Source: Streptomyces piniterrae (lineage in GTDB: Bacteria; Actinomycetota; Actinomycetes; Streptomycetales; Streptomycetaceae). From it: a stretch of 64,000 nucleotides of DNA. This document shows positions 1 to 64,000 of this stretch, in pieces (position 1 is the first letter of the stretch; every line of letters starts with the position of its first letter). Position numbers and translations under genes: made by a program. The notes under the pieces were generated by a model, which was given only the letters and a program-made list of their open reading frames with translations, had not been told where the DNA came from and made no database searches. The DNA is taken from contig NZ_SUMB01000002.1 of the NCBI RefSeq assembly GCF_005048155.1, positions 310,001 to 374,000 of the forward strand. Direction: 5' to 3'.

Positions 1-1538
1 GCGCCCGCGCTGGCGAAGACCCCGCGCAGCTCCGCGTCACCCATGCCGATGCCGTTGTCGCGGCATTCGACGTACTCCCGGCCGTCGTCGTCCCTGCCCT
101 GCTCGAAGGCGATGCCGCCTTCGTAGGCGTACGAGGCCGCTTCCGTCCTCCGGTCCAGATACTCGGTACGGGCACGGCGATAGCGGCAGGCGTCCAGCGC
201 GTTCTGATACAGCTCGCGGATGGCCAGATCGCGGTCCTTGTAGAGCTGGACGCCCATCAGGAGGTCCCGGACCCGGCGCTCGTCGAGGCGGAAGCTCGCC
301 CAGCCCTTGAGGACGCCCTCGGCGGGGACCACACCGTCCGCCGAGAGACGGGTCGGCAGGGGCGGCATGGGCTCGGTGATGCGTTCGCGGACCGTGCGGT
401 GCACCGCGTGGAGGAGTTCGTCCACGCGGGTCGTGTAGCTGCGCAGGGCCTCGATGACGGCCTCGTGGTGGCAGTCCGTCCGGAGCACGGGCAGGTCGGG
501 GGAGCCGCCCCAGCCGGAACCGTCGAGGGTGTGGCGCAGTGCGGGCAGATCGACCGGGTGCGGGATGCCCAGGTGCTCCACCACGATGTCGGGCAGGGCC
601 GTCATCTCGATGGCGGTGCCATGGGCGAGGGCGAGGAGGAGGGCGAGACGGCGGTCCCTGACGCGCTGGTGGCCGGGCCCGCGGAGGCGGTCGTCGGCGG
701 GCAGCTGGTCGAGGAATTCCGGGTTGCAGACGCCCGGCCCGCGGCGCAGCCCGTGCAGGAGCCGGCTCACCCTGAGCGGGGTGAGGGTGTCGCGCAGCGC
801 CGCGGTCGTCTCAGGGATGAGGGCCAGGAGCCGTCCGACCGCGGCCGGGGCCGCGAACTCCGTGCGCTGGGCGAGCCAGCGGTGGAAGAGCCACCAGCCG
901 ATCGGCGCGGCCGCGTCGGGACGTAACCGCGCGCGTTTGACGAGGAGTTCGTATTCCTCGGCGAAGGCGTGGAAGGCGTGGAAGGCGTGGAAGGGGTGCG
1001 AGGAGCGGAAGGAACGGCGGGGCGTGTCCGTGGGGTCCGGCGAACGGCCGAGGGTCTCGGGGCGGACCGAGGCGCTCTCGACCGTCAGGTGCAGCGAGTG
1101 CACGCGGTAGAGGAACGGGACGAGGGTCAGCAGCGCGGCCTCGGCTGGGTAGAGGCCGAGGCTCGTGCCCTGGCCCGGCTCGCCGCAGAGCCACTCGATG
1201 CGATCGAGGAATCGGGCGGGGTGGCCGGGGTCCTGCCATGGGTCGGCGGTCAGCAGCCGCTCCGCCTCGTCCCGGGCCTGTGCCAGCAGCCGTACCGCAG
1301 TGGCGACATGCTGCCGGTGGAGGGCGGCGTCGCGGTCCGCAGGGACGTGCTGCCAGATCGTGGAGTCGGCGGTCAGCCGTACCCAATGATCCTCCGGGAG
1401 CACACCGGGCCCGGCCGGCTCCGGGGTCGTCTGATGGATCGATACGTGGTCGATGCGCCCCGCCTGCACCACCGGGCCCGCCACCCAACCGCCGGACGAC
1501 GTGTTCAGCGTGTTCCTGGTCTCGCCTTGCTGCTGCAT
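1..1538 (-). CDS. Hsp90-like ATPase, stress/conflict type (3' end outside window)
   Basis: Read on the minus strand from an ATG at 1538, preceded by a GGGGAAGG Shine-Dalgarno, the frame stays open to the window edge (512 codons, C-terminus missing). It carries the GHKL/Hsp90 nucleotide-binding signature: an N-box ELYQNALDA near residue 440 and DNGIGM near residue 493. The roughly 400 residues in front are not HtpG-like. This layout (long N-terminal region, then an Hsp90-type ATPase) is that of actinobacterial Hsp90-like proteins described in NTP-dependent conflict systems rather than the housekeeping chaperone. Residues 19-31 (VVQAGRIDHVSIH) resemble the short Q-A-G-centred motif found at the N-terminus of many actinobacterial conflict proteins. 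A 9-bp tandem repeat at about 961-996 encodes an FHA tripeptide repeat. Assignment to the GHKL fold is firm; biological role is inferred. Confidence 0.8.
   Translation of the reverse strand, partial: MQQQGETRNTLNTSSGGWVAGPVVQAGRIDHVSIHQTTPEPAGPGVLPEDHWVRLTADSTIWQHVPADRDAALHRQHVATAVRLLAQARDEAERLLTADPWQDPGHPARFLDRIEWLCGEPGQGTSLGLYPAEAALLTLVPFLYRVHSLHLTVESASVRPETLGRSPDPTDTPRRSFRSSHPFHAFHAFHAFAEEYELLVKRARLRPDAAAPIGWWLFHRWLAQRTEFAAPAAVGRLLALIPETTAALRDTLTPLRVSRLLHGLRRGPGVCNPEFLDQLPADDRLRGPGHQRVRDRRLALLLALAHGTAIEMTALPDIVVEHLGIPHPVDLPALRHTLDGSGWGGSPDLPVLRTDCHHEAVIEALRSYTTRVDELLHAVHRTVRERITEPMPPLPTRLSADGVVPAEGVLKGWASFRLDERRVRDLLMGVQLYKDRDLAIRELYQNALDACRYRRARTEYLDRRTEAASYAYEGGIAFEQGRDDDGREYVECRDNGIGMGDAELRGVFASAG
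961..996. repeat. 9-bp tandem repeat inside the Hsp90-like gene
   Basis: GGCGTGGAA-type units are repeated three to four times. On the coding (minus) strand they read F-H-A three times. It is an in-frame microsatellite in a coding region and could vary in copy number between strains without breaking the frame. Confidence 0.7.
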
Positions 1539-1781
1539 CGCGCCCTTCCCCCAGCCTCGTGGAGCCAGCCTAGGAGGGCGGGGGATGCGGGGCGGGCGGT
1601 CGCCTGCGGTACGAGTACGGCCGCGGTGCGATCCGGCGGGCGATCCAGCGGGCGATGCGGCGGGCGAACCCGCGACGGCTCCAACCGAGGCCGTCGATCA
1701 CCTGGCGAACACGTTCCGTGACATTCCTAGCGTCATGGGTGACCGACCCGCAGGGTGCAGAAGCCAGTGCTGCGGGCAAGC

Positions 1782-1901
1782 GACCAGACAACTGACCAGA
1801 CAAGTGACCAGACAACTGGCCAGGTGATTGACCAGGCACCGGACCAGGCACCGGACCAGGCTGTTGACCAGGCGATTGACCAGGTCGTCGACCAGACGAT
1901 C
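1782..1901. repeat. Ten tandem 12-bp GACCAG units
   Basis: Ten consecutive 12-base units start with GACCAG (twice GACCAGACAACT, twice GACCAGGCACCG, one unit starting GGCCAG). They are followed by decayed copies to about 1975. The array lies between the divergent Hsp90-like gene (-) and the PAS-GAF-phosphatase gene (+) and fills most of this 467-bp gap. The plus strand can be read as a D-Q tetrapeptide repeat from a GTG at 1755, but that frame has no convincing RBS and runs into the start of the next gene, so it is treated as non-coding. Units contain TGACCA, the same hexamer seen in arrays elsewhere in the window. Confidence 0.85.
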
Positions 1902-2005
1902 GGCCGGCAGCGGCCGCGCAAACCACCGGACCAGGGCACTGGATCAAGCCACCGGATCCAGCACTGGACACGCCGCAATCCGGGTGAATGTGGCAAAGTG
2001 ACGAC

Positions 2006-4069
2006 ATGGCTGACCGGGCGGCACAGCAGCCCACCGTGTCGGTGCCGGACGACTGGCCCGCGCACCCGGACGTGACCCTTGCCCTCAACGGCATGGGCGG
2101 CTTCGACTGGGACCTCGACAGCGGCCTGATGCACATGGACCCGCACGCCCTCGAGGTCTTCGACATGCTGCCGGGCGAGTACAACGACCGCCCGGAAACC
2201 CTCAGCGACCGCGTACCGTCCACCGAGGCCGCCCGCCTGGACGCGCTGGTCGCCCGCGCCCTCAAGGACGGCAGCCACTCCTACGGCGCCTACTTCCGGG
2301 TCCGGCTCAGGGACGGTGCGCTCCGCTGGACCCACGCCCAGGGCAGCATCCGCCGCGACGAAACCGGCCGGCCGCGCCGCATCATCGGCGTGGTCCGCGA
2401 CGCCAGCGACGAATACGCCCAGGCGGCCGAACGGCTCGCGGTCGACGAGGAGCGCCGCCGGCACACCAGCGTCGTCGAGCGCACCACCGCCGCCCTCGCT
2501 CACGCCAGAACCGTCGGCGAGGTGATCGCCGTCCTCGCCGACGAGCAGGGCCTGAGCCGGCTCGGCGCCGAGAACGTCATCCTCGGCCTGGTCGAGGCCG
2601 GCCGCATCCGGCTGGTCTCCGAAGGCAAGGCCGGCAGCTTTGTGCCCGACCTGGAATACACTCGGGTCGGCGACGAATTCCCGATGAGCGAGGTCGTCCG
2701 CACCCTCGCCCCGCGCTACGTCCGCACCCGCGCCGAGTTCCGGCACGGCTGGCCCCGGCTCTGGCCGGCCATCGAACCGCTGAACATCGGCTCCGCCGCG
2801 TACCTGCCGCTGATCGCCCAGGGCCGCCCCATCGGCGTGATCGGCCTGTTCTTCCAGCGCGAGAGCGACTTCCGCGACCAGGAGCGCAACGTCCTGGTCG
2901 CGCTCGGCAGCAGCATCGCGCAGAGCCTGGCCCGCGCCATGCTCTACGACCAGGAGCACGACCTGGCCGCCGGCCTCCAGCAGGCCATGCTGCCGCGCCG
3001 CATCCCCGGTGTCGCCGGCGCCCAGGTCGCGGTCCGCTACCGCTCCGGGCGAATGGGCCGGGACATCGGCGGCGACTGGTACGACGTGATTCCGCTGCCC
3101 GACGGCCGGGTCGCCGCCGTCATAGGCGACGTCCAGGGCCATGACACCCAGGCCGCGGCCCTCATGGGCCAGCTGCGGATCGTCCTGCGCGCCTACGCCG
3201 CCGAAGGGCACGCGCCCGCCACCGTCATGGGCCGGGCCTCCGCCTTCCTCAACGAACTCGAAACCGACCGCTTCGCCACCTGCGTCTACGTCGACGCCGA
3301 CCTGAGCACCGGCGCCGCCCGATTCGTCCGCGCCGGGCACATCGACCCACTCCTCCGGCACGCCGAGGGACTCTGCCGCCGCCTCCCGGTGGCCGGCGGG
3401 CTGCCGCTCGGCATCTCCTCCGAGTTCCGCCGCCTCGACTACCCCGTCACCACCGTCCACCTCGCCCCCGGCGACACCCTGCTGCTCTGCACCGACGGCT
3501 TCGTCGAGCAGCCCGGCATCGACCTCGACGAAGGCATGCGGGAGTTGGCCCGCGAAGTCCGCGACGGCCCGCAGGACGTCCAGCAACTCGCCGACGTCCT
3601 CTGCGAATCGGCCGGCGGCCGGATCGGCGAGGACGACATGGCACTGCTCCTGCTGCGCCGCCTCGGCGTCCCGGAGCACGACACCATCGGACGGTTCCGG
3701 CAGCACATCGCCCCCGCCGACCCCGAAGCGCTGTCCGCCGCCCGGCATATGATCCGGGCCGCGGTACGCGCCTGGGGAGCACGGGAGCGCTCCGAGGAGA
3801 TCGAGCTGGTCGCCGACGAGCTGATCACCAACGCCCTGCTGCACACCGACGGCGAGGCGGTGGTCAACATCCGCATGCCGCACAGCGCCGAACGGCGCCT
3901 GCGACTGGAGGTCGAGGACCAGAACAGCAGCCTGCCGCGACGCCGCGAACCGGGCGAGGCCGGAGTCTCAGGGCGCGGGCTGCTGCTGGTGGACCGGCTC
4001 GCGGATGTCTGGGGTGTGGAACCTCGCGGCGGAGGAAAGTGCGTATGGTGCGAGTTCAACTGCTCGTGA
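2006..4069 (+). CDS. PAS-GAF-SpoIIE (PP2C) phosphatase with C-terminal HATPase domain
   Basis: 687 aa. Order: PAS with PAC (about 28-145), GAF (about 165-315), SpoIIE-type PP2C phosphatase (about 335-555), and an RsbW-like HATPase (about 570-687). Visible PP2C metal motifs are GGDWYD, GDVQGHD, LLCTDG and GEDDMAL. The HATPase shows ELVADELITNALLH and a G-box SGRGLLLVD. Such proteins are known to dephosphorylate STAS-type anti-sigma antagonists and, through the kinase-like domain, may also bind sigma or phosphorylate an antagonist, linking redox, ligand or light input to sigma control. The start at 2006 is preferred over an in-frame ATG at 1988; neither has a strong RBS. A full-length paralogue with the same domain order lies at 20710-22812 on the other strand. 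No STAS antagonist gene lies beside either copy. Confidence 0.9.
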   Translation: MADRAAQQPTVSVPDDWPAHPDVTLALNGMGGFDWDLDSGLMHMDPHALEVFDMLPGEYNDRPETLSDRVPSTEAARLDALVARALKDGSHSYGAYFRVRLRDGALRWTHAQGSIRRDETGRPRRIIGVVRDASDEYAQAAERLAVDEERRRHTSVVERTTAALAHARTVGEVIAVLADEQGLSRLGAENVILGLVEAGRIRLVSEGKAGSFVPDLEYTRVGDEFPMSEVVRTLAPRYVRTRAEFRHGWPRLWPAIEPLNIGSAAYLPLIAQGRPIGVIGLFFQRESDFRDQERNVLVALGSSIAQSLARAMLYDQEHDLAAGLQQAMLPRRIPGVAGAQVAVRYRSGRMGRDIGGDWYDVIPLPDGRVAAVIGDVQGHDTQAAALMGQLRIVLRAYAAEGHAPATVMGRASAFLNELETDRFATCVYVDADLSTGAARFVRAGHIDPLLRHAEGLCRRLPVAGGLPLGISSEFRRLDYPVTTVHLAPGDTLLLCTDGFVEQPGIDLDEGMRELAREVRDGPQDVQQLADVLCESAGGRIGEDDMALLLLRRLGVPEHDTIGRFRQHIAPADPEALSAARHMIRAAVRAWGARERSEEIELVADELITNALLHTDGEAVVNIRMPHSAERRLRLEVEDQNSSLPRRREPGEAGVSGRGLLLVDRLADVWGVEPRGGGKCVWCEFNCS

Positions 4070-4147
4070 CCGGCGGGGCCCTGGGCCGCACCGGCGACGG
4101 CGGCATCGGGCGCCGAGGAATCGGCACGGCCAAGTGAGGACGGCTCT

Positions 4148-5548
4148 ATGGGATCGCGGGCTGCGGAACAGCGCGTGGACGCCCGCCAGTTGGCGGCGGG
4201 AATGGACGCGGAAGGCGTCCGGAATGTGGCACTGACCTGGGTGGACAACGCGGGCATCACACGCGTCAAGGCCATACCGGTACAGCGCCTGGCGGCCGCC
4301 GCCGAACGAGGCGTCGGAATGTCACCAGTCTTCGACGTCTTCACCTCCGACGACGCCATCACCCAGTCCGACGACCTCGGCGGCCCCGACGGCGATCTGC
4401 GGCTCTTCCCCGACCTCGACCGGCTCACCACGCTCGCCGCACAACCCGGCTGGGCCTGGGCCCCCGTGGACCGCTACGACCAGCTGGGGCAACCGCACCC
4501 CGCCTGCCAGCGGCTGTTCGCCCGCAAAATGACCGAACGGGCCACCGCCGCCGGCCTCGACCTGCGGATGGGCTTCGAAACCGAGTGGGTGGTCACCCGC
4601 GCGCCCGCGAGCCTCACCCCGGCCCCCGAGGACGAGTTCGAGGTCCTCGACTACCCCTGCGCCGGCCCCGCCTACGGCATGACCCGCATCGTCGAACTCT
4701 CCGACTACCTCCGGGACGTCACCGAAGCACTCACCCTCCAGGGCATCGAGGTCCTCCAGGTCCACCCCGAATACGCGCCGGGCCAGTTCGAGGTCACCAC
4801 CGCACCGGCCGACCCGGTACGCGCCGCCGACGACGCGGTACTCGTCCGCGAAACCGTCCGCGCCGTCTCCGCCCGGCACGGCCTGCGCGCCTCCTTCGCC
4901 CCCTCGGTCGTCGCCGGACAGGTCGGCAACGGCTGCCACCTGCACCTCAGCCTCCATCGCGACGGCACGAGCCTGCACCGCACCCCCGACGCCGAATGGG
5001 GCCTGGCCCCCGACGCGGTGTCCTTCCTCGGCGGCATCCTCGGCGCCCTGCCCGCCCTCCTCGCCATCGGCTGCCCCTCACCCGCCAGCTACCTGCGGCT
5101 ACAGCCCTCCCGCTGGGCCGGCGTCTACCAGTGCTGGGGCCTGGAGAACCGCGAAGCCGCGCTACGACTGATCACCGGCGCCCCCGACGACCCGGACGGC
5201 GGCCAGGCCGAGGTCAAGACCTTCGACGCCGCCGCCAACCCCTACCTCGCCGTCGGCGCGGTCATCGCCGCAGGCCTCCACGGCATCGAGCACGGCACCC
5301 AGCTGCCCGCCCCGGAACGCGGCGACCCGGGCGTCCTCGGCGTCCGCGAGCGCGCCCGCCGCGGCATCATCCGCCTGCCGTCCACCCTGACCGAGGCCAC
5401 CGACCGGCTGGAGAAGTCGGCCCCGCTGCACGAGGCGATGGGCAAGGTCCTGCACGGCGCGGTACTCGCCGTCCGACGCGCCGAAGAGGACCACTTCGCC
5501 GAGAGCGACCCCGACGAGATCGCCGCCGCCACCCGCTGGCGCTGGTGA
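4148..5548 (+). CDS. Glutamine synthetase-like (type I) gamma-glutamyl ligase
   Basis: 466 aa, ATG 8 nt after GAGGAC. Class-I GS catalytic landmarks are present: FETEW (metal-binding Glu), GNGCHLHLSL (the G-x-G-x-H-x-H-x-S motif) and the arginine motif WGLENREAALR. The N-terminal beta-grasp includes TWVDNAGITRVKAIP. It lacks typical GlnA features of a nitrogen-assimilation enzyme and resembles the GlnA2/A3/A4 paralogues of Streptomyces, which ligate glutamate to polyamines or ethanolamine rather than ammonia. Its stop overlaps the start of an amidohydrolase. The same two domains are fused in fungal FluG, so the pair probably works on one substrate (ligation and hydrolysis of a gamma-glutamyl or related amide). 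Substrate is not determinable here. Confidence 0.88.
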   Translation: MGSRAAEQRVDARQLAAGMDAEGVRNVALTWVDNAGITRVKAIPVQRLAAAAERGVGMSPVFDVFTSDDAITQSDDLGGPDGDLRLFPDLDRLTTLAAQPGWAWAPVDRYDQLGQPHPACQRLFARKMTERATAAGLDLRMGFETEWVVTRAPASLTPAPEDEFEVLDYPCAGPAYGMTRIVELSDYLRDVTEALTLQGIEVLQVHPEYAPGQFEVTTAPADPVRAADDAVLVRETVRAVSARHGLRASFAPSVVAGQVGNGCHLHLSLHRDGTSLHRTPDAEWGLAPDAVSFLGGILGALPALLAIGCPSPASYLRLQPSRWAGVYQCWGLENREAALRLITGAPDDPDGGQAEVKTFDAAANPYLAVGAVIAAGLHGIEHGTQLPAPERGDPGVLGVRERARRGIIRLPSTLTEATDRLEKSAPLHEAMGKVLHGAVLAVRRAEEDHFAESDPDEIAAATRWRW

Positions 5549-6690
5549 TGACCGCGAACGCCCCGGGGCCCGGCACCGGCACCGACGACGGCCTCCCGCC
5601 GCTGGTCGACCACCACTGCCACGGCATCATCCGGCACCAACCGGACCCCGGGACGTTCGCCGCCTACCTCACCGAATCCGACCGCCCGCCCGCCGCCGGC
5701 ACCACCTTCTTCGACACCCAGACCGGCTTCGCGGTCCGCCGCTGGTGCCCGCCACTGCTCGACCTGCCCGCACACTGCCCGCCCGACGCCTACCTGGCCC
5801 GCCGCCGCGACCTCGGCCCCGACGAGACCCGGCGCCGCCTCCTGGGCGCCACCGGCATCGGCGCCTACCTCCTGGACACCGGCCTCCCCGGCGACCTCAC
5901 CGGACCCGCCGAGACCGCCGAAGCAGGCGGCGGCACCGGATACGAGGTCATCCGACTGGAAACCCTCGCCGAACGCGTCGCGGCCGGCTCGCACGACGCC
6001 GAGGACTTCACCGACACCCTCGACCACGCCGTACGGAACGCCGCCCACACCGCCGTCGCCTTCAAAACCGTCGCCGCCTACCGGCACGGACTCGCCCTCG
6101 ACCCCCAGCCGCCCACCTCCGAAGCGGTCCACACCGCCGCCCGCGACTGGCTGGCCGCCGGACCGCCCCGCCTCACCGACCCCGTACTGCTGCGCCACCT
6201 CATCTGGCTCGCCGTCGCCACCGGCCGCCCCCTCCAGCTGCACACCGGCTTCGGCGACCCCGACCTCCGCCTCGACCACGCCGACCCGACGCTCCTCACC
6301 GGCCTCGCCCGAGCCACCGCCGACACCGGCACCGACCTGGTACTGCTGCACTGCTACCCGTACCACCGCCAGGCCGCCTACCTGGCCGCCGTCTTCCCAC
6401 ACATCTACGCCGACGTCGGCCTGACCCTGACCCACACCGGCCCACGCGCCACCGCCGTCCTCGCCGAATTCCTGGAACTCGCCCCCTTCGGCAAACTCCT
6501 CTTCTCCACCGACGCCTACGGCCTCCCCGAGCTGTACACCGTCGGCAGCGCCCTCTTCCGCACCGCACTGACCTCCGTACTCGGCGACTGGACCGCCTCC
6601 GGGGCCTGGTCGGCGGAGGACGCCGGGCGGGTCGGCGCCATGATCGCGGCGGAGAACGCACGGCGGGTGTACCAGCTGCCGGCCCGCTGA
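5548..6690 (+). CDS. Amidohydrolase, FluG N-domain type
   Basis: 380 aa. The ATG at 5548 overlaps the TGA of the upstream ligase, so translation is coupled. Metal-dependent amidohydrolase (TIM barrel) landmarks: VDHHCHG near the N-terminus (HxH), a Lys/Arg region AFKTVAAYRHG, LQLHTGFGDPDL, VLLHCYPYHRQ and FSTDA (C-terminal Asp). In FluG-like proteins this domain precedes a GS domain in a single chain; here the two are separate and in reverse order. A catabolic role on a gamma-glutamyl or aromatic amide is inferred. Nothing else in the operon names the substrate; the MFS gene follows after 116 bp. Confidence 0.87.
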   Translation: MTANAPGPGTGTDDGLPPLVDHHCHGIIRHQPDPGTFAAYLTESDRPPAAGTTFFDTQTGFAVRRWCPPLLDLPAHCPPDAYLARRRDLGPDETRRRLLGATGIGAYLLDTGLPGDLTGPAETAEAGGGTGYEVIRLETLAERVAAGSHDAEDFTDTLDHAVRNAAHTAVAFKTVAAYRHGLALDPQPPTSEAVHTAARDWLAAGPPRLTDPVLLRHLIWLAVATGRPLQLHTGFGDPDLRLDHADPTLLTGLARATADTGTDLVLLHCYPYHRQAAYLAAVFPHIYADVGLTLTHTGPRATAVLAEFLELAPFGKLLFSTDAYGLPELYTVGSALFRTALTSVLGDWTASGAWSAEDAGRVGAMIAAENARRVYQLPAR

Positions 6691-6806
6691 CCCGCGGCCC
6701 ACAAGGGACAGAACACAAAGGGTGATCCGGTAAGGGGCGAGCCACCCGAGCGCCACTTCCGGACCTCCCGCCCGCCCCACCCGCCCGCCGTGCTTTACTG
6801 CGCCGC

Positions 6807-8105
6807 GTGGCACCTACAACGACCTCCGACGCGGCCTCCGACGCACCCTCCGAAAAGGGCGAAACACCCCTGCGCTCCCGGATATTCGCCGATCTGACCC
6901 CGCTGCGCAGCTCACCGGACTACCGCCGCCTGTGGTGCGGCAACACCATCTCCTGGATGGGCCAGCAGATGACCGCCCTCGCGGTCTCGCTCCAGGTCTA
7001 CGCCATCACCAAGTCCACCTTCTCCGTCGGCCTGGTCGGCCTCTGCTCCCTCGTCCCACTGATCGTCTTCGGCCTCTACGGCGGCGCCATCGCCGACACC
7101 GTCGACCGCCGCAAACTGGGCCTCTTCAGCGCCATGGGCGCCACCGTCATGTCCGTCGTGCTGGCCACCGCGGCACTGGCCGGCTACCACCACGTCTGGC
7201 TGCTCTACACCGTCGTCGCCCTCCAGGCCGTCTGCTTCGCTATGAACGCCCCGGCCCGCTCGTCGATGATCCCGCGACTGCTGCCCACCGAGCAGCTGCC
7301 CGCCGCCAACGCCCTCAGCTCCCTCACCACCAACCTCGGCCTCATGGGCGGCCCGATGCTGGGCGGCGTCATCGTCGGCCTCTGGGGCTACCAGGCCGCC
7401 TACCTCATCGACGTGGCGGCCTTCAGCGCCGCCCTCTACGCCATGTGGCGACTGCCCGCCATGCGCCCCGAACAGGGCGACGGGCCGCGCCGCCGGGCCT
7501 CCGTCCTCGACGGACTGCGCTTCCTCGCCACCCGCCCCAACCTCCGGATGACGTTCTTCTCCGACCTGGCCGCCATGGTCCTCGCCCAGCCCCGGGCGCT
7601 CTTCCCCGCGATCGCCGTGCTCTGGTTCGCCGGCGACGCCAAGACCGTCGGCCTCCTGGTCGCCGCGCCCGCGGTCGGCGCCGTACTCGGCGGACTGTTC
7701 TCCGGCTGGCTCGGCGGCATCCGCCGGCACGGCCTGGCCATCCTCCTCGCCGTGGCCTGCTGGGGCGCCGCCATCGCCTCCTTCGGCCTGTCCCGCCACC
7801 TCTGGCTCGGCCTGTTCTTCCTCGCCGTCGCCGGCTGCGCCGACACCGTCTCGATGGTCTTCCGCCACACCATGCTCCAGGCCGCGGCACCCGACAACAT
7901 GCGCGGCCGCCTCCAGGGCGTCTTCATCGTGGTGGTCGCCGGCGGCCCACGCCTCGGCGACTTCCTCGCCGGCTCGGCGGCCGACCTGACCTCCCCGGCC
8001 GTCGCCGTGGTCGGCGGCGGCGTGGCCTGCATCCTGGTGGTGACCGCCCTCGGACTCGGCCGGCGGGCGTTCGCCCGGTACGACGCGCGGGATCCGCAGG
8101 CGTGA
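6807..8105 (+). CDS. MFS transporter (EntS-like drug/siderophore exporter family)
   Basis: 432 aa, GTG start. About twelve hydrophobic segments follow a polar N-terminus of 45 residues. The opening LFRSSPDYRRLWCGN-type region (here LTPLRSSPDYRRLW) and the MGQQMTALAVSLQVY helix are typical of the MFS_3 family, which contains EntS. The loop DTVDRRKLGLFSA matches the MFS A-motif position between TM2 and TM3. It lies 116 bp after the amidohydrolase in the same direction and may be co-transcribed, but no substrate can be assigned. A short GC-rich gap separates it from the convergent M81 gene. Confidence 0.88.
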   Translation: MAPTTTSDAASDAPSEKGETPLRSRIFADLTPLRSSPDYRRLWCGNTISWMGQQMTALAVSLQVYAITKSTFSVGLVGLCSLVPLIVFGLYGGAIADTVDRRKLGLFSAMGATVMSVVLATAALAGYHHVWLLYTVVALQAVCFAMNAPARSSMIPRLLPTEQLPAANALSSLTTNLGLMGGPMLGGVIVGLWGYQAAYLIDVAAFSAALYAMWRLPAMRPEQGDGPRRRASVLDGLRFLATRPNLRMTFFSDLAAMVLAQPRALFPAIAVLWFAGDAKTVGLLVAAPAVGAVLGGLFSGWLGGIRRHGLAILLAVACWGAAIASFGLSRHLWLGLFFLAVAGCADTVSMVFRHTMLQAAAPDNMRGRLQGVFIVVVAGGPRLGDFLAGSAADLTSPAVAVVGGGVACILVVTALGLGRRAFARYDARDPQA

Positions 8106-8194
8106 GGACGGGGCGTCCGGGCATCGGGGCACCTTCACCGGGGCGCCCCACTGGGCCACCGGGGCGTTCTACCGGAGACCTTTGCCGGCGTTCT

Positions 8195-9739
8195 CTACAA
8201 CACCACCGCCCTCAGATCCGCCTCCTCGAACCCCTCGTCGTCGAACGGGTAGAGCGGCCGCCGCACCTTGTGATGGCCCAGCCGCAGCAGGTCCTGATCC
8301 ACCCCGCCCGGCGTGAGCGCCAGCAGCCAGTCCGCCGCCATCGCGTACAGCTCCGGTTCCAGATAGCCGATCTTGACGACGACCAGGTCGTACGAGAGCG
8401 GGTCCAGCGTCCCGAAGTCCGCGCGGGTGTGGAACGGCTTGCGGCGCTCGGTGAGCACCACCGTCACCCCGCCCGAGGTGACGGCCGCGGACCGGCCACC
8501 GGCGTCATAGGCCGGATTGCCCCGTGAGGCGTCGGAGCCGGAGCCGGAGCTGGAAGAGCCTTCCAGGGCGGTCACGGTGCCGGTCAGCTCGTACGGCTCG
8601 GCATGCCGGCCGGTACCCGCGCTGACCTGGCCACCCACACTGAGCTTCACCTCGGCGCCCACCCCCGCGTCGAAACAGGCGGCGACGGCCTTCGGGTCGG
8701 TGACGCCCGGATGCAGCGCCGTCACCCGGCCGCTCGCCAGCTCCTCGTGTGCCAGCAGCCGGCCCAGCATGTACGCCAGGTCGCCGGCCCCGCCCGCGGT
8801 CGGATTGTCGCCGGAGTCGCTGATCAGGAACGGGCGGGCGGCGGAGCCGACGGCCCGCGCGATACAGGTGTCCGCGTCGCCGGTCGGGCCGACGAAGACG
8901 AAGTCGCGCCGGGCCTCCCAGTACTCCCGGGCCAGCAACTCCGCCTGAGATACGGCGAGTTCGGGATCATCCGCGGTGACCACGACGGCCGCCCGGCAGC
9001 GCTCCTCATCGGCCCAGGCGTAACCCACCCACATCGCCGCGTCCACGACCCCGTCGAGCGCCTCGACCGAGGCCAGCCGCCCGTACAGCGACCTGGCCGG
9101 TTCCAGCCGGGTGCTGGTCTTCTCACCGGGCAGAAGGACCGGGATCTGCACCCAGGCGCGGTACGGCCGGCCCCTGCCCGACACCAGCCGCTCGACGAGC
9201 TTGCGCGCGGCCCGCTCCCGGGTCTCCCAGGCATCCTCATGCGGGGCCAGACGGTGCGCGGTGAGCAGGTCCAGGCGGTCGGCGAACCGGCGCGACACAT
9301 TCCCGTGCAGGTCCATCGCGGCCGAGATGAGCGTTCCGGGGCCGGTCGCCGCCCGCACCGCGTCGTTCAGATCGGCCTCCGCGTCATCCATGCCGACGAC
9401 GCTCATCGCACCATGGATGTCGTACACCAGGCCGTCCAGCGGCCCCGACTCCCTTACCCGCACGGTCAGTTCGGCCTTGATCCGGTCATACGTGGCGCGC
9501 TCGACGGGGCCACCGGGCAGCGCGACGGCATGCACCAGCGGCACCCATTCGACGAGCTCCGCCAGATCCCCGTCCGACCGGGTCCAGGTGTAGCGGGCGA
9601 GCAGTGCCTCATCCCGGGTGACACGGAAGTCGTCGTACGTCGAGCGGTGCGGGCAGAACTGGCTGGACTCGATGGCCATACCGCCGATGCCGATGCGAAG
9701 GCGGCGGGGCGGGGGAGAGCTGGTCATCCGGGTGGTCAT
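8195..9739 (-). CDS. M81 family metallopeptidase (MlrC-like)
   Basis: 514 aa, ATG preceded by GAGG. M81 landmarks: IGIGGMAIESSQFCP at the N-terminus, DIHGAM, the metal-binding AMDLHGNVS, and the RLAPHEDAWETRERAA segment with the second His-Asp pair. The family includes microcystinase C, which cleaves linearised cyclic peptides, and relatives encoded beside peptide importers. Here it lies downstream of a ROK repressor on the same strand and close to a Dpp-type importer, so it may process an imported peptide or N-substituted amino acid. A linker of about 20 residues rich in Gly/Ser (GSSSSGSGSDASRG) near residue 390 is an insertion not expected in the fold. No signal peptide, so cytoplasmic. Confidence 0.87.
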   Translation of the reverse strand: MTTRMTSSPPPRRLRIGIGGMAIESSQFCPHRSTYDDFRVTRDEALLARYTWTRSDGDLAELVEWVPLVHAVALPGGPVERATYDRIKAELTVRVRESGPLDGLVYDIHGAMSVVGMDDAEADLNDAVRAATGPGTLISAAMDLHGNVSRRFADRLDLLTAHRLAPHEDAWETRERAARKLVERLVSGRGRPYRAWVQIPVLLPGEKTSTRLEPARSLYGRLASVEALDGVVDAAMWVGYAWADEERCRAAVVVTADDPELAVSQAELLAREYWEARRDFVFVGPTGDADTCIARAVGSAARPFLISDSGDNPTAGGAGDLAYMLGRLLAHEELASGRVTALHPGVTDPKAVAACFDAGVGAEVKLSVGGQVSAGTGRHAEPYELTGTVTALEGSSSSGSGSDASRGNPAYDAGGRSAAVTSGGVTVVLTERRKPFHTRADFGTLDPLSYDLVVVKIGYLEPELYAMAADWLLALTPGGVDQDLLRLGHHKVRRPLYPFDDEGFEEADLRAVVL

Positions 9740-9783
9740 GGGGCCTCGCTTTCCCTGGGGGCGAGTGGCCGGCAGGCGGCCGG

Positions 9784-9857
9784 GGAGTGGTCAGGAGTGG
9801 TCAGGCACAGTGGTCAGGAGAGGAGTGGTCAGGAGTGGTCGGGCACAGTGGTCAGGT
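9784..9857. repeat. 38-bp tandem duplication built on GTGGTCAG
   Basis: Two copies of a 38-bp unit (9784-9821 and 9822-9855) differ at one base. Each contains three TGGTCA/TGGTCR hexamers in GAGTGGTCAG or CACAGTGGTCAG context. The array sits in the gap between the ROK gene end and the M81 gene start, overlapping the last codons of the ROK gene. It is too short and irregular for CRISPR. Confidence 0.9.
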
Positions 9858-11039
9858 GCGACCCGCGGCGCGGCTCCGCAGCCCGTCCGCCGGTGCCGGC
9901 TCGCGCAGCGCCGCATGCCCCGCGCCGAGCAGCCCCGCATCCGGACCGCACGTCGCGGCGTCAATGGTGAGCTCGCGGGTCGCCATCGGCAGACAGCGCT
10001 CGTACAGCACCCCGCGCACCGCGGCGACCAGCGGCTCCGCGCCGGACAGCGCGCCACCCAGGATCACCGCCTCGGGGTTGAAGAAGTTCACGACGACGGC
10101 CAGCACCGCACCGATGTCCCGGCCGGCCTGCCGTACGAGGGTGGTGGCATGCGGTTCACCGTTCTCCACGAGGCGGAGGATGTCGGTGGTGGAGTCCGCG
10201 GCGATGCCCCGGCCGCGCAGCGCGGCGGCGATCGCGGCGCCGCTCGCCACCGTCTCCAGGCAGCCTATGTTGCCGCAGGAGCAGGGGCGTTCGGCGGCCG
10301 CGTCCACCCGGACATGGCTGATGTCACCGGCCGAGCCGCCGGCCCCGCGGTAGAGCCGGCCGCCGCTGATGACGCCGGAGCCGATACCGCGGCCCGCCTT
10401 GACGACGACGAGATGCCGCAGCGTCGGATGCGCGGCACGTTGCTCGCCCAGTGCCAGCACATTGGCGTCGTTGTCGAGCAGCACCGGCAGGCCGAGGCGG
10501 TCGGCAAGCCGGTCGCGCAGCTCGTAGAGATGCCAGCCGGGCATCCGCGACGGGGCGATGATCCGCCCGCCGTCGGTGTCCACCGGGCCGGGGAAACCGA
10601 CGCCGACACCGCGGACGGTACGACCGGCCGCGTGCTGCCGCTCGGCCAGCGCCGTCAGCCGTTCGGCGAGCACGTCCAGGGCGGGTTCGGGCCCGGCGGT
10701 CAGATCGAAGGTGTACTCGTCGATGTCGAACGGGGCGCCGGTCAGCCCGACGGCCCCGGTACGGATGTGATGGCTGCCCAGGTCGGCGGCGAGCGCCACG
10801 GCCCCCTGGGCCACGACCCGCAGCAGCCGCGGCCGCCGGCCGCCGCGCGACGCACCCTCGCCGGACTCGGTCAGCAGCCCGGCGTCGACCAGCTCCTGCA
10901 CGCGCGTGGAGACGGTGGAGGCGGCCAGCCCCAGTTCCCGCACGAGGTCCGCGCGGGAGGTGGCGGAGCCGCTGGCGACGAGTTCGAGGACATGCGCGGC
11001 GGAACCGGGCAGCTCGTCCGAGGGGGGCATGGGGGCCAT
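9852..11039 (-). CDS. ROK family transcriptional repressor
   Basis: 395 aa from the ATG at 11039 (GAAAGG about 11 nt upstream); a GTG at 11090 would add 17 residues but lies inside the palindromic operator, so it is less likely. N-terminal winged helix (SRADLVRELGLAASTVSTRVQELVDAGLL), then the sugar-kinase-like ROK fold: AADLGSHH phosphate loop, LLDNDANVLALGE, and the zinc motif SHVRV then CSCGNIGCLE. Xyl/Nag-type ROK repressors bind sugars or phosphosugars. A perfect inverted repeat of the Mlc/NagC/XylR operator type overlaps its 5' end and faces the divergent ABC importer, so autoregulation and control of the importer are inferred. Confidence 0.9.
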   Translation of the reverse strand: MAPMPPSDELPGSAAHVLELVASGSATSRADLVRELGLAASTVSTRVQELVDAGLLTESGEGASRGGRRPRLLRVVAQGAVALAADLGSHHIRTGAVGLTGAPFDIDEYTFDLTAGPEPALDVLAERLTALAERQHAAGRTVRGVGVGFPGPVDTDGGRIIAPSRMPGWHLYELRDRLADRLGLPVLLDNDANVLALGEQRAAHPTLRHLVVVKAGRGIGSGVISGGRLYRGAGGSAGDISHVRVDAAAERPCSCGNIGCLETVASGAAIAAALRGRGIAADSTTDILRLVENGEPHATTLVRQAGRDIGAVLAVVVNFFNPEAVILGGALSGAEPLVAAVRGVLYERCLPMATRELTIDAATCGPDAGLLGAGHAALREPAPADGLRSRAAGRT

Positions 11040-11087
11040 TCGGCACGGGGCCTTTCGGCTCGGGACCTTTCGGCTCGGGGTGGCGAT

Positions 11088-11114
11088 CACTTACTTCGGC
11101 GATCGAAGTAAGTG
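11088..11114. promoter_or_regulatory. Perfect palindromic operator, ROK type
   Basis: CACTTACTTCG (11088-11098) and CGAAGTAAGTG (11104-11114) are exact reverse complements separated by 5 nt. The core TTACTTCG-n5-CGAAGTAA closely resembles the ROK consensus known for Mlc/NagC (TTATTTCG-n-CGAAATAA). It lies between the divergent ROK gene and the importer operon, 49 bp upstream of the likely ROK start and 154 bp upstream of the binding-protein start. Confidence 0.85.
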
Positions 11115-11199
11115 TGTGGCTCAACTCCCTTACAGTAGAGCTCAGTTCGCGTCGCCTCACCAGATCCCGCCAGATCTCGACACCTGCTCCGTCAAGCCC

Positions 11200-11229
11200 T
11201 TGACTTCCTTTCACGGCCGTCCGTACTTT
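11200..11229 (+). promoter_or_regulatory. Candidate sigma-70 promoter of the importer operon
   Basis: TTGACT at 11200-11205 and TACTTT at 11224-11229 are 18 nt apart, with the binding-protein ATG about 38 nt further on. It is the best -35/-10 pair in the gap. No start site is known, so this is a prediction. Confidence 0.5.
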
Positions 11230-11267
11230 GCTCGCATTCTTCGACCGGCAGACCTCTCGGAGGCAGC

Positions 11268-13100
11268 ATGGGCCTGCGCAGCACACGGATACGCGGGCCC
11301 GTGGAACGCATTCTGGTCGCGGCCCTGCTCGGCATCGTCGTACTCGCCGGCTGCGGCCCGCGTGGCAACGTTGTCACCGATGTCGGGCCCACCGGCGGCA
11401 CCCGCATCGAAGGCGGCACCGCCACCATGGCCCTGCCGCCCGCCTCCACCCCCAACTGGATCTTCCCCATCGGCGCCCCCGGCTATCTGGCCTCGCACAA
11501 CAGCGCCATCCAGAACCTCCTCTTCCTGCCGCTGTTCCAACCCGTGCAAAAGGGCGCGGCGCTGACCATGGACTCCCCCCGCGGTCTCGCCGAACAACCC
11601 CACTACAGCGACGGCAACGACACCGTCAGCATCACCCTGAAAAAGGGCTACGAGTGGTCCGACGGCACACCCGTCACCACCCGCGACGTGAAATTCTGGT
11701 TCGACCTGATCAAGCACAACAAGAAGGAATGGGCCGGCTATTCACCCAAACTCATGCCGGACGACGTCAAGGCATTCGAGATCGTCGACGACCGCACCTT
11801 CCGGCTCCGGCTCGACCGCCCCTACAACCCGACATGGTTCACCGCCAACGAACTCCAGGACTTCGTCGCCCTCCCCGCCCACGCCTGGAACCCCGACCAC
11901 CAGGACCCGAAACACGCCTTCGCCCGGCTGATGCGACACGCCAAAAAGCTCTCCACCTTCGACAGCGACCCGCTCTGGAAGACCGTCAACGGGCCCTGGC
12001 GCATCGAAAAGTGGAGCACCTCGGGACAGGTGTCCCTGGTACCCAACAAGAAATACCGGGGACCGGACAAGCCCCACCTCGACCGGGTGATCCTCAAACC
12101 CTTCACCACCGCCGACGCCGAATTCAATGTGCTGCGCGCCGGCGGCGTCGACTACGGCTACATCCCGCCCTCCGTCATGGCACAGTCCGCCAAGTTCAAA
12201 GAAATGGGCTACCGCATCGACCCATGGGAAGGCTGGGCGATCACCTACATCGTCCTCAACTTCCACCACCCCACAGCCGGCCCACTGCTGCACCAGGCCT
12301 ACCTGCGCCAAGCCCTCCAGCACCTCATCGACCAGCCCACCATCTCCAAGGTCATCTGGCACGGCAGCGCCGCGCCCACCCTCGGCCCGGTCCCCGCCGG
12401 CCTCCTCGACGGCAACCCCTACCCGTACGACCCCAAGAAAGCCAAGGCGCTGCTCGCCGCCCACGGCTGGGCCGACCATAGCGGACAACTCCGCTGCGTA
12501 CGGCCGGGAAACAGCACCAGGCAATGCGGCGCGGGCATCAAAAACGGCCAGGAACTACGGCTCTCGCTGCTCTCCCAATCCGGCTCGACCGAGACCTCCA
12601 ACACCATGCAGGCCATCAAATCCGAATTCGGCAAGGCCGGCATCACCCTCGACATCCGGCAGCAGCCACTCAACACCGTCCTGGGAACCACCGTCCCCTG
12701 CAAGAAGTCCGAACCCATCTGCTCCGAATGGCAGCTCGGCTTCTTCGGCACCCAGGGCAGCTGGTACTTCCCGCCCGACCCCAGCGGAGAAAAAATCTTC
12801 GCCACCAACGCCCCCTCCAACATGGGCAATTGGTCCGAGCCACGCACCGACCGGCTGATCCGGAAAACCGAATACTCCGACGCCCCGACCGCCATGCGCG
12901 ATTACGGCCGCGAGGTCGCCCGCCAACTCCCGGTCCTATGGACCCCCAACCCCGCCTACCAGGTCTCCGCCATCCGAAACGACCTGCGCGGCATCGACCA
13001 GAACCCGACGCTCAGCCTCGCACCCCAGTACTGGTATTTCGTAAAGAAAACGAAGAACGGGGCGCGGAGCGGGGAGGGCAAGGGGGGAGCCGGCAAATGA
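11268..13100 (+). CDS. ABC importer solute-binding lipoprotein, family 5 (peptide/oligosaccharide)
   Basis: 610 aa. Positively charged N-terminus, hydrophobic stretch and lipobox LAGC near residue 30, so a lipoprotein. The body matches SBP_bac_5 (DppA/OppA fold), with the typical YEWSDGTPVTTRDVKFWFDLI segment and C-terminal YSDAPTAMRDYGREVARQLPV. It is followed by two permeases overlapping by 4 nt each and a double ATPase, a complete Dpp/Opp-type importer. The cargo could be a peptide or, as in several actinobacterial family-5 systems controlled by sugar repressors, an oligosaccharide; the divergent ROK repressor favours a sugar. Confidence 0.92.
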   Translation: MGLRSTRIRGPVERILVAALLGIVVLAGCGPRGNVVTDVGPTGGTRIEGGTATMALPPASTPNWIFPIGAPGYLASHNSAIQNLLFLPLFQPVQKGAALTMDSPRGLAEQPHYSDGNDTVSITLKKGYEWSDGTPVTTRDVKFWFDLIKHNKKEWAGYSPKLMPDDVKAFEIVDDRTFRLRLDRPYNPTWFTANELQDFVALPAHAWNPDHQDPKHAFARLMRHAKKLSTFDSDPLWKTVNGPWRIEKWSTSGQVSLVPNKKYRGPDKPHLDRVILKPFTTADAEFNVLRAGGVDYGYIPPSVMAQSAKFKEMGYRIDPWEGWAITYIVLNFHHPTAGPLLHQAYLRQALQHLIDQPTISKVIWHGSAAPTLGPVPAGLLDGNPYPYDPKKAKALLAAHGWADHSGQLRCVRPGNSTRQCGAGIKNGQELRLSLLSQSGSTETSNTMQAIKSEFGKAGITLDIRQQPLNTVLGTTVPCKKSEPICSEWQLGFFGTQGSWYFPPDPSGEKIFATNAPSNMGNWSEPRTDRLIRKTEYSDAPTAMRDYGREVARQLPVLWTPNPAYQVSAIRNDLRGIDQNPTLSLAPQYWYFVKKTKNGARSGEGKGGAGK

Positions 13101-14047
13101 TCCGCTTCCTGACCAAGCGCATCGCGCAGGCCGCCACAGTCCTGCTGCTCGTCTCCGTCATCGTCTTCGTCCTGCTGCACATGCTCCCCGGCGGCCCGGC
13201 CCGCGCCATCCTCGGCGTCCAGGCCACCCCCGAAGCCATCGCCCACTTCAATCACCAACAGGGATACGACCGCTCACTGCCCCAGCAGTACGTCATGTAC
13301 CTCGGACGGCTGCTCTCCGGCGACCTCGGCGAGTCATACAAACTCAACCAGACAGTCGCCTCCCTGCTCGGCGAACGACTGCCCAAGACCGCCCTGCTCG
13401 CAGGCCTGGCCCTCACACTCGCCGCACTCCTCGCCGTCCCGCTCGGCATCCTCCAGGCCGTACGCCGCGGCAAAGCCGCCGACTACCTCCTGACCGGCGC
13501 GGCCTTCCTCGCCTACGCCACCCCGGTCTTCTTCCTCGGCCTCGTCCTCATCCTCGTCTTCAGCCAGCAACTCCAGCTGCTCCCCGCCGAGGCACCCCAG
13601 GCCGACACCCTCGGCGGCATCCTCACCGACCTGCCCGCCCTCGTACTCCCCGTCGTCACAGCAGCGCTCGGCATCATCGCCGCCTTCAGCCGCTACACAC
13701 GCTCCGCCGTCCTCGACAACCTCAGCGAGGAATACGTCCGCACCGCCCGCGCCAAAGGCCAGTCCAACGCCCGCATCATGGCCCGCCACGTCCTCCGCAA
13801 CGCCCTCATCCCCCTGGCCACCCTCCTCGGCCTCCACCTCCCCACCCTCTTCAGCGGCACCCTCGTCGTCGAGTCGATGTTCAACTACCCGGGAATGGGG
13901 CTGCTGTTCTGGAACGCCGCCCAGGGCTCCGACTTCCCGGTCCTGCTCGGCGTCACCCTCGTCGCCGGCGTCGCCACCGTCCTCGGCTCCCTCCTCACCG
14001 ACATCGCCTACGCCGTCCTCGATCCGCGCATCAGGAGCGTGACATGA
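13097..14047 (+). CDS. ABC importer permease, DppB type
   Basis: 316 aa. ATG overlaps the binding-protein stop (ATGA). Six hydrophobic segments; opens with MIRFLTKRIAQAATVLLLVS and the LPGGPARAILG periplasmic loop typical of DppB/OppB. The cytoplasmic EAA loop is EEYVRTARAKGQSNARIMARHVLRNAL, which docks to the ATPase. Fused in an operon with the DppC-like partner, whose start overlaps its stop. Confidence 0.92.
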   Translation: MIRFLTKRIAQAATVLLLVSVIVFVLLHMLPGGPARAILGVQATPEAIAHFNHQQGYDRSLPQQYVMYLGRLLSGDLGESYKLNQTVASLLGERLPKTALLAGLALTLAALLAVPLGILQAVRRGKAADYLLTGAAFLAYATPVFFLGLVLILVFSQQLQLLPAEAPQADTLGGILTDLPALVLPVVTAALGIIAAFSRYTRSAVLDNLSEEYVRTARAKGQSNARIMARHVLRNALIPLATLLGLHLPTLFSGTLVVESMFNYPGMGLLFWNAAQGSDFPVLLGVTLVAGVATVLGSLLTDIAYAVLDPRIRSVT

Positions 14048-14934
14048 CCGCCACCGATGCCCCCGTCTCCGAGACGGCCCCCGCCACCCCCGGACCGGCC
14101 CGCCGCACCCTCGCCGTCTTCACCCGCAACAAGCTCGCCCTGACCGGCGCACTGGTGCTGCTCGGCCTGCTCACCTTCTGCTTCCTCGGACCACTGATCC
14201 ACCCCACCGACCAGATCCACACCGACCTCTCCCAGGCCGGCCTCGCCCCCGGCGGCAACCACCCCCTCGGCACCACCGACCTCGGCTACGACCTGCTCGG
14301 CCGCCTCATGTACGGCGGCCGCACATCCCTCGAAGTCGGCCTGGCAGCAGGACTGTTGGCCACCCTCCTCGGCACGGTCTACGGCGCGGTCGCGGGCTAC
14401 CTCGGCGGCTGGGCCGACGCCGCCATGATGCGCATCACGGACGCCGCGCTCGCCATCCCGGCCCTCTTCCTGCTCGTCGTGGTCGCCGCCATCGTCACAC
14501 CCAGCAAACCCGTACTCATCCTGATCATCGCCTCCGTCGCCTGGCTCTCCCCGGCCCGACTGATCCGCGGCGAGGCGCTCGCCCTGCGCAGCCGCGACTA
14601 CCTCCACGCGATGCGGCTGATGGGCGGCGGCGGAAGCCGTGCGGTATTCCGGCACATCCTCCCCAACGCCATCGGCACCGTCATCGTCAACGCCACCTTC
14701 CAGATCGCCGACGCCATCCTCTACGTCGCCTACCTGTCCTTCCTGGGCCTGTCCATCCCGCCACCCGCCGCCGACTGGGGCTCGATGCTCTCCGCCGGCA
14801 TCACCTACACCCAGGTCGGCCACTGGTGGCTGATCTTCCCGCCGGGCATCGCGATCGTGCTGGTCGTGGCCGCGTTCAACTTCATCGGCGACGGGCTGCG
14901 GGACGCGTTCGACGTACGACTCGAGAAGAGCTGA
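14044..14934 (+). CDS. ABC importer permease, DppC type
   Basis: 296 aa, ATG overlapping the previous stop. N-terminal OppC_N-like segment (LAVFTRNKLALTGALVLLGLL), then the BPD_transp_1 domain with EAA loop SRDYLHAMRLMGGGGSRAVFRHILPNAIG. It pairs with the upstream DppB-like subunit. GTTDLGYDLLGRLMYGGRTSL is the family's signature periplasmic motif (the usual GTD-x-x-GRD-x-x-SR region, slightly divergent). Confidence 0.92.
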   Translation: MTATDAPVSETAPATPGPARRTLAVFTRNKLALTGALVLLGLLTFCFLGPLIHPTDQIHTDLSQAGLAPGGNHPLGTTDLGYDLLGRLMYGGRTSLEVGLAAGLLATLLGTVYGAVAGYLGGWADAAMMRITDAALAIPALFLLVVVAAIVTPSKPVLILIIASVAWLSPARLIRGEALALRSRDYLHAMRLMGGGGSRAVFRHILPNAIGTVIVNATFQIADAILYVAYLSFLGLSIPPPAADWGSMLSAGITYTQVGHWWLIFPPGIAIVLVVAAFNFIGDGLRDAFDVRLEKS

Positions 14935-14988
14935 CGTGCACGTCCGGACATCATGCGCACGACTCCAGAAGAGCCGAGGCAACCGACC

Positions 14989-17112
14989 ATGACCGACAAG
15001 CTCCTCACCATCGAGGACCTGCACGTCGACATCACCGGCCGCCGCGGCCGCACCATCCATGCCCTCGACGGCGTCGACCTCGACCTCGCCCCCGGCGAAG
15101 CGCTCGGCATCGTCGGCGAATCCGGCTGCGGCAAGACGATGACCGCACTGTCCGTCCTCCGCCTGCTCCCCAACGGCGGCAAAGTCACCGGAGGCCGGAT
15201 CCTCTTCGACGGTACGGACCTGGCCACCACACCGGAAACCGCCCTGCGAGACATCCGCGGCAACACCATCGGCATGGTCTTCCAGGACCCACTGACCTCC
15301 CTCAACCCCACCCTCACCATCGGCGCCCAGGTCGCCGAACCCCTCCTGCTCCACACCGAGTTGACGAAAACCGAAGCCTGGGCGAAAGCCGAGGAAACGC
15401 TGCGGCTGGTCGGCATGCCCCGCCCCACCGAGCGGATGAGGAACTATCCGCACCAGCTCAGCGGCGGTATGCGGCAGCGCGTCGCGATCGCCATGGCACT
15501 GGTCTGCGAACCCCGCCTGCTGATCGCCGACGAGCCCACCACCGCCCTCGACGTCACCACCCAGCACCAGATCCTGGAACTCATCGACGAGCTGCGCGAA
15601 CGCCTCGGCATGGCGATGATCCTGGTCACCCACGACCTCGGCGTGATCGCCCGCCGGGTCGACCGAGTGGCGGTGATGTACGGCGGCCGGATCGCCGAAC
15701 GAGCCCCCGTACGCCCCCTGTTCGCCACCCCGCGACACCGCTACACCCAAGCCCTGTTCGCGGCGCTCCCCGAACGCACCACGGACGGCGCCCGCACGTT
15801 GCTCACCATCCCCGGGCTGCCGCCGTCCCTCGCCACCCGCCCCGTGGGCTGCCGCTTCGCACCACGCTGCGGCTTCGCCACAGAGATCTGCCGCACTGCC
15901 GAGCCGGAGCCGACCTGCGACAGTGGCACCGGGCATGCCGTCGCCTGCTTCCATCCGGGCGGCCCGGAAGCCGGCGCCGCCGCCTCGGTCGACGTGATCG
16001 ACGTGGCTGTCGGGGGTACCGAGACCACCGAGACCACCGCGACCACCGAAGCGGCTGAGGTCCGCCCGCGCCCGGAGCAGCCCGCGCCCGCCGCGCCCCC
16101 GGAACGCACCGAGGAAACGCTGCTGCGGCTCGTCGGCGTCACCAAGTCCTATCCACTGCACGGCGGCCCCTTCGTCCGCAGAAGAACCGCCGCGTCGCAG
16201 GTCAGCGCCGTAGCCGGGATCTCGCTCACGGTGCGGCGCGGCGAGACCTTCGGCATCGTGGGGGAATCCGGCTGCGGCAAGTCCACCCTCGGCCGGATGG
16301 TCGTCGGCCTGGAGGCACCCACCAGCGGCACCATTCGTTTCGCCGACCGCGACATCACCACCCTGACCAAGCGGGAGCTCCGCGCGCACCGACGCGAGGT
16401 GCAGCTGATGTTCCAGGACTCCTACGCGGCCATGGACCCCCGGATGCGGGTGGGGGCCATACTGCGCGAACCCCTGGCCATCCAGCGCATCGGCGACTCG
16501 GCCGAGCAACGGCGCCGGATCGCCGGACTGCTGGACGACGTCGGGCTGCCGCGCGGCTCGGTGAACCGCTACCCGCACGAGTTCTCCGGCGGCCAGCGCC
16601 AGCGCCTCGGCCTGGCCCGCGCCCTCGCACTGGCACCGTCCCTCGTCGTCGCCGACGAACCGGTCTCCGCGCTCGACGTGTCCGTCCAGGCCCAGATCCT
16701 GAACCTGATGCGCGACCTGCAGCGCGAGAAGGGACTCAGCTACCTCTTCATCTCCCACGACCTGGCGGTGGTGCGGCACCTCGCGGACTCGGTCGGCGTC
16801 ATGTACCTCGGCAAACTGGTCGAGACCGGCCCCGCCGAGCGGGTCTTCGCCCGCCCGCTGCACCCGTACACCCGAGGGCTGCTCGACACGGTCAACGCCC
16901 CGGACCCGGACGCCACCCCCGCCGGCACCCCACTCGCCGGCGAAACCCCCTCGGCCGCCGCCCCACCCTCCGGGTGCCGCTTCCGCACCCGCTGCCCGTC
17001 CGCCACCGAACTGTGCGCCACCACGGAACCACCACCCGCCGAGCCCGAGACACCGGGCCACCGAGTGGCTTGCCACTTTCCGCTGAGCGGGGGAGCGGTC
17101 GGCGGCAGGTGA
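14989..17112 (+). CDS. Fused DppD-DppF double ATPase of the importer
   Basis: 707 aa from the ATG at 14989 (GAGG about 10 nt upstream; an in-frame ATG at 14953 is weaker). Two complete ABC ATPases in one chain: Walker [11 protein letters not shown] and [11 protein letters not shown], signatures LSGGMRQRV and FSGGQRQRL, Walker [13 protein letters not shown] and [12 protein letters not shown]. Each half ends with the oligopeptide/dipeptide C-terminal domain containing a four-Cys cluster ([33 protein letters not shown]), the site that carries an iron-sulfur cluster in some relatives. An acidic/threonine-rich linker ([13 protein letters not shown]) joins the halves. Fusion makes the stoichiometry 1:1 by design. 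Confidence 0.92.
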
Positions 17113-17127
17113 CGTCAGGTGGTTGGG

Positions 17128-17195
17128 GCTACTGGCACTGACCAGTGACCACTGACCTCCGACCACTGGCCAGTAGCCACTGGTCAGAGGTCAGT
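17128..17195. terminator. Nested TGACCA/TGGTCA inverted repeats between convergent genes
   Basis: Two overlapping perfect 9-bp stems are visible: GCTACTGGC (17128-17136) with GCCAGTAGC (17169-17177), and ACTGACCTC (17151-17159) with GAGGTCAGT (17187-17195). The intervening sequence is made of ACTGACCAGTGACCACTGACC-like units. Location between the ends of the ABC ATPase gene (+) and the L,D-transpeptidase gene (-) suits a bidirectional terminator. It is also one of the TGGTCA arrays. Confidence 0.6.
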
Positions 17196-17970
17196 AGCGG
17201 GTGATGGCCGTCTGCCCGTGCGCCGTGCCGATGGCGATATGGGGGTGCGCGGACGGCCGTACCCACGACAGGATCTGCGCCATCGCCCCGGCAGGTACGG
17301 ACACACAGCCCGCCGTCGCGCCCTTCCCATTGACATGGAGGAAGATCCCGGCGCCGCGGCCGTGCACCGGACGGTGGTAGTTGAACCCGGTGACCAGGGC
17401 CCGGCTGTACTGCACCGGATAGTCCGCCAGCCGCTCGGACTCGGCGGCCGCGCAGTCCCGCGGCAGTGGCTCCACCCAGCGGTTGTAGGAGGTGGAGGCG
17501 TTGTCCTCGCACCACCAGGAATCCGGGCCGACACGACGGTACGGGGTGGTGGTGCCGTCCGGCGCCGGAGCGATCCCGAAGGCGAACGGCAGGTCGTACA
17601 GCCCGGTCGGCGTGGTGGAGGTGCCCTGCTCACGGGTGCTGCCCTCGGTCAGCCCGCGGGACCCGAAGCGCGCCGGCGCCGAACCGGCCTGCCGCCAGCG
17701 GCCCTTGTGCCACTGCCACCACGTCACGGTCCCCGTGGTGGAACCCGTCCCGGGCGCGACGGCGGTGATGAGCTGATCACCACCGCCCGTGTCGGCCATC
17801 AGATAGGGGAGCGGGACACGGCCGGCGGGCGCGGCCGCTACGGCCGCCGGGACGGTGGTGGCGCCACCGATCACCACCGACAGGGTCGCGACGATCGCCG
17901 CGATCCTGCCGCGCGTCCCGCTCCTCCTGCCGCTTCGATTCCTGGTCGTACGCGTACGCGTCATCGGCAT
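17191..17970 (-). CDS. Secreted L,D-transpeptidase-like (YkuD-type) protein
   Basis: 259 aa. Arg-rich N-terminus and a hydrophobic segment (about 22-48) form a signal peptide; the mature protein is extracellular. Catalytic-domain landmarks: TPTGLYDLPFAFG, IFLHVNGKGATAGCVSVP with the His (about 212) and nucleophilic Cys (about 222), matching the L,D-TPase H-x(n)-GC-S/R pattern. Such enzymes make 3-3 peptidoglycan crosslinks or attach proteins, but this subgroup (long TWWQW-containing N-domain, no LysM or Ig domains) is poorly characterised. Its end touches the convergent ABC operon through a repeat-rich terminator. Confidence 0.82.
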   Translation of the reverse strand: MPMTRTRTTRNRSGRRSGTRGRIAAIVATLSVVIGGATTVPAAVAAAPAGRVPLPYLMADTGGGDQLITAVAPGTGSTTGTVTWWQWHKGRWRQAGSAPARFGSRGLTEGSTREQGTSTTPTGLYDLPFAFGIAPAPDGTTTPYRRVGPDSWWCEDNASTSYNRWVEPLPRDCAAAESERLADYPVQYSRALVTGFNYHRPVHGRGAGIFLHVNGKGATAGCVSVPAGAMAQILSWVRPSAHPHIAIGTAHGQTAITRY

Positions 17971-18626
17971 GCCCGCAATGTAGAGCGCGGGAGCCCCGCC
18001 GGTCGCCGCCCAAACAGGTCACATGCGCGGGCTACGGGGGGCGGGGTCGCTCCGGGCCGGGGCGGCGCGGGCGGCCACTCCGAAGGGTGGTGCGGGCCCC
18101 ACTCCAAATCCTGCCCGAACCGGCCCCTGATCCCGCCCGACCCATCCCTGATCAGACCCGGACCTCACCCTGACCTCACCCCCGATCCCATCCCTGATCC
18201 CATCCCTGACCCCGCCCCTGACCCCGCCCCCGATCTCGTCTCTGGCCTCGTCCCCTGCCCTCACCCCGACCTCGCCCGATTCCCGCCAGCCCCCAATTCC
18301 CCCCGCCCCCGGTTCCTCTCCCGCCCCTTCCTAACCCCCGCCGGATGCCCCCACCCCACGCCGCACGGATCCCGCCCAGCTCCCGCTCCCGGCCCTACGG
18401 CCCCGGCCCCGCCGTGATCCTGGCCGGCCCGCCCCTAACCCGTACGGCCCCCCGCCCCCACTCCGGACCCGCCCGGCCACGTCCCGCCCCCGGCCGCCCC
18501 GCCCGGCACCCGTACGGCCCCACCCCACCCACCAAATCCACCGTGCGTCGTGGCCATGGACGGGCCAGACTCGGGTACGGGGGCTTATGTCCCATGTGCT
18601 CAGCCGTCCCACCCTGGAGGCCCGCA
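17971..18626. other. Low-complexity C-rich intergenic region
   Basis: No supported gene in about 650 bp. From about 18115 to 18350 the plus strand is built of short repeats of the type CTGA(T/C)CCC(A/G)(T/C)CC. All frames give Pro/Asp/Arg-biased sequence with no conserved domain. It ends with the RBS of the following small gene. Confidence 0.6.
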
Positions 18627-18866
18627 GTGCAGCGGCAACCGCTTACCCGCAGTGACCGCGCCCTCGAACGCGATCCTCAGCCCGTTCCGCCTCCGGACCC
18701 CGGAGGCCCCGGTCCCGGCCCCGCCCCGGAGCCGCTCCCCGGTCCGCCCCCCGTACCCGGACCGCCCGGCCCCGGAGAACCGGAACCGTCCCCGATACCG
18801 CGTCCGCCCGGACCCGACCCGGACCCGGTCCCCGAGCCGTCCCCCGCCCCCTCTCCGCTCTCCTAG
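18627..18866 (+). CDS. Small proline-rich protein, unknown function
   Basis: 79 aa from GTG 18627, with a strong GGAGG (18616-18620) 6 nt before it. After a charged start (MQRQPLTRSDRALERDPQ) the rest is almost entirely Pro, Gly, Glu, Asp and Ser (PEPLPGPPPVPGPPGP-like), ending PAPSPLS. No signal peptide, membrane segment or Cys. The good RBS and a clean stop support expression, but the composition could also arise from C-rich DNA such as the flanking region. Function unknown; 143 bp upstream of the aldehyde dehydrogenase gene. Confidence 0.5.
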   Translation: MQRQPLTRSDRALERDPQPVPPPDPGGPGPGPAPEPLPGPPPVPGPPGPGEPEPSPIPRPPGPDPDPVPEPSPAPSPLS

Positions 18867-19009
18867 AGCCACGACTCCCACACGTCAGACACCTGCCCCT
18901 TACACCAGCCCCAGGGCGAGCCAGGAGCGACTTCACTCAGAAGCGACTCGACTCAGGAGAGACCCAGGGGCACCAAGGAGCCGTCCGCCCACCGAAGGAG
19001 GTGCAGACC

Positions 19010-20407
19010 ATGGCCATCGCCACGGTCAACCCGGCCACCGGCGAGACCCTCAAAACCTTCGACGCGCTCAACGCGGGCGAGATCGAAGACCACCTGATCC
19101 GGGCCGAGCAGGCCTTCCAGCAGTACCGCGACACATCCTTCGCCCATCGAGCCGACCTGCTGCTCAAGGCCGCCGACCTGCTCGACGCCGACCAGGACAC
19201 CATCGCCCGCACCATGACCACCGAGATGGGGAAGACGCTGGTCGCGGCGCGCGCGGAGGCCGCCAAATGCGCCAAAACCATGCGCTGGTACGCAACCCAC
19301 GCCGAGGAACTCCTCGCCGACGAACAGCCCGACCCCGCCGACGTCCAGGACTCCGGCGCGGTGCGCGCCGTCGTGCGCTACCGCCCGCTGGGCACCGTCC
19401 TCGCGGTGATGCCGTGGAACTTCCCGCTCTGGCAGGTCGTACGGTTCGCCGCACCCGCCCTGATGGCGGGCAACACCGGACTGCTCAAGCACGCGTCGAA
19501 CGTCCCGCAGACCGCGCTCTACCTCGACGAACTCTTCCGCAGAGCCGGCTTCCCCGAGGGCTGCTTCCAGACCCTGCTGGTCGGCTCCGGCGCCGTCGAG
19601 GACATCCTGCGCGACCCGCGGGTCGCCGCCGCGACCCTGACCGGCAGCGAGGTCGCCGGCCGCTCCGTCGCCTCCATCGCCGGTGACGAGGTCAAGAAGA
19701 CCGTCCTCGAACTCGGCGGCAGCGACCCCTTCCTCGTACTGCCGTCGGCCGACCTCGACAAGGCGGCCCGCACCGCCGTCACCGCACGGGTCCAGAACAA
19801 CGGACAGTCCTGCATCGCGGCCAAACGGTTCATCGTCCACACCGACGTCTACGACGCGTTCGCCGAACGCTTCGTCGCCGGGATGGCCGCGCTGACCGTC
19901 GGCGACCCGATGGAGGAGGACACCGACGTCGGGCCGCTCTCCAGCGAGCAGGGCCGCTCCGACCTGGAAGAACTGGTCGATGACGCGGTGCACCGTGGCG
20001 CCCGGGCACTCTGCGGCGGCCGCCGCCCGCCGGACCACCACAGCGGCTGGTTCTACGAGCCGACGGTGCTCGACGGCATCACCGCCGAGATGCGCATCCA
20101 CCACGAGGAGGCGTTCGGCCCGGTCGCCACGCTCTACCGCGTGGAGGACCTCGACGAGGCGGTGACGGTCGCCAACGACACCACATTCGGCCTCAGTTCC
20201 AACGCCTGGACCCGGGACGCCGATGAACAGACCCGACTCGCACGGGACTTGCAAGCAGGCGGCGTGTTCTTCAACGGCATGACCGCCTCCCACCCCGGCC
20301 TGCCCTTCGGCGGCGCCAAGCGCTCCGGCTACGGACGCGAGCTGTCCGGGCACGGCATCCGCGAGTTCTGCAACATGACGACGGTGTGGTACGGCCCCGA
20401 GGAGTGA
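19010..20407 (+). CDS. gabD: NADP-type succinate-semialdehyde dehydrogenase
   Basis: 465 aa from ATG 19010, placed by AAGGAGGTG 7 nt upstream. Aldehyde dehydrogenase fold with catalytic Glu in LELGGSDPF and catalytic Cys in NNGQSCIAAKR. PWNFPLWQVVRFAAPALMAGN and KHASNVPQTALYLDELF match the short GabD1-like actinobacterial SSADH group. It oxidises succinate semialdehyde to succinate in GABA/polyamine breakdown. No transaminase gene neighbours it, so it is probably a stand-alone gene. The next 300 bp (20408-20709) hold a GGAGCG-rich stretch and a direct repeat of CCGAATCCGCGGAC (about 20630-20660), no gene. Confidence 0.88.
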   Translation: MAIATVNPATGETLKTFDALNAGEIEDHLIRAEQAFQQYRDTSFAHRADLLLKAADLLDADQDTIARTMTTEMGKTLVAARAEAAKCAKTMRWYATHAEELLADEQPDPADVQDSGAVRAVVRYRPLGTVLAVMPWNFPLWQVVRFAAPALMAGNTGLLKHASNVPQTALYLDELFRRAGFPEGCFQTLLVGSGAVEDILRDPRVAAATLTGSEVAGRSVASIAGDEVKKTVLELGGSDPFLVLPSADLDKAARTAVTARVQNNGQSCIAAKRFIVHTDVYDAFAERFVAGMAALTVGDPMEEDTDVGPLSSEQGRSDLEELVDDAVHRGARALCGGRRPPDHHSGWFYEPTVLDGITAEMRIHHEEAFGPVATLYRVEDLDEAVTVANDTTFGLSSNAWTRDADEQTRLARDLQAGGVFFNGMTASHPGLPFGGAKRSGYGRELSGHGIREFCNMTTVWYGPEE

Positions 20408-20709
20408 GACGGGGGAGTAGGCCCCGATGGGTAGGAGCCCGAGGAGCAGGAGCCTGACGGGTGAGGAGCGTGAGGAGTGCGGGGTGAGTGCCATCTCACC
20501 CCGCACCGCCCCCAAGTGCCTCCCCGCACCGGTTCCCGCACCCACCCCCGAGGTGTACGTTCCCGTCAGGTCGAGCCGGCCTACGGCCAGGTTGGTCGGC
20601 TCGGCCCCAGCGCCCCCTGACCGAATCCGCGGACACGCCGACCCGAATCCGCGGACGCGGTGATGCGCGCTGCGGCGCCCCGACTCCGCCCACCCCCTGG
20701 CCCTGCCCC

Positions 20710-22812
20710 TCACGCGTCCCCCAACTCCCTCCCCTCACCATCACCTGACTCCCGCGACTCCCGCCCATCCGCCACCACGAACTCGCACCACAGCGCCTTG
20801 CCCGAGCCCCGCGGCTCCGCGCCCCAGCGGTCCGCGAGTGCCTCCACCAGCAACAGGCCCCGCCCGGACGTGGCGGTCTCGCCGGGGCGCCGGCGACGCG
20901 GCCACTGGCTGGACCGGTCCTCGACCTCCAGCCGGATCATCCGCCGCTCCCGCCGCTCCGTGCCGGGCACCAGCTCCACGGTGACCAGGGCACCGCTCTC
21001 GGTGTGCGTCAGCGCGTTGGCGATCAGCTCGGACGCGGCGACCTCGACGTTGTGCGAGACCTCGCCCGCCCGCCACTGGTCCAGCGTCCGGCGCAGCGCC
21101 GAACGCACCTCCGCGGTGCCCGCCGGATCGGCCTGATGGACATGCAGCCGCATCCGGGGCGTGATGGCGGCACGGTGATCGGTCAGCCGGTGCAGCAGCA
21201 GGAGCGCCATATCGTCCTCCGAGCCCGGCTCGGCCCACAGATGATCCGACAACTGGTCGGCGAGCGCGTCCAGCTCAGGCGGCCCGGCCCGAACCGCCGC
21301 GGACAGCGCGTCGATGCCCACAGAGATGTCCCGGCCGGGATGCTCCACCAGGCCGTCGGTGCACAGCAGCAGAGTCGACCCCGGTTCCAGGAACAACTGC
21401 GTCTCCGGAAAGTGGTCGTGCCCGAAGCCGGTGGCCAGGCCCAGCGGCAGCCCGCCGCGGATTTCGGGCCAGTCGATATGCCCGGAACCGTCGCTGATCA
21501 GCGGGCCGAGATGGCCGGCCCGAGCCACATGCAGCGCCCCCGACTCCAGGTCCGCCTGGATGTACGTGCAGGTCGCGAACCGCTCGGTCTCCAGCTCGGC
21601 CAGGAACCGCGAGGCCCGCACCAGCACGGTCTCCGGCGAGTGCCCCTCACTGGCGTACGCGCGCAGGGCGATCCGCAACTGGCCCATGACGGCGGCCGCA
21701 TGGGTGTCATGACCCTGCACATCGCCCACCACGAGCCCGGTCCGCCCCTGAGGCAGCGGAACCACGTCGTACCAGTCGCCACCGACGTCCCTGCCGACGC
21801 TCGCCGGGTGATAGCGGACGGCGACCTCGCCGCCGGTGATCGCCGGCACCCGGCGCGGCAGCATCGTCGCCTGCAGCCCCGTCGCGAACTCCCGCTCCTG
21901 GTCGAAGAGAGTGGCCCGCTGCACCGACTGCGCGACGACACCGGCCAGCGCCAGCGCCAGGTTCTTCGCCTCCGCCGACTGCACCGACGGCTCGGCGTTG
22001 AACAGCCCCAGCGCCCCGATGACGGTGTCCTGCGCGATCAGCGGCAGAAAGGCCGCACTGCCCGTCGGGAGGACATCACTGTAGGGACGCAGCCGCGGAT
22101 AGCGGGCGATCAGTTCGCCCCGGGTGCCCAGGAAACAGGGCCGCCGGGAGATCGCCGCGTCCGACAGCGGCAGCGTGTCGTCCAGACGCGAGTTCATCAT
22201 GTCCTCGGGCACCTCGCCCTCCAGCCCCGCGGCCGCGATGACCTCGAACCGTCCGCCCTCGACCAGCCCCAGCACCAGCCCATCCGCGCCGAACCGCCGC
22301 GCGCCCCCGGGACCGGTCAGCACCCGCGTCACATCCGCCACCGACAGCGCGCGGGCCAGCTCGGCGGTGATCTGCTGCACCATCACCGTCTGCCGCTGCC
22401 GCTCCTGCTGGAGCGAGCGCAGCAGCGCCGAGTCCGCCAGCTCGCTGGAAGCCTCCCGGACGATGCCGATGATCCGGTACGGCAGCCCGCCGTCGTCATG
22501 CAGGATGCGCCCCTGGGAGTGCGTCCAGCGCATGGTCCCGTCGCGGCACTGGATGCGGAAGTACGCGCCGTAGGAAGAGCTGCCGTCCTGCAGGGCCTGG
22601 GACAGCGCCGAGTCCAGCCGCATGCCCTCCTCGTCCGGCACCCGTGAGACCAGGGACAGCGGCGCGCCGTCGTATTCCTCCGCGCGCAGGTCGAACACGT
22701 CCAGCGCACCGGGGTCCAGCTTCATGGACCCGGTGTCCAGGTCCCAGTCGAACGTGCCCATCCGGTTGAGCGCGAGACGCTCCCGCAGGCCGATGGGCTC
22801 GTGGTGCGACAC
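20710..22812 (-). CDS. PAS-GAF-SpoIIE phosphatase-HATPase protein (paralogue)
   Basis: 700 aa from GTG 22812, preceded by GGAGGAAG. A GTG at 22902 would add 30 residues but lies inside a decaying repeat array, so the internal start is preferred. Domain order as in the 2006-4069 protein: PAS (NRMGTFDWDLDTGSMKLD), PAC, GAF, PP2C (GGDWYDVVPLP, GDVQGHD, LLCTDGLVEHPG, GSEDDMALL) and HATPase (ELIANALTHTESG, TSGRGLLLVEALADRWG). The two proteins align along their whole length, so they come from gene duplication. The plausible role is control of a STAS/anti-sigma partner; no partner is adjacent. Confidence 0.9.
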   Translation of the reverse strand: MSHHEPIGLRERLALNRMGTFDWDLDTGSMKLDPGALDVFDLRAEEYDGAPLSLVSRVPDEEGMRLDSALSQALQDGSSSYGAYFRIQCRDGTMRWTHSQGRILHDDGGLPYRIIGIVREASSELADSALLRSLQQERQRQTVMVQQITAELARALSVADVTRVLTGPGGARRFGADGLVLGLVEGGRFEVIAAAGLEGEVPEDMMNSRLDDTLPLSDAAISRRPCFLGTRGELIARYPRLRPYSDVLPTGSAAFLPLIAQDTVIGALGLFNAEPSVQSAEAKNLALALAGVVAQSVQRATLFDQEREFATGLQATMLPRRVPAITGGEVAVRYHPASVGRDVGGDWYDVVPLPQGRTGLVVGDVQGHDTHAAAVMGQLRIALRAYASEGHSPETVLVRASRFLAELETERFATCTYIQADLESGALHVARAGHLGPLISDGSGHIDWPEIRGGLPLGLATGFGHDHFPETQLFLEPGSTLLLCTDGLVEHPGRDISVGIDALSAAVRAGPPELDALADQLSDHLWAEPGSEDDMALLLLHRLTDHRAAITPRMRLHVHQADPAGTAEVRSALRRTLDQWRAGEVSHNVEVAASELIANALTHTESGALVTVELVPGTERRERRMIRLEVEDRSSQWPRRRRPGETATSGRGLLLVEALADRWGAEPRGSGKALWCEFVVADGRESRESGDGEGRELGDA

Positions 22813-22884
22813 CCCGGGCACTTCCTCCTCGACCCGGCGCGGCTCCCGGTCGGCGCGGGGGTCGTAGCCCTGGTCGTCCGGCGG

Positions 22885-23003
22885 TCCGGTCTGCCTGGTC
22901 ACGCGTTCGGTCCGGTCTGACTGGTCACGCGTTCTGTCTCCGCCTCACGCGCTCTGCCTCCGCCTTGTGCGCTTGGCCTCCGCCTCGGTGCCCTTGCCTC
23001 GCG
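22885..23003. repeat. 26-bp tandem repeat decaying into CCTCCGC-type units
   Basis: TCCGGTCTGMCTGGTCACGCG appears at 22885 and again at 22911 (period 26). It is followed by degenerate units of about 20 bp (CTCCGCCTCACGCGCTCTG-like) to about 23003. The array contains CTGGTCAC and overlaps the alternative upstream start of the phosphatase gene. Confidence 0.8.
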
Positions 23004-23024
23004 ACGCCTCCTTTATCCGGCAAC

Positions 23025-23041
23025 AATTACGCAGCGTAATT
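23025..23041. promoter_or_regulatory. Perfect palindrome AATTACGC-A-GCGTAATT
   Basis: Eight-base arms flank one central base in the gap between the phosphatase gene (-) and the GH30 gene (+). AT-rich arms stand out from the GC-rich surroundings, as expected for an operator of a dimeric regulator (MarR/TetR size). It lies 213 bp upstream of the preferred phosphatase start and 598 bp from the GH30 start; no regulator is adjacent. The rest of 23042-23638 holds G-rich low-complexity sequence (23215-23335) and no gene. Confidence 0.6.
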
Positions 23042-23443
23042 CATTCCCGGACTCTCAGTGAGCGGGGCCGTCAGGGCAATCGGTCCCCAGGGGGCGACCT
23101 CCCGGGGTCCGACCGGGGCCGATATCCACCGGAACGCGGCCATGCGCTCACCTTAGGCGCGCCCTCGAAACCCCGCATTTCAGGTGCTCCGGCCGCCGGT
23201 GGACGTTACGGAGGACGGGTGAGGGCGGGCGGGGGAGAAGGGGCGGGGGAGGAGGTGAGAGTGTGGCTCGCGTTCCGGGGGGTGAAGAGGCGCGGGGGCG
23301 GCTGGCGAGGGGGAGGGGGAAGGGTACGAGTCACGCCCGCCGGGAGACCGCGGCCTCCACGTGCACGTGCCTCTACGCACACCCGGGCCCTACCTGACCC
23401 CACCCCCCTCCCCATCTCCATAAGTTGAATGCAATACGCGGCT

Positions 23444-23455
23444 TTGCCTAGACCA
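23444..23455. promoter_or_regulatory. DasR-like (HutC-GntR) half-palindrome upstream of GH30
   Basis: Read on the minus strand the site is TGGTCTAGGCAA, matching 10 of 12 bases of the DasR core TGGTCTAGACCA. It lies 184 bp upstream of the GH30 start. A HutC-type regulator is encoded at 51080-52027, and a similar site precedes the GH16 gene. Prediction only. Confidence 0.4.
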
Positions 23456-23638
23456 ACTTCCGTATCGTGCATGACTCTTGACGGCACATGTTCAACTACC
23501 GAACCATGTGGCCGAGCGGTCGGCCGTCCCCACAGCGGCCGGAAGCAGTAGCCGGGCCGTGATCGCGGCGGCCCGGTGGGCAGAAGCGGGTGTACGCGAG
23601 CTTGCTCTGCCCTTTGCCACAGAAAGGCAACCCCCCAC

Positions 23639-25237
23639 ATGAGATCGCGCCCCCCATCGCGCCTCCGCATGACATCGCGCAGAGTCCGCCGGGCCCTGAG
23701 CGGCATGGCCGGCGCGGCCGCGGCCGCCCTCGTACCTTTCTGGTCGGTGGTAACCGGACCACCGACCACACCAGATACCACCCCCCACCAACAGGTCCAG
23801 GTCCACCTGACGACCACGTCCGACCCCGGCGGCCGACATGTCGTCAAGGGACTGGAAAAGCAGCACCCCGTCCGCTTCCGGCCGGGCGGCGGAGGCAATA
23901 TCACCGTCGACGAGTCGAAGACGTACCAGAGGTTCGACGGCGGTGGCGCGGCCTTCACCGACACCGCCGGCTGGCTGATGAACAGCAGCGGCACGCTGAG
24001 CGATGCCACCCGCGACGCCACCATGCGGAAGCTCTTCGACCCCGACAAAGGCATCGGCCTCAGCTTCATCCGCAACCCCATAGGCGCCTCCGACCTCGCC
24101 CGTTTCGGCTACACCTACGACGACATGCCCGCCGGGCGGACCGACCCGCGCCTCGAGCACTTCTCCATCCGGCACGACCTCGCCGACGTCCTGCCGCTGA
24201 CCGCACACGCCCGCCGCCTCAACCCGGACGTCAAGGTGATGGCCTCGCCGTGGACCGCGCCGGCCTGGATGAAGGACAACGACAGCCTCGATCAGGGCCG
24301 GCTCCGGGCGAAGTACTACGGCACCTACGCCCGCTACCTCGTGAAATACCTGCGGGCGTACAAGGCCAGGGGCGTGCCCGTCGACTACGTCACCGCCCAG
24401 AACGAGCCCAACTGCTGTGCCGGCTACCCGTCCATGCAGTGGAACGGCTCCGGCCTGGCCTACTTCACCAGGAACGACCTGCTGCCCGCCCTGAAGAAGG
24501 CCGGCCTGACCACCAAGGTCCTCGCACTCGACTGGAACTGGGACAGGTACCGCGACCTCGCCGCGCCCACCGTCGACGACCCGGCCATCCGCCGCCACCC
24601 CAACTTCGGCGGCCTGGCCTGGCACGGCTACAGCGGCGATGTCACCGAGCAGACCCGGGTGCACGACAAGTACCCGGAACTGGTCACCTACGACACCGAG
24701 CACTCCGGCGGCTGGTGGATCACCAACCAGCAGAAGGAGGACATGCACAACCTCATTGACTACACCCGCAATTGGGGCAGTAGCTGGCTCAAGTGGTCCC
24801 TCGCCGTCGACCAGAACGGCGGTCCGCACCACGGCGGTTGTGACGGCTGCACCGGCCTGGTCACCGTGCACAACGGCGACGGGAAACACGGCACCGTCGG
24901 CTACACCGTCGAGTACTACACGATGGGCCACCTCACCAAGTTCGTACGGCCCGGAGCCCGCCGGATCGGCTCCACGGGCTCCACCGTCGTCCCCAACGTC
25001 GCCTGGAAGAACCCCAACGGCTCCAAGGCGCTGATCGTCTACAACGACACCGGCAGCACCCGGAAGGCCGACATCAACTGGGGTGGCGAGCACGCCTCCT
25101 ACGACCTGCCGACCGGCGCCTCGGCCACCTTCACCTGGGACGGGAAACCCACCGACGGCCCACGGGCCGCCGCGCACGGCCCCGTCCTCGCCGCCGTCTG
25201 TCAGCGAGAGCACGTCCATCACCGAAGGCAGGAGTGA
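23639..25237 (+). CDS. Secreted GH30 glycoside hydrolase (glucosylceramidase-type)
   Basis: 532 aa from ATG 23639 (GAAAGG upstream). A long Arg-rich n-region and hydrophobic stretch (about 15-38) form an export signal. GH30 (alpha/beta)8 barrel with acid/base Glu256 in VTAQNEPNCC and nucleophile Glu354 in YDTEHSGG, followed by the beta-sandwich typical of the family (about 430-515). Substrate could be a beta-1,6-glucan, glucosylceramide or xylan; the QNEPN motif fits subfamilies acting on glucans. The last 15 residues (REHVHHRRQE) are polar and probably unstructured. The next gene starts 5 nt after the stop, so the two are probably cotranslated. Confidence 0.9.
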   Translation: MRSRPPSRLRMTSRRVRRALSGMAGAAAAALVPFWSVVTGPPTTPDTTPHQQVQVHLTTTSDPGGRHVVKGLEKQHPVRFRPGGGGNITVDESKTYQRFDGGGAAFTDTAGWLMNSSGTLSDATRDATMRKLFDPDKGIGLSFIRNPIGASDLARFGYTYDDMPAGRTDPRLEHFSIRHDLADVLPLTAHARRLNPDVKVMASPWTAPAWMKDNDSLDQGRLRAKYYGTYARYLVKYLRAYKARGVPVDYVTAQNEPNCCAGYPSMQWNGSGLAYFTRNDLLPALKKAGLTTKVLALDWNWDRYRDLAAPTVDDPAIRRHPNFGGLAWHGYSGDVTEQTRVHDKYPELVTYDTEHSGGWWITNQQKEDMHNLIDYTRNWGSSWLKWSLAVDQNGGPHHGGCDGCTGLVTVHNGDGKHGTVGYTVEYYTMGHLTKFVRPGARRIGSTGSTVVPNVAWKNPNGSKALIVYNDTGSTRKADINWGGEHASYDLPTGASATFTWDGKPTDGPRAAAHGPVLAAVCQREHVHHRRQE

Positions 25238-25242
25238 ACGCG

Positions 25243-27105
25243 ATGCGCATACGCATACACATACGCAAAAGGCCACCGACGGCCGTAAGAACCTCTGCAA
25301 GAAACACCCCAACAACCGGGTCGCATTCCGGGGCGGCTTCCGGCCGCCCGCCCACCGGGACCGACCGCGCCCCGATGCGGGTGCCGCGCCGCGCCACCGT
25401 CCTCGCCGTCCTCATGGCGGCCTGCGCCGCCACTTTCACCCTCCCGCACGCCGACGCCGCCGCGGCCGATCCCGACCTCGGCCCCAACGTGCGGATCTTC
25501 GACCCCTCGACGCCCAAGGACCAGATCCAGGGCGCCGTGAACGACGTCTTCAAGGAACAGGAGACCAACCAGTTCGGCGCGGCCCGGCAGGCGCTGCTGT
25601 TCAAGCCGGGATCGTACGACGTGGACGCCAACATCGGCTTCTACACCCAGATCGCCGGCCTCGGGCTCTCGCCGGACGACACCACCATCAACGGCGCCGT
25701 GCACGCCGAGGCCGACTGGTTCGACGGCAACGCGACGCAGAACTTCTGGCGGTCCGCGGAGAACCTGGCCGTCAACCCGGCCGGTGGCGCGGACCGTTGG
25801 GCGGTGTCGCAGGCGGCGCCGTACCGCCGGATGCACCTCAAGGGGGATCTCCAGCTGGACGACGGCGGCTGGTCCAGCGGCGGGCTGCTGGCCGACACCA
25901 AGGTCGACGGTCAGGTGCGCTCCGGCTCCCAGCAGCAGTGGCTGTCCCGCAACACCGAATGGGGCGGCTGGAGCGGCGCCAACTGGAACATGGTCTTCGT
26001 GGGCGCGGCGAACGCCCCCGCCGGGAACTTCCCCGATCCGCCCTACACCCGCGTCGACCACACCCCGGTCTCCCGCGAGAAGCCGTTCCTGTACGTGGAC
26101 GACGCCGGTGCCTACAAGGTGTTCGTACCGGCCGTCCGCAAGGACTCCCAGGGCACCAGCTGGTCCTCGGGCAGCCCGCAGGGCAGCTCACTGCCGCTGA
26201 GCGACTTCTTCATCGTGAAACCGGGCGCGACCGCTGCGCAGATCAACACGGCACTGGACGCTGGTAAACACCTATTGGTCACACCCGGTGTCTACCACCT
26301 TGACCAGACATTGAAGATCACCAAACCGGACACCGTGGTACTCGGCCTGGGATTGGCCACCCTCATTCCCGACAACGGCATCACCGCTGTCTCCGTGGCC
26401 GACGTGGACGGGGTGAAGCTCGCCGGACTGCTCCTCGACGCCGGGACGCAGAGCTCCCCGTCCCTCATGGAGGTCGGCCCGCAGGACTCCGACGCCGGCC
26501 ACGCCGACGACCCGACCTCGCTGCACGACGTCTTCTTCCGCGTCGGTGGCGCCGGAGCTGGTAAAGCCGCCAAGAGCCTGGTCGTCAACAGCTCACATGT
26601 CATCGGTGACCACCTGTGGATCTGGCGCGCGGACCATGGCGACGGCGTCGGCTGGAACACCAACACCGCGGCCAACGGCCTCACCGTCAACGGCGACGAC
26701 GTCACCATGTACGGCCTGTTCGTCGAGCACTACCAGCAGTACCAGACGATCTGGAACGGCGAGCGCGGCCGGACGTACTTCTACCAGAACGAGATGCCCT
26801 ACGACCCGCCGGACCAGGGCTCCTGGATGAACGGCGACACCCGCGGATACGCCGCCTACAAGGTCGCCGACCACGTCAGGAACCACGAGGCGTGGGGGCT
26901 CGGCAGCTACTGCTTCTTCAACGCCAACCGCGACGTCGCCGCCGAGCACGCCTTCGAGGTCCCCGACACGCCCGGCGTCCGCTTCCACGACATGGTGACC
27001 GTCTCCCTCGGCGGCACCGGCACCATCCACCACATCATCAACGGGACCGGAGGCCCCTCGAACGCGAACAGCAATGTCGCCAATCTGGTGAGCTATCCGC
27101 AGTGA
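25243..27105 (+). CDS. Secreted right-handed beta-helix protein, probable glycan-active
   Basis: 620 aa from ATG 25243, with AGGAG about 8 nt upstream and only 5 nt after the GH30 stop. The real signal peptide (MRVPRRATVLAVLMAACAA, from residue 45) is preceded by about 44 Arg/Thr-rich residues; an alternative start at 25375 would remove them but has no RBS. Pectate-lyase-like beta-helix features: LLFKPGSYDV, GLGLSPDDTTINGAV, SVADVDGVKLAGLLLDAG, GLTVNGDDVTMYGLFVEHYQQY. This family is common in Streptomyces and often labelled coagulation factor 5/8-type or adenylyl cyclase without support; no discoidin or cyclase domain is visible. Pairing with GH30 suggests breakdown of the same polysaccharide. 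Confidence 0.8.
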   Translation: MRIRIHIRKRPPTAVRTSARNTPTTGSHSGAASGRPPTGTDRAPMRVPRRATVLAVLMAACAATFTLPHADAAAADPDLGPNVRIFDPSTPKDQIQGAVNDVFKEQETNQFGAARQALLFKPGSYDVDANIGFYTQIAGLGLSPDDTTINGAVHAEADWFDGNATQNFWRSAENLAVNPAGGADRWAVSQAAPYRRMHLKGDLQLDDGGWSSGGLLADTKVDGQVRSGSQQQWLSRNTEWGGWSGANWNMVFVGAANAPAGNFPDPPYTRVDHTPVSREKPFLYVDDAGAYKVFVPAVRKDSQGTSWSSGSPQGSSLPLSDFFIVKPGATAAQINTALDAGKHLLVTPGVYHLDQTLKITKPDTVVLGLGLATLIPDNGITAVSVADVDGVKLAGLLLDAGTQSSPSLMEVGPQDSDAGHADDPTSLHDVFFRVGGAGAGKAAKSLVVNSSHVIGDHLWIWRADHGDGVGWNTNTAANGLTVNGDDVTMYGLFVEHYQQYQTIWNGERGRTYFYQNEMPYDPPDQGSWMNGDTRGYAAYKVADHVRNHEAWGLGSYCFFNANRDVAAEHAFEVPDTPGVRFHDMVTVSLGGTGTIHHIINGTGGPSNANSNVANLVSYPQ

Positions 27106-27115
27106 GGTGAGCGGG

Positions 27116-27157
27116 GTGAGCCGTCCTGGGTGTGAGCGCCACGCAGGGACGGCTCAC
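27116..27157. terminator. Bidirectional hairpin between convergent genes
   Basis: GTGAGCCGTCC (27116-27126) and GGACGGCTCAC (27147-27157) form a perfect 11-bp stem with a 20-nt loop, just after the beta-helix stop and before the end of the convergent metallophosphatase. A short tandem repeat CCCGCTTCAGGTG(T/C)CAC follows at 27157-27190. Confidence 0.75.
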
Positions 27158-27194
27158 CCGCTTCAGGTGTCACCCGCTTCAGGTGCCACCCGCC

Positions 27195-28415
27195 TCAGGC
27201 GTAGGACCGCGCCGCCGCGACCGGCGCGGTCTGCCGCGTCCGGTGCCGCAGAGTCGCCTTCCGGGTCGCGACATCGACCGTGTACGCCTCGATGGTCAGC
27301 CGGGCACCGGACACCTTCAGCACCATGAACCCGTTGTCGGAGAAGTTCTGCCAGGCGGCCGGATGGTTGAAGTGCGCCTTGCCGTCCTCCGTCTTGGCCG
27401 ACGCCCCGCACACCACCTGACGGGTGCCGCCGGTACGCGCCGTCGGCTCCAGGATCTGCAGCGTGTGGTCGTGACCGGACAGGATCAGGTCAGCCCGCCC
27501 GCATACCACCTGCTCGTACATCTCCTTGAGGTGGATACCGCTGGTGTAGTTGCCGATCTCGAAACCGTCGTACGAACCGGCGCTGCCGTGCTTGCCGTTG
27601 TTGAGATACGGATGATGGCCGATGACCACCTTCCAGCGCGCCCGCGACGCCTTCAGCGCACCATCCAGCCAGCTCCGCTGCTCGCGCATGTACGGCCCGT
27701 CCCACCGGTAGTAAGGGTCGAGCTGCGCGACGTACGAGGACCACGGAATGGTGTCGATCGCGAAGAACTCCACCAGCGGATCGGCGGCCGGCAGCGGCAC
27801 GCTGTAGTAGCGGCTCGGCATGTACCAGCGCTTCGAAGTCTTGGCGTACGCGACCTCGCGGTCACCACGGGACGGGTCGCCGCCGCTGCCCGGTATCAGC
27901 CCCGAGCAGTCGTGATTGCCCAGGACCATCAGCCACGGCACATCGATGCCGTTGTTGGGCTTCTCGAACTTGTCCTGGAACTCCGAGTCGTCGTCGGACT
28001 CCGGGCCGTTCTCATAGATGTTGTCGCCGAGACCGACCGCGAGGCCTATGCCCTCGGCGCGGCAGAGGTCCCGGGCGGCGGCCGCCACCGCGTACTGCGC
28101 CTCGTCACCGGTCCCCGCGTCACCGGTGATCAGAACGCTGAACTCCCCGTTGCCATTGGGGTGTTCGGGGAACGGAAAGGCTCCCGGAGCGCCGGGACGG
28201 GATGCCGCGGACGCGGGCGCCTGCGTCTGCGAAGGCAGCACGGCGAGCGCCGCACCGGCCATCGCGCCGCCCAGCAGCGTCCGCCGGTTCACAAACTGCG
28301 GTACACGCCCCGTGGTGCGCATCGGCGGCCCCCCGGCCGTCGTCTCCGAGCCGGTCCGCAGCCAGTCCTGCTCGGTCATGTCCGCCTGCGGCGGGATCAG
28401 TTCGTCGTCGCACAT
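27195..28415 (-). CDS. Tat-exported metallophosphoesterase (purple acid phosphatase-like)
   Basis: 406 aa. The twin-arginine segment NRRTLLGGAMAGAALAVL lies unusually far in (about residue 44), after a polar N-terminus; a nearer start (MRTTGRVPQFVNRRT) is possible. Calcineurin-like metal motifs: ITGDAGTGD, GLGDNIYENG, LGNHDCSG, IGHHPYLNNGKHG and GHDHTLQI. The spacing and YRWDGPYMREQRSWLDGAL segment resemble small purple acid phosphatases (ACP5 group). Probable extracellular phosphomonoesterase in phosphate scavenging; no Pho box was identified upstream. Confidence 0.88.
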   Translation of the reverse strand: MCDDELIPPQADMTEQDWLRTGSETTAGGPPMRTTGRVPQFVNRRTLLGGAMAGAALAVLPSQTQAPASAASRPGAPGAFPFPEHPNGNGEFSVLITGDAGTGDEAQYAVAAAARDLCRAEGIGLAVGLGDNIYENGPESDDDSEFQDKFEKPNNGIDVPWLMVLGNHDCSGLIPGSGGDPSRGDREVAYAKTSKRWYMPSRYYSVPLPAADPLVEFFAIDTIPWSSYVAQLDPYYRWDGPYMREQRSWLDGALKASRARWKVVIGHHPYLNNGKHGSAGSYDGFEIGNYTSGIHLKEMYEQVVCGRADLILSGHDHTLQILEPTARTGGTRQVVCGASAKTEDGKAHFNHPAAWQNFSDNGFMVLKVSGARLTIEAYTVDVATRKATLRHRTRQTAPVAAARSYA

Positions 28416-28587
28416 GCCTGGTTTCTCTCATGGCCGCCAGGGGAGATGGTGACGATTCAATGAACGACAAGTGGACGTATGGAGATCAGGTGCGTGCCGG
28501 CTACGCGTCGGTAACAAAGTGTTTCCGGAGGTCAGCAGGGTGTGAGGGAAGAGCCCTCCCCATCGGGCGAGAGGCTGCCGCGGAGAC

Positions 28588-29205
28588 CTACGAGGATCGC
28601 GAGGGCGGTGCCGGCGCGACCCGGTTCGTCAGCCGTCGTAGCGTCCGGCCGCAGTGGCGGGCGTACCAGCGCTGGAAGACGGGCACCAGCGGCCCGCCGA
28701 GGCGGGTGGTGAGCCGGGCGGGGCGGCTGAAGGCGGTGACGGTGAACCAGACCGAGTCGTCCGCGCGCCGTTCCACCACGAACGCTTCCTCGCCGCACTC
28801 GGGATGACCGTCCAGGGTGCCGTACGCGAAGCCGACACGGTCCTCCTCGGCCACGACCCACACCACCCGGCAGGGTGCGCGCAGCCGTAGCGGGCCGATG
28901 CCGAGGGAGACCTCGACGCTCATGCCCGGTGCGGCGCGCCGGCCCCCGGCCCGGATGCCGACGCCCGCCGCGCGGTGCATACGGAAGGTGGTGACCGCCT
29001 CGCCGGCCGCCGCCAGCGCCGCGCGGCCGTGCCCGATCAGCACCTCCTGGCGCAGGTGGCTGTAGCCCGGCGGCAGCGGGGTGCGCCGGGTGCCGCCTTC
29101 TTCGGGGTAGGTGAGGTCGGGTCGGTCGAGGTCGGATGGGTTGAGGTCCCGTTGGCTGTCGGGGTCCCGTTGGTTGTCGGGGTCGGGGTGGGTGGGCTCG
29201 TTCAT
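28588..29205 (-). CDS. DUF1990 family protein
   Basis: 205 aa from ATG 29205 (GGAAGG upstream). Matches DUF1990 along its length: LTYPEEGGTR, LPPGYSH, a FRMHRAAGV segment, VGFAYGTLDGHPECGEEAFVVE and TAFSRPARLTTRLGGPLVPVFQRWYARHCG. The first 30 residues (Asp/Pro/Asn-rich with repeated DSQRD) are extra. Function of the family is unknown; no membrane segment. Confidence 0.88.
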   Translation of the reverse strand: MNEPTHPDPDNQRDPDSQRDLNPSDLDRPDLTYPEEGGTRRTPLPPGYSHLRQEVLIGHGRAALAAAGEAVTTFRMHRAAGVGIRAGGRRAAPGMSVEVSLGIGPLRLRAPCRVVWVVAEEDRVGFAYGTLDGHPECGEEAFVVERRADDSVWFTVTAFSRPARLTTRLGGPLVPVFQRWYARHCGRTLRRLTNRVAPAPPSRSS

Positions 29206-29270
29206 CACGCCGCCTTCCGTGATCGTCCCGGCGTTCCGCGGCCGACAGTACGCCCGCTAGCGTGGCGATC

Positions 29271-29651
29271 ATGGTGGACTGGGGTCTCCGGCCGGCATCT
29301 GTGTCGGACGTCGCGGCAGTGGCAGAGCTGCGTGCCGTGGTGTTGCGGGCGGATCTGGAACGGCTCGGGCGGTACGACGAGGAGCGGGTGCGGCAGCGGC
29401 TCCGGGACGGGTTCGAACCGGCGCACACCTGGGTCATCGAGGTGAGCGGCGCTTTGGCCGGCTGTGTGGCGCTGCGTCGGGCCGAGGACGCGCACTGGCT
29501 GGAGCACTTCTACCTGGCCCCGCATCTTCAGGGCAGCGGCATCGGTTCGGGCGTGCTGCGCGAGCTGCTGGCGCGGTGCGACCGCAGCGGCGTCCCGGTC
29601 CGTTTGAACGATCCCAGCCGGCTCCACAACCGTGTGTTAAGTCCCTGTTGA
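29271..29651 (+). pseudogene. GNAT acetyltransferase, C-terminally truncated
   Basis: 126 codons from ATG 29271. The N-terminal part is a normal GNAT: LRPASVSDVAAVAELRAVVLRAD, a WVIEVSGALAGCVALRR strand, LEHFYLAPHLQGSGIGSGVLRELLAR (acetyl-CoA loop Q-x-x-G-x-G/A). After VPVRLN the family should continue with the last strand and helix (N-x-x-A-x-x-x-Y-E-x-x-GF). Instead the frame reads DPSRLHNRVLSPC and stops. The break coincides with entry into the conserved leader of the next gene (from 29626), so the 3' part was probably replaced by incoming DNA. Confidence 0.7.
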
Positions 29652-29734
29652 GTGGAGCGTAAGAGCCATCCGGATCTTTGTGGCCCGAGACGCCTTGTGG
29701 GCCGCGGCGTCACCCGTGCCTGAGAGCAGCGTGG
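29626..29734 (+). promoter_or_regulatory. Conserved 109-nt leader (copy A) of the orphan binding-protein gene
   Basis: Homologous, with identical total length, to 34040-34148. Two conserved blocks keep their spacing: ACAACCG...GTTAAGTCC-n-TGTT-n-AG at the start, and 60 nt later CGAGACGCC...GGCGTC...GTGCCTGA. Block 1 is a direct repeat of GTTAAG-like units with an 11-nt period, the geometry of OmpR/PhoB-type regulator sites. Block 2 can form a GACGCC/GGCGTC stem. Confidence 0.75.
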
Positions 29735-31129
29735 ATGGAGCACATGCCGGTGCGTACGAACATGCGATTCATGAGCGCGGGGCGCCGTGTCGCCGTCCCG
29801 CTCACCGCACTCCTGACCGCCGCCGTCCTGCTGTTTTTGGCCGGCTGGCCCGGAGCGGGTGACGGCGACAGGGGCGGGAAGTCGGTGAACGTGCTCATGG
29901 TGAACAACCCTCAGATGCTCGATCTGCAGAAGCTGACGAAGGAGCATTTCACCAAGCGGACCGGCATCAAAGTCAATTACACCGTTCTGCCCGAAAACGA
30001 TGTACGCGACAAGATAAGGCGGGAGTTCTCCAGCCAGGCCGGCACCTATGACGTGGCATCACTCAGCAACTTCGAGGCGCCCCTTTACGGAAAGTACGGC
30101 TGGCTGGCCCCGCTGGACCACACCGTCGCCCGGGCCCCGTCCTTCGACCAGAACGACATCCTCACCCCGATCCAGGTGGGTCTGATCGGGGACGACGGCA
30201 ATCTCTACGCTGAGCCTTTCTACGGCGAGTCGTCATTCTTGATGTACCGCAAGGACGTCTTCGAGGCCAAAGGGCTGCGCATGCCCGACCATCCGACCTG
30301 GAAGCAGGTTGCCGGTCTGGCGGCCGAGGCGGACGGCGCCCGGCCGGGTATGAAGGGCATCTGCCTGCGTGGCCTGCCCGGCTGGGGTCAGGTCATCGCC
30401 CCGCTGACCACGGTGGTCAACACCTTCGGCGGCACTTGGTTCACCAAGGACTGGAAAGCGCAGGTCAACGGCCCCGGCTTCACCGAGGCGGCCAAGTTGT
30501 ATGTCGACCTTGTGCGCGCTCATGGTGAGCCCGGTGCCGCGAAGGCCGGATTCGCCGAATGCCTGGCCAACTTCCAGCAGGGCAGGACCGCCATGTGGTA
30601 CGACGCCACCTCGGCTGCCGGACCCCTGGAGTCCAGGGACTCGCCCATCGCCGGCAAGGTCGGCTACGCCATGGCCCCGGTCAGCAAGACCAAGAGCTCG
30701 GGGTGGCTGTACTCGTGGGCCTGGGGCATCCAGAAGGCGAGCCCGCGCCAGGACGCTGCGGCGCGGTTCATCGCCTGGGCCTCCGGCAAGCAGTACGAGG
30801 AACTGGTCGGGGACCAGCTCGGCTGGGCGAGGGTGCCGGCCGGCAAGCGCGCCTCGACCTTTGCCAACCCCGACTACCGCAAGAGCGCCGCCGCCTTCTA
30901 CACGGCCACCAAGGAGGCCATCAACAGCGCCGCCCCCCACAACCCCGGGCTGCAGGCACGTCCGACCGTTGGCGTCCAGTTCGTGGACATCCCCGAGTTC
31001 CCGGACCTGGCGACCAAGGTCTCCCACGAGATCGCCTCAGCCATCGCCGGCCACACATCGGTGACCTCCGCTCTGGACAAGGGGCAGAAACTCGCTTCCG
31101 ATGTGGCCGCGAGATACCGCAAGGATTGA
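29735..31129 (+). CDS. Orphan ABC sugar/polyol solute-binding protein
   Basis: 464 aa; the ATG at 29735 aligns with the LuxR start in the homologous leader. The body is a family-1 extracellular solute-binding protein (mannitol/sorbitol SmoE-like): VNVLMVNNPQMLDLQKL, FTKRTGIKVNYTVLPENDVRDKI, AEPFYGESSFLMYRKDVFE, FQQGRTAMWYDATSAAG. The hydrophobic signal (about 20-37) ends LFLAGWPGAG: where a lipobox LAGC is expected, Trp replaces Cys, so it is probably released or signal-anchored rather than lipidated. No permease or ATPase gene follows, unlike a normal importer operon. Confidence 0.88.
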   Translation: MEHMPVRTNMRFMSAGRRVAVPLTALLTAAVLLFLAGWPGAGDGDRGGKSVNVLMVNNPQMLDLQKLTKEHFTKRTGIKVNYTVLPENDVRDKIRREFSSQAGTYDVASLSNFEAPLYGKYGWLAPLDHTVARAPSFDQNDILTPIQVGLIGDDGNLYAEPFYGESSFLMYRKDVFEAKGLRMPDHPTWKQVAGLAAEADGARPGMKGICLRGLPGWGQVIAPLTTVVNTFGGTWFTKDWKAQVNGPGFTEAAKLYVDLVRAHGEPGAAKAGFAECLANFQQGRTAMWYDATSAAGPLESRDSPIAGKVGYAMAPVSKTKSSGWLYSWAWGIQKASPRQDAAARFIAWASGKQYEELVGDQLGWARVPAGKRASTFANPDYRKSAAAFYTATKEAINSAAPHNPGLQARPTVGVQFVDIPEFPDLATKVSHEIASAIAGHTSVTSALDKGQKLASDVAARYRKD

Positions 31130-31412
31130 CCGCCCGACCGCCCGACCGCCGGACGGACTACCACGCCGTCGTTCCACCCCCCTTTGTCGCTGGTGATGGG
31201 ACAAGGGTCGCGAGTGCGGCCCCACCTCGTGGCGGCCGCGCAGGTACCAGGTCTTCCCAGCGGACGACCTGCACCAGCCGCCTCCGGAGCCCCGTCCTCG
31301 CTGACCTTCGGCGACGGAGTGGGCGCGGCCGTGGTCGGCCCCGGCGAGGAACCCGGGATCGCCCCGGTGGTGTGGGGCTGTCCGGGTCGGCCGGTCCGGA
31401 CCGGCCAACCCG

Positions 31413-31945
31413 TCAGGCAGGTCGGCGCCGTCGGTAGTAGGCCCAGGCCAGGGCCAGTACGATCGGCCCCACAGCATCGCCGGGGTGATGCACACCCGGG
31501 CCAGGGCCGTCCACCATCCGTTGCTGAACCCCGCCTCGGGCAAGATGCCCACCCAGGCGAGTGGGTAGAGGTCGAACATCGCCACCAGGGCCAGGCAGCC
31601 CAGGACCGCCGGGATCACCGCGGCGAGCGGCGCAACCCGCCGGCCACCGACGAACGGTATCCAGCGCGGCACCACTTCGCCCCACCCGCTCACCAAGCCG
31701 GTGGTGAGCAGGGCGAGTGCCTCGGTGAGCACGCTGAGCCCGACGACGCAGAACGGAGTCCACCAGGGAGCTTCCGCCGGGTCCGCCGGGTCGAGCATGC
31801 CCATGGGGAAGTCGACGGCGAACGGCAACCGCCACAGGCAGTGCGGCAGCACGACGAACGGGAGGGCCTTGGCGAGCCTGAGGGCCCAGACCGGGACGGG
31901 ACGCTCGGTGTCGCCGAGTGGCAGCGCGAGACGGGTGATCGGCAT
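31413..31945 (-). pseudogene. Integral membrane protein with a single-base frameshift
   Basis: From ATG 31945 (GCAGGGGGC just upstream) the frame encodes a four-helix membrane protein (VWALRLAKALPFVVLPHCLWRLPFAV, VVGLSVLTEALALLTTGLVSGW, AAVIPAVLGCLALVAMF, TALARVCITPAMLWG). Just after ITPAMLWG (about 31466) one base appears to be missing. Shifting frame restores PIVLALAWAYYRRRRPA and a stop at 31413, the natural basic end of such a protein, whereas the unshifted frame runs on into Arg/Gly-rich nonsense. Either a pseudogene or a sequencing error. Function unknown. The gap 31130-31412 has no supported gene. Confidence 0.7.
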
Positions 31946-32342
31946 GCCCCCTGCCGTCGCCGAACCTCGACGACACCGCGTCGGCCACCCGCACGATCAG
32001 GATCCGCCACGAGAGCTACCCCTGGATCGTTCTGGCGGCCGACCGTCGGCGGAACCCGGGCGGCCAGCTCGGAGGTCAGTTATGGGACGGCTCTCGGCCG
32101 GCCGAGTACGGGAGCTGAGCCGTAGGTGAAGAAGGGGAGCGGTCAAGCTGTTCGAAGGACTCAGCTGACTGCGCCTGGGCGGTGGTCTTTCGCAGCGGCG
32201 CGTACCGAGAGTGGTCGGGCAGCTGGTCGGGCAGCGGTCGGCCAGGGCGGAGACGGAAAGATGTTCCCGCGCCGTGAAGCCGAACCCGCTGAGAGCGCCG
32301 TACTCATCACAGAGGCGACACGCCGAACGCCGTTGATAATGG
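31946..32342. other. Gap beside the relaxase, no supported gene
   Basis: About 400 bp. One minus-strand stretch reads CRLCDEYGALSGFGFTAREH, protein-like but without a start, a conserved domain or a clean frame. Possibly a remnant of mobile-element cargo. Confidence 0.4.
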
Positions 32343-33866
32343 CTACGGGGTCGGCCATTGGGGATCCCGGCATGCACGATCGGGCGGCGCGGCCAGGTCT
32401 GCTCCTGGCGCGCCGGTGGTGCTGCGGACCTGGGCGGCCAGTGCCTGTGCGCTGGGGGCGGGGCGGTGGGCGAGGCGGTGGATGCGCCAGATGAGGACGT
32501 GTGCCGGAGACCGGACGCCAGCCAAGTCGCAGTGGCGGGCGGCCTGTTGAAGGAGACGGGCCGGCTGGTGGCCCACGGCTTCGGCCTCCGCGAGAACGGC
32601 GAACAACGCGCCCCATGCCGGGTCGAACAGGACCTGCTGCGCGTGCTCGGGCACGGCGGCGCGCAGGAGCTGCGCGTAGCGCGTGGGGGTCTCCGTCGTC
32701 GGCATACGCAGGGCGAGGGCGGCCAGGGGCTTGGCGGCGGCCAGATCGTAGGCGTCCTGCAGATGCTGCAAGGTCCGGCGGGCGGCGATGACCTGAGCGT
32801 CGTGATCGCGGAGCTGATGCCAGCGGATGGCGGCGATGACGGTGAGGACGGCTGAGCCGAGGAACATCGCGAGCGCCGCCGCATGCCCCTTCACCGGCTC
32901 GCGGCTCATGGCACGGACGGCGCTCCGCAGTGCGCGGGCGTGGTGGTGGTCGGCGCGGATGCGGGAGCGGGGCCGGGTCACCCGCTCGAAGGCGAGGGCC
33001 GCCAGCTGGAGTTGGGGTCCGATGCTCTGGGGAGAGAGGGACGGAAGGGCGGCGAGTGCGGCGCCGAAGGCGGCGAGGTGGGCCTGGGCTGCTGCGTCGT
33101 CGTCGCGGTCGAGGAGCGTGGGTATGCGTTCGACGGCGGCGGTGGCCTGGTGCCAGGGGTTGGGTTTGGGCCGGCCCGGGTGCGGGCTGATGAACTGCGG
33201 GTCGATGGCCTCGAGATGTTCTCGGAAGGTCGGCTGATGGTCGGCGTGGTGGGCCCTTTTGTGCTCGGCGCCGACGGCCTGGTGCAAGCCGTACTCGCGC
33301 TCGATGAGGGCGAGTTCCCGGTCGGCAGCCTGGTGATCGTTCTGGTGCCGGGCGGGCCGGAGGTCTCCTCGTACGGTGGTGGCGAGGATATGGATGTGGT
33401 CGTCGGCATGGCGGACGGCGACCCACCGGCAGCCGGCGCCGCCTTCGGGGGCGATACCGGTGGCATGCACGAGGCGGCGGGCGATGGCCGCCCAGTCCTC
33501 GTCGGGGAGGCTGCGGTCCTCGGGTGCGGCGTGGACGGAGCAGTGCCACACGTGCCGTACGGGTGCGCGGTCGCCGGCCTGCTCGACCCTCAGGTTCAGC
33601 GCCGCGATGAGCCGGTCCTGGGCGCGTGGAAAATCTGCGGAGCGGCCGGGGTCGGGCGCGGAGTTGTGCCATGAGGCGACCAGGTGGGGGTCGGTGTGCT
33701 CGTTGGCGAGGCCGGGTCCGTAGAAGTGGGTGATCAGGTCGTGGGTGTTCTTGGCGTGGGTGATGTCGGCGATCAATCCGGCCGCCTTCTTCCTGCTTCT
33801 TCCTGAACGCCGTGCGGTGCGCGCAGGCGTCGACGGGGGCGAGTGTGCCCGGAACGTGGCCGCCAT
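32343..33866 (-). CDS. Relaxase/mobilisation nuclease (MobA/VirD2-type)
   Basis: 507 aa. Family landmarks: HDLITHFYGPGLANEHTDPH near residue 45 (catalytic Tyr region and the conserved GPG...NEHTDPHLVASW) and the metal-binding RHADDHIHILATTVR near residue 158. The first 30 residues (Ser/Arg-rich) do not belong to the family, whose members start close to ITHAKNTHDL, so the start may be internal or the N-terminus altered. The C-terminal half includes a hydrophobic segment GHAAALAMFLGSAVLTVIAAIRW near residue 330. Nicks oriT during conjugative mobilisation of actinobacterial integrative elements. No integrase, replication or Tra gene is nearby, so this is a remnant or a mobilisable piece. Confidence 0.82.
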   Translation of the reverse strand: MAATFRAHSPPSTPARTARRSGRSRKKAAGLIADITHAKNTHDLITHFYGPGLANEHTDPHLVASWHNSAPDPGRSADFPRAQDRLIAALNLRVEQAGDRAPVRHVWHCSVHAAPEDRSLPDEDWAAIARRLVHATGIAPEGGAGCRWVAVRHADDHIHILATTVRGDLRPARHQNDHQAADRELALIEREYGLHQAVGAEHKRAHHADHQPTFREHLEAIDPQFISPHPGRPKPNPWHQATAAVERIPTLLDRDDDAAAQAHLAAFGAALAALPSLSPQSIGPQLQLAALAFERVTRPRSRIRADHHHARALRSAVRAMSREPVKGHAAALAMFLGSAVLTVIAAIRWHQLRDHDAQVIAARRTLQHLQDAYDLAAAKPLAALALRMPTTETPTRYAQLLRAAVPEHAQQVLFDPAWGALFAVLAEAEAVGHQPARLLQQAARHCDLAGVRSPAHVLIWRIHRLAHRPAPSAQALAAQVRSTTGAPGADLAAPPDRACRDPQWPTP

Positions 33867-33912
33867 TGTTGTGGCGGGTCAGAAGTGCCGTAACGGCCCA
33901 CGAGGCGGCGGT

Positions 33913-33933
33913 TCGGGAACTGTTCGTTCCCGA
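33913..33933. promoter_or_regulatory. Inverted repeat upstream of the relaxase gene
   Basis: TCGGGAAC (33913-33920) and GTTCCCGA (33926-33933) are perfect arms 5 nt apart, 47 bp upstream of the relaxase start. Relaxase genes are often preceded by oriT or a repressor site, so this is a candidate nick-region or operator element. No gene is supported in 33867-34039. Confidence 0.5.
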
Positions 33934-34039
33934 TGGGGCGTCGCGGCCCCACCGACGGCTGTACGCCGCGCTTCTCTGGGTCGACGGCGCTGGCCGTGAC
34001 CAGCGAGATCGGCTGCCGCCCTGGAGTGAGGGCGGTGCG

Positions 34040-34148
34040 ACAACCGCGCGTTAAGTCCGTGTTAAGCGGTCGCCCAGCGCGACGAGGACGCTTGTCCTCC
34101 GAGACGCCGCATGACCGGCGGCGTCCCTGTGCCTGACGAGGAGCATGG
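34040..34148 (+). promoter_or_regulatory. Conserved 109-nt leader (copy B) of the LuxR-type gene
   Basis: Second copy of the leader at 29626-29734. GTTAAGTCCGTGTTAAG is an almost exact direct repeat with an 11-nt period. CGAGACGCC and GGCGTC lie 60 and 80 nt after the first base, exactly as in copy A, and the ATG follows at the same distance. GAGGAG precedes the start. Confidence 0.75.
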
Positions 34149-34775
34149 ATGGACCGCATTCCCGTGTGTATCCACGCGGACGATCCGATCTCACAGCTCG
34201 GAGTGACCGCGGAGCTCAGGCCGCGGCCGGAGGTGCGGGTGCTCGGAACCGATGAGACGGACGAGGCGAGGGTCGCCGTGGTCGTCACCGGCGCGGTGAC
34301 CGAGGAAACCCCACAGGTCCTGCGGTCGGTCACCGCCCGGATGAGCGAGGCTCGACTGGTGCTGGTCACCCCGGAGATCGAGGAGTCGGACCTGGTGCCC
34401 GTGGTGGAGGCGGGTGTGGTGGGGGTGGTCCGCCGCAGGGATGCCACCGCGGAACGGCTGGTCACGGTGCTCCGATCGGCCGCGGCGGGGGAGGGAGCCG
34501 TACCACCGGATCTGTTGGGCCGGCTGCTCGACCAGGTCGGCCGTGTGCAGCGTCAGGTGCTGGCGCCACGCGGCCTCAACTTCAACAACCTCACGGAACG
34601 GGAGATCCAGGTGCTACGGCTCGCCGCGGAAGGGCTCGACACCGCTGAGATCGCGGCTGCGGTCGCCTACTCCGCACGGACGGTGAAGCAGGTCCTCCAC
34701 GACTTCCAGATGCGCTTTCAACTCCGGAACCGCTGCCATGCCGTGGCATATGCCACGCGGAACGGCCTGATCTGA
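34149..34775 (+). CDS. LuxR/NarL-type regulator with atypical receiver-like domain
   Basis: 208 aa, ATG after GAGGAG. The C-terminal 65 residues are a GerE/LuxR helix-turn-helix (LTEREIQVLRLAAEGLDTAEIAAAVAYSARTVKQVLHDF). The N-terminal 130 residues have the beta-alpha pattern of a response-regulator receiver (PVCIHADDPISQLGV, ARVAVVVTGAV, ARLVLVTPEI, AGVVGVVRRRDAT), but the acceptor Asp at the end of strand 3 is replaced by the VVVTGAV segment. Phosphorylation-independent control is therefore likely. It lies between the relaxase and the sigma-DUF642 gene, transcribed toward the latter, and shares its leader with the orphan binding protein. Confidence 0.87.
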   Translation: MDRIPVCIHADDPISQLGVTAELRPRPEVRVLGTDETDEARVAVVVTGAVTEETPQVLRSVTARMSEARLVLVTPEIEESDLVPVVEAGVVGVVRRRDATAERLVTVLRSAAAGEGAVPPDLLGRLLDQVGRVQRQVLAPRGLNFNNLTEREIQVLRLAAEGLDTAEIAAAVAYSARTVKQVLHDFQMRFQLRNRCHAVAYATRNGLI

Positions 34776-34790
34776 AGGACGCCCGGACGA

Positions 34791-34838
34791 CGCTGGTTCC
34801 CGGGCAACGACGACGACCGCTGGTTCCCGGGCAACGAC
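34791..34838. repeat. 21-bp direct repeat upstream of the sigma factor gene
   Basis: CGCTGGTTCCCGGGCAACGAC occurs at 34791-34811 and 34818-34838 (period 27). Each unit contains a near-palindrome GTTCCCGGGCAAC. It lies between the LuxR-type gene and the sigma gene, so it may be a regulator target. Confidence 0.8.
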
Positions 34839-35005
34839 ACGACTTCCCCATGGTGCCGGGACGTCTCCCCATGGGGCGGCTTTCGCGGAACACGGCGTCA
34901 GCCATGAACCACGCGACTAGGGTCTCTCGGACAACGCTGGGCTGCTGGGACCCGCGCGCCGAGCAGCCGGAAGGCGTGTCCGGCTGGGTGCAGAGGTTGG
35001 GTGGG

Positions 35006-36781
35006 ATGGCGGGGAAGTCGAGCCAGGGGCGAGAGCCCGGGGAGTTCACGGAGACAGGGCCCGGCGCACAGGGCGAACAGTGCGACGCGGAACTCATAGT
35101 GCGCGCCCGGGCCGGGGACGACACCGCCTTCGGTGTCCTCTACACACGCCATGTGGAATCGGCTCATCGGCTGGCCCGCCTCTACACGTCCACTCCGGCC
35201 GATGCGGAAGACATCGCGTCCGAGGGTTTCACCCAAGTGCTCAGCGCGGTTCGCGCCGGTGGCGGCCCACGGGAGGCGTTTCGGCCCTACGTACTGACCA
35301 CGGTGCGTCGGATCGCGGCCAGGAGAGCCGCGGGGGCGAAGCGGGATATGCCCACGCCGGAGCTGGAGAGCTACGCGCCCCTGATCCCCTTCGAGGACCC
35401 CGTCCTGGCCGATCTGGAAGCGTCGCTGGTCGCGCGCGCTTTCGTGGCGCTGCCCGAGCGCTGGCAGGCCGTCCTGTGGCACACCGCGGTGGAGGGGCAG
35501 AGCCCGGCTCAGGTGGCGGAACACCTCGGGTTATCGGCCAACGCAGTCGCCGCGCTGGCCGTCCGCGCCCGCGAGGGACTGCGCAAGGAGTATCTGCAGG
35601 CGCATCTGTCCGCGGAGAAGATGGAGCGGGAGTGCCGCAGTTGCGCCTCGAAGCTGGCCGCCTACGTACGCGGGTCGCTCAGCGCGCGGGCTCGACGCCG
35701 CGTCGAGGAGCACCTCACCGAGTGCGACCGCTGCGCTTTGCTGCTGCCGGAGCTTCGTGAGATCTCCGGCCGGTTGCGCGGCATCCTGGCCCCGCTGATC
35801 CTGGGCCCGGTCTTCGCCGGGTACTTCACCACACTGGCCGACGGATCACCGGGCGAGACGGCGGACGGTGACGAGGAGCCGGACGACGACACCGGACTTG
35901 GCGAGGCGATGGCAGGCGGCGGCGCTTCATCGGGAGCCGCGGGCGCCGTTACCGCGCTGGCAGCCATCGTCGTCGCTCTCGCGGTGGCCGGCACGCATCT
36001 CCTGCCCGAGGGCTCCGCCTCGCATCCCCGCACGGCAGGCACAGCCCCCGCCACCGGTCCCGGTCCCGGTCCCGACCCATGGCGCACGACCGCGCCCGCA
36101 TCACCGGAGCCCGACCCGTCCCACCCGAAGCCGCCCGCACCGGCGGAATCCCGGCCGGGCCACCGCGGGGTCGAGCCAGGTACGAAGCCGGCCCCGAGCA
36201 CCTCCCAGGACCACACCGACGCCCCGTCCGACTCCCTGTCCAGCACCCCGTCGAACGACCCCGGCCCCGCCCCCGACCCCCCGCTGAGCGACGGCGCCTT
36301 CGAGTCGCCCTCGGTCGGCGATTCCCCTCATATCCCTTACAGCAACGGCCAGTTCATCGGCGGATGGCGGGTCGAGAACTCCGTGAACCTGACCGGATCA
36401 AAGGCGTGGCAGCCGGAGAACGGCACGCAGTCACTCGATCTGAACGGCGATCCGCCCGGCGCCGCAAACGGAGCGATCAGCCAAAGCCTGGCCACCGAGC
36501 CGGGTCAGCGATACAAGGTGAGCTTCTACCTGGCCGGCAATCTCACCTGCGGGCCCGCCGTGAAATCCCTGACCGTCCAGGTCGCCGCCGTCTCGAAGAA
36601 CTTCTCCTTCGACACCACCGGGCATTCGGCCTCCGCGATGGGGTGGCGGCAGACGACCGTGGGCTTCACCGCGGCCGGTGACAGGACCACGCTGCGCCTG
36701 GCCAGTACCACCGACCCGAACAGCGCCTGCGGGCCGGCCATCGACAACATCAAGGTCACTGCCCATAAGAAAGCACACTGA
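35006..36781 (+). CDS. Membrane-tethered ECF sigma factor: sigma, zinc finger, TM, extracellular DUF642-like domain
   Basis: 591 aa from ATG 35006 (AGAGG upstream; in-frame ATGs at 34850 and 34904 lack RBS). Sigma region 2 about 25-110 (DAELIVRARAGDDTAFGVLY, DAEDIASEGFTQVLSAV), region 4 about 140-198 (LPERWQAVLWHTAVEGQSP). Then a zf-HC2-type anti-sigma finger (HLTECDRC, about 235-243), hydrophobic segments about 262-280 and 307-333, a Pro/Ser-rich linker, and from about 428 a DUF642/choice-of-anchor-C-like beta-sandwich (DGAFESPSV, SLDLNG, ISQSLATEPGQRYKVSFYLAGN, ACGPAIDNIKV). ECFs with such C-terminal extensions are known in Actinobacteria; release by proteolysis or conformational change is inferred. 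A TTA codon (35531-35533) lies in region 4, so translation may need bldA tRNA. Confidence 0.88.
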   Translation: MAGKSSQGREPGEFTETGPGAQGEQCDAELIVRARAGDDTAFGVLYTRHVESAHRLARLYTSTPADAEDIASEGFTQVLSAVRAGGGPREAFRPYVLTTVRRIAARRAAGAKRDMPTPELESYAPLIPFEDPVLADLEASLVARAFVALPERWQAVLWHTAVEGQSPAQVAEHLGLSANAVAALAVRAREGLRKEYLQAHLSAEKMERECRSCASKLAAYVRGSLSARARRRVEEHLTECDRCALLLPELREISGRLRGILAPLILGPVFAGYFTTLADGSPGETADGDEEPDDDTGLGEAMAGGGASSGAAGAVTALAAIVVALAVAGTHLLPEGSASHPRTAGTAPATGPGPGPDPWRTTAPASPEPDPSHPKPPAPAESRPGHRGVEPGTKPAPSTSQDHTDAPSDSLSSTPSNDPGPAPDPPLSDGAFESPSVGDSPHIPYSNGQFIGGWRVENSVNLTGSKAWQPENGTQSLDLNGDPPGAANGAISQSLATEPGQRYKVSFYLAGNLTCGPAVKSLTVQVAAVSKNFSFDTTGHSASAMGWRQTTVGFTAAGDRTTLRLASTTDPNSACGPAIDNIKVTAHKKAH

Positions 36782-36808
36782 GCCGGCCGAGCCGTCCTGC
36801 GGGACAGG

Positions 36809-36861
36809 AAGGCCCCGTGACCGGTGAAGATGCGACACATCCAGCACCCGCACGGGGCCTT
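36809..36861. terminator. Hairpin after the sigma factor gene
   Basis: AAGGCCCCGTG (36809-36819) pairs perfectly with CACGGGGCCTT (36851-36861). It lies between the ends of the sigma gene (+) and the BTAD regulator gene (-), so it can serve both. Confidence 0.65.
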
Positions 36862-36931
36862 GCCGCGATCAGGACCAACGAGATTCCGATCAGGCCCACG
36901 ACACTCCACAACACCGATACAACGCCGATGC

Positions 36932-38350
36932 TCAGGACACCCGGTGCGGTCGGCCGGCGTACTGCCGCTGCATCGGGGTTCCCCTCCGGGAGGTGGGGGA
37001 CGAGGTGGCGGTGACGCCGACAGCCGGTTCGTCGGTATCGAGGCCGAGTGAGGCGAGCGTGGCGGCATACCGCCGTCGGGCCTGCTCGGCGGCGGCGGGT
37101 GCGCCGATGCGGTGGTAGGTCCTGAGCAGCAGGTGCCACCCCGTGTCGTGAAAACGGTCGATGGCGAGACATTTCTCGGCCGCTGCCACGGCTTCCTGCA
37201 GATTGCCGGCCTGGAGCTCGACGGCGGCGAGTTCCGCAGCGGCGTCGGCCGCCTGGCGCCGGTAGATCTCGCGGTCCTGCTGTAGCCACTCGGCGGGGCC
37301 GTCCTCGGGGAGCAGCTCACCGTGGTACTGGGCGAGGGCGTCCCGCAGGCCCTGAACCGCCGCGGCGGTGTCCCCGCTTGCCTTGGCCTGCCTGCCGCGG
37401 GTCAGCGCGGTCTGGAACGCGAGGGTGTCGAGGTAGGCGTCGGACGGCAGGTTGAGCAGGTAGGCGTCACCGACGCGGACCACCAGTCGTGGTTTGCCCC
37501 GATCCCTGTCGGGTTCCAGGACACCGCGCAGGCTGGAGACGGCCACTTGCAGATTGGCCGTGGCCGACTTGGGGTGCACGTCCGGCCAGAGCGCCTCGAT
37601 GAGGGCCTCCCGGTGCATGGGCCGGCCCGCACGCATGGTGAGCAACCTCATCGCGGCGCGGGCGCGGGGGCGGACCTTCGTCCAGTCGATCACCAGGTCA
37701 CCGACGGTCATCCGGAATCCGCCGAAGCACCTGATCGCTACCCGGGGATTCCGCTCGCCCGGGTACGCGGACACCGCCGGTGGATGCCATCGGCCGGACG
37801 GTCCGTCCGGGCCGCTCTGTACGGCGGCCGGTGATGCGCCGGCGGAGCCCGGCGCGGGAGTGCACCGCGGCTCCTCGTCGGCATCGAGCAGCGCGAGGAG
37901 TTCCCGGGCCCAGGACCGGATCAGGTGGGCATCCGTCGCGCGGCGGCATCCGGCCGCCGCGGTCAGATGTTGCCCGCAGCCTTCGCAGGAGGGGTCGGTC
38001 GGGGAAGCCCCGGAGCCGGCGGGCGCCGGTCCCGTGTGGTCGTCACGACAGCCGCACCCGGCGGTGGCCGAGACGGCGTCCGGCCTCTGGGCCGCGATGC
38101 GCCAGGCGCTGCGGACCGCTTGGCTGGACCGGGGCATGCCGGTCGAGTCCAGGCGACCGGCCACCTGCTTGAGCGTTCTCGTGCCCTCGTCGCCGCCGTC
38201 GGCATCCTGAATCAGGCGCAGGGCGACCCGCAGCAGTTGCAGTCCGACATCAGCCCCCGACAGGTCGGTCGGCTGTGTGCCGGTGGTGCAGTGGCCGCCC
38301 GCGTCATGGACGAGTCGGCTCCTGGGCAAGGGCGCGTCACGCTTCCGCAC
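36932..38350 (-). CDS. BTAD/SARP-type transcriptional regulator
   Basis: 472 aa from GTG 38350 (GAAGG about 8 nt upstream); a GTG at 38398 would add 16 residues. The N-terminal half is poorly conserved and contains a CEGCGQHL motif and Pro/Ser-rich linker. The C-terminal half has an OmpR-type winged helix (VAIRCFGGFRMTVGDLVIDW, AMRLLTMRAGRPMHREALIEALWPD, ANLQVAVSSLRGVLEP) followed by a bacterial transcriptional activation domain with TPR-like helices (LLPEDGPAEWLQQDREIYRRQ, CLAIDRFHDTGWHLLLRTYHRIG). SARP-type winged helix before BTAD, but longer in front than typical SARPs. No biosynthetic cluster is adjacent; likely target is the local DUF642/transport region. Confidence 0.85.
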   Translation of the reverse strand: MRKRDAPLPRSRLVHDAGGHCTTGTQPTDLSGADVGLQLLRVALRLIQDADGGDEGTRTLKQVAGRLDSTGMPRSSQAVRSAWRIAAQRPDAVSATAGCGCRDDHTGPAPAGSGASPTDPSCEGCGQHLTAAAGCRRATDAHLIRSWARELLALLDADEEPRCTPAPGSAGASPAAVQSGPDGPSGRWHPPAVSAYPGERNPRVAIRCFGGFRMTVGDLVIDWTKVRPRARAAMRLLTMRAGRPMHREALIEALWPDVHPKSATANLQVAVSSLRGVLEPDRDRGKPRLVVRVGDAYLLNLPSDAYLDTLAFQTALTRGRQAKASGDTAAAVQGLRDALAQYHGELLPEDGPAEWLQQDREIYRRQAADAAAELAAVELQAGNLQEAVAAAEKCLAIDRFHDTGWHLLLRTYHRIGAPAAAEQARRRYAATLASLGLDTDEPAVGVTATSSPTSRRGTPMQRQYAGRPHRVS

Positions 38351-38427
38351 GTCGGCATCCTTCTCCCTCCCTGGCTGCGCATCACAGTTTGTGTCCACAC
38401 CTACACAGAGACGTCCGGTGCCGCGCT

Positions 38428-38643
38428 ATGACGGGAAAACACCGAGAAATTTCTGACCCGACGCGCCCGGCCGTGGCCGCCCTTTCGTGCGACTCGGCCA
38501 CCCCGAAGACCGCCCCGAATGCGGCTGCGGAAGGCGACCCGGACGCCAACCATGTGACGGGCGGTCGATGGGCGGTGACCGCGCAGGAGAAGCGGACCGT
38601 GCGACAACGACGCCGGACGAGGGACACCCCCCGTGCCCTGTGA
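38428..38643 (+). CDS. Possible small hypothetical protein
   Basis: 71 aa from ATG 38428 (MTGKHREISDPTRPAV...). Third-position GC is high and the composition is protein-like, but no RBS is visible and no domain is recognised. It lies in the 571-bp gap between the BTAD gene (-) and the next supported gene (+); the gap otherwise shows no gene. Confidence 0.3.
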   Translation: MTGKHREISDPTRPAVAALSCDSATPKTAPNAAAEGDPDANHVTGGRWAVTAQEKRTVRQRRRTRDTPRAL

Positions 38644-38921
38644 CGTCGGCGGTCGCCGTACGCCTTCTCCTCGCGGCGCCGTCGCGCCGCCCTGGCCCGC
38701 TCGACGCGGCCGGTCACCTGATGTGTGGGCGGGAGGAGACCGGCCGGTCGGGCGGCGCCGGGCATCTGGTGGGAGATCTCGTGACCGTCCCCGCGCGGTG
38801 CGGAACCGGACGCGAACACGTCGGTTGTCCCGCCGCTGCCGCACCCCATCGGCTGTGCGAGAACGACGAGCCGGTCCGGACATCGGTCCTGCGCGACGGA
38901 CACTGTGAGGAGCCGCTACCC

Positions 38922-39314
38922 ATGCACACCAAGGCATACAGACCACCTGCGCTGCCCACCATCGGGGGCTGCGAGTTACGGGCCGCGGGCGTCGACTGGG
39001 ACGCGGTCCGCGTGCCCCGCCGCATCGGCATACACGCCCTGGCGTTCCTGGGGAACCGCAGCGGTGCCGTGATCGAGGACCCGTGCGAGCCCGTTGTCTA
39101 CTGGTTCGTCCGCGAGGGTTCGACAACCGGGTGGGACGTACCGGAAACCCGGCCGCTCGGCGTGACGCAGCACCTCGTGGTTCCGCCTCCGCATCGCGTC
39201 GAAGGGCCGGGGCCGCACTGGCGGATCCGGCCCGCCGACGGCCGGCTGATCACCGACGTCCGGGCACTGCGAACGGCTGTCGAGGCCGCGGTCGCACAGT
39301 TCGCCGGCCTCTGA
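38922..39314 (+). CDS. Conserved hypothetical protein, DNA primase/polymerase-accessory-like
   Basis: 130 aa from ATG 38922, with GAGGAG upstream. Compact, single-domain, no membrane segment. The pattern GVDWDAVRVPRRIGIHALAFLG, GAVIEDPCEPVVYWFVREGSTTGWDV, TQHLVVPPPHRVEGPGPHWRIRP is one I associate with uncharacterised actinobacterial proteins often near mobile elements; a precise family name is not claimed. It precedes the symporter by 130 bp on the same strand. Function unknown. Confidence 0.65.
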   Translation: MHTKAYRPPALPTIGGCELRAAGVDWDAVRVPRRIGIHALAFLGNRSGAVIEDPCEPVVYWFVREGSTTGWDVPETRPLGVTQHLVVPPPHRVEGPGPHWRIRPADGRLITDVRALRTAVEAAVAQFAGL

Positions 39315-39444
39315 GACGAGGCGGCGTGAGTGCCGCCCCGGACGCCGTCCTTTCCCGAAGGACGGAACGGCCCGCCCCTCACCGGCGGGCCACCGCGGCC
39401 GAAACCGGTCGTGGCCAACCGTGTGTGCGCCGAGGGAGAAACAG

Positions 39445-40977
39445 GTGGAGCTGCGGACCGCCGGACCGGCAATGATCGTATTCGGGATCTTCATCATCGT
39501 GGTGATCATCGTGGGGATCTGGGCCTACTGGGAGACCCCTACCTTCCCCGACTTCGCTCTCGGCGGCCGACGAATCAACGCCCTGGTCACCGCCCTGTCG
39601 GCCGAGGCCAGCGATATGTCGGGCTGGCTTTTCCTCAGCCTTCCGGGCGCCGTGTACGCGGCGGGAATCGGGGCCGCATGGATAGCCGTCGGCCTCATCA
39701 TCGGTACGTATCTCAACTGGCGATGCGTCGCCCCGCGTCTGCGTACCTACACCGAAAAGGCCGACAACTCCCTGACCCTGTCCGCATATCTCGAAGAACG
39801 ATTCGAGGACCGCAGCGGGAATCTTCGCACGGTCTCGGCGACCGTCACCGTCGTGTTCTTCACTCTCTACGTGGCGAGCGGATTCGTCGCGGGTGGCCTG
39901 CTGTTCCAGCAGATCTTCGGCGTCGACTTCGCATTCGGCCTCACCGTTGTCGCCGGAGTGATGGTCGTGTACTCCGTACTCGGCGGCTTCCGCGCCGTGA
40001 GCACGACTCATGTGGTGCAGGGCGCGCTGATGGTCTTCGCGGCCTGCGCTCTTCCCGTCATCGTCTTCGGGCACCTCGGGGACCTCTGCTCAGTGCACCG
40101 TGCGATCGCGGAAAAGAGCCCGGCACTGCTCGACATGAGTGCGAAGGCCTCCTTCGCCGACGGCCGTTGGGGGGCGGGCGAGCCGCTGGGTGTCATCGCG
40201 GTCGGCTCCCTGCTCGCATGGGGGCTCGGCTATTTCGGACAGCCGCACATCCTGGCCCGCTTCATGGCCATCCGCAGCACGAAGGACATCCCACTGGCCC
40301 GGCGTATCGGGGTGAGCTGGGTCGTCGCCTCGCTGACCGGCGCGAGCCTCGTGGGACTCCTCGGCATCGCCTCGCTCCACCAACCGGTCCGCGACCAGGA
40401 GATGGTCTTCATCGAACTGGTCAAGCAGTCGGTCAACCCATGGTTCGGCGGAGTGCTGTTCGTTGCGGTGCTGGCTGCGATCAAATCGACCGCGGACAGC
40501 CAGTTGCTGGTCGCGGCGACCTCCCTCACCGAGGACTTCTTCCGCGCGTTCCACAACCGGCGTGCCTCGGACGCGACATTGGTGACGGTGACGCATGCGG
40601 CGCTGCTCGGAGTCGCGGTGGTCGCCTACGGGATCGCCCTCAGCGGGGGCGCCGTGCTGAACATCGTCGCCCATGCCTGGGCGGGCTTCGGTGCGGCCTT
40701 CGGCCCGGTGCTCCTGCTGTCGCTCTACTGGCCGCGCATGACCAGGGCGGGCGCGTTGGCCGGCATCGTCACGGGTGCGCTCACGGTCGTCCTGTGGAAG
40801 CACATCGACCCGCTCCTCGGGCCGTTCCGGACCGGCGTCTACGAGATGGTGCCCGGCGTACTCGCGGCCACCGCCGCCGCCCTGCTCTTCGGATCCTTCG
40901 CCGGCCGCCCGCCACGGCGCTCATGGGCCGGGACGATGCAGGAAGCGGGCTCCGCCACGATGACCGGACCGCGCTGA
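39445..40977 (+). CDS. Sodium:solute symporter, PutP-like
   Basis: 510 aa from GTG 39445 (GGAG 6 nt upstream), the length of PutP (about 500). Thirteen hydrophobic segments; the first is MIVFGIFIIVVIIVGIWAYW. PutP/SSS landmarks: FALGGRRINALVTALSAEASDMSGWLF (Na-site region in TM2), GLLFQQIFGVDFAFGL, VYSVLGGFRAVSTTHVVQG, GYFGQPHILARFMAI, FVAVLAAIKSTADSQLLVAAT. Most similar in pattern to proline symporters, but sugar or organic-acid transport cannot be excluded. It is followed by a rhamnosidase remnant and secreted DUF642-like proteins. Confidence 0.88.
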   Translation: MELRTAGPAMIVFGIFIIVVIIVGIWAYWETPTFPDFALGGRRINALVTALSAEASDMSGWLFLSLPGAVYAAGIGAAWIAVGLIIGTYLNWRCVAPRLRTYTEKADNSLTLSAYLEERFEDRSGNLRTVSATVTVVFFTLYVASGFVAGGLLFQQIFGVDFAFGLTVVAGVMVVYSVLGGFRAVSTTHVVQGALMVFAACALPVIVFGHLGDLCSVHRAIAEKSPALLDMSAKASFADGRWGAGEPLGVIAVGSLLAWGLGYFGQPHILARFMAIRSTKDIPLARRIGVSWVVASLTGASLVGLLGIASLHQPVRDQEMVFIELVKQSVNPWFGGVLFVAVLAAIKSTADSQLLVAATSLTEDFFRAFHNRRASDATLVTVTHAALLGVAVVAYGIALSGGAVLNIVAHAWAGFGAAFGPVLLLSLYWPRMTRAGALAGIVTGALTVVLWKHIDPLLGPFRTGVYEMVPGVLAATAAALLFGSFAGRPPRRSWAGTMQEAGSATMTGPR

Positions 40978-41079
40978 ATTCCTCGCGAGCCCGCACAGTC
41001 CACAGCCGCACTTCTCACCACAGGCAACCCCTACGGGGCAGCAACCGAACACGGGCACGGCAGACTGGAGTGACGCCAG

Positions 41080-42150
41080 GTGATCGTTCCCTTCACCCTC
41101 TGGCAGCGGTACGGCGACGTGAAGCTGGTGCGGGACCACTACGCCGCGATGGCCGCGTGGATCGACCGTCTGGAGTCGCACGGCAGCGGTCTGATCCAGC
41201 CGGCCGGCGGATACGGCGATTGGTTGGACATCGACGACGGCACACCGCTCGACCTCGTCGGCACCGCCTACTTCGCCGAGTCCACCGCGATGATGGCTCA
41301 GATGTCCCGCGCCCTGGGCAGGAGCTACGACGCCATGCGGTACCTGGCGCTGTGGTCGGACATCCGCGATGCCTTCCATACGAGGTTCGTCGGAGCGGAC
41401 GGACAGGTCGGCAACGGCAGTCAGACGTCGTACGTGCTCGCTCTCGGCTTCCGTCTGGTTCCCGACGGGCTCGTCAAGGCCGCGGCCGACAAGCTGGTCG
41501 CCGTCATCAAGGCGCACGGCGGGCAGTTGACGACCGGCTTCCTCGGTACCGGGGGGCTGCTGCCGGTACCGACCGCCACCGGGTACTCCGACGTCGCGTA
41601 CCAGCTGCTGGAACAGAAGACCGTTCCTCCATGGGGCTGCCAGATCGGCAACGGCGCGGCGACGGTCTGGATGCGCTGCGACGTCATCCCAACCGCCGGA
41701 ATTCCGCACGCCCCGGTACCGAACTCGCTCAACCATTTCGGGCTCGGCGCGGTGGGCGACTGGATTCACCGCACGGTAGGCGGTATCGATCCCGACCCCG
41801 AACATCCCGGATACAAACACTTCTTCCTCCGCCCCGTCCCCGGCGTGGGGACGTCCGGCTCCGGCCCCGGGTGGGCAGACGAGAGATACCTCTCGCCGTA
41901 TGGACAGGTCCGCAGCTGCTGGGAGCGGTCGGAGGGCGCATTCGCCCTGCGCGCGACCGTGCCGGGGAACTCCACGGCGACCGTGTTCGTGCCGGCGTCC
42001 TCCCGTAACGCGGTCAGCGCACCGCCGGGCGCGTGTTTCGTCCGCACAAGCGGTGGCGCGGTCGTCTACGAGGTCGGCTCCGGCACGTACACGTTTACCG
42101 CCCGCTGGTCCGGGGATTCCGCGGCGAAGGTTCAGGGACGCGCCCGGTAA
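41080..42150 (+). pseudogene. GH78 alpha-L-rhamnosidase, C-terminal fragment
   Basis: 356 codons from a GTG at 41080 (GGAG about 9 nt upstream). The sequence is the later part of a GH78 (alpha/alpha)6 barrel plus the C-terminal beta domain: IVPFTLWQRYGD, GYGDWLDIDDG, TAYFAESTAMMAQMSRALG, QTSYVLALGFRLVP, TGFLGTGGLLPV, NSLNHFGLGAVGDWIHRTVGGI, PGYKHFFLRPVPG. Full-length enzymes are about 900-1100 aa. The N-terminal domains and the first barrel helices, with the conserved DCPQRDERLGW-type catalytic acid region, are missing. There is no signal peptide. An RBS and intact frame mean it may still be translated, but it should be catalytically dead as a rhamnosidase. Confidence 0.8.
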
Positions 42151-42286
42151 ACCGAATTCTGTTGCACGCATGGCGCCGCCCCATCGGGCGCCGGAGAGTT
42201 CCCCAACCGCCGCCCACTCGGCCTTACCGGCACCAGTGGCACGTCACCACAATTGTGTTGCCAAAGCCGCTCCGGCGAATCAACCC

Positions 42287-42316
42287 GAAGAGTCGACCAA
42301 ATGAAGAGTCGACCAA
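42287..42316. repeat. 14-bp direct repeat in the leader of the first DUF642-like gene
   Basis: GAAGAGTCGACCAA is present at 42287-42300 and 42303-42316 (period 16), followed by a partial third copy (GAAGA) that merges into the RBS AGAGGA. A palindrome CACAATTGTG sits at 42248-42257. Both lie just upstream of the ATG at 42333. Confidence 0.8.
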
Positions 42317-42332
42317 TCGAAGAAGAGGACTC

Positions 42333-42974
42333 ATGAAACGTCGTAGCTTAACCGCGTCAGCATTAGCGGTCTCCTCGGCCATTGCTGCCACCGGAGCATT
42401 CGTCGGAATCCAGTTCGCCTCGGCGCCGGTGGCCTCTGCGGCCGGCAGCGCCGTCAGCCGCTTCGACGACGGCAGCTTCGAGACTCCCAAGGTCGCACCG
42501 AACACGTTCCAGACCTTTACCGCAGGGGAGTTCGTCGGCCCGTGGAAGGTCACCAGCGGATCGGTGGACGTCAAGGACGCCGGATACTGGCAGGCAGCCG
42601 AGGGAGACCAGTCCCTGGACCTCAACGGCACCGAAACGGGCGCTGTGTCCCAGACCTTCGCCACGAACCGCGGGTCCACGTACACCGTTACCTACTCGCT
42701 CGCCGGTAATTCCGACGGCCAGGCCCCGACCCCGAAGACCGGCAAGGTCCTCATCGACGGCCAGAACGTCCAGGACTTCTCCTTCGACGCCACCGGCAAA
42801 ACGCACCAGAACATGGGCTACGTGACACGGGAGGTGGGCTTTGTGGCCACCGGCTCGTCCACCACCCTGACGTTCGCCAGTACCACCCCCCACAGCGCCG
42901 GCGGGCCGGTGATCGACGACGTCCAGGTCGAACGCTGCAAGTCCGTCTGCTGCCCGTCCGATTGCGGCGACTGA
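42333..42974 (+). CDS. Secreted DUF642-like protein A
   Basis: 213 aa, ATG after AGAGGA. Sec signal peptide (about 1-38, ...ASAAG). The mature protein is one DUF642/choice-of-anchor-C-like domain: FDDGSFETPKVAPNTF, GPWKVTSGSVDVKDAGYWQ, QSLDLNGTETGAVSQTF, YTVTYSLAGN, FSFDATGKTHQNMGYV, LTFASTTPHSAGGPVIDDV. It ends in a Cys-rich tail (RCKSVCCPSDCGD). Tandem paralogue follows after 127 bp and the same domain caps the sigma factor at 35006. Two TTA codons (42348-42350, 42363-42365) lie in the signal peptide, predicting bldA-dependent translation. Likely extracellular surface or carbohydrate-binding protein; no enzyme motif. Confidence 0.85.
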   Translation: MKRRSLTASALAVSSAIAATGAFVGIQFASAPVASAAGSAVSRFDDGSFETPKVAPNTFQTFTAGEFVGPWKVTSGSVDVKDAGYWQAAEGDQSLDLNGTETGAVSQTFATNRGSTYTVTYSLAGNSDGQAPTPKTGKVLIDGQNVQDFSFDATGKTHQNMGYVTREVGFVATGSSTTLTFASTTPHSAGGPVIDDVQVERCKSVCCPSDCGD

Positions 42975-43003
42975 CAACGAACCCGGGCACCCCACAGCCC
43001 TGA

Positions 43004-43020
43004 CGCAGCGATCCGCTGCG
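43004..43020. terminator. Hairpin between the two DUF642-like genes
   Basis: CGCAGCG and CGCTGCG are perfect 7-bp arms with a 3-nt loop, 30 nt after the first gene's stop. Could be an attenuator or processing site between the two genes. Confidence 0.5.
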
Positions 43021-43035
43021 CGAGCAATCAGCCGT

Positions 43036-43061
43036 CAGGCCGATTAATCCCAGGCCGATTA
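43036..43061. repeat. CAGGCCGATTA direct repeat upstream of the second DUF642-like gene
   Basis: CAGGCCGATTA at 43036-43046 and 43051-43061 (period 15), 41 nt before the ATG. Candidate activator site; different from the repeat before the first gene. Confidence 0.65.
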
Positions 43062-43101
43062 CTTCGCACATCACTTCAAGGTGATAACCCGAGAGGATCT
43101 C

Positions 43102-43746
43102 ATGCTGGTCTCACGCACTTCCCTCACCGCCCTCACCACGGCGGCCATCCTGCTCGCCGGTGCCGGCACCGCGCTTGCCTCCCCGGCAGACGGCAGCGGC
43201 CGGACGAGCCACCCGGCTGCGTCATCCACCGCCGCCGTGAGCCGCTTCGACGACGGCAGCTTCGAAACCCCCAAGGTGAACACGAACACCTTCGACGAAT
43301 TCGCGGCAGGGCAGTCCTTCGGCCCCTGGAAAGTCGCCAGTGGAACCGTTGATCTGATAGGCGCCGGATACTGGCAGGCAGCCGAGGGCGATCAGTCCCT
43401 GGACCTCAACGGCATGGACGCGGGGGCCGCGTCCCAGACCTTCAGCACGAAGCCAGGGGCCAGGTACACGGTGACGTACTCGCTCGCCGGAAACCCCGAA
43501 CTCGACCAGGTCCCGCCCGTGAAGACGGGCAAGGTCCTCATCGACGGCCAGAACGTCCAGGACTTCTCCTTCGACGTCACCGGCAAGACCAAGACGAACA
43601 TGGGCTACGTGAGACGGCAGGTGACCTTCGTGGCCACCGGCCCGGCCACGACCCTGACGTTCGCCAGCACCACTCTCCACAGCGCGACCGGACCGGTCGT
43701 CGACGACGTCACGGTCGAACGCTGCAAGCCCGACTGCTGCGACTGA
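43102..43746 (+). CDS. Secreted DUF642-like protein B
   Basis: 214 aa from ATG 43102 (GAGAGGATCT upstream). Sec signal peptide (TSLTALTTAAILLAGAGTALA). Mature domain strongly similar to protein A (FDDGSFETPKVNTNTF, GPWKVASGTVDLIGAGYWQ, QSLDLNGMDAGAASQTF, FSFDVTGKTKTNMGYV, LTFASTTLHSATGPVVDDV) with a shorter Cys tail (RCKPDCCD). Unlike A it has no TTA codon seen, so the two may be translated under different conditions. A perfect terminator follows. Confidence 0.85.
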   Translation: MLVSRTSLTALTTAAILLAGAGTALASPADGSGRTSHPAASSTAAVSRFDDGSFETPKVNTNTFDEFAAGQSFGPWKVASGTVDLIGAGYWQAAEGDQSLDLNGMDAGAASQTFSTKPGARYTVTYSLAGNPELDQVPPVKTGKVLIDGQNVQDFSFDVTGKTKTNMGYVRRQVTFVATGPATTLTFASTTLHSATGPVVDDVTVERCKPDCCD

Positions 43747-43760
43747 CCCTCACCGATGGT

Positions 43761-43793
43761 GACAGTGGCCCCGGCGAAATCGGGGCCACTGTC
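43761..43793. terminator. Perfect 12-bp stem terminator
   Basis: GACAGTGGCCCC (43761-43772) and GGGGCCACTGTC (43782-43793), 9-nt loop, 15 nt after the stop of protein B. Typical GC-rich actinobacterial terminator. Confidence 0.85.
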
Positions 43794-43905
43794 TCGTGGA
43801 CGGGTGGCCTCGACGAGCTGGCCCAGGCCGTTCGTCCGGACGAACCCCGCCGGTGAAATCCTCGACGAAGCCGGCCCCCTACCGCCACCGAATCTCTGAC
43901 TCAGG

Positions 43906-44670
43906 TCACCGGCGATCCGCCTCCCCATGCTGCCCCGCCCCCGCCGCGAATCGCGCCGCGCCCGCCATCGCGTCCGGCAACACCGCCTGCCCGTAACGGA
44001 GTTCCGTAGCCATCGCGGACTGTTCGTCCCTGCCCTCCTGGTCGAGCAGGGACGCGCGGTCGCTGCGCAGACACGCCTGTGGGAGGCGGGCGAGCTCCGC
44101 CGCCAGCCGTTCCGCCGCCGTGCGTGCCGTCCCGGCCGGTACCACGCGGTGGGCCAGTCCGATGTCCAGCGCCTCCGCGGCCGCCACCGGACGGCCCGTC
44201 AGCACCAGGTCCATCGCGCGGCTCGCCCCGATCAGCCGGGGCAGCCGCACCGTGCCGCCGTCGATCAGCGGCACTCCCCAGCGCCGGCAGAACACCCCGA
44301 AGACCGCGGTCTCCTCCGCCACCCGCAGATCGCACCAGAGCGCCAGCTCCAACCCGCCGGCCACCGCATGCCCGGCGACCGCGGCGATCACCGGCTTGCT
44401 CAGCCGCATCCGGGTCGGCCCCATCGGCCCGTCGCCGTCCGGCGCGACGCGGTTGCCGTGCTCGGTGCCGACCGCCTTCAGATCGGCACCGGCGCAGAAC
44501 GTCCCGCCCTCGCCCCACAACACCGCGACGCTCGCCTCGTTGTCCGCCTCGAACTCCCGGAAGGCATCCGCCAGTTGGGCCGCGGTGGCGCCGTCCACGG
44601 CATTACGGGCCGCCGGCCGGGACAGCACCACCGTCGTCACCGGGCCGGCACGCTCCACCCGTACGGCCAT
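43906..44670 (-). CDS. Enoyl-CoA hydratase/isomerase (crotonase family)
   Basis: 254 aa. ATG at 44670 overlaps the stop of the upstream dehydrogenase gene. Crotonase landmarks: FCAGADLKAVG (oxyanion hole), KPVIAAVAGHAVAGGLELALWCDLRVAEE and WGVPLIDGGTVRLPRLIG. The second active-site acid is not the classic Glu pair (CRRWGVPLID), so specificity (hydratase versus isomerase or hydrolase) is open. Co-translated with the AidB-like acyl-CoA dehydrogenase; both face a PaaX regulator. Confidence 0.88.
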   Translation of the reverse strand: MAVRVERAGPVTTVVLSRPAARNAVDGATAAQLADAFREFEADNEASVAVLWGEGGTFCAGADLKAVGTEHGNRVAPDGDGPMGPTRMRLSKPVIAAVAGHAVAGGLELALWCDLRVAEETAVFGVFCRRWGVPLIDGGTVRLPRLIGASRAMDLVLTGRPVAAAEALDIGLAHRVVPAGTARTAAERLAAELARLPQACLRSDRASLLDQEGRDEQSAMATELRYGQAVLPDAMAGAARFAAGAGQHGEADRR

Positions 44671-46340
44671 CAGGCCCCGCCCCGCGCCACGTCCGCACCG
44701 GATGCCCTCGGCCGGGCGCGCTCCAGGACCGGTGTCAGATCGGCGCCCGAGGGCAGTGTGCCGAAGGCGTGGCCCCACTGCCCGTCCAGCCGCGAGGCGC
44801 AGAACGCGTCGGCGACCGCCGGATGGCTGTACCGCACCAGCAGCGACCCCTGGAGCACCAGCGCCAGCCGCTCCGCCAGCGACCGCGCCATCAGCTGCGC
44901 CCGCTCCGGATCGGCCAGCGAGCCGAGCATCTTCCGTACCCCGGCCACCGCCGCGTCCAATCGCCGGTCGGCGCCCGCCGCGGTCTCCACCTCGGCGAAG
45001 AACGCGTCCAGCGCGGCCGGCTCCCTGCCCAGCGCCCGCAGGACGTCGAGCGCCGCGACATTCCCCGAGCCCTCCCAGATCGACAGCAGCGGCGCCTCCC
45101 GATAGAGCCGGGGCATGCCCGACTCCTCGACATAGCCGTTGCCGCCCAGGCACTCCAGGGCCTCCGCCGCATGGGTACTGCCGCGCTTGCACACCCAGTA
45201 CTTGCCGGCCGCCAGCGCCAGCCGGCGCAGTGCCGCCTCCGCGGCGTCCCCGGCCTGCGACCGGTCCACCGCCGCCGCCAGCCGCATCCCCAGCAGCGTC
45301 GCCGCCTCGGACTCGATCGCGAGATCGGCGAGGACCGAGCGCATCAGGGGCTGCCGGTCCAGCTCCCGCCCGAACGCCTTCCGGTGCTCGGTGTGGTGCA
45401 GCGCCTGGCGCAGCCCGGCCCGCATGCCGGCCGCCGAGCCGAGCACACAGTCCAGCCGGGTCATGTTGACCATCTCGACGATGGTCCGCACCCCGCGGCC
45501 CGGCTCGCCGACCGGCCACGCCACCGCCTCGTCGTACTCGATCTCGGAGGACGCGTTCGAGCGGTTGCCCAGCTTGTCCTTGAGACGCATCAGATGCATG
45601 CCGTTGCGGCTGCCGTCCGGCAGTACGCGCGGCACCAGGAAACAGCTCAGCCCCTCCTCGGTCTGCGCCAGCGCCAGGAACACATCGCTCATCGGTGCCG
45701 AGGTGAACCACTTGTGGCCGGTGATCCGGTACGTCCCGTCGCCGGCCGGCACCGCGCGGGTGGTGTTGGCCCGTACGTCGCTGCCGCCCTGCTTCTCAGT
45801 CATCGACATGCCCGCGATCAGGCCCGCCTTGGTCAGCGGCGGCCGCAGCCCGTAGTCGTACGTACGGGCGGCCAGCAGCGGCTCGTATCGCATGGCGAGG
45901 TCCGGTGCGGCCCGCAGAGCCGGGACCGCGGCATAGGTCATCGAAATCGGGCAGCCGTGCCCCGGCTCGGCCTGTGACCAGACATAGAATTTCGCGGCCC
46001 GCACCAAATGCGCGCCGGGACGGTCATCGGTCCAGGGCGCGGCATGCAGTCCGTGTTCCACTGCGACGGTCATCAGCCGGTGCCAGGCCGGATGGAATTC
46101 GACCTCGTCGACACGGTGTCCGTACCGGTCGTGAGTGTGCAGGCGGGGCGGCTGTTCCTCGGCCCAGCGGGCCTGTTCCTGGACCTCCGCGGAACCGGCC
46201 AGCGCACCCAGCTCGGATACCTCGCGCTCGCCCCATTCGGCGCCTTCCCGGCGCAGCGCCTCCAGCAGGGCCGGTTCGTCCGCCGTGCTGAATCCGGTCA
46301 GTGGCGGGGCCTGATTCACGACTTCATGGGTGACGGTCAT
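44670..46340 (-). CDS. Acyl-CoA dehydrogenase, AidB-like
   Basis: 556 aa from ATG 46340. AidB-type N-terminus (DEPALLEALRREGAEW, HTHDRYGHRVDEVEFHPAWHRLM), flavin-binding segments GMSMTEKQGGSDVRANTT and YRITGHKWFTSAPMSDVFL, and C-terminal CLGGNGYVEESGMPRLYREAPLLSIWEGSGNV with the typical IWEG-GN motif. AidB-like proteins are isovaleryl-CoA-dehydrogenase relatives linked to alkylation stress in E. coli; in actinobacteria they often sit in CoA-ester degradation operons. The coupled enoyl-CoA hydratase and divergent PaaX regulator suggest branched or aromatic acyl-CoA breakdown here. Confidence 0.9.
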   Translation of the reverse strand: MTVTHEVVNQAPPLTGFSTADEPALLEALRREGAEWGEREVSELGALAGSAEVQEQARWAEEQPPRLHTHDRYGHRVDEVEFHPAWHRLMTVAVEHGLHAAPWTDDRPGAHLVRAAKFYVWSQAEPGHGCPISMTYAAVPALRAAPDLAMRYEPLLAARTYDYGLRPPLTKAGLIAGMSMTEKQGGSDVRANTTRAVPAGDGTYRITGHKWFTSAPMSDVFLALAQTEEGLSCFLVPRVLPDGSRNGMHLMRLKDKLGNRSNASSEIEYDEAVAWPVGEPGRGVRTIVEMVNMTRLDCVLGSAAGMRAGLRQALHHTEHRKAFGRELDRQPLMRSVLADLAIESEAATLLGMRLAAAVDRSQAGDAAEAALRRLALAAGKYWVCKRGSTHAAEALECLGGNGYVEESGMPRLYREAPLLSIWEGSGNVAALDVLRALGREPAALDAFFAEVETAAGADRRLDAAVAGVRKMLGSLADPERAQLMARSLAERLALVLQGSLLVRYSHPAVADAFCASRLDGQWGHAFGTLPSGADLTPVLERARPRASGADVARGGA

Positions 46341-46348
46341 AACATCGA

Positions 46349-46386
46349 CATTACAGATATACGTTAACTGAGGGAAGACTGTAATG
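46349..46386. promoter_or_regulatory. Inverted repeat in the AidB-like/PaaX divergent gap
   Basis: CATTACAG (46349-46356) and CTGTAATG (46379-46386) are perfect arms 22 nt apart, around an AT-rich core containing GATATACGTTAACTG. It lies in the 83-bp gap between the divergent genes. PaaX regulators bind spaced inverted repeats, so this is the likely operator. Confidence 0.65.
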
Positions 46387-46423
46387 GCCGGGCCGATCAC
46401 CTTGGCTAGAATTTCGGGCACAT

Positions 46424-47173
46424 ATGAACGACGACTCCCTCGCGCTGCGGCCGCTGACGGCCCGGTCCATCGTGCTGAGCACCCTTCTCGGGCACCATCC
46501 ACCGCAGTTGCCGGCCCGCGCCCTGGTGCGCGTCGGCGAACTTTTCGACATTGCCGAAGGCACCATCCGCGTCGCGCTCTCCCGGATGGTGGCCGCGGGC
46601 GATCTCCAGCAGCGCGAGGGGGCGTACGGGCTTACCGACCGGCTGCTGGAACGCCAGGCACGGCAGGACGAGAGCCGGACACCCAGAACCCGCCCCTGGA
46701 ACGGCGACTGGGAAATCGCCGTCGTCACCGCCGAGCGCCGCCCGGCAGCCGAGCGCACCGCCCTGCGCCAGGCCATGGCCGCCCTGCGCCTGGCCGAACT
46801 GCGCGAGGGCAGCTGGCTGCGCCCCGCCAACCTCGACCGGCCACGCCCCGCCGTCGTGACGGGGCAATGCACCCTGCTCACCGGCACCCCGGACGGCGAT
46901 CCGGCCGCGCTCGCCGGGCGCCTGTGGGACCTGGACGGCTGGTCGGCGCGGGCCCGCGCGCTGCTGACCGCGCTGGACGGGGCGGCGACGCCCGCCGACC
47001 GCTTCACGGTCTCCGCGGCCGTGCTCCGCCACCTGCTCGCGGACCCGCTGCTCCCGCGCCCCCTGCTGCCGCCGAGCTGGCCGGGCACCGAACTCCGGCT
47101 CCGCTACGACGCATTCGAGGACGAACTGCGCAATCTGCTGCGGCAGTACGTGGCGCCCACCGGCGCGGGCTGA
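46424..47173 (+). CDS. PaaX family transcriptional regulator
   Basis: 249 aa. PaaX architecture: N-terminal winged helix (ALVRVGELFDIAEGTIRVALSRMVAAGDLQQREGAYGL), middle domain (WNGDWEIAVVTAERRPAAERTALRQAMAALRLAELREGSWLRP) and C-terminal domain (LRYDAFEDELRNLLRQY). PaaX relatives repress aromatic acyl-CoA catabolism and respond to CoA thioesters. Divergent from the AidB-like/enoyl-CoA hydratase pair across a palindrome, so it probably controls them. Confidence 0.9.
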   Translation: MNDDSLALRPLTARSIVLSTLLGHHPPQLPARALVRVGELFDIAEGTIRVALSRMVAAGDLQQREGAYGLTDRLLERQARQDESRTPRTRPWNGDWEIAVVTAERRPAAERTALRQAMAALRLAELREGSWLRPANLDRPRPAVVTGQCTLLTGTPDGDPAALAGRLWDLDGWSARARALLTALDGAATPADRFTVSAAVLRHLLADPLLPRPLLPPSWPGTELRLRYDAFEDELRNLLRQYVAPTGAG

Positions 47174-48286
47174 GCGCCGCCGGCCGCACCGAGAGATCAC
47201 CGGCGGCGGTGACCGGGGCGGCCGGTCGGGCGGGCGTCCAGGAGGGCGCACTGCGGCGCGGTGACTCCTGCGGACACGGCGGGCGGCGGAGCGGCCGGCG
47301 CGGCGGACGGCCTCGCGGATGCCGAAACCCGTGCGCCCGCATCGTCCGACGCGCCCGCTCCGCTTACCGCATCCGATGCGACCGCCGCCCCGCACCGCGC
47401 GCACCGACGCCCCCGGCGAATGCCTCTCCGCCCCCACGGACCCCAATCGTCCCGGCGGCTCCCAACGGCATCGCTGTCAACGGCCAGGGCCCGCCGCGCC
47501 CGCATGTCACGGACTTCCACCCGCTCACCGTCCCGGCCGCCCCAGACGCCACGATGCTCGCCTCCCGCCCCCATGGCGCCGGGAAATCGATCCGGTTGCG
47601 CGCCCCGCTCGGTCTGCGCCCCGCGGGCGCACGCCGCACCGGCCCCCGGTTGGCACGAGTTCGCCGTCTCCGCCACGCCGTGCGCCCCCACCGCGCCGGC
47701 CCCGGGCCCGGCCCTGGACCGCCACCCCCGCCACGTTGACCCCACCCTCCCCCATTGCCTTAAGGGCATGGGAGGTGCCCCCACCACCGGCCTGCCGCAA
47801 ACCCTCCGTTCGGCGTGGTCCGTAGCACTGCCGCGCAGGGGCCGTGCGCGGTGCGTGCGGCCCCTGCCGCGCATGTGCACCGAGTCCGGCGGATGCGCTC
47901 GGCGGACGCCCCGGGATCGGTCAAATGCTCGAAACGTTCCGGGGGGCGCGGCATCCGGGGCACGGGGGGTGCGCCCCTCCCCGCCCAGGAGTGCGCCATC
48001 CGCGGAGATCGGCCCCCGCCCCCACGGCAAGGGAGCAAGCCGGGCCGCGAAGGCGCTACCGCGCGCTCTGCCGGTGCGATCGACGGCCGTGGTTGTCTCT
48101 TACTCGTCGAATTCACGGCGTCTCTCGGAATTCGCGGCACGAAGGCAACGGGCAACGCAAAGAACCAGAAACACAAAAGCAGTAAGAGCGCCGCACGGAA
48201 TCAGCACGAACGCGAATAACCCGAAAGACGTCACGTTTCCTCAATAGCCGCCAGGAAACTGAGCGGCGAGCGACGGGAGCAAGAAA
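47174..48286. other. 1.1-kb intergenic region without a supported gene
   Basis: Several long frames on both strands exist but all are low-complexity (Ala/Pro/Arg/Gly) with no RBS or domain. A palindromic element around CCTTAAGG (47739-47784) is visible. From about 48085 the sequence becomes AT-richer, carries CGAATTC/GAATTCG arms (about 48108-48136) and then the Rpf-LysM gene leader. No ydaO-like riboswitch core was found. Confidence 0.6.
47739..47784. repeat. Palindromic element centred on CCTTAAGG
   Basis: CCCTCCCCCATTGCC and GGGCATGGGAGGT-type arms surround TTAAGG. This sequence type recurs in many Streptomyces intergenic regions as a small interspersed palindrome. Only one copy was noticed in this window. 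Confidence 0.6.
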
Positions 48287-48976
48287 ATGGAATTTCCTCA
48301 GGTGCCGGAACCGACTGTCCGAAGTGAATTCCGGTCCCGCGGGGTCCGGAGCGTCACGGCGGCCACGGTCCTGCTGGCGGTCGGCGCGCTGAGCCTGGCG
48401 GCCGAGGGGACCGCCGAGGGCGCGAGCGGCGGGACGTGGGACCGCCTGGCCGGCTGCGAGAGCGGCGGCAACTGGCAGATCGACACAGGGAACGGGTTCT
48501 CGGGCGGCCTGCAGTTCGCCCACTCCACCTGGCGCTCCTTCGGCGGCGGTGCCTACGGGACACGTGCGTCGCGAGCGACCAGGGAGCAGCAGATCCGGGT
48601 CGGCGAGAGGGTGCTCGCCCGTCAGGGCTGGGGCGCCTGGCCGGCCTGCTCGGCCCGACTGGGCCTCCGCTCCGGCAGCGCGCCGAGCGCCACCACACCG
48701 CGGCGCATCGTGCCGCGCACCACCACACCGCACCGCCACACCACCGAGCGGATCCGTAGCCCGCACTTCCAGCAAAAGCAGTACAAGGCGCGGCCGCACC
48801 GGAAAACCGGTGGCGTCATCGTCGTCAATAACGGCGACACCCTGAGCGGCATCGCAACCTCCTGCGGATGGTCCTGGAAGAATCTCTACGAGCTGAACCG
48901 TGGCGTGATCGGCTCGAATCCGGACCTGATTTTCCCCGGCATGCGACTGTCCGTACGGCACTCCAGCGGCGGCTGA
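48287..48976 (+). CDS. Resuscitation-promoting-factor-like transglycosylase with LysM
   Basis: 229 aa, GGGAG before the ATG. Hydrophobic N-terminal signal (VTAATVLLAVGALSLAAEG). Rpf/transglycosylase-like domain about 48-120: GTWDRLAGCESGGNWQIDTGNGFSGGLQF with the catalytic Glu in CESGGNW. A basic Thr/Arg linker follows, then a LysM domain about 178-225 (VNNGDTLSGIATSCGWSWKNLYELNRGVIG). Secreted peptidoglycan hydrolase acting in spore germination or wall remodelling. Rpf genes of Streptomyces are often controlled by c-di-AMP riboswitches, but none is evident here. Confidence 0.9.
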   Translation: MEFPQVPEPTVRSEFRSRGVRSVTAATVLLAVGALSLAAEGTAEGASGGTWDRLAGCESGGNWQIDTGNGFSGGLQFAHSTWRSFGGGAYGTRASRATREQQIRVGERVLARQGWGAWPACSARLGLRSGSAPSATTPRRIVPRTTTPHRHTTERIRSPHFQQKQYKARPHRKTGGVIVVNNGDTLSGIATSCGWSWKNLYELNRGVIGSNPDLIFPGMRLSVRHSSGG

Positions 48977-49158
48977 GAACATACGCCGGCGCCAGCCGAG
49001 CACACCCGGAATACACACGTATTCCATCGCCCACCCATGGGGAATCCCGCTGAAAACTCAGCTGATTTATCAGTCGAATTCTCAGCCCGTTCTCCGCTGA
49101 ATCCCGGCAAGGCGGCTCGTCCGGAGGGGGGATGAGCCACCCTGGGGAGTGGTGGGCA

Positions 49159-49195
49159 GGGCAGGCCGTTCCGCGGCTCCGCGGACGGCCTGCCC
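49159..49195. terminator. Strong GC hairpin after the Rpf gene region
   Basis: GCAGGCCGT-T-CCGCGG pairs with CCGCGG-ACGGCCTGC around a 2-nt loop, giving 15 base pairs with one bulge. It lies about 185 nt after the Rpf stop. The surrounding region 48977-49568 has no supported gene. Confidence 0.65.
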
Positions 49196-49290
49196 GCGCA
49201 GCAGTCCGCCGTTCCGGTTTCCGCCGCATCCCGCACCCAGGGGCACATCGATCACCGGATAGACGAACAGGCAATGGATCCATAGGAGTT

Positions 49291-49349
49291 GAGGAGGAAG
49301 AAGGAAGGAGAAGGAAGGAGGAGGGAGGAAGGGGAGGAAGGGAGAGGGA
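49291..49349. repeat. 59-nt uninterrupted polypurine tract
   Basis: 59 consecutive purines on the plus strand, made of GGAAG/GGAGGAA-type units. Mirror-like polypurine runs can form triplex DNA. Intergenic, between the Rpf gene and the lactonase gene. Confidence 0.9.
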
Positions 49350-49568
49350 TGGGCCGGGGGAAATCCGGGGCGCGATCAACGAGGAATGGCCGGCCGAAGT
49401 CCCGCCGGCCGCGCCCGCCGCGGTACGCCCTTCGCGCTGACCTCGGCGAAAGCGCGCGCCGCATCCCGGCGGTGCAACCCGTGACGGGTCTGCGCGGACA
49501 GCAGCGAACAGTAACTGGGAGGACGTATAAGAGGACGCATAAAGCGCGGAGTTCGGACCGGGCGGCCG

Positions 49569-50810
49569 TCAGAGGGGCAGGACGCACACCGGGATGGGGG
49601 CGGCGAACGGCTCGCCGACCTGATTGACCGCCCCGGTCCGCGCGTCGACCGCGAACACCGTCACCGACCCCGACTTCTGGTTCGCCGCGAACAGCCAGCG
49701 CTGGTCCGGCGAGAACGCGATCTGCCGCGGGAAGTCCCCGCCCACCGGCACGGTGTCCAGCAGCCGCAGCCGCGCCCCACCGGCCTCCACCGCGTAACGG
49801 GTGAGGCTGTTGTGACCCCGGTTGGCGAGATAAGCGAAACGGCCCTCCCGGGTGACCAAGATCTGCGCGGGAAAGCTGGTCCCCTGGCCGGTCCCCGTGG
49901 ACTGCGGCTCGCCGGGCGCGAGCCGACCGCTGTCCGGGTCGTAACCGCAGACCACCACCGTGTTGTCGACCTCGTTCGCCAGATAGGCGAAGGTCCCCGA
50001 CGGGTGGAACGTCAGATGACGGGGGCCGGCCCCGGGGCGCAGCGTCGCATACGACACCGGGGTGAGCTTTCCGGCCGACGGGTCGAGACGGTAGCTGTAG
50101 ACGGTGTCGTTGCCGAGGTCGACGGCGAGCAGATGGGCGCCGTCCGGGCTGGTGATGATCTGGTGGGCGTGCGGACCGTCCTGGCCGGGACCGGGCGGCG
50201 GGCTGGAGTGGACGAGCAGATCCGTACGCGGGCCCAGGGCGCCGCTGCCCGGGTCGATCGGATGCACGGCCACGCTGCCGGAGAGGTAGTTGGCGCTGAG
50301 CAGCCAGCGCCCACTGGGATGCACCGAGAGATGACAGGGCCCGGCGCCACCGGTGGACCGGCTGCCGAGCACCCTGGGCGGGCCGCCCGGCGGCAGCGCG
50401 AGGGCGGTCACCGCGCCCTCTTCCCGCTCATCGACCGCGTAGAGCGTGCGGCCGTTCGGGGCGAGTGCCAGGTAGGAGGGATCGGCGACGCCCGCAACGA
50501 CGCCGGTGGCGGTGATCCGGCCGGTCGTCGCGTCGTACGTGCCCAGGCCGACGCCGGTGCCGCCGCCTTCCTTGGAGGTGTACGTCCCCAGGAAGAGCGG
50601 CCGGGTGGTGCGCGGGCGGTGGCGGGGGCGGTGTCCGGCCTGCACGGGGGCCGCGTCTTCGGCCGTGAACAGGGCGGTACCGACCGCCGCGGCCAGCCCG
50701 CCCGCGACCGTGCCGAGGAACCGCCGGCGGCCGATACGGGTGCCGGACCCGGGCGGCCCGGTCGGTGACGTCGTCCCGGTCCGTGCCGTCCCGTTCCGTG
50801 CTGCGCTCAT
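49569..50810 (-). CDS. Tat-exported lactonase (6-phosphogluconolactonase/YbhE family)
   Basis: 413 aa from ATG 50810 with GAGGTG upstream. Twin-arginine signal (GRRRFLGTVAGGLAAAVGTALF). Seven-bladed beta-propeller of the lactonase family: FLGTYTSKEGGGTG, GVADPSYLALAPNGRTLYAV, GAGPCHLSVHPSGRWLLSANY, DGPHAHQIITSPDGAHLLAVDLG, GPRHLTFHPSGTFAYLANEV, PRQIAFSPDQRWLFAANQKSG. The exported location argues against a pentose-phosphate role; extracellular sugar-lactone or muconolactone hydrolysis is possible. A HutC-GntR regulator is encoded upstream on the same strand. The 269-bp gap 50811-51079 has GTCTCGTGAG repeats and no gene. Confidence 0.87.
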   Translation of the reverse strand: MSAARNGTARTGTTSPTGPPGSGTRIGRRRFLGTVAGGLAAAVGTALFTAEDAAPVQAGHRPRHRPRTTRPLFLGTYTSKEGGGTGVGLGTYDATTGRITATGVVAGVADPSYLALAPNGRTLYAVDEREEGAVTALALPPGGPPRVLGSRSTGGAGPCHLSVHPSGRWLLSANYLSGSVAVHPIDPGSGALGPRTDLLVHSSPPPGPGQDGPHAHQIITSPDGAHLLAVDLGNDTVYSYRLDPSAGKLTPVSYATLRPGAGPRHLTFHPSGTFAYLANEVDNTVVVCGYDPDSGRLAPGEPQSTGTGQGTSFPAQILVTREGRFAYLANRGHNSLTRYAVEAGGARLRLLDTVPVGGDFPRQIAFSPDQRWLFAANQKSGSVTVFAVDARTGAVNQVGEPFAAPIPVCVLPL

Positions 50811-51079
50811 GCCACACCTCGGCGTTCGGCGATCTCGTGGGGGAATTCCCTGGGTAAGTCCATGGGGCGATCTTGTGAGGGGTCTCGTGAGAAGTCTCGT
50901 GAGGGGGTCGGGTCTCGTGAGGCGCTCTCCTGCGTGCCAGCCAGGGTGGCCCGTGCCGCACGCTACGGCAAGGAGCGCAACGCGGCGGTCCGGCCCATGG
51001 AGCGCCCGTGGAATGCCCCTGCGCTGCCCCTGAACTGCACATGGGCTGCTCATGGTGCTCATCGGCTGCCCCTTGATCC

Positions 51080-52027
51080 CTACTGGACGTCGCCGCTGGT
51101 GGACGAGGTGAGCGGGGCGCGGCGCGCGAGGTCGCCGGGTGGGATGCCGGGGTGGTGGCTGCCGTGGCCCGCCATGGAGGCGGCAGCCGTCATCGAAGTG
51201 GCATCCGCCGTTGAGATGGAGTCCGCTGTGCTGGCATCCGTTGTCGTGGCATTCGCTGACGTGGTGGCAGCCGTCGGTGGTGACGGTCGTCCGGCGTCGT
51301 CCGGGCCGTCGAGGGTGAGGCGGGAGACGATGCGGTAGCGGTCGCCGCGGTAGAGGGAGCGGACATATTCGACCGGGCGGCCCGCGGTGTCGGTGGTCAG
51401 CCGCTCGAAGAGCAGCGCGGGGGACAGCACCGGGACGTCCAGCAGCCGTGCCTCGGCCTCGTTGGTCACCGTCGGCTCGATGGACTGGACGGCCTCGTGG
51501 ACCCGGACCCCGTGCCGCTCCCGCAGATGTCCGTACAGGTGGCCCTCCTCCAGCTCCCGGGCGGACAGCTTCGGCAGCAAGGCCACCGGGAGGTGCAGAT
51601 GTTCTATGGCGATGGGGGCGCCGTCGACCAGCCGGAGGCGGGAAGCGGAGTAGATCCGGTCCGCGGGGGAGAGGCGCAGCTTGCGGCCGACGCGGGCGCC
51701 GGCCTGGGTGGTGGTAAAGGCCAGCAGTCTGCTGGTCCATACGCCGGACGCCTGCGGGACGCTGCACGTCCGCTGCCCGGAGACCAGTTCCTGGGTGATC
51801 TTGCCGGGTGCCACGAACACCCCGCGGCCGTGCTCCCGTACGAGCAGACCGGTCGCGACGAGATCGTCCACGGCGGCGCGCAGGGTCGGCCGGGAGACGC
51901 CGAAACGGGTGCACAGGGTGCGTTCGGAGGGGATGGCGTCGCCTGGCTGCCGGACGTCGATCAGCTCCAGGACTCCCGCCCGTACCCGCTCCCGCTTGAG
52001 CATCGCGCCCCGCGTCTCACCGTCCAT
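51080..52027 (-). CDS. HutC-family GntR regulator with low-complexity tail
   Basis: 315 aa from ATG 52027 (GAAGG upstream). N-terminal winged helix (GVLELIDVRQPGDAIPSERTLCTRFGVSRPTLRAAVDDLVATGLLVREHGRG) and UTRA ligand domain (RIYSASRLRLVDGAPIAIEHLHLPVALLP, EYVRSLYRGDRYRIVSRL). Closest in type to DasR and other actinobacterial sugar-phosphate-responsive regulators. After about residue 240 there is a roughly 70-residue extension of Thr/Ala/Ser/Asp repeats (TTSANATTTDASTADSISTA-like) not found in the family. DasR-like sites occur near its own start (52075), before GH16 (52208) and before GH30 (23444). Confidence 0.9.
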   Translation of the reverse strand: MDGETRGAMLKRERVRAGVLELIDVRQPGDAIPSERTLCTRFGVSRPTLRAAVDDLVATGLLVREHGRGVFVAPGKITQELVSGQRTCSVPQASGVWTSRLLAFTTTQAGARVGRKLRLSPADRIYSASRLRLVDGAPIAIEHLHLPVALLPKLSARELEEGHLYGHLRERHGVRVHEAVQSIEPTVTNEAEARLLDVPVLSPALLFERLTTDTAGRPVEYVRSLYRGDRYRIVSRLTLDGPDDAGRPSPPTAATTSANATTTDASTADSISTADATSMTAAASMAGHGSHHPGIPPGDLARRAPLTSSTSGDVQ

Positions 52028-52074
52028 GTCCGCCGCCTTCCGCCCCCGGCCGACGGAACGCGTCGGGCCGCAAC

Positions 52075-52088
52075 TGGTCTGCTGGTCA
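52075..52088. promoter_or_regulatory. Direct TGGTCT-GC-TGGTCA half-sites before the GntR gene
   Basis: Two HutC-type half-sites in direct orientation, 48 bp upstream of the regulator start. Suggests autoregulation. Confidence 0.45.
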
Positions 52089-52207
52089 AGTGGAGTTTAT
52101 CGATCGCGAGGCTGAGGCGGGGGAGTGGGCGGGGCGCCTGTGGATAACCCGCCTAGCCGTAAAAACCCTCCAAGTGGGGGCGCTTGACGGGTACTTGACG
52201 ACCGCAT

Positions 52208-52219
52208 TGGTCTATGCCA
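52208..52219. promoter_or_regulatory. DasR-like site upstream of GH16
   Basis: TGGTCTATGCCA matches 10 of 12 bases of TGGTCTAGACCA. It lies 195 bp upstream of the GH16 start and 181 bp upstream of the divergent regulator start, just after two TTGACG boxes (52184 and 52195). Confidence 0.55.
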
Positions 52220-52270
52220 CCTTCGCAACCACGCCGGCATCGCACCTCTATCGCCTTGTCCAGTAAGGCA

Positions 52271-52324
52271 TAACTGGTCAGCTGGTGGGGCCTGTTAGGT
52301 GGTCAAACTGGTCAACTGGTCAGG
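52271..52324. repeat. TGGTCA array upstream of GH16
   Basis: TGGTCA at 52275, 52300, 52309 and 52317, plus TGGTGG at 52283, in ACTGGTCA context. It lies in the 386-bp gap between the GntR and GH16 genes, downstream of the DasR-like site. The rest of the gap has no gene. Confidence 0.75.
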
Positions 52325-52413
52325 TGTCGGCTAGCCAGTCTCAGCATCCAGCCACCCAGCCACGCAGCCACCCAGCTGTTCCCACCTGAGTCCCACTCGA
52401 AGGAGAGGTCCTC

Positions 52414-53379
52414 GTGTCCGGAACCCCCCACACCCCGGTTGCCATAGCCGCAGCGCTGGCCGCCGCGCTCGCCCTGACCGGCTTCGCGTCCACCGCCACC
52501 GCCACCACCACCACTGTCACCGCCGGGCCACCGCCTGCGGCCGACGAAGTGCTCTTCGACGACTTCGACTACACCGGGCACGACGACCCGGCCCTCGGCG
52601 CCCACGGCTGGACCGTACGCTCCGGATCCGGCGGCCCCGGAGTTCCGGGCGCCACCTGGGCACCGGAGAACATCACCTTCGCCAAAGAGGGAGGAGCGGG
52701 CGGCGGCAACTCGGTGATGACCCTGCGGACCGCCACATCCGGCACCGCCCAGAGCACCGAGCAGGCCGAACTCCACACCCAGCGCATGAAGTTCGGGTAC
52801 GGAACGTACGCGGCACGGGTCAAGTTCAGCGACGCCCCGGCCTCCGGACCCGATGGCGACCATGTCAATCAGGCCTTCTTCGCCATCAACGAACTCAAGG
52901 CCCCGATGGACAAGGACTACGCCGAGTACGACTTCGAGTATCTGCCCAACGGCGGATGGGGCGAGAACGGCAACATCCTCTACACGACCTCCTGGGACAC
53001 CTTCAATCCCGACCCCTGGGAGGTGGTCAACCAGCACACCGAGGAGCGCCGCAGCGTCGCCGGCTGGCATGACCTCGCGATCACCATCGACGCCACCGGC
53101 ATCACCTACTACGTCGACGGACGGCAGTTCGCCCGGCACGACCCCGAGTACCTGCCCGAGAAGCCGATGTCGATCGACTTCAACCAGTGGCTGATCGATC
53201 TCGAAGGACAGACCGGCACCGAGGCCCGCGGCTACGACCAGCAGGTGGACTACGTGCTGCACGTCAAGGACCAGGTCCTCACACCCGCGCAGATCAAGGC
53301 GGCGGTGGAGGAGCGCCGCGCCGCGGGGACCACGTTCGAGGACACCGTCCCGGCGGCATCCCCGGCCGCCCGACCCTGA
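52414..53379 (+). CDS. Secreted GH16 glycoside hydrolase
   Basis: 321 aa, GTG after GAAGGAGAGG. Sec signal peptide (VAIAAALAAALALTGFASTATA). GH16 jelly roll with catalytic triad Glu171-Asp173-Glu175 in EYDFEYLPNGGWG. Surrounding segments (YAARVKFSDAPASGPDGDHVNQAFFAI, WHDLAITIDATGITYYVDGRQFARHD) fit the family, but its ExDxE version is short compared with laminarinases (ExDxxE), suggesting a beta-agarase/carrageenase-like or kappa-type subgroup; substrate uncertain. Likely under the HutC regulator. No binding module present. Confidence 0.87.
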   Translation: MSGTPHTPVAIAAALAAALALTGFASTATATTTTVTAGPPPAADEVLFDDFDYTGHDDPALGAHGWTVRSGSGGPGVPGATWAPENITFAKEGGAGGGNSVMTLRTATSGTAQSTEQAELHTQRMKFGYGTYAARVKFSDAPASGPDGDHVNQAFFAINELKAPMDKDYAEYDFEYLPNGGWGENGNILYTTSWDTFNPDPWEVVNQHTEERRSVAGWHDLAITIDATGITYYVDGRQFARHDPEYLPEKPMSIDFNQWLIDLEGQTGTEARGYDQQVDYVLHVKDQVLTPAQIKAAVEERRAAGTTFEDTVPAASPAARP

Positions 53380-53527
53380 CAGACCCGTACATCCCGTTGA
53401 TGACCACCACCCCCGTCCGTAGAACTCAAGTCGTACGGCACAACCCATACGCGGACGGATTCGCCGCACCCCGGACGACTCGTAGCGTCTTGATCAAGCA
53501 CGAGAATGATCGAGAGGCCACGGAAAT

Positions 53528-54616
53528 ATGTACGGCAAGGCATTCGCTCCCGAATACCAGGGTGAGCTGGGCTCGGCACTGGGCGTGAACTCCTCCTACG
53601 AGGAGGTACTGGCGACGGCGAACCGCGCCCGCTCCAGCGCGGGCACGGCACTGGAGCGGGCGCGCGCCGCGCTGGCCGTCGCCGAGGCCAATCGGCGGCT
53701 GGGGCGGGTGGACGACGCCGGCGCCGCCTGGCGGGAGAGCTACCGCAGCGCGCGCACCGCGGACGACGCGGCCGCCATGGCCTGGGCGCTGTGGAGCGGC
53801 GGCACCCTCGCCCGCCAGTGCGGGACGCTGCCGCTCGCCCGCCGTCTGCTCACCCACGCCGTCACGCTGGCCGACGGCAGCGGTGACCGCCTCGCCCACG
53901 GCTACGCGCTCGCCGGCCTCGCCGAGACCGGCCGCATACAGGGCGACTACGCCGCCGTCGCCGAACTCCACGAGCAGCTGCTCGAACAGGGCCGGGCGCA
54001 CGGCGAGGCCCGGCACATGGTCTGGGCGATGTCCGGTATCGCCCAGATGCATCGCAACACCGGCGACTACGACAAGGCCCTGGAGCTGTTCGAGGAGTCC
54101 GTCCGAATAGCGACCGAGGCCGACGACGCCCGCGGCCGCGCCTGGTCGCTGCGTGGGATAGCCGACGTCCTCTCCGTACAGGGCCGGCCGGACCGGGCGC
54201 TGGAGCTGCTGTCCGAGGCGGAGGTCATCTGCCGCAGCATGGACCTGGCCAGTGCGCTCGCCTACAACCACAAGATGCGCGGCAATGTCCAGTACCGCGC
54301 CGGGCGCTACCAGGAGGCCCGCGAGACCTACGCCCTCTCGCTCCGGGAGTTCACCGAGATGCAGGAGCCGCGCGGCGTCGCGCTGTCCCGGCTCGGCCTG
54401 GTCAAGTCCCGCGCCCGCCTCGGCCGCGACCCGCACGAGACTCTCGCCGAACTCGCCGAACTGGAAAAGGACTTCACGCGCATCGGGCTGCGGCACGCCC
54501 GCGACATGGTCATCGCCTTTCGCGCAGAGGTGACAGCCCCACCGGCGGCAGAAACTCCCGCACCTCACTGCGATGCCACCACGCTCCGGTCTCCCGCAGT
54601 TCCCGCCAGGTCGTAA
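53528..54616 (+). CDS. Tetratricopeptide-repeat protein, 3' end overlapping the next gene
   Basis: 362 aa, ATG after GAGAGGCCACGGAA. About six TPR hairpins between residues 40 and 320 (ALAVAEANRRLGRVDDAGAAW, RHMVWAMSGIAQMHRNTGDYDKALELFEESVRIA, LRGIADVLSVQGRPDRALELLSEA, GNVQYRAGRYQEARETYALSL). No enzymatic domain or membrane segment; scaffold role likely. The last 30 residues (VTAPPAAETPAPHCDATTLRS-like) are low complexity and are read from the antisense of the convergent lipase-maturation-factor gene, so the original stop was probably lost. Confidence 0.82.
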   Translation: MYGKAFAPEYQGELGSALGVNSSYEEVLATANRARSSAGTALERARAALAVAEANRRLGRVDDAGAAWRESYRSARTADDAAAMAWALWSGGTLARQCGTLPLARRLLTHAVTLADGSGDRLAHGYALAGLAETGRIQGDYAAVAELHEQLLEQGRAHGEARHMVWAMSGIAQMHRNTGDYDKALELFEESVRIATEADDARGRAWSLRGIADVLSVQGRPDRALELLSEAEVICRSMDLASALAYNHKMRGNVQYRAGRYQEARETYALSLREFTEMQEPRGVALSRLGLVKSRARLGRDPHETLAELAELEKDFTRIGLRHARDMVIAFRAEVTAPPAAETPAPHCDATTLRSPAVPARS

Positions 54617-55931
54617 AGCGGTACCGGAAGATCCGGGCCCGCACCCGCGCGGGCGGCACCTCCGGGAACGGATTGCCGCGCAGCAGCCGCAGCGTGTCAC
54701 GGTCGTTCTCCAGCAGCCGTTCCACGAACGGCAGAAACCACGAGCGCGCATAGGCGGGGGACAGCGCCGCGAACCACATCAGCCAGTCCAGCCGCAGGTG
54801 GTACGGGGCGAACTGGCGCGGCAGCCGGCCCACCGCCCCCGGCTTGCCGTGGAACTCGTACGCGATCCAGGTGGTGTCGGGCCCGGTCACCGCGTCCGCC
54901 GTGCCCTCGACCACGATCTCCCGGCGGATCCGGGTGATGGTGCCGAACGCGCCATAGGAATTGACCAGATGCAGCGACTCGTAAGAGGTGTTCATCATCT
55001 GCTGCCGGGTCAGCAGATTGCGCGCCGGCCAGTAGCTGAGGACGACGACGAGCACGGTGGCCGTGATGACCAGGACCTCGAACCACACCGGGGACGAGGG
55101 GAGGGGCGAGCGGTCGGACCAGAGGGGAGCGGCGGCCGACATGGCAAGCGCGATGGTCAGCCAGTTCAGCCAGGCGAAATTACCGGACAGGACCAGCCAC
55201 AGCTGGGTGACGACCATCCCGGCCGCGGCCCAGCCGGCCACCGGCTGAGGGGTGAACAGCAGGACGGGGAGGGCGAGTTGGGCGAAATGGTTGGCGGCCA
55301 CCTCGGCCTTGTGCAGCGGCTTGGGCAGATGGTGGAAGAACCAGCTCAGCGGGCCCGGCATCGGCTGGGTCTCGTGGTGGTAATACAGACAGGTCAGATC
55401 GCGCCAGCAGCTGTCGCCGCGCATCTTGATCAGTCCGGCCCCGAACTCCACCCGGAACAGCACCCAGCGCAGCAGCCACATCACCAGCACCGGGGGAGCG
55501 GTCTCGGCGTTGCCGAGGAAAACGGCGAGCCAGCCCGACTCCAGCAGCAGCGACTCCCAGCCGAAGCTGTACCACGTCTGGCCCACATTGACGATGGACA
55601 GATACAGCACCCACAGCACCGCCCACATCACCATCGACGCCCACAGCGGCACGGCATCCGCGGCCCCCGCCGCGACCGCGGCCGCCAGCAGCGCCCCGCC
55701 CCACGACCAGGCGGCGAAGAACCGGTCGGAGTAGTGCCAGTGGAACACCGACGGCGAGGAGCGGAACGCCACACGGGCCACGAACTCGGGAATCGGCAGC
55801 ATTCCGCGCTCACCGATGAGCGCCCGGAACTGCCGGAGAGCCGCGATGAACGCGATCAGATAGAGGGCGGCCAGCATCCGCTGGAAGACCAGCCGGCCGA
55901 GCCAGTAGTTGCTTTCTGCGAACCATTCCAC
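54510..55931 (-). CDS. Lipase maturation factor family membrane protein
   Basis: 473 aa, GTG start at 55931. About nine hydrophobic segments. LMF1-like motifs: YWLGRLVFQRMLAALYLIAFI, NVGQTWYSFGWESLLLESGWLAVFLG, LRWVLFRVEFGAGLIKMRGDSCW, CLYYHHETQPMPGPLSWFFHHLP and RLDWLMWFAAL. In vertebrates LMF1 assists lipase folding in the ER; bacterial homologues are membrane proteins of unknown role. Its 3' 107 bp overlap the convergent TPR gene. The 339-bp gap upstream (55932-56270) has no other gene. Confidence 0.88.
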   Translation of the reverse strand: MEWFAESNYWLGRLVFQRMLAALYLIAFIAALRQFRALIGERGMLPIPEFVARVAFRSSPSVFHWHYSDRFFAAWSWGGALLAAAVAAGAADAVPLWASMVMWAVLWVLYLSIVNVGQTWYSFGWESLLLESGWLAVFLGNAETAPPVLVMWLLRWVLFRVEFGAGLIKMRGDSCWRDLTCLYYHHETQPMPGPLSWFFHHLPKPLHKAEVAANHFAQLALPVLLFTPQPVAGWAAAGMVVTQLWLVLSGNFAWLNWLTIALAMSAAAPLWSDRSPLPSSPVWFEVLVITATVLVVVLSYWPARNLLTRQQMMNTSYESLHLVNSYGAFGTITRIRREIVVEGTADAVTGPDTTWIAYEFHGKPGAVGRLPRQFAPYHLRLDWLMWFAALSPAYARSWFLPFVERLLENDRDTLRLLRGNPFPEVPPARVRARIFRYRFTTWRELRETGAWWHRSEVREFLPPVGLSPLRERR

Positions 55932-56192
55932 CCGCCCATGGGTAGCACTGCGGCCGTCGGCCCGGCCGAAAGACGCGCGGCGGCGAAGGCTGATCCCCGG
56001 CGGCGGACACAGCGGCGGACGGCACCCCGCTCACCGGTCCCCGACACACGGAGAGGGTGGTTTTTTCGCCATTCGTCGACATGCCTCTATCGCCGGAAAA
56101 CGTCGCGCGCGCCAGGTGTGACGTCGATAGTCTGGTGGGGACGGACGACCTTTCTGGGAGACGCCAACACCATTGGCCCGTCGCGGGAACGC

Positions 56193-56222
56193 CACAAACC
56201 CTGGCTGACCTCCCGGTTTGTG
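56193..56222. promoter_or_regulatory. CACAAACC/GGTTTGTG inverted repeat in the leader of the small basic gene
   Basis: Perfect 8-bp arms (56193-56200, 56215-56222) with 14 nt between, 48 nt before the start. Could be a leader hairpin or an operator. Confidence 0.55.
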
Positions 56223-56270
56223 AAGAGGCGCCACCGCGTCGGAACCAATACCTCGATCAAGGAGTGCGTG

Positions 56271-56441
56271 GTGGCAATGCGCAAGGCTCAGTACAAGCAG
56301 CCCCGCTCGAAGCAGGGCGACCGGCAAGGCCGCATCAAGGAAGTCCGCAACCTGGAGGTCTGGGGCCGCTGCGCCCCCGTGCGTCTCGCCGGCTGTGACG
56401 ACGACCCCGCCGAGCCGTACATCATCCGCGGCATCGACTGA
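56271..56441 (+). CDS. Small basic conserved-looking protein
   Basis: 56 aa from GTG 56271 with AAGGAG 6 nt upstream (an ATG at 56277 is the alternative). Sequence MAMRKAQYKQPRSKQGD..., highly basic in the first half and acidic at the end (CDDDPAEPYIIRGID), with two Cys. No known domain recognised. The good RBS, codon bias and structured leader support a real gene. Followed by the convergent DinB-like gene after 29 bp. Function unknown. Confidence 0.65.
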   Translation: MAMRKAQYKQPRSKQGDRQGRIKEVRNLEVWGRCAPVRLAGCDDDPAEPYIIRGID

Positions 56442-56470
56442 CCCGCGCGGCGTCGGCCCTGACCCACTGA

Positions 56471-57046
56471 TCAGGGCCGACGGCCCAGCAGACACAGCAG
56501 CCTGGTGAGATCGTCGGCATCCGCCGGAGGCTCCACCGGCGCGGCGAACAGCCCCGACATACCGAGGTCCGAGGCATACGGCTCCACCTCGCGCAGCGCC
56601 GCCGTCGCCAGCCGGCCCGGCAGCCGCTCATCGGCGCCGATCGCCCGCGAGAGATCCCAGGAGTGCACCACCGCATCGGCCATCATCTGCGTGCAGTACG
56701 CGGCGGCCGGGCTGGACCCGTAGGACAGATGCACCGTACGGTCCAGCGCGCCGGGCGCGGAGAACGCCGCGACCGCGGCCACCGCCGCCCGGTCCCAGAC
56801 CGCGGCCGGGTCCACGCCGAGCTGGTCGCCGTCGAAATCCGTGCCCACCTCCGCGACCGAGGCACCGTCCCGCACCAGGCGGGGCACCCACAGCTGTTCG
56901 GCCGTCAGATGATTCACCAGGTCGCGCACGGACCACTCCGTGCACGGCGTCGGTGCCTCCCACTGGTCGTCGCGGACGGCATGGACCCGGCTCCCGAAGA
57001 GCGCGATGGCCTCGCCATGGGTGCGCAGGATCTCGTCTTTGTTCAT
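56471..57046 (-). CDS. DinB-like TIGR03086 family protein (mycothiol-dependent maleylpyruvate isomerase fold)
   Basis: 191 aa from ATG 57046 (GGAGG just upstream). Mycothiol-enzyme N-terminal domain: metal-binding His/Glu positions in WEAPTPCTEWSVRDLVNHLTAEQLW and VHSWDLSRAIG. TIGR03086 proteins are common in actinobacteria; most are uncharacterised and thought to use mycothiol as cofactor. Stand-alone gene. Confidence 0.85.
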   Translation of the reverse strand: MNKDEILRTHGEAIALFGSRVHAVRDDQWEAPTPCTEWSVRDLVNHLTAEQLWVPRLVRDGASVAEVGTDFDGDQLGVDPAAVWDRAAVAAVAAFSAPGALDRTVHLSYGSSPAAAYCTQMMADAVVHSWDLSRAIGADERLPGRLATAALREVEPYASDLGMSGLFAAPVEPPADADDLTRLLCLLGRRP

Positions 57047-57108
57047 GCCTCCCGAGGATAGGAGCGGGCACTGACAACGGCGCTCCGACGCACGGCCATC
57101 ACCCGTAC

Positions 57109-57155
57109 CCCCGCGACGACCCCGGCGACGACCCCGGCGACGACCCCCGCGACGG
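57109..57155. repeat. 12-bp tandem repeat CCCGGCGACGAC
   Basis: About four units, two perfect (57121-57144), in the gap between the DinB-like and GH29 genes. The 57047-57301 gap has no gene. Confidence 0.75.
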
Positions 57156-57301
57156 CTCCCCTGCCGCACTCCGATGACTCGTTCGGCCCAACCGGCAGCG
57201 CGCGTTTTCCGTGCCGGCCGCCGGCCGCCGGCCGCCAGCCCGGACGCGGTGCCGGCCGACCCCGGAACACCCCGCCGGCACCACATCGACGACGACGCCG
57301 G

Positions 57302-59131
57302 TCAGCCCGCGTACAGCTGACGCCGCGGCACGATCTCCTGGGCCTGGCTGGGGCTGGACCACAACAGCTTCATATGCGCCTCGCCGGTCCCCTCCGTATG
57401 GTCGATCCGGATGCGGTGCCGCTGACCGGCCTTGAGGGCGACGGTTCCCTTGTCGGCCTTCGGGCCGTGCGGCACGGCATTGTCGATCACCAGCCTGCCG
57501 TCGATCCACAGTCGCACGGTGTCGTCCGAGACGGTGGTGAAGGTGTAGGTCTCGTCGAAGCGTGGCTGGATGCCGCCGGTCCAGCGGGTGCTGAAGTGTT
57601 CGGCGGGGATCTTCGCGTCCGGTGATCCGTCGAAGCGGTACGACTCGTTCACCGTCGGGTCGACGCCGGTCACCGCGGGCGGCCCGCTGAAGGAGTCGTT
57701 CGCCCAGCTCTGCGCGGTCAGCCCTGTCCCGGTGCCGGCGGGCGCCGCCTGCGGAGGGACGATCCTGAGCCGGATGACGCTCGCTACGACACCGGTGGAC
57801 GCACCCGACGGGGTGAGGTCGAAACCGTCACCGGACGGGGTGACCGCCACCCGCTGGGAGCTGCCCAGCACCCGGGCCGAGGCGATGGTGAAGGGCGCCC
57901 TGGCCGTCAGATGCAGCGGACGACCGGCCTCCGGCCAGGAGGTGACGGACGCGTACAGGTCGTCGCCCCGCCGGGAGACCGCGCCCCAGGAAGGATCCGC
58001 GACCAGCCCGGTGTGCCCGGCCCCGTACACCGCTCCGCCCCGGCCGTGCGCGCCCAGCCACTCGCCGGCCTCGCGCAGCCGGTCCACGGACGGCTGCGGA
58101 ACGCGTCCCCGCTTGTCCGGGCCGACGTTCAGCAGATAGTTGCCGCCACGGCTCGCGACGTCCAGAAGGTTGCGGACGACGGTGGCCGACGACTTCCAGT
58201 TGGTGTCGTACCTGGCGTACCCCCAGTGGTCGTTGAGCGTCATACAGCTCTCCCACAACTGTCCGTCGACCGGCTCGGCGGGAATCTCCTGCTCCGGCGT
58301 GCCGAAGTCGCCGTCGACCACCTCGCGCTTGCCGACCCGGTTGTTGACGACCAGCCCGGGGTTCAACTCGTGCAGATACGCCTGAAGCTCCGCGCCGTCC
58401 CGACGTGACCAGTTGTTGGTCGGGTTGTCCGCGTCCCACTCGCCGTCGAACCACAGCAGCGCCGGATCATAGTTGTCCACCAGCTCCTTGAGCTGGCCGT
58501 ACATCCGCTTCTTGTAGCGCGGGAAGGTCGACGGGTCCGCGAAGTCGGGGTCGTGCCAGTCCCAGATCGAGTAGTAGAAACCGAGATTGATCCCGGCGGC
58601 GTCGGCGGCCCGCTTCAGCTCGGCGAGGATGTCGCGCCGCTTGTCGAACGACGAGTGGTCGCGCAGGTTCCACTCGTTCTGCTTCGTCGGCCACATCGCA
58701 TAGCCGTCGTGGTGCTTGGAGGTGATGACGATATAGCGCTGGCCGGCGTCCTCGGCGGCCCTGACGATCGCCTCGGCGTCGAAGTCCGCCGGATCGAAGG
58801 CGGCGGCCTGCTTCTCGTACGCGTCGTCCGGAATCCTGCACTCCCGCTTGATCCACTCCGCGTTGCGGCACACCGTGCCGTCGGGCGCGGTGTACTCGCC
58901 CTCCAGGTTCGAGTACGCGCCGAAGTGGATGAACATCCCGAACCGGTCCTGACGCCACCATGAGGTGCGCTCGGAGGTGAAGGGGTCGTCGGTCGCATGG
59001 TTGGTTCCCGGGCCCGCGGCGGACCGCGCCGGCGCCTTCGCCGCGGTCGCGGGGCCGCCGACGGCCAGCAGCAGGGCGCCCAGCAGCCCCAGAACTCCCA
59101 GTAACCGGGCGGGTCTTGTGCGGCTGTGCAT
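57302..59131 (-). CDS. Secreted GH29 alpha-L-fucosidase with C-terminal PA14 domain
   Basis: 609 aa from ATG 59131 (AAGGAGC upstream). Sec signal peptide (RLLGVLGLLGALLLAVGGPATA). GH29 catalytic barrel: WWRQDRFGMFIHFGAYSNLEGEY, YIVITSKHHDGYAMW, FYYSIWDWHDPDF, and nucleophile Asp229 in LLWFDGEW; SRGGNYLLNVGPDKRG marks the barrel end. After a beta domain, a PA14-like module (about 475-600: WTGGIQPRFDETYTFTTVSDDTVRLWIDGRLVIDNA) probably binds glycan. Releases alpha-linked fucose from host or plant glycans. Divergent from GH105 across a 330-bp gap. Confidence 0.92.
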   Translation of the reverse strand: MHSRTRPARLLGVLGLLGALLLAVGGPATAAKAPARSAAGPGTNHATDDPFTSERTSWWRQDRFGMFIHFGAYSNLEGEYTAPDGTVCRNAEWIKRECRIPDDAYEKQAAAFDPADFDAEAIVRAAEDAGQRYIVITSKHHDGYAMWPTKQNEWNLRDHSSFDKRRDILAELKRAADAAGINLGFYYSIWDWHDPDFADPSTFPRYKKRMYGQLKELVDNYDPALLWFDGEWDADNPTNNWSRRDGAELQAYLHELNPGLVVNNRVGKREVVDGDFGTPEQEIPAEPVDGQLWESCMTLNDHWGYARYDTNWKSSATVVRNLLDVASRGGNYLLNVGPDKRGRVPQPSVDRLREAGEWLGAHGRGGAVYGAGHTGLVADPSWGAVSRRGDDLYASVTSWPEAGRPLHLTARAPFTIASARVLGSSQRVAVTPSGDGFDLTPSGASTGVVASVIRLRIVPPQAAPAGTGTGLTAQSWANDSFSGPPAVTGVDPTVNESYRFDGSPDAKIPAEHFSTRWTGGIQPRFDETYTFTTVSDDTVRLWIDGRLVIDNAVPHGPKADKGTVALKAGQRHRIRIDHTEGTGEAHMKLLWSSPSQAQEIVPRRQLYAG

Positions 59132-59461
59132 CACTCGCTCCTTCGGTCGGTCGGGTGCCTTTCCGTCCCACCGGCATGGTGCAGGCGTCGCTACGCGGAC
59201 GGGAAGCCCTCAGACGCGACAAACATCGGAGCACCTTCGCCAAACCATCGGCAAGTTGGGGGAGTTGGAGGCCATGAAGGTCAAATTCCTCGGACCTAAG
59301 AGGGGTACTGGCGACGACCATCGGTGTCGACGCCTTCCACCGCTCAACTCCCCTTCCCCAAGCAGGAGTTCGCTGCCAAGATGACGGTGAACTCTCACAT
59401 GACGGAACTGCGTTCATCCATTTGAACTCGCTTGTGAACTCACCACCGGGGAGGCCCGGGC
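59132..59461. other. 330-bp gap between GH29 and GH105 genes
   Basis: Contains an inverted repeat GGGGAGTTG ... CAACTCCCC about 85 nt apart (59257-59353) and, just before the GH105 RBS, three TGAACTC repeats (59384, 59429, 59444). No RBS-led gene is supported; a plus-strand stretch ISEHLRQTIGKLGELEA-like is protein-like but starts and stops abruptly. Confidence 0.5.
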
Positions 59462-60625
59462 ATGGAGCGTCGGCACATACTCGCGATCGGTGCCGCGCTG
59501 GCGGCCGGCACCGCACTGCCCGTCCGGACGGCCGGCGCCGCCACCGGGCCCCGCCCCTCCCACCGACCGCCGGACCGCGCCGAGATCGTCGCCGTACTGC
59601 GCCGGGTCGCCGACCACTGGATCGGCGCGCACTCCGACCCCGGCGACAACCAATGGGCGCGCGCCACCTTCTTCAGCGGGCTGATGGCCCTGTACCGCCT
59701 CACCCGCGAGCCCCGCTACCTCGCGTACACCCGCGGCTGGGCGGAGAAGCACGGCTACGGGCTGCACAACGGCGTCACCACCCGGCACGCCGACGACCAC
59801 TGCGCCGGGCAGGTCCACCTCGACCTGTACGCGCTCGACACCTCGCCCGACCAGGCGAAAATCGCCGCCATCGAGGACTCCCTCCAGCGCATGGTCCAGT
59901 CCTCCGCCGAAAAACACGACGACTGGTGGTGGGCCGACGCGCTGCACATGGCGATGCCGCCGTTCGCACGGCTCGGGGCGCTGCGCGACGACCCCGCCTA
60001 CGGGGACGCGATGCACGCGCTCTACACCCACACCAAGAACGCCGAGGGCGGACCCGGACTCCATGACCCCGACACCGGCCTCTGGTACCGGGACAAGCGG
60101 TTCCTGCCGGGCGGTATCGCCTCCCCGAGCGGCAAACCCGTCCTGTGGTCGCGCGGCAACGGCTGGGCCGCGGCCGCCCATGCCAAGGTGCTCGCCGTAG
60201 CGGACAACTCCCACGTCGATGACTCCCACGCCCCGGAATGCCGCGCCACGCTCGTCCGCCAACTGGCCGCGCTGCGGGCCGTCCAGCGGTCCGACGGGTT
60301 CTGGAATGTGAACCTGGCCGACCCCGACCACCTGCCGGGACCCGAGACCAGCGGCACCGCCTTCTTCACCTACGGGACGGCCTACGCGCTGCGCGCCGGC
60401 CTGGTCCCGCGCGAGGTCTTCCGCCCCGTCGCCGCTCGCGCCTGGAACGCGATGGTCGACACCGCGCTGCACCCCGACGGCTTCCTCGGCTACGTCCAGA
60501 ACGTCGGCGACCGCCCCGAGTCCAGCCAGCCGGTCACCTACGACTCCACCGCCGACTTCGGAGTCGGCGCGTTTCTGTTGGCGGGTACGGAACTCTGCGC
60601 TGCGCTTCGCCTGGGCCGTTTTTAG
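59462..60625 (+). CDS. Secreted GH105 unsaturated uronyl hydrolase
   Basis: 387 aa, ATG after GGGGAGG. Signal with RR-motif start (ERRHILAIGAALAAGTALPV, Sec- or Tat-like). GH105 (alpha/alpha)6 barrel, YteR/YesR type: ATFFSGLMALYRLTREPRYL, TRHADDHCAGQVHLDLYAL, and WWWADALHMAMPPFARLG with the catalytic Asp (about 159); WSRGNGWAAAA is the second conserved motif. Removes unsaturated glucuronic/galacturonic units from rhamnogalacturonan or ulvan oligosaccharides produced by lyases. The exported location is unusual for YteR-like enzymes, which are often cytoplasmic. Confidence 0.9.
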   Translation: MERRHILAIGAALAAGTALPVRTAGAATGPRPSHRPPDRAEIVAVLRRVADHWIGAHSDPGDNQWARATFFSGLMALYRLTREPRYLAYTRGWAEKHGYGLHNGVTTRHADDHCAGQVHLDLYALDTSPDQAKIAAIEDSLQRMVQSSAEKHDDWWWADALHMAMPPFARLGALRDDPAYGDAMHALYTHTKNAEGGPGLHDPDTGLWYRDKRFLPGGIASPSGKPVLWSRGNGWAAAAHAKVLAVADNSHVDDSHAPECRATLVRQLAALRAVQRSDGFWNVNLADPDHLPGPETSGTAFFTYGTAYALRAGLVPREVFRPVAARAWNAMVDTALHPDGFLGYVQNVGDRPESSQPVTYDSTADFGVGAFLLAGTELCAALRLGRF

Positions 60626-60920
60626 CTTTCCCGCCTCGGGGACCGGGGACCAAACTCGCGCACGATGACCTGCACTCGGCAACGTTCCGTCACGCACCAC
60701 CTACGTTTCCCGTCCCCACCCCAACGGGAGGGGACGGGCCGCGGGACGGAGTCGTGCGGCCCGTCACCGCACCCGACAGCCCAGCGCAGCTGCAACAGCC
60801 CGCCGCAGGCGCAACGGCGACAAACCCCCACGGCGGGAAAGCCAAAGACGGCGGGGACCAAGCCGGCAGCCCAGACCAACCCGGCAGCCCAACCCAAGCG
60901 CAGCGATAAAGTAGATCGCC

Positions 60921-62996
60921 ATGAGCCGCCGTTCCCATGGATTAATGGCCGTCTGGGCCGAGGCACAGCGTCAGCAACAACGCCAGCAGGAGGCCCAGCA
61001 GCGCGCGCAGGCGCAGCACCAGCGAGATCTGGAACGGCAGCGGCGCGACGCCGATCGGGCCATGGCCCGGATGCACCGCGAGCGGCAGGCGGCCTACCGC
61101 CAGCAGCGCGAGGCCGACGCCATGCGGCGGACGGAGGAGCTGGACGCGCGCGTCGCCGCCCTGACGGGACTCCTCGCGGACGGCTGCCGCGCCCCCGCCT
61201 TCCAGGCGTCCGCCCTGCTGCGGCCCGAGCGCATCGAGGAGTTCGCGCCCGGCGCTCTCGCCACCCCCGTCCCGATGCCCGACCCGGCCCGCTACCAGGC
61301 GTCGATGAGCGGCTGGCACGGCGCCACCCGGCGGGCCCACGCGCAGGAGGAGGCCCGCGCCCAGTACGAGCGGGACTGGTACGCCGCGCAGGCCGCGGAG
61401 AACCAGCGGCAGGCCCAACTGGCCGCGTACCGCCACCAGTACGACCAGTGGGCGGCCGGCGCGCTGGCCGAGATCCGGCAGCACAACGCCGGCATCGAGG
61501 AGCTGCTCGCCGGCCTGCGGACCGGCGACGCGGACGCCGCCGTCGAATACTTCTCCGCCGCCCTGTACGCCTCCACCGCCTGGCCCGAGGGCTTCCCGCG
61601 CCAGGTTGCCGCCGCCTACGACCCGACCGCCAGGCAACTCGTACTGGACTGGGAACTGCCGGGATTCGACATCGTCCCCGAGACCAAGTCGGTCCGGTAC
61701 ATGCCCACCGCCGACCGGGAGAAGGAGACGGCCAGGCCGGTCGCCCAGCGTCGCGCGCTCTACCGCGACGTACTGGCGCAGAGCGTGCTGCTCGTCCTGC
61801 GCGACCTCTTCGCGGCCGACGCCTACGAGGCGCTGGACTCGGTCGCCCTGAACGGCTTCGTGGACGATGTGGATCCGGTGACCGGCCGCCCGGCCCAGGT
61901 CTACCTCGCCACCGTCATGGCACCCCGCACCGCCTTCGACACGTTCCACTTGGCGCAGGTCAGCGCGGTGGACTGTCTGACCGACGGGCTGCGCGGCCAA
62001 CTCGCCGCGCGCCCCGACCAGCGGACCGCGGTCCGCCCGGCACGGCTGCCCGGCGATGTCGGCGGCGGGGTCGTCTCGCACGGCGGCGAGGGCGAGCCCG
62101 ATCTCTACGAGATGGATCCGATCGCCTTCGAGAACCTGATCGCCGAGCTGTTCCGCGGCATGGGCATGCAGGCGGTGACGACCCAGCGGTCCGGTGACGG
62201 CGGAGTGGACGTGGACGCGCTGGACCCCGACCCGATCCGCGGCGGCAAGATCATCGTGCAGGTCAAGCGGTACCGTAACACCGTCCCACCCACCGCCGTC
62301 CGCGATCTCTACGGCACCGTTCAGTCCGAAGGCGCCAACAAGGGCGTCCTGGTGACGACCTCCCGCTTCGGCCCCGGCGCCCACACCTTCGCCAACGGCA
62401 AGCCCCTCACTTTGATCGCCGGCCCCGAACTCGTCGACCTGCTCGGCCGATACGGGCTGCGCGGGCGCCTGGGCGGCGGCGACCAGACGGGCCCCGCCAC
62501 CGACGAGACGCCCGACCACAACATCCTCGGCATGAACTGGTCAGGAGACGTCGCCCTGGACGTCTGCGCGCTGGTGTGCAAGGGCACCCGCGTCCTCAGC
62601 GACGACCACTTCGTCTTCTACAACAACCCACGCACCCCGGACGGCTCGGTACGCATGCTGCCCGGCTTCGGCCCCGACCGCGCCGCGATGCAGGTACGGT
62701 TCGAGTCCCTGCCCGCCGACGCCGACCGCCTCGTCCTCGTCGCCGCCATCGACCCCGAGGCCAACCCCGGCGCCGACCTCGCCGGTTTCACCGACGCCCG
62801 GATCCGCCTCCTCGACGCATCGGGCACGGAACTCGGCGAACTGGAGGTCTCGGACGGCCGCCGCGGCGAAACCGCCCTGGTCCTCGGCTCCTTCCGCCAA
62901 CGCGCAAGCGGGGACTGGGACTTCGTCATCGGCGGCAAGGGCTTCGAGGGGGGGCTGGAGGCGCTGGTGCACGATTACGGGATCGAGGTGGCCTAG
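60921..62996 (+). CDS. Mrr-type restriction endonuclease-TerD fusion
   Basis: 691 aa. Glutamine/arginine-rich coiled coil about 10-75, a middle region with a second helical stretch, then an Mrr-like PD-(D/E)XK nuclease about 394-520 (MDPIAFENLIAELFRGMGMQAVTTQ, SGDGGVDVDALD, IIVQVKRYRN with the catalytic QxK). The C-terminus is a TerD domain about 532-690 (HNILGMNWSGDVALDVCALVC, LPADADRLVLVAAIDPEANPGADLAGF, RQRASGDWDFVIGG). TerD domains bind calcium and belong to Ter-linked stress and defence systems; Mrr nucleases cleave modified DNA. Fusion implies TerD-controlled restriction. No methylase nearby. The start at 60921 has only a weak RBS. Confidence 0.9.
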   Translation: MSRRSHGLMAVWAEAQRQQQRQQEAQQRAQAQHQRDLERQRRDADRAMARMHRERQAAYRQQREADAMRRTEELDARVAALTGLLADGCRAPAFQASALLRPERIEEFAPGALATPVPMPDPARYQASMSGWHGATRRAHAQEEARAQYERDWYAAQAAENQRQAQLAAYRHQYDQWAAGALAEIRQHNAGIEELLAGLRTGDADAAVEYFSAALYASTAWPEGFPRQVAAAYDPTARQLVLDWELPGFDIVPETKSVRYMPTADREKETARPVAQRRALYRDVLAQSVLLVLRDLFAADAYEALDSVALNGFVDDVDPVTGRPAQVYLATVMAPRTAFDTFHLAQVSAVDCLTDGLRGQLAARPDQRTAVRPARLPGDVGGGVVSHGGEGEPDLYEMDPIAFENLIAELFRGMGMQAVTTQRSGDGGVDVDALDPDPIRGGKIIVQVKRYRNTVPPTAVRDLYGTVQSEGANKGVLVTTSRFGPGAHTFANGKPLTLIAGPELVDLLGRYGLRGRLGGGDQTGPATDETPDHNILGMNWSGDVALDVCALVCKGTRVLSDDHFVFYNNPRTPDGSVRMLPGFGPDRAAMQVRFESLPADADRLVLVAAIDPEANPGADLAGFTDARIRLLDASGTELGELEVSDGRRGETALVLGSFRQRASGDWDFVIGGKGFEGGLEALVHDYGIEVA

Positions 62997-63193
62997 GCGG
63001 TGTTCGACGGGCCGGCACCAACCCACATCCCCACATCTGGGATCGTTCATGACCGCGTGGGCCCACAGCGCCAGGACGCCAAGGTCGCGCCCCTGAGGGG
63101 AGACCCGCCCGTTGGCGCGAGCCAAGTCGCCTCCCCCGCAGGTAGATTGGGGCGGTTGTCGCCCAGCGGGGGGCGCCTGGCGGAGGGGACGGA

Positions 63194-64000
63194 ATGGCCG
63201 TGGACACGAGCAAGATCGAGATCATCCGAGCGGACGAGTCACATCTGCCGGAGGTCGTGGCACTCGCCGGGGCCCGCAGCCTGGACCCGTCCGACCTCGC
63301 CGCGGCCGGCCGTGACGGCTTCCTCGTCTCCGACTACACGCTGGACGACTACCGGTCCCGGCTCACCCATGCCGAGCACTTCTGGGTGGCGGTCAGGGAC
63401 AACGAAGTGCTCGGCTTCCTCCTCGCGTACACCGACGAGCAACTGGAGCCGGAGGAGTGGCTCAACCACCGCATCAAGACATCACTCGGGTCGTTCCTGG
63501 TCATCAAGCAGGTCTGCGTCTCGCGCAACGCCGCCCGGCGGGGCGTCGCCTCGCGGCTCTACCACCACGTACTGGAGCAGTGGCCGGCCAGCCCGGTGAT
63601 AGCCGCTGTGGTGAGCGAACCGTACAACCACGCGTCGGCGCGGTTCCACCGCAAACTCGGCTTCGAGGAACTCACCCGGCTCACCCCGCCCGACGGGCGG
63701 CCCCGCACCGTGTGGGTCTGGCGCAAGCCACGCGAATCCATGCTCCAGGTGCAGTACTCGGTGGCGGTCGACCTCTACAAACACGAGGACACCACCAACT
63801 GGCACAAGCTGAACAACTTCTTCTACATCACGGCCGCGATGGCCGCCGCGGTGGCGGTGACGCTGGGCAAGGACGGCGCCGCGTCGAAGGAGGTGGCACG
63901 GAGCCTCGCACTGATCATCGCGGCGATCGGATTCGGCTGTTCGCTGGCCTTCTCGCAGATGCTGCGGTTCGGCCGGCGCTACCTGCTCGCCCGCAAGAGC
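63194..64000 (+). CDS. GNAT acetyltransferase with C-terminal membrane pair (3' end outside window)
   Basis: At least 269 aa, ATG after GGAGGGGACGGA. GNAT domain about 8-175 (HFWVAVRDNEVLGFLLAYTDEQ, VIKQVCVSRNAARRGVASRLYHHVLE, NHASARFHRKLGFEEL). A linker (QVQYSVAVDLYKHEDTTNWHKL) leads into two membrane helices (NNFFYITAAMAAAVAVTLG and ARSLALIIAAIGFGCSLAFSQM). A soluble GNAT joined to a two-helix membrane module is unusual; the linker plus helices resemble small two-TM modules seen in conflict proteins. Directly downstream of the Mrr-TerD gene in the same direction, possibly co-transcribed. The frame runs to the window end. Confidence 0.8.
   Translation, partial: MAVDTSKIEIIRADESHLPEVVALAGARSLDPSDLAAAGRDGFLVSDYTLDDYRSRLTHAEHFWVAVRDNEVLGFLLAYTDEQLEPEEWLNHRIKTSLGSFLVIKQVCVSRNAARRGVASRLYHHVLEQWPASPVIAAVVSEPYNHASARFHRKLGFEELTRLTPPDGRPRTVWVWRKPRESMLQVQYSVAVDLYKHEDTTNWHKLNNFFYITAAMAAAVAVTLGKDGAASKEVARSLALIIAAIGFGCSLAFSQMLRFGRRYLLARKS

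Follow-up and report, generated by a model that had tools for sequence, protein, structure and literature searches.

Why should the gene for an ECF sigma factor with a DUF642 ectodomain lie close to genes for two secreted proteins built from the same domain? This question is raised by a locus within the 64,000-nucleotide stretch of Streptomyces piniterrae DNA analysed here, termed the window, whose features are collected in Table 1.

Sensor and secreted proteins of the locus

The sigma and anti-sigma parts of the sensor are encoded by one ORF, which is read here from 35006 as a fusion protein of 591 residues; its longest version starts at 34850 and comprises 643 residues, along which the Pfam and helix positions of Table 1 are counted. 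The HxxxCxxC zinc motif is present in all 10 aligned fusion chains. Besides one clear hydrophobic helix, hydropathy gives a weaker stretch at residues 311-330, and a proline-rich linker at residues 385-475 of the 643-residue ORF was recognized by sequence inspection. The initial annotation had described one chain carrying ECF sigma, a zinc-finger anti-sigma element, membrane segments and a DUF642-like domain; the first, second and last of these are recovered by Pfam, and of the plural membrane segments one is supported by a clear helix. A single membrane helix would place the DUF642 domain outside the cell. The AlphaFold model of the full-length fusion was discarded as too poor, with a pLDDT of 46.5.

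The two downstream proteins, soluble A and soluble B (starts according to our own reading), have N-termini resembling signal peptides, as judged by eye, and Cys-rich C-terminal tails. All three DUF642 copies exceed the PF04862 cut-off in Pfam, and with 125.5, 160.9 and 153.9 bits also the cut-off of 120 of the NCBIfam model choice_anch_C (TIGR04362). The sensor domain shares 43% identity with A or B in BLASTP (1e-30 and 3e-32), and A and B share 65% with each other, bearing out the observation that both contain the domain of the sensor. The tails were rejected as a distinguishing feature of A and B, since DUF642 proteins outside the locus carry them too. A search of the whole genome (8,488,863 bases) returned three DUF642 matches, all inside 7.4 kb, a grouping beyond chance.

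A fold like that of carbohydrate-binding modules is predicted for soluble B, whose AlphaFold model (m41e72ac9d2b1, starting at 43165; pLDDT 81) resembles CBM16, CBM4, CBM61, CBM35 and arabinanase modules (Foldseek E to 8e-7; Z to 14). The sensor ectodomain probably shares this fold, the prediction having been made on soluble B and not on the sensor. The CBM-like fold is common to Stig cyclases, one of which (HpiC1) is first in the VIA list for the model, and the structure-match lists also contain MAM domains, Cry toxins and an F-box protein. Sequence searches of solved structures with both domain types gave 2 and 5 matches at E 0.028 to 0.94, none of which was accepted.

The 5.5 kb between the sensor and the solubles is not neutral ground, because the SARP and the PutP-type symporter encoded there recur in related loci. 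The same interval encodes c5, which had no match in Pfam or NCBIfam at the thresholds used, and the remnant of an alpha-L-rhamnosidase, of which a fragmented copy is also found in the related locus L085.

Table 1. Features of the locus in window coordinates (residue numbers follow the 643-residue ORF)
Feature	Position	Strand	Evidence
Putative operator, second copy	29635..29665	+	100 bp upstream of ATG 29735
Extracellular solute-binding protein gene, ABC type	29735..31126	+	Pfam SBP_bac_1 2.3e-44
Putative SARP-type operator, GTTAAGT / GTTAAGC, 4-bp spacer, 11-bp period	34049..34079	+	100 bp upstream of LuxR start
LuxR/NarL-type regulator gene, first of cluster	34149..34775	+	Pfam GerE 3.8e-12
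Putative ECF-type promoter of fusion gene, GGCGTC-N17-CTAGGGT	34894..34923	+	aligned in 10/10 loci
Tethered ECF sigma factor with DUF642 ectodomain, 591 aa	35006..36781	+	ORF reading, Pfam, NCBIfam, hydropathy
 sigma2	35138-35341		Pfam Sigma70_r2, residues 97-164, 4.5e-8, above cut-off
 sigma4	35432-35575		Pfam Sigma70_r4_2, residues 195-242, 9.8e-7, above cut-off
 zinc anti-sigma motif	35633-35737		Pfam zf-HC2, residues 262-296, 5.2e-8
 TM	35930-35989		hydropathy, residues 361-380
 DUF642	36284-36757		Pfam, residues 479-636, 1.3e-22; 80.7 bits vs cut-off 27
SARP-type regulator (longest ORF)	36932..38398	-	Pfam BTAD 4.2e-14, Trans_reg_C 6.8e-7
c5, conserved 130-aa protein	38922..39314	+	tblastn homologues
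PutP-type sodium/solute symporter	39421..40977	+	TIGR02121 556.5 bits vs cut-off 515.5
Alpha-L-rhamnosidase remnant, C-terminal third	41080..42150	+	NF041573 profile positions 699-1027 of 1028
Soluble A, secreted single-domain DUF642 protein, 213 aa, Cys tail	42333..42974	+	Pfam, NCBIfam, BLASTP
Soluble B, secreted single-domain DUF642 protein, 214 aa, Cys tail	43102..43746	+	Pfam, NCBIfam, BLASTP

Conservation of the locus and its control elements

Twelve distinct ECF-DUF642 chains were found, every one in Streptomycetaceae. Ten of the 12 fusion loci are of one type, consisting of LuxR, ECF-DUF642, SARP and usually the PutP-type symporter, and the other two fusions stand without the cluster. 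Neighbouring genes were counted by tblastn; a simple gene finder missed some and gave antisense ones. A LuxR homologue adjoins the fusion in 10 of the 12 loci and a SARP homologue in all 10 cluster loci, the tblastn match being split into several pieces for L088 and L082. Among the nine other cluster loci, homologues were found for c5 in eight, for the symporter in seven (with only a fragment in L085) and for the solute-binding protein in four.

Six of the 10 cluster loci have a soluble DUF642 gene no more than 8 kb from the fusion, intact in the window, L085, L088, L089 and L093 and decayed in L090. No such gene was found within 8 kb of the fusion in L087, L091 and L082, and L086, where the contig stops some 3 kb past the fusion and covers too little for a decision, is counted as the fourth cluster locus without a linked soluble. 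The linked gene takes three arrangements: 3' of the symporter, beside the symporter in opposite orientation, or divergent from LuxR. The initial annotation had let its proposal depend on co-occurrence across genomes, which is what these six loci display, one in decayed form; since the pairing recurs in related bacteria, the switch and its secreted twins probably serve one process. The four cluster loci without a linked soluble, one of them at a contig end, together with the two fusions outside the cluster, indicate that the solubles are dispensable for the sensor.

In the wider genus, 43 of 392 genomes gave a DUF642 match, and most soluble DUF642 proteins belong to genomes without a fusion. 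Within the loci fetched from those 43 genomes, sigma homologues above 55% identity occurred only in the window's genome, G191, G194 and G286. The genome draws of 392, 394 and 343 overlap, the distinct genomes being fewer than their sum. A 541-aa DUF642 ORF of G453, a fusion candidate by its length, was rejected because tblastn found no sigma domain in that locus.

The elements upstream of the regulatory genes are conserved at the sequence level as well. The putative fusion-gene promoter has the consensus GGGAAC-N17-CTAGNGT in the relatives, and the window copy shows a weak -35 element. Nine fusion genes score 14.9 to 21.7 and the tenth, L082, scores 13.9. The window promoter reaches 15.5, which is below the 99% point of random 300-bp segments (median 3.0, 95% 9.3, 99% 17.9 bits; real promoters were also sampled among these), and another site of the window, at 1705, scores 15.7. 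One match of this kind, L089:15351, was rejected as marking a regulon gene since it is overlapped, as judged by eye, by a transposase-like ORF.

The putative SARP-type repeat is kept ahead of LuxR in all 10 cluster loci. Searching the window's own genome with at most one mismatch yielded two sites, both exact and both in the locus, against one for the reversed control pattern. The second site precedes the solute-binding-protein gene (start again by our own reading), and about 110 bp around it resemble the 5' region of LuxR as far as the first codons, which looks like a promoter capture. In CT34, the SARP-type operator lies between LuxR and a soluble DUF642 gene that are transcribed divergently.

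Because the loci scored were also those from which the promoter and operator matrices had been built, these scores are not independent; independent checks come from the pattern search in the own genome and from the upstream regions of the soluble genes. Within 300 bp upstream of the six intact soluble genes examined, the predicted ECF-like motif was absent from all six (0.7 to 5.2 bits). These regions bear on a loop of the sigma-I/RsgI kind, in which the tethered sigma factor would transcribe the soluble DUF642 genes and both domain copies would bind an inducing polysaccharide. Such a loop is suggested by the domain and locus common to the sensor and the secreted copies, and has a precedent in RsgI6 GH10 and Xyn10D, according to the available part of the source (PMC4711584). 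It nevertheless appears unlikely, since the predicted promoter found at 10 of 10 fusion genes is missing ahead of six of six intact solubles and the CT34 soluble gene points away from LuxR on the other side of a SARP-type operator. Control of the two secreted genes by the sigma factor, which the initial annotation had hypothesized, consequently finds no support.

Kinship and exchange of the DUF642 domains

For the DUF642 trees, 25 of 30 small fetched loci yielded a domain of sufficient length. From the larger set, 12 non-actinobacterial loci were excluded, identical domains were counted once and a further eight long-branch rows were removed, leaving 103 rows. One clade (99/97) holds 11 of the 12 fused DUF642 domains. 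The linked solubles fall within a clade of eight (98/91), which has nine rows in the larger set (99/88); by themselves, the linked solubles and L034 are united weakly there (82/40).

L034 is the second fused sigma chain of Streptomyces sp. NRRL S-337. Its sigma/anti-sigma part groups with CT34, S. albospinus and G583 (99/99), and its ectodomain is the sister of soluble A from the window (80% identity, 100/97). Judged from these placements, L034 is a natural domain swap, in which a soluble-type ectodomain sits on a sigma chain of the same subfamily.

That a soluble-type domain can fill the receptor slot in L034, and that the linked partners belong to one small clade, is also what would be expected if the soluble DUF642 protein bound the tethered DUF642 as activator or inhibitor, resulting in self- or density-sensing. 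We regard this receptor-ligand relation as improbable, because L087, L091 and L082 have the cluster but no linked soluble, and because 57% of positions are different between the sensor domain and the solubles. It is likewise improbable that sensor and solubles are neighbours solely by descent, in a block that was inherited or moved as a whole, without any functional link: the rhamnosidase remnant, the decayed L090 soluble and the fragmentary L085 symporter do portray a locus in flux, and the independent lineages are few, but the soluble stays within 8 kb in three different arrangements, the linked solubles form part of one small clade and L034 has exchanged its domain.

A sensory locus and its known counterparts

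The reading we prefer, for which the chances seem about even, is a conserved sensory locus where the tethered sigma receptor and a clade of soluble DUF642 proteins take part in one process, with expression set by the SARP and LuxR regulators. The fusion would unite receptor, anti-sigma element and sigma factor in one membrane-spanning chain, its ectodomain held outside the membrane on the proline-rich stalk. Binding of a ligand, perhaps a surface or environmental glycan, may release the sigma part, either by proteolysis or through a change of conformation, and the freed sigma part could then activate its own promoter and a further regulon. In the extracellular space, the solubles would most likely recognize ligands of the class bound by the sensor and present, retain or titrate them; what they leave or deliver would then be read by the sensor. 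The SARP and LuxR would set expression of the locus through the operator of 11-bp direct repeats. A more specific version is put forward only tentatively: a one-protein sigma receptor would be matched by soluble proteins of its own, copies of its sensor domain, which bring it the ligand, keep the ligand from it or bind the receptor itself, and the two parts would exchange domains in evolution, as in NRRL S-337.

Tethered ECF factors are known, as the initial annotation had stated. ECF52 (SCO4117 of Streptomyces coelicolor) and ECF53 are described, in the accessible portions of two papers, with a fused zinc-finger anti-sigma part, a membrane helix, a proline-rich stretch and a C-terminal carbohydrate-binding domain, and activation by proteolysis has been proposed for them (PMC5826349, PMC8999054). 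Compared by architecture rather than by ECF-group models, the fusion resembles them in its actinobacterial ECF sigma factor, zinc-finger part, helix and proline-rich stretch. It differs in its DUF642 ectodomain, as SCO4117 ends in smart00776 according to those portions. We take smart00776 to be an NPCBM-type domain, judging by what it is called and by what Pfam matches in L151. The window's genome has a separate NPCBM-type tethered ECF chain, 43% identical in the sigma part, and a further one with a ricin-B end just below the Pfam cut-off, both of these ends being of lectin type. The 12 DUF642 chains branch apart from this NPCBM chain (100/100), so the fusion is not considered an orthologue of SCO4117, with the genome's own chain standing in the tree in place of SCO4117. 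Soluble copies of the sensor domain are not mentioned in the accessible portions of the ECF52/53 literature, nor was a statement found there on the signal that such factors sense. The literature, surveyed in part, likewise gave no description of an ECF-DUF642 fusion paired with soluble DUF642 proteins, and experimental validation for ECFs with glycosyl hydrolase and carbohydrate-binding domains is still to come, according to the available part of a review (PMC10766802).

All three domains agree with choice-of-anchor C / DUF642 secreted proteins by TIGR04362, and depart from other members in that one copy is a sigma ectodomain and the linked solubles have their own small clade. Plant DUF642 proteins belong to the cell wall, and some of them have a pectin methylesterase as interaction partner, as stated in the part of the source available (PMC9694414). 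For the regulators, the available part of a study on PimR and PimM describes a SARP whose binding sites, upstream of a LuxR-type regulator gene, are direct repeats of heptamers set apart by 4-bp spacers (PMC3367932). The same repeat geometry precedes LuxR in the cluster loci, where the SARP may bind likewise; PimM differs from the cluster LuxR as a PAS-LuxR regulator of an antibiotic cluster.

In the sigma-I/RsgI system of Clostridium thermocellum, a polysaccharide-binding ectodomain governs a sigma factor, much as is proposed for the fusion, and the RsgI sensor domain can be similar to proteins that are secreted under control of the sigma factor: the accessible text reports 57% identity between RsgI6 GH10 and Xyn10D, whose predicted promoter was recognized by sigma-I6 in a Bacillus subtilis host (PMC4711584). 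The sigma and anti-sigma genes are separate there and form one chain here, the sigma group is different, and no sign of the predicted sigma promoter precedes the soluble genes of this locus. What would be new relative to both ECF52/53 and sigma-I/RsgI is a dedicated, exchangeable soluble partner. Because the locus offers secreted proteins of the same domain, along with candidate promoters and a natural chimera, the ligand and the regulon of such a switch become directly testable in an ordinary soil Streptomyces.

Sensor chain and soluble DUF642 proteins

The initial annotation had placed an ECF sigma factor fusion and two secreted DUF642 genes at coordinates that ORF and domain analysis proved right. 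The fusion encodes a 591-aa chain in which sigma regions 2 and 4 are followed by a zinc anti-sigma motif and a membrane helix, and a proline-rich linker leads to a DUF642 ectodomain (the sensor). The HxxxCxxC zinc motif is kept in all ten aligned fused chains and an ectodomain cysteine pair in nine of them (missing in locus L092), which would fit the oxidising outer compartment. The soluble proteins A and B are encoded 5.5 kb downstream of the fusion, and pairwise comparison bore out the proposal of a common domain, with 65% identity between A and B and 43% between either and the sensor. In a whole-genome search of the 8.49-Mb genome, these three were the only DUF642 matches.

Coordinates of the fusion, the soluble genes and associated features
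Feature	Locus	Coordinates
ECF-DUF642 fusion	window	35006-36781
Soluble A, secreted DUF642 protein	window	42333-42974
Soluble B, secreted DUF642 protein	window	43102-43746
Second ECF-DUF642 chain, soluble-type ectodomain	L034 (G194, Streptomyces sp. NRRL S-337)	7315-9246
Alpha-L-rhamnosidase remnant, Streptomyces-type	window	41080-42150
Alpha-L-rhamnosidase remnant	L085 (NBC_01481)	15802-16448
MobA/VirD2-type relaxase-domain gene	window	32343-33866
MobA/VirD2-type relaxase-domain gene	L085 (NBC_01481)	5874-7391
Second PutP-type symporter	L164 (own genome, G000:C22)	567312-568808
GH43-like protein	L082 (G583)	12456-13922
Tandem soluble DUF642 pair	L040 (G380)	8809-10442

The predicted structure of soluble B (pLDDT 81.1) is built mostly of beta strands and resembles beta-sandwich domains. 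With Foldseek, an arabinanase module came first (E to 8e-7), then CBM16, CBM4, CBM61, CBM35 and further domains; an F-box protein and Cry toxins likewise ranked near the top. In VIA-align, Stig cyclases had a Z score of 14.3, CBM61 one of 14.0 and a meprin one of 12.7. The model is compatible with a carbohydrate-binding role but no proof of one, as enzymes and adhesion domains have the same fold. Since the full-length fusion model was unusable (pLDDT 46.5), the fold of the sensor is predicted through homology to B.

Distribution and conservation of the locus

DUF642 matches were found in 43 of 392 genomes of the genus and in 55 of 394 in a family sample overlapping with it. Fusions were identified in the window genome, S. 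albospinus, NRRL S-337 (two), S. hygroscopicus ATCC 21589, Streptantibioticus ferralitis (two), S. rubrisoli and G583, and a sigma search across 165 loci detected no others. Scanning GTDB r220 contigs with the sensor-domain alignment, by peptide patterns that divergent members may escape, yielded 35 loci and added the fusions of Streptomyces sp. NBC_01481, S. coffeae and Streptomyces sp. CT34, giving 12 distinct fused chains, all from Streptomycetaceae.

According to tblastn, LuxR, fusion and SARP genes occur together at ten of the 12 fused loci, the CT34 LuxR and SARP and the G583 SARP each being matched in more than one piece. At the nine cluster loci outside the window, homologues of the small protein c5, the PutP-type symporter and the solute-binding protein were found in eight, seven (merely a fragment in NBC_01481) and four, respectively. 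The anticipated co-occurrence of fusion and soluble DUF642 genes was recovered within 8 kb at six of the ten cluster loci, namely the window, NBC_01481, CT34, both Streptantibioticus and S. albospinus, where the soluble gene is decayed. No linked soluble gene was found by tblastn at the NRRL S-337, S. hygroscopicus and G583 cluster loci, and the S. coffeae contig, counted among the ten, stops ~3 kb past the fusion. Soluble genes take three placements: 3' of the symporter, adjoining it in inverted order, or divergent from LuxR.

Eight control stretches of 19-20 kb around unlinked soluble DUF642 genes (L037, L038, L039, L040, L043, L044, L080 and L083), two from genomes with a fusion elsewhere, contained no homologue of LuxR, sigma, PutP, c5 or the solute-binding protein (E 1e-6); L044 showed a weak SARP match (33% identity). 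A tandem soluble pair in L040 has neither fusion nor cluster gene nearby. The cluster is a real conserved sensory locus, and comparative genomics supports the sensor-soluble link well.

Several further genes were observed around the cluster. A rhamnosidase remnant lies between the symporter and the soluble genes in the window, and the NBC_01481 copy is fragmented further. A relaxase-domain gene adjoins the cluster in both genomes (80% identity). The cluster symporter is a paralogue, as the window genome holds a second, 70% identical copy. In G583, a GH43-like protein (31.8 bits; Pfam cut-off 32.2) is encoded between c5 and the symporter.

Kinship of the domains and a putative natural chimera

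When 103 DUF642 domains were placed in a tree, 11 of the 12 fused ones grouped in a single clade (99/97). The linked solubles, one unlinked S. ferralitis soluble and the L034 ectodomain formed a clade of eight (98/91) in a tree whose bootstrap had not settled. After further actinobacterial rows had been included and long branches removed, the clade comprised nine rows (99/88), one of them a MAG sequence; taken by themselves, the linked solubles and L034 were only weakly united (82/40).

NRRL S-337 encodes two fused chains on the same 54-kb contig, and a DUF642 search of its draft genome found no separate soluble gene. The sigma/anti-sigma part of its second chain, L034, groups with those of CT34, S. 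albospinus and G583 (99/99), all three of which carry sensor-type ectodomains. For the L034 ectodomain, however, the sister in the tree is soluble A of the window (80% identity, 100/97). The simplest reading is a natural domain swap, in which the soluble partner's domain took the place of the sensor domain, and this provides the strongest hint that the two domains do related work.

Predicted regulation and related systems

GGGAAC-N17-CTAGNGT-like elements, candidate ECF promoters, lie between LuxR and the fusion at 10/10 loci. The candidate promoter of the window fusion has a weak -35 and a score of 15.5, against 15.7 for a different site in the window, at 1705; among random 300-bp windows (median 3.0), 1% attain 17.9. 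Over the 300 bp upstream of six intact soluble genes no such element was found, scores there being 0.7 to 5.2 bits. As the element precedes the fusions (10/10) and not the soluble genes (0/6), autoregulation by the sigma factor is plausible, and its direct control of the two secreted genes, as originally proposed, is not indicated.

Repeats resembling GTTAAGTCC-n-TGTTnAG are located ~100 bp 5' of LuxR in 10/10 loci as two heptamers with a 4-bp spacer, a geometry typical of SARP regulators (PMC3367932, PMC10936776). Given this geometry and the SARP gene in the locus, we infer that the cluster SARP may bind them. With up to one mismatch allowed, a search of the window genome gave exact matches at 34050 and 29636, both within this locus, and no further site (reversed control pattern: one site). 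Site 29636 lies 100 bp 5' of an in-frame ATG in the gene for the solute-binding protein, which carries a LuxR-like operator, leader and first codons (29635-29750; ~110 bp alike, same 100-bp spacing), so that it looks as if this gene captured the LuxR promoter and start by recombination. No comparably strong site was found 5' of solute-binding genes in the other cluster loci.

Two other tethered ECF chains of the window genome end in an NPCBM domain and in a lectin domain of ricin-B type, which narrowly misses the Pfam cut-off; the ectodomain slot therefore looks modular and lectin-like. Chains of this kind lie at L151, L152 and L154 (contigs C9 and C27), and on C27 two sigma-like ORFs adjoin each other. 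An open-access literature search found no paper combining 'ECF sigma factor' with 'DUF642', which does not prove absence, and, judged by titles and abstract starts of the papers listed, none pairing an ECF-DUF642 sensor with soluble DUF642 proteins. The ECF52 architecture and its proposed proteolytic release have already been published (PMC5826349, PMC8999054), and domain matching between sensor and regulon has been described for sigma-I/RsgI (PMC4711584).
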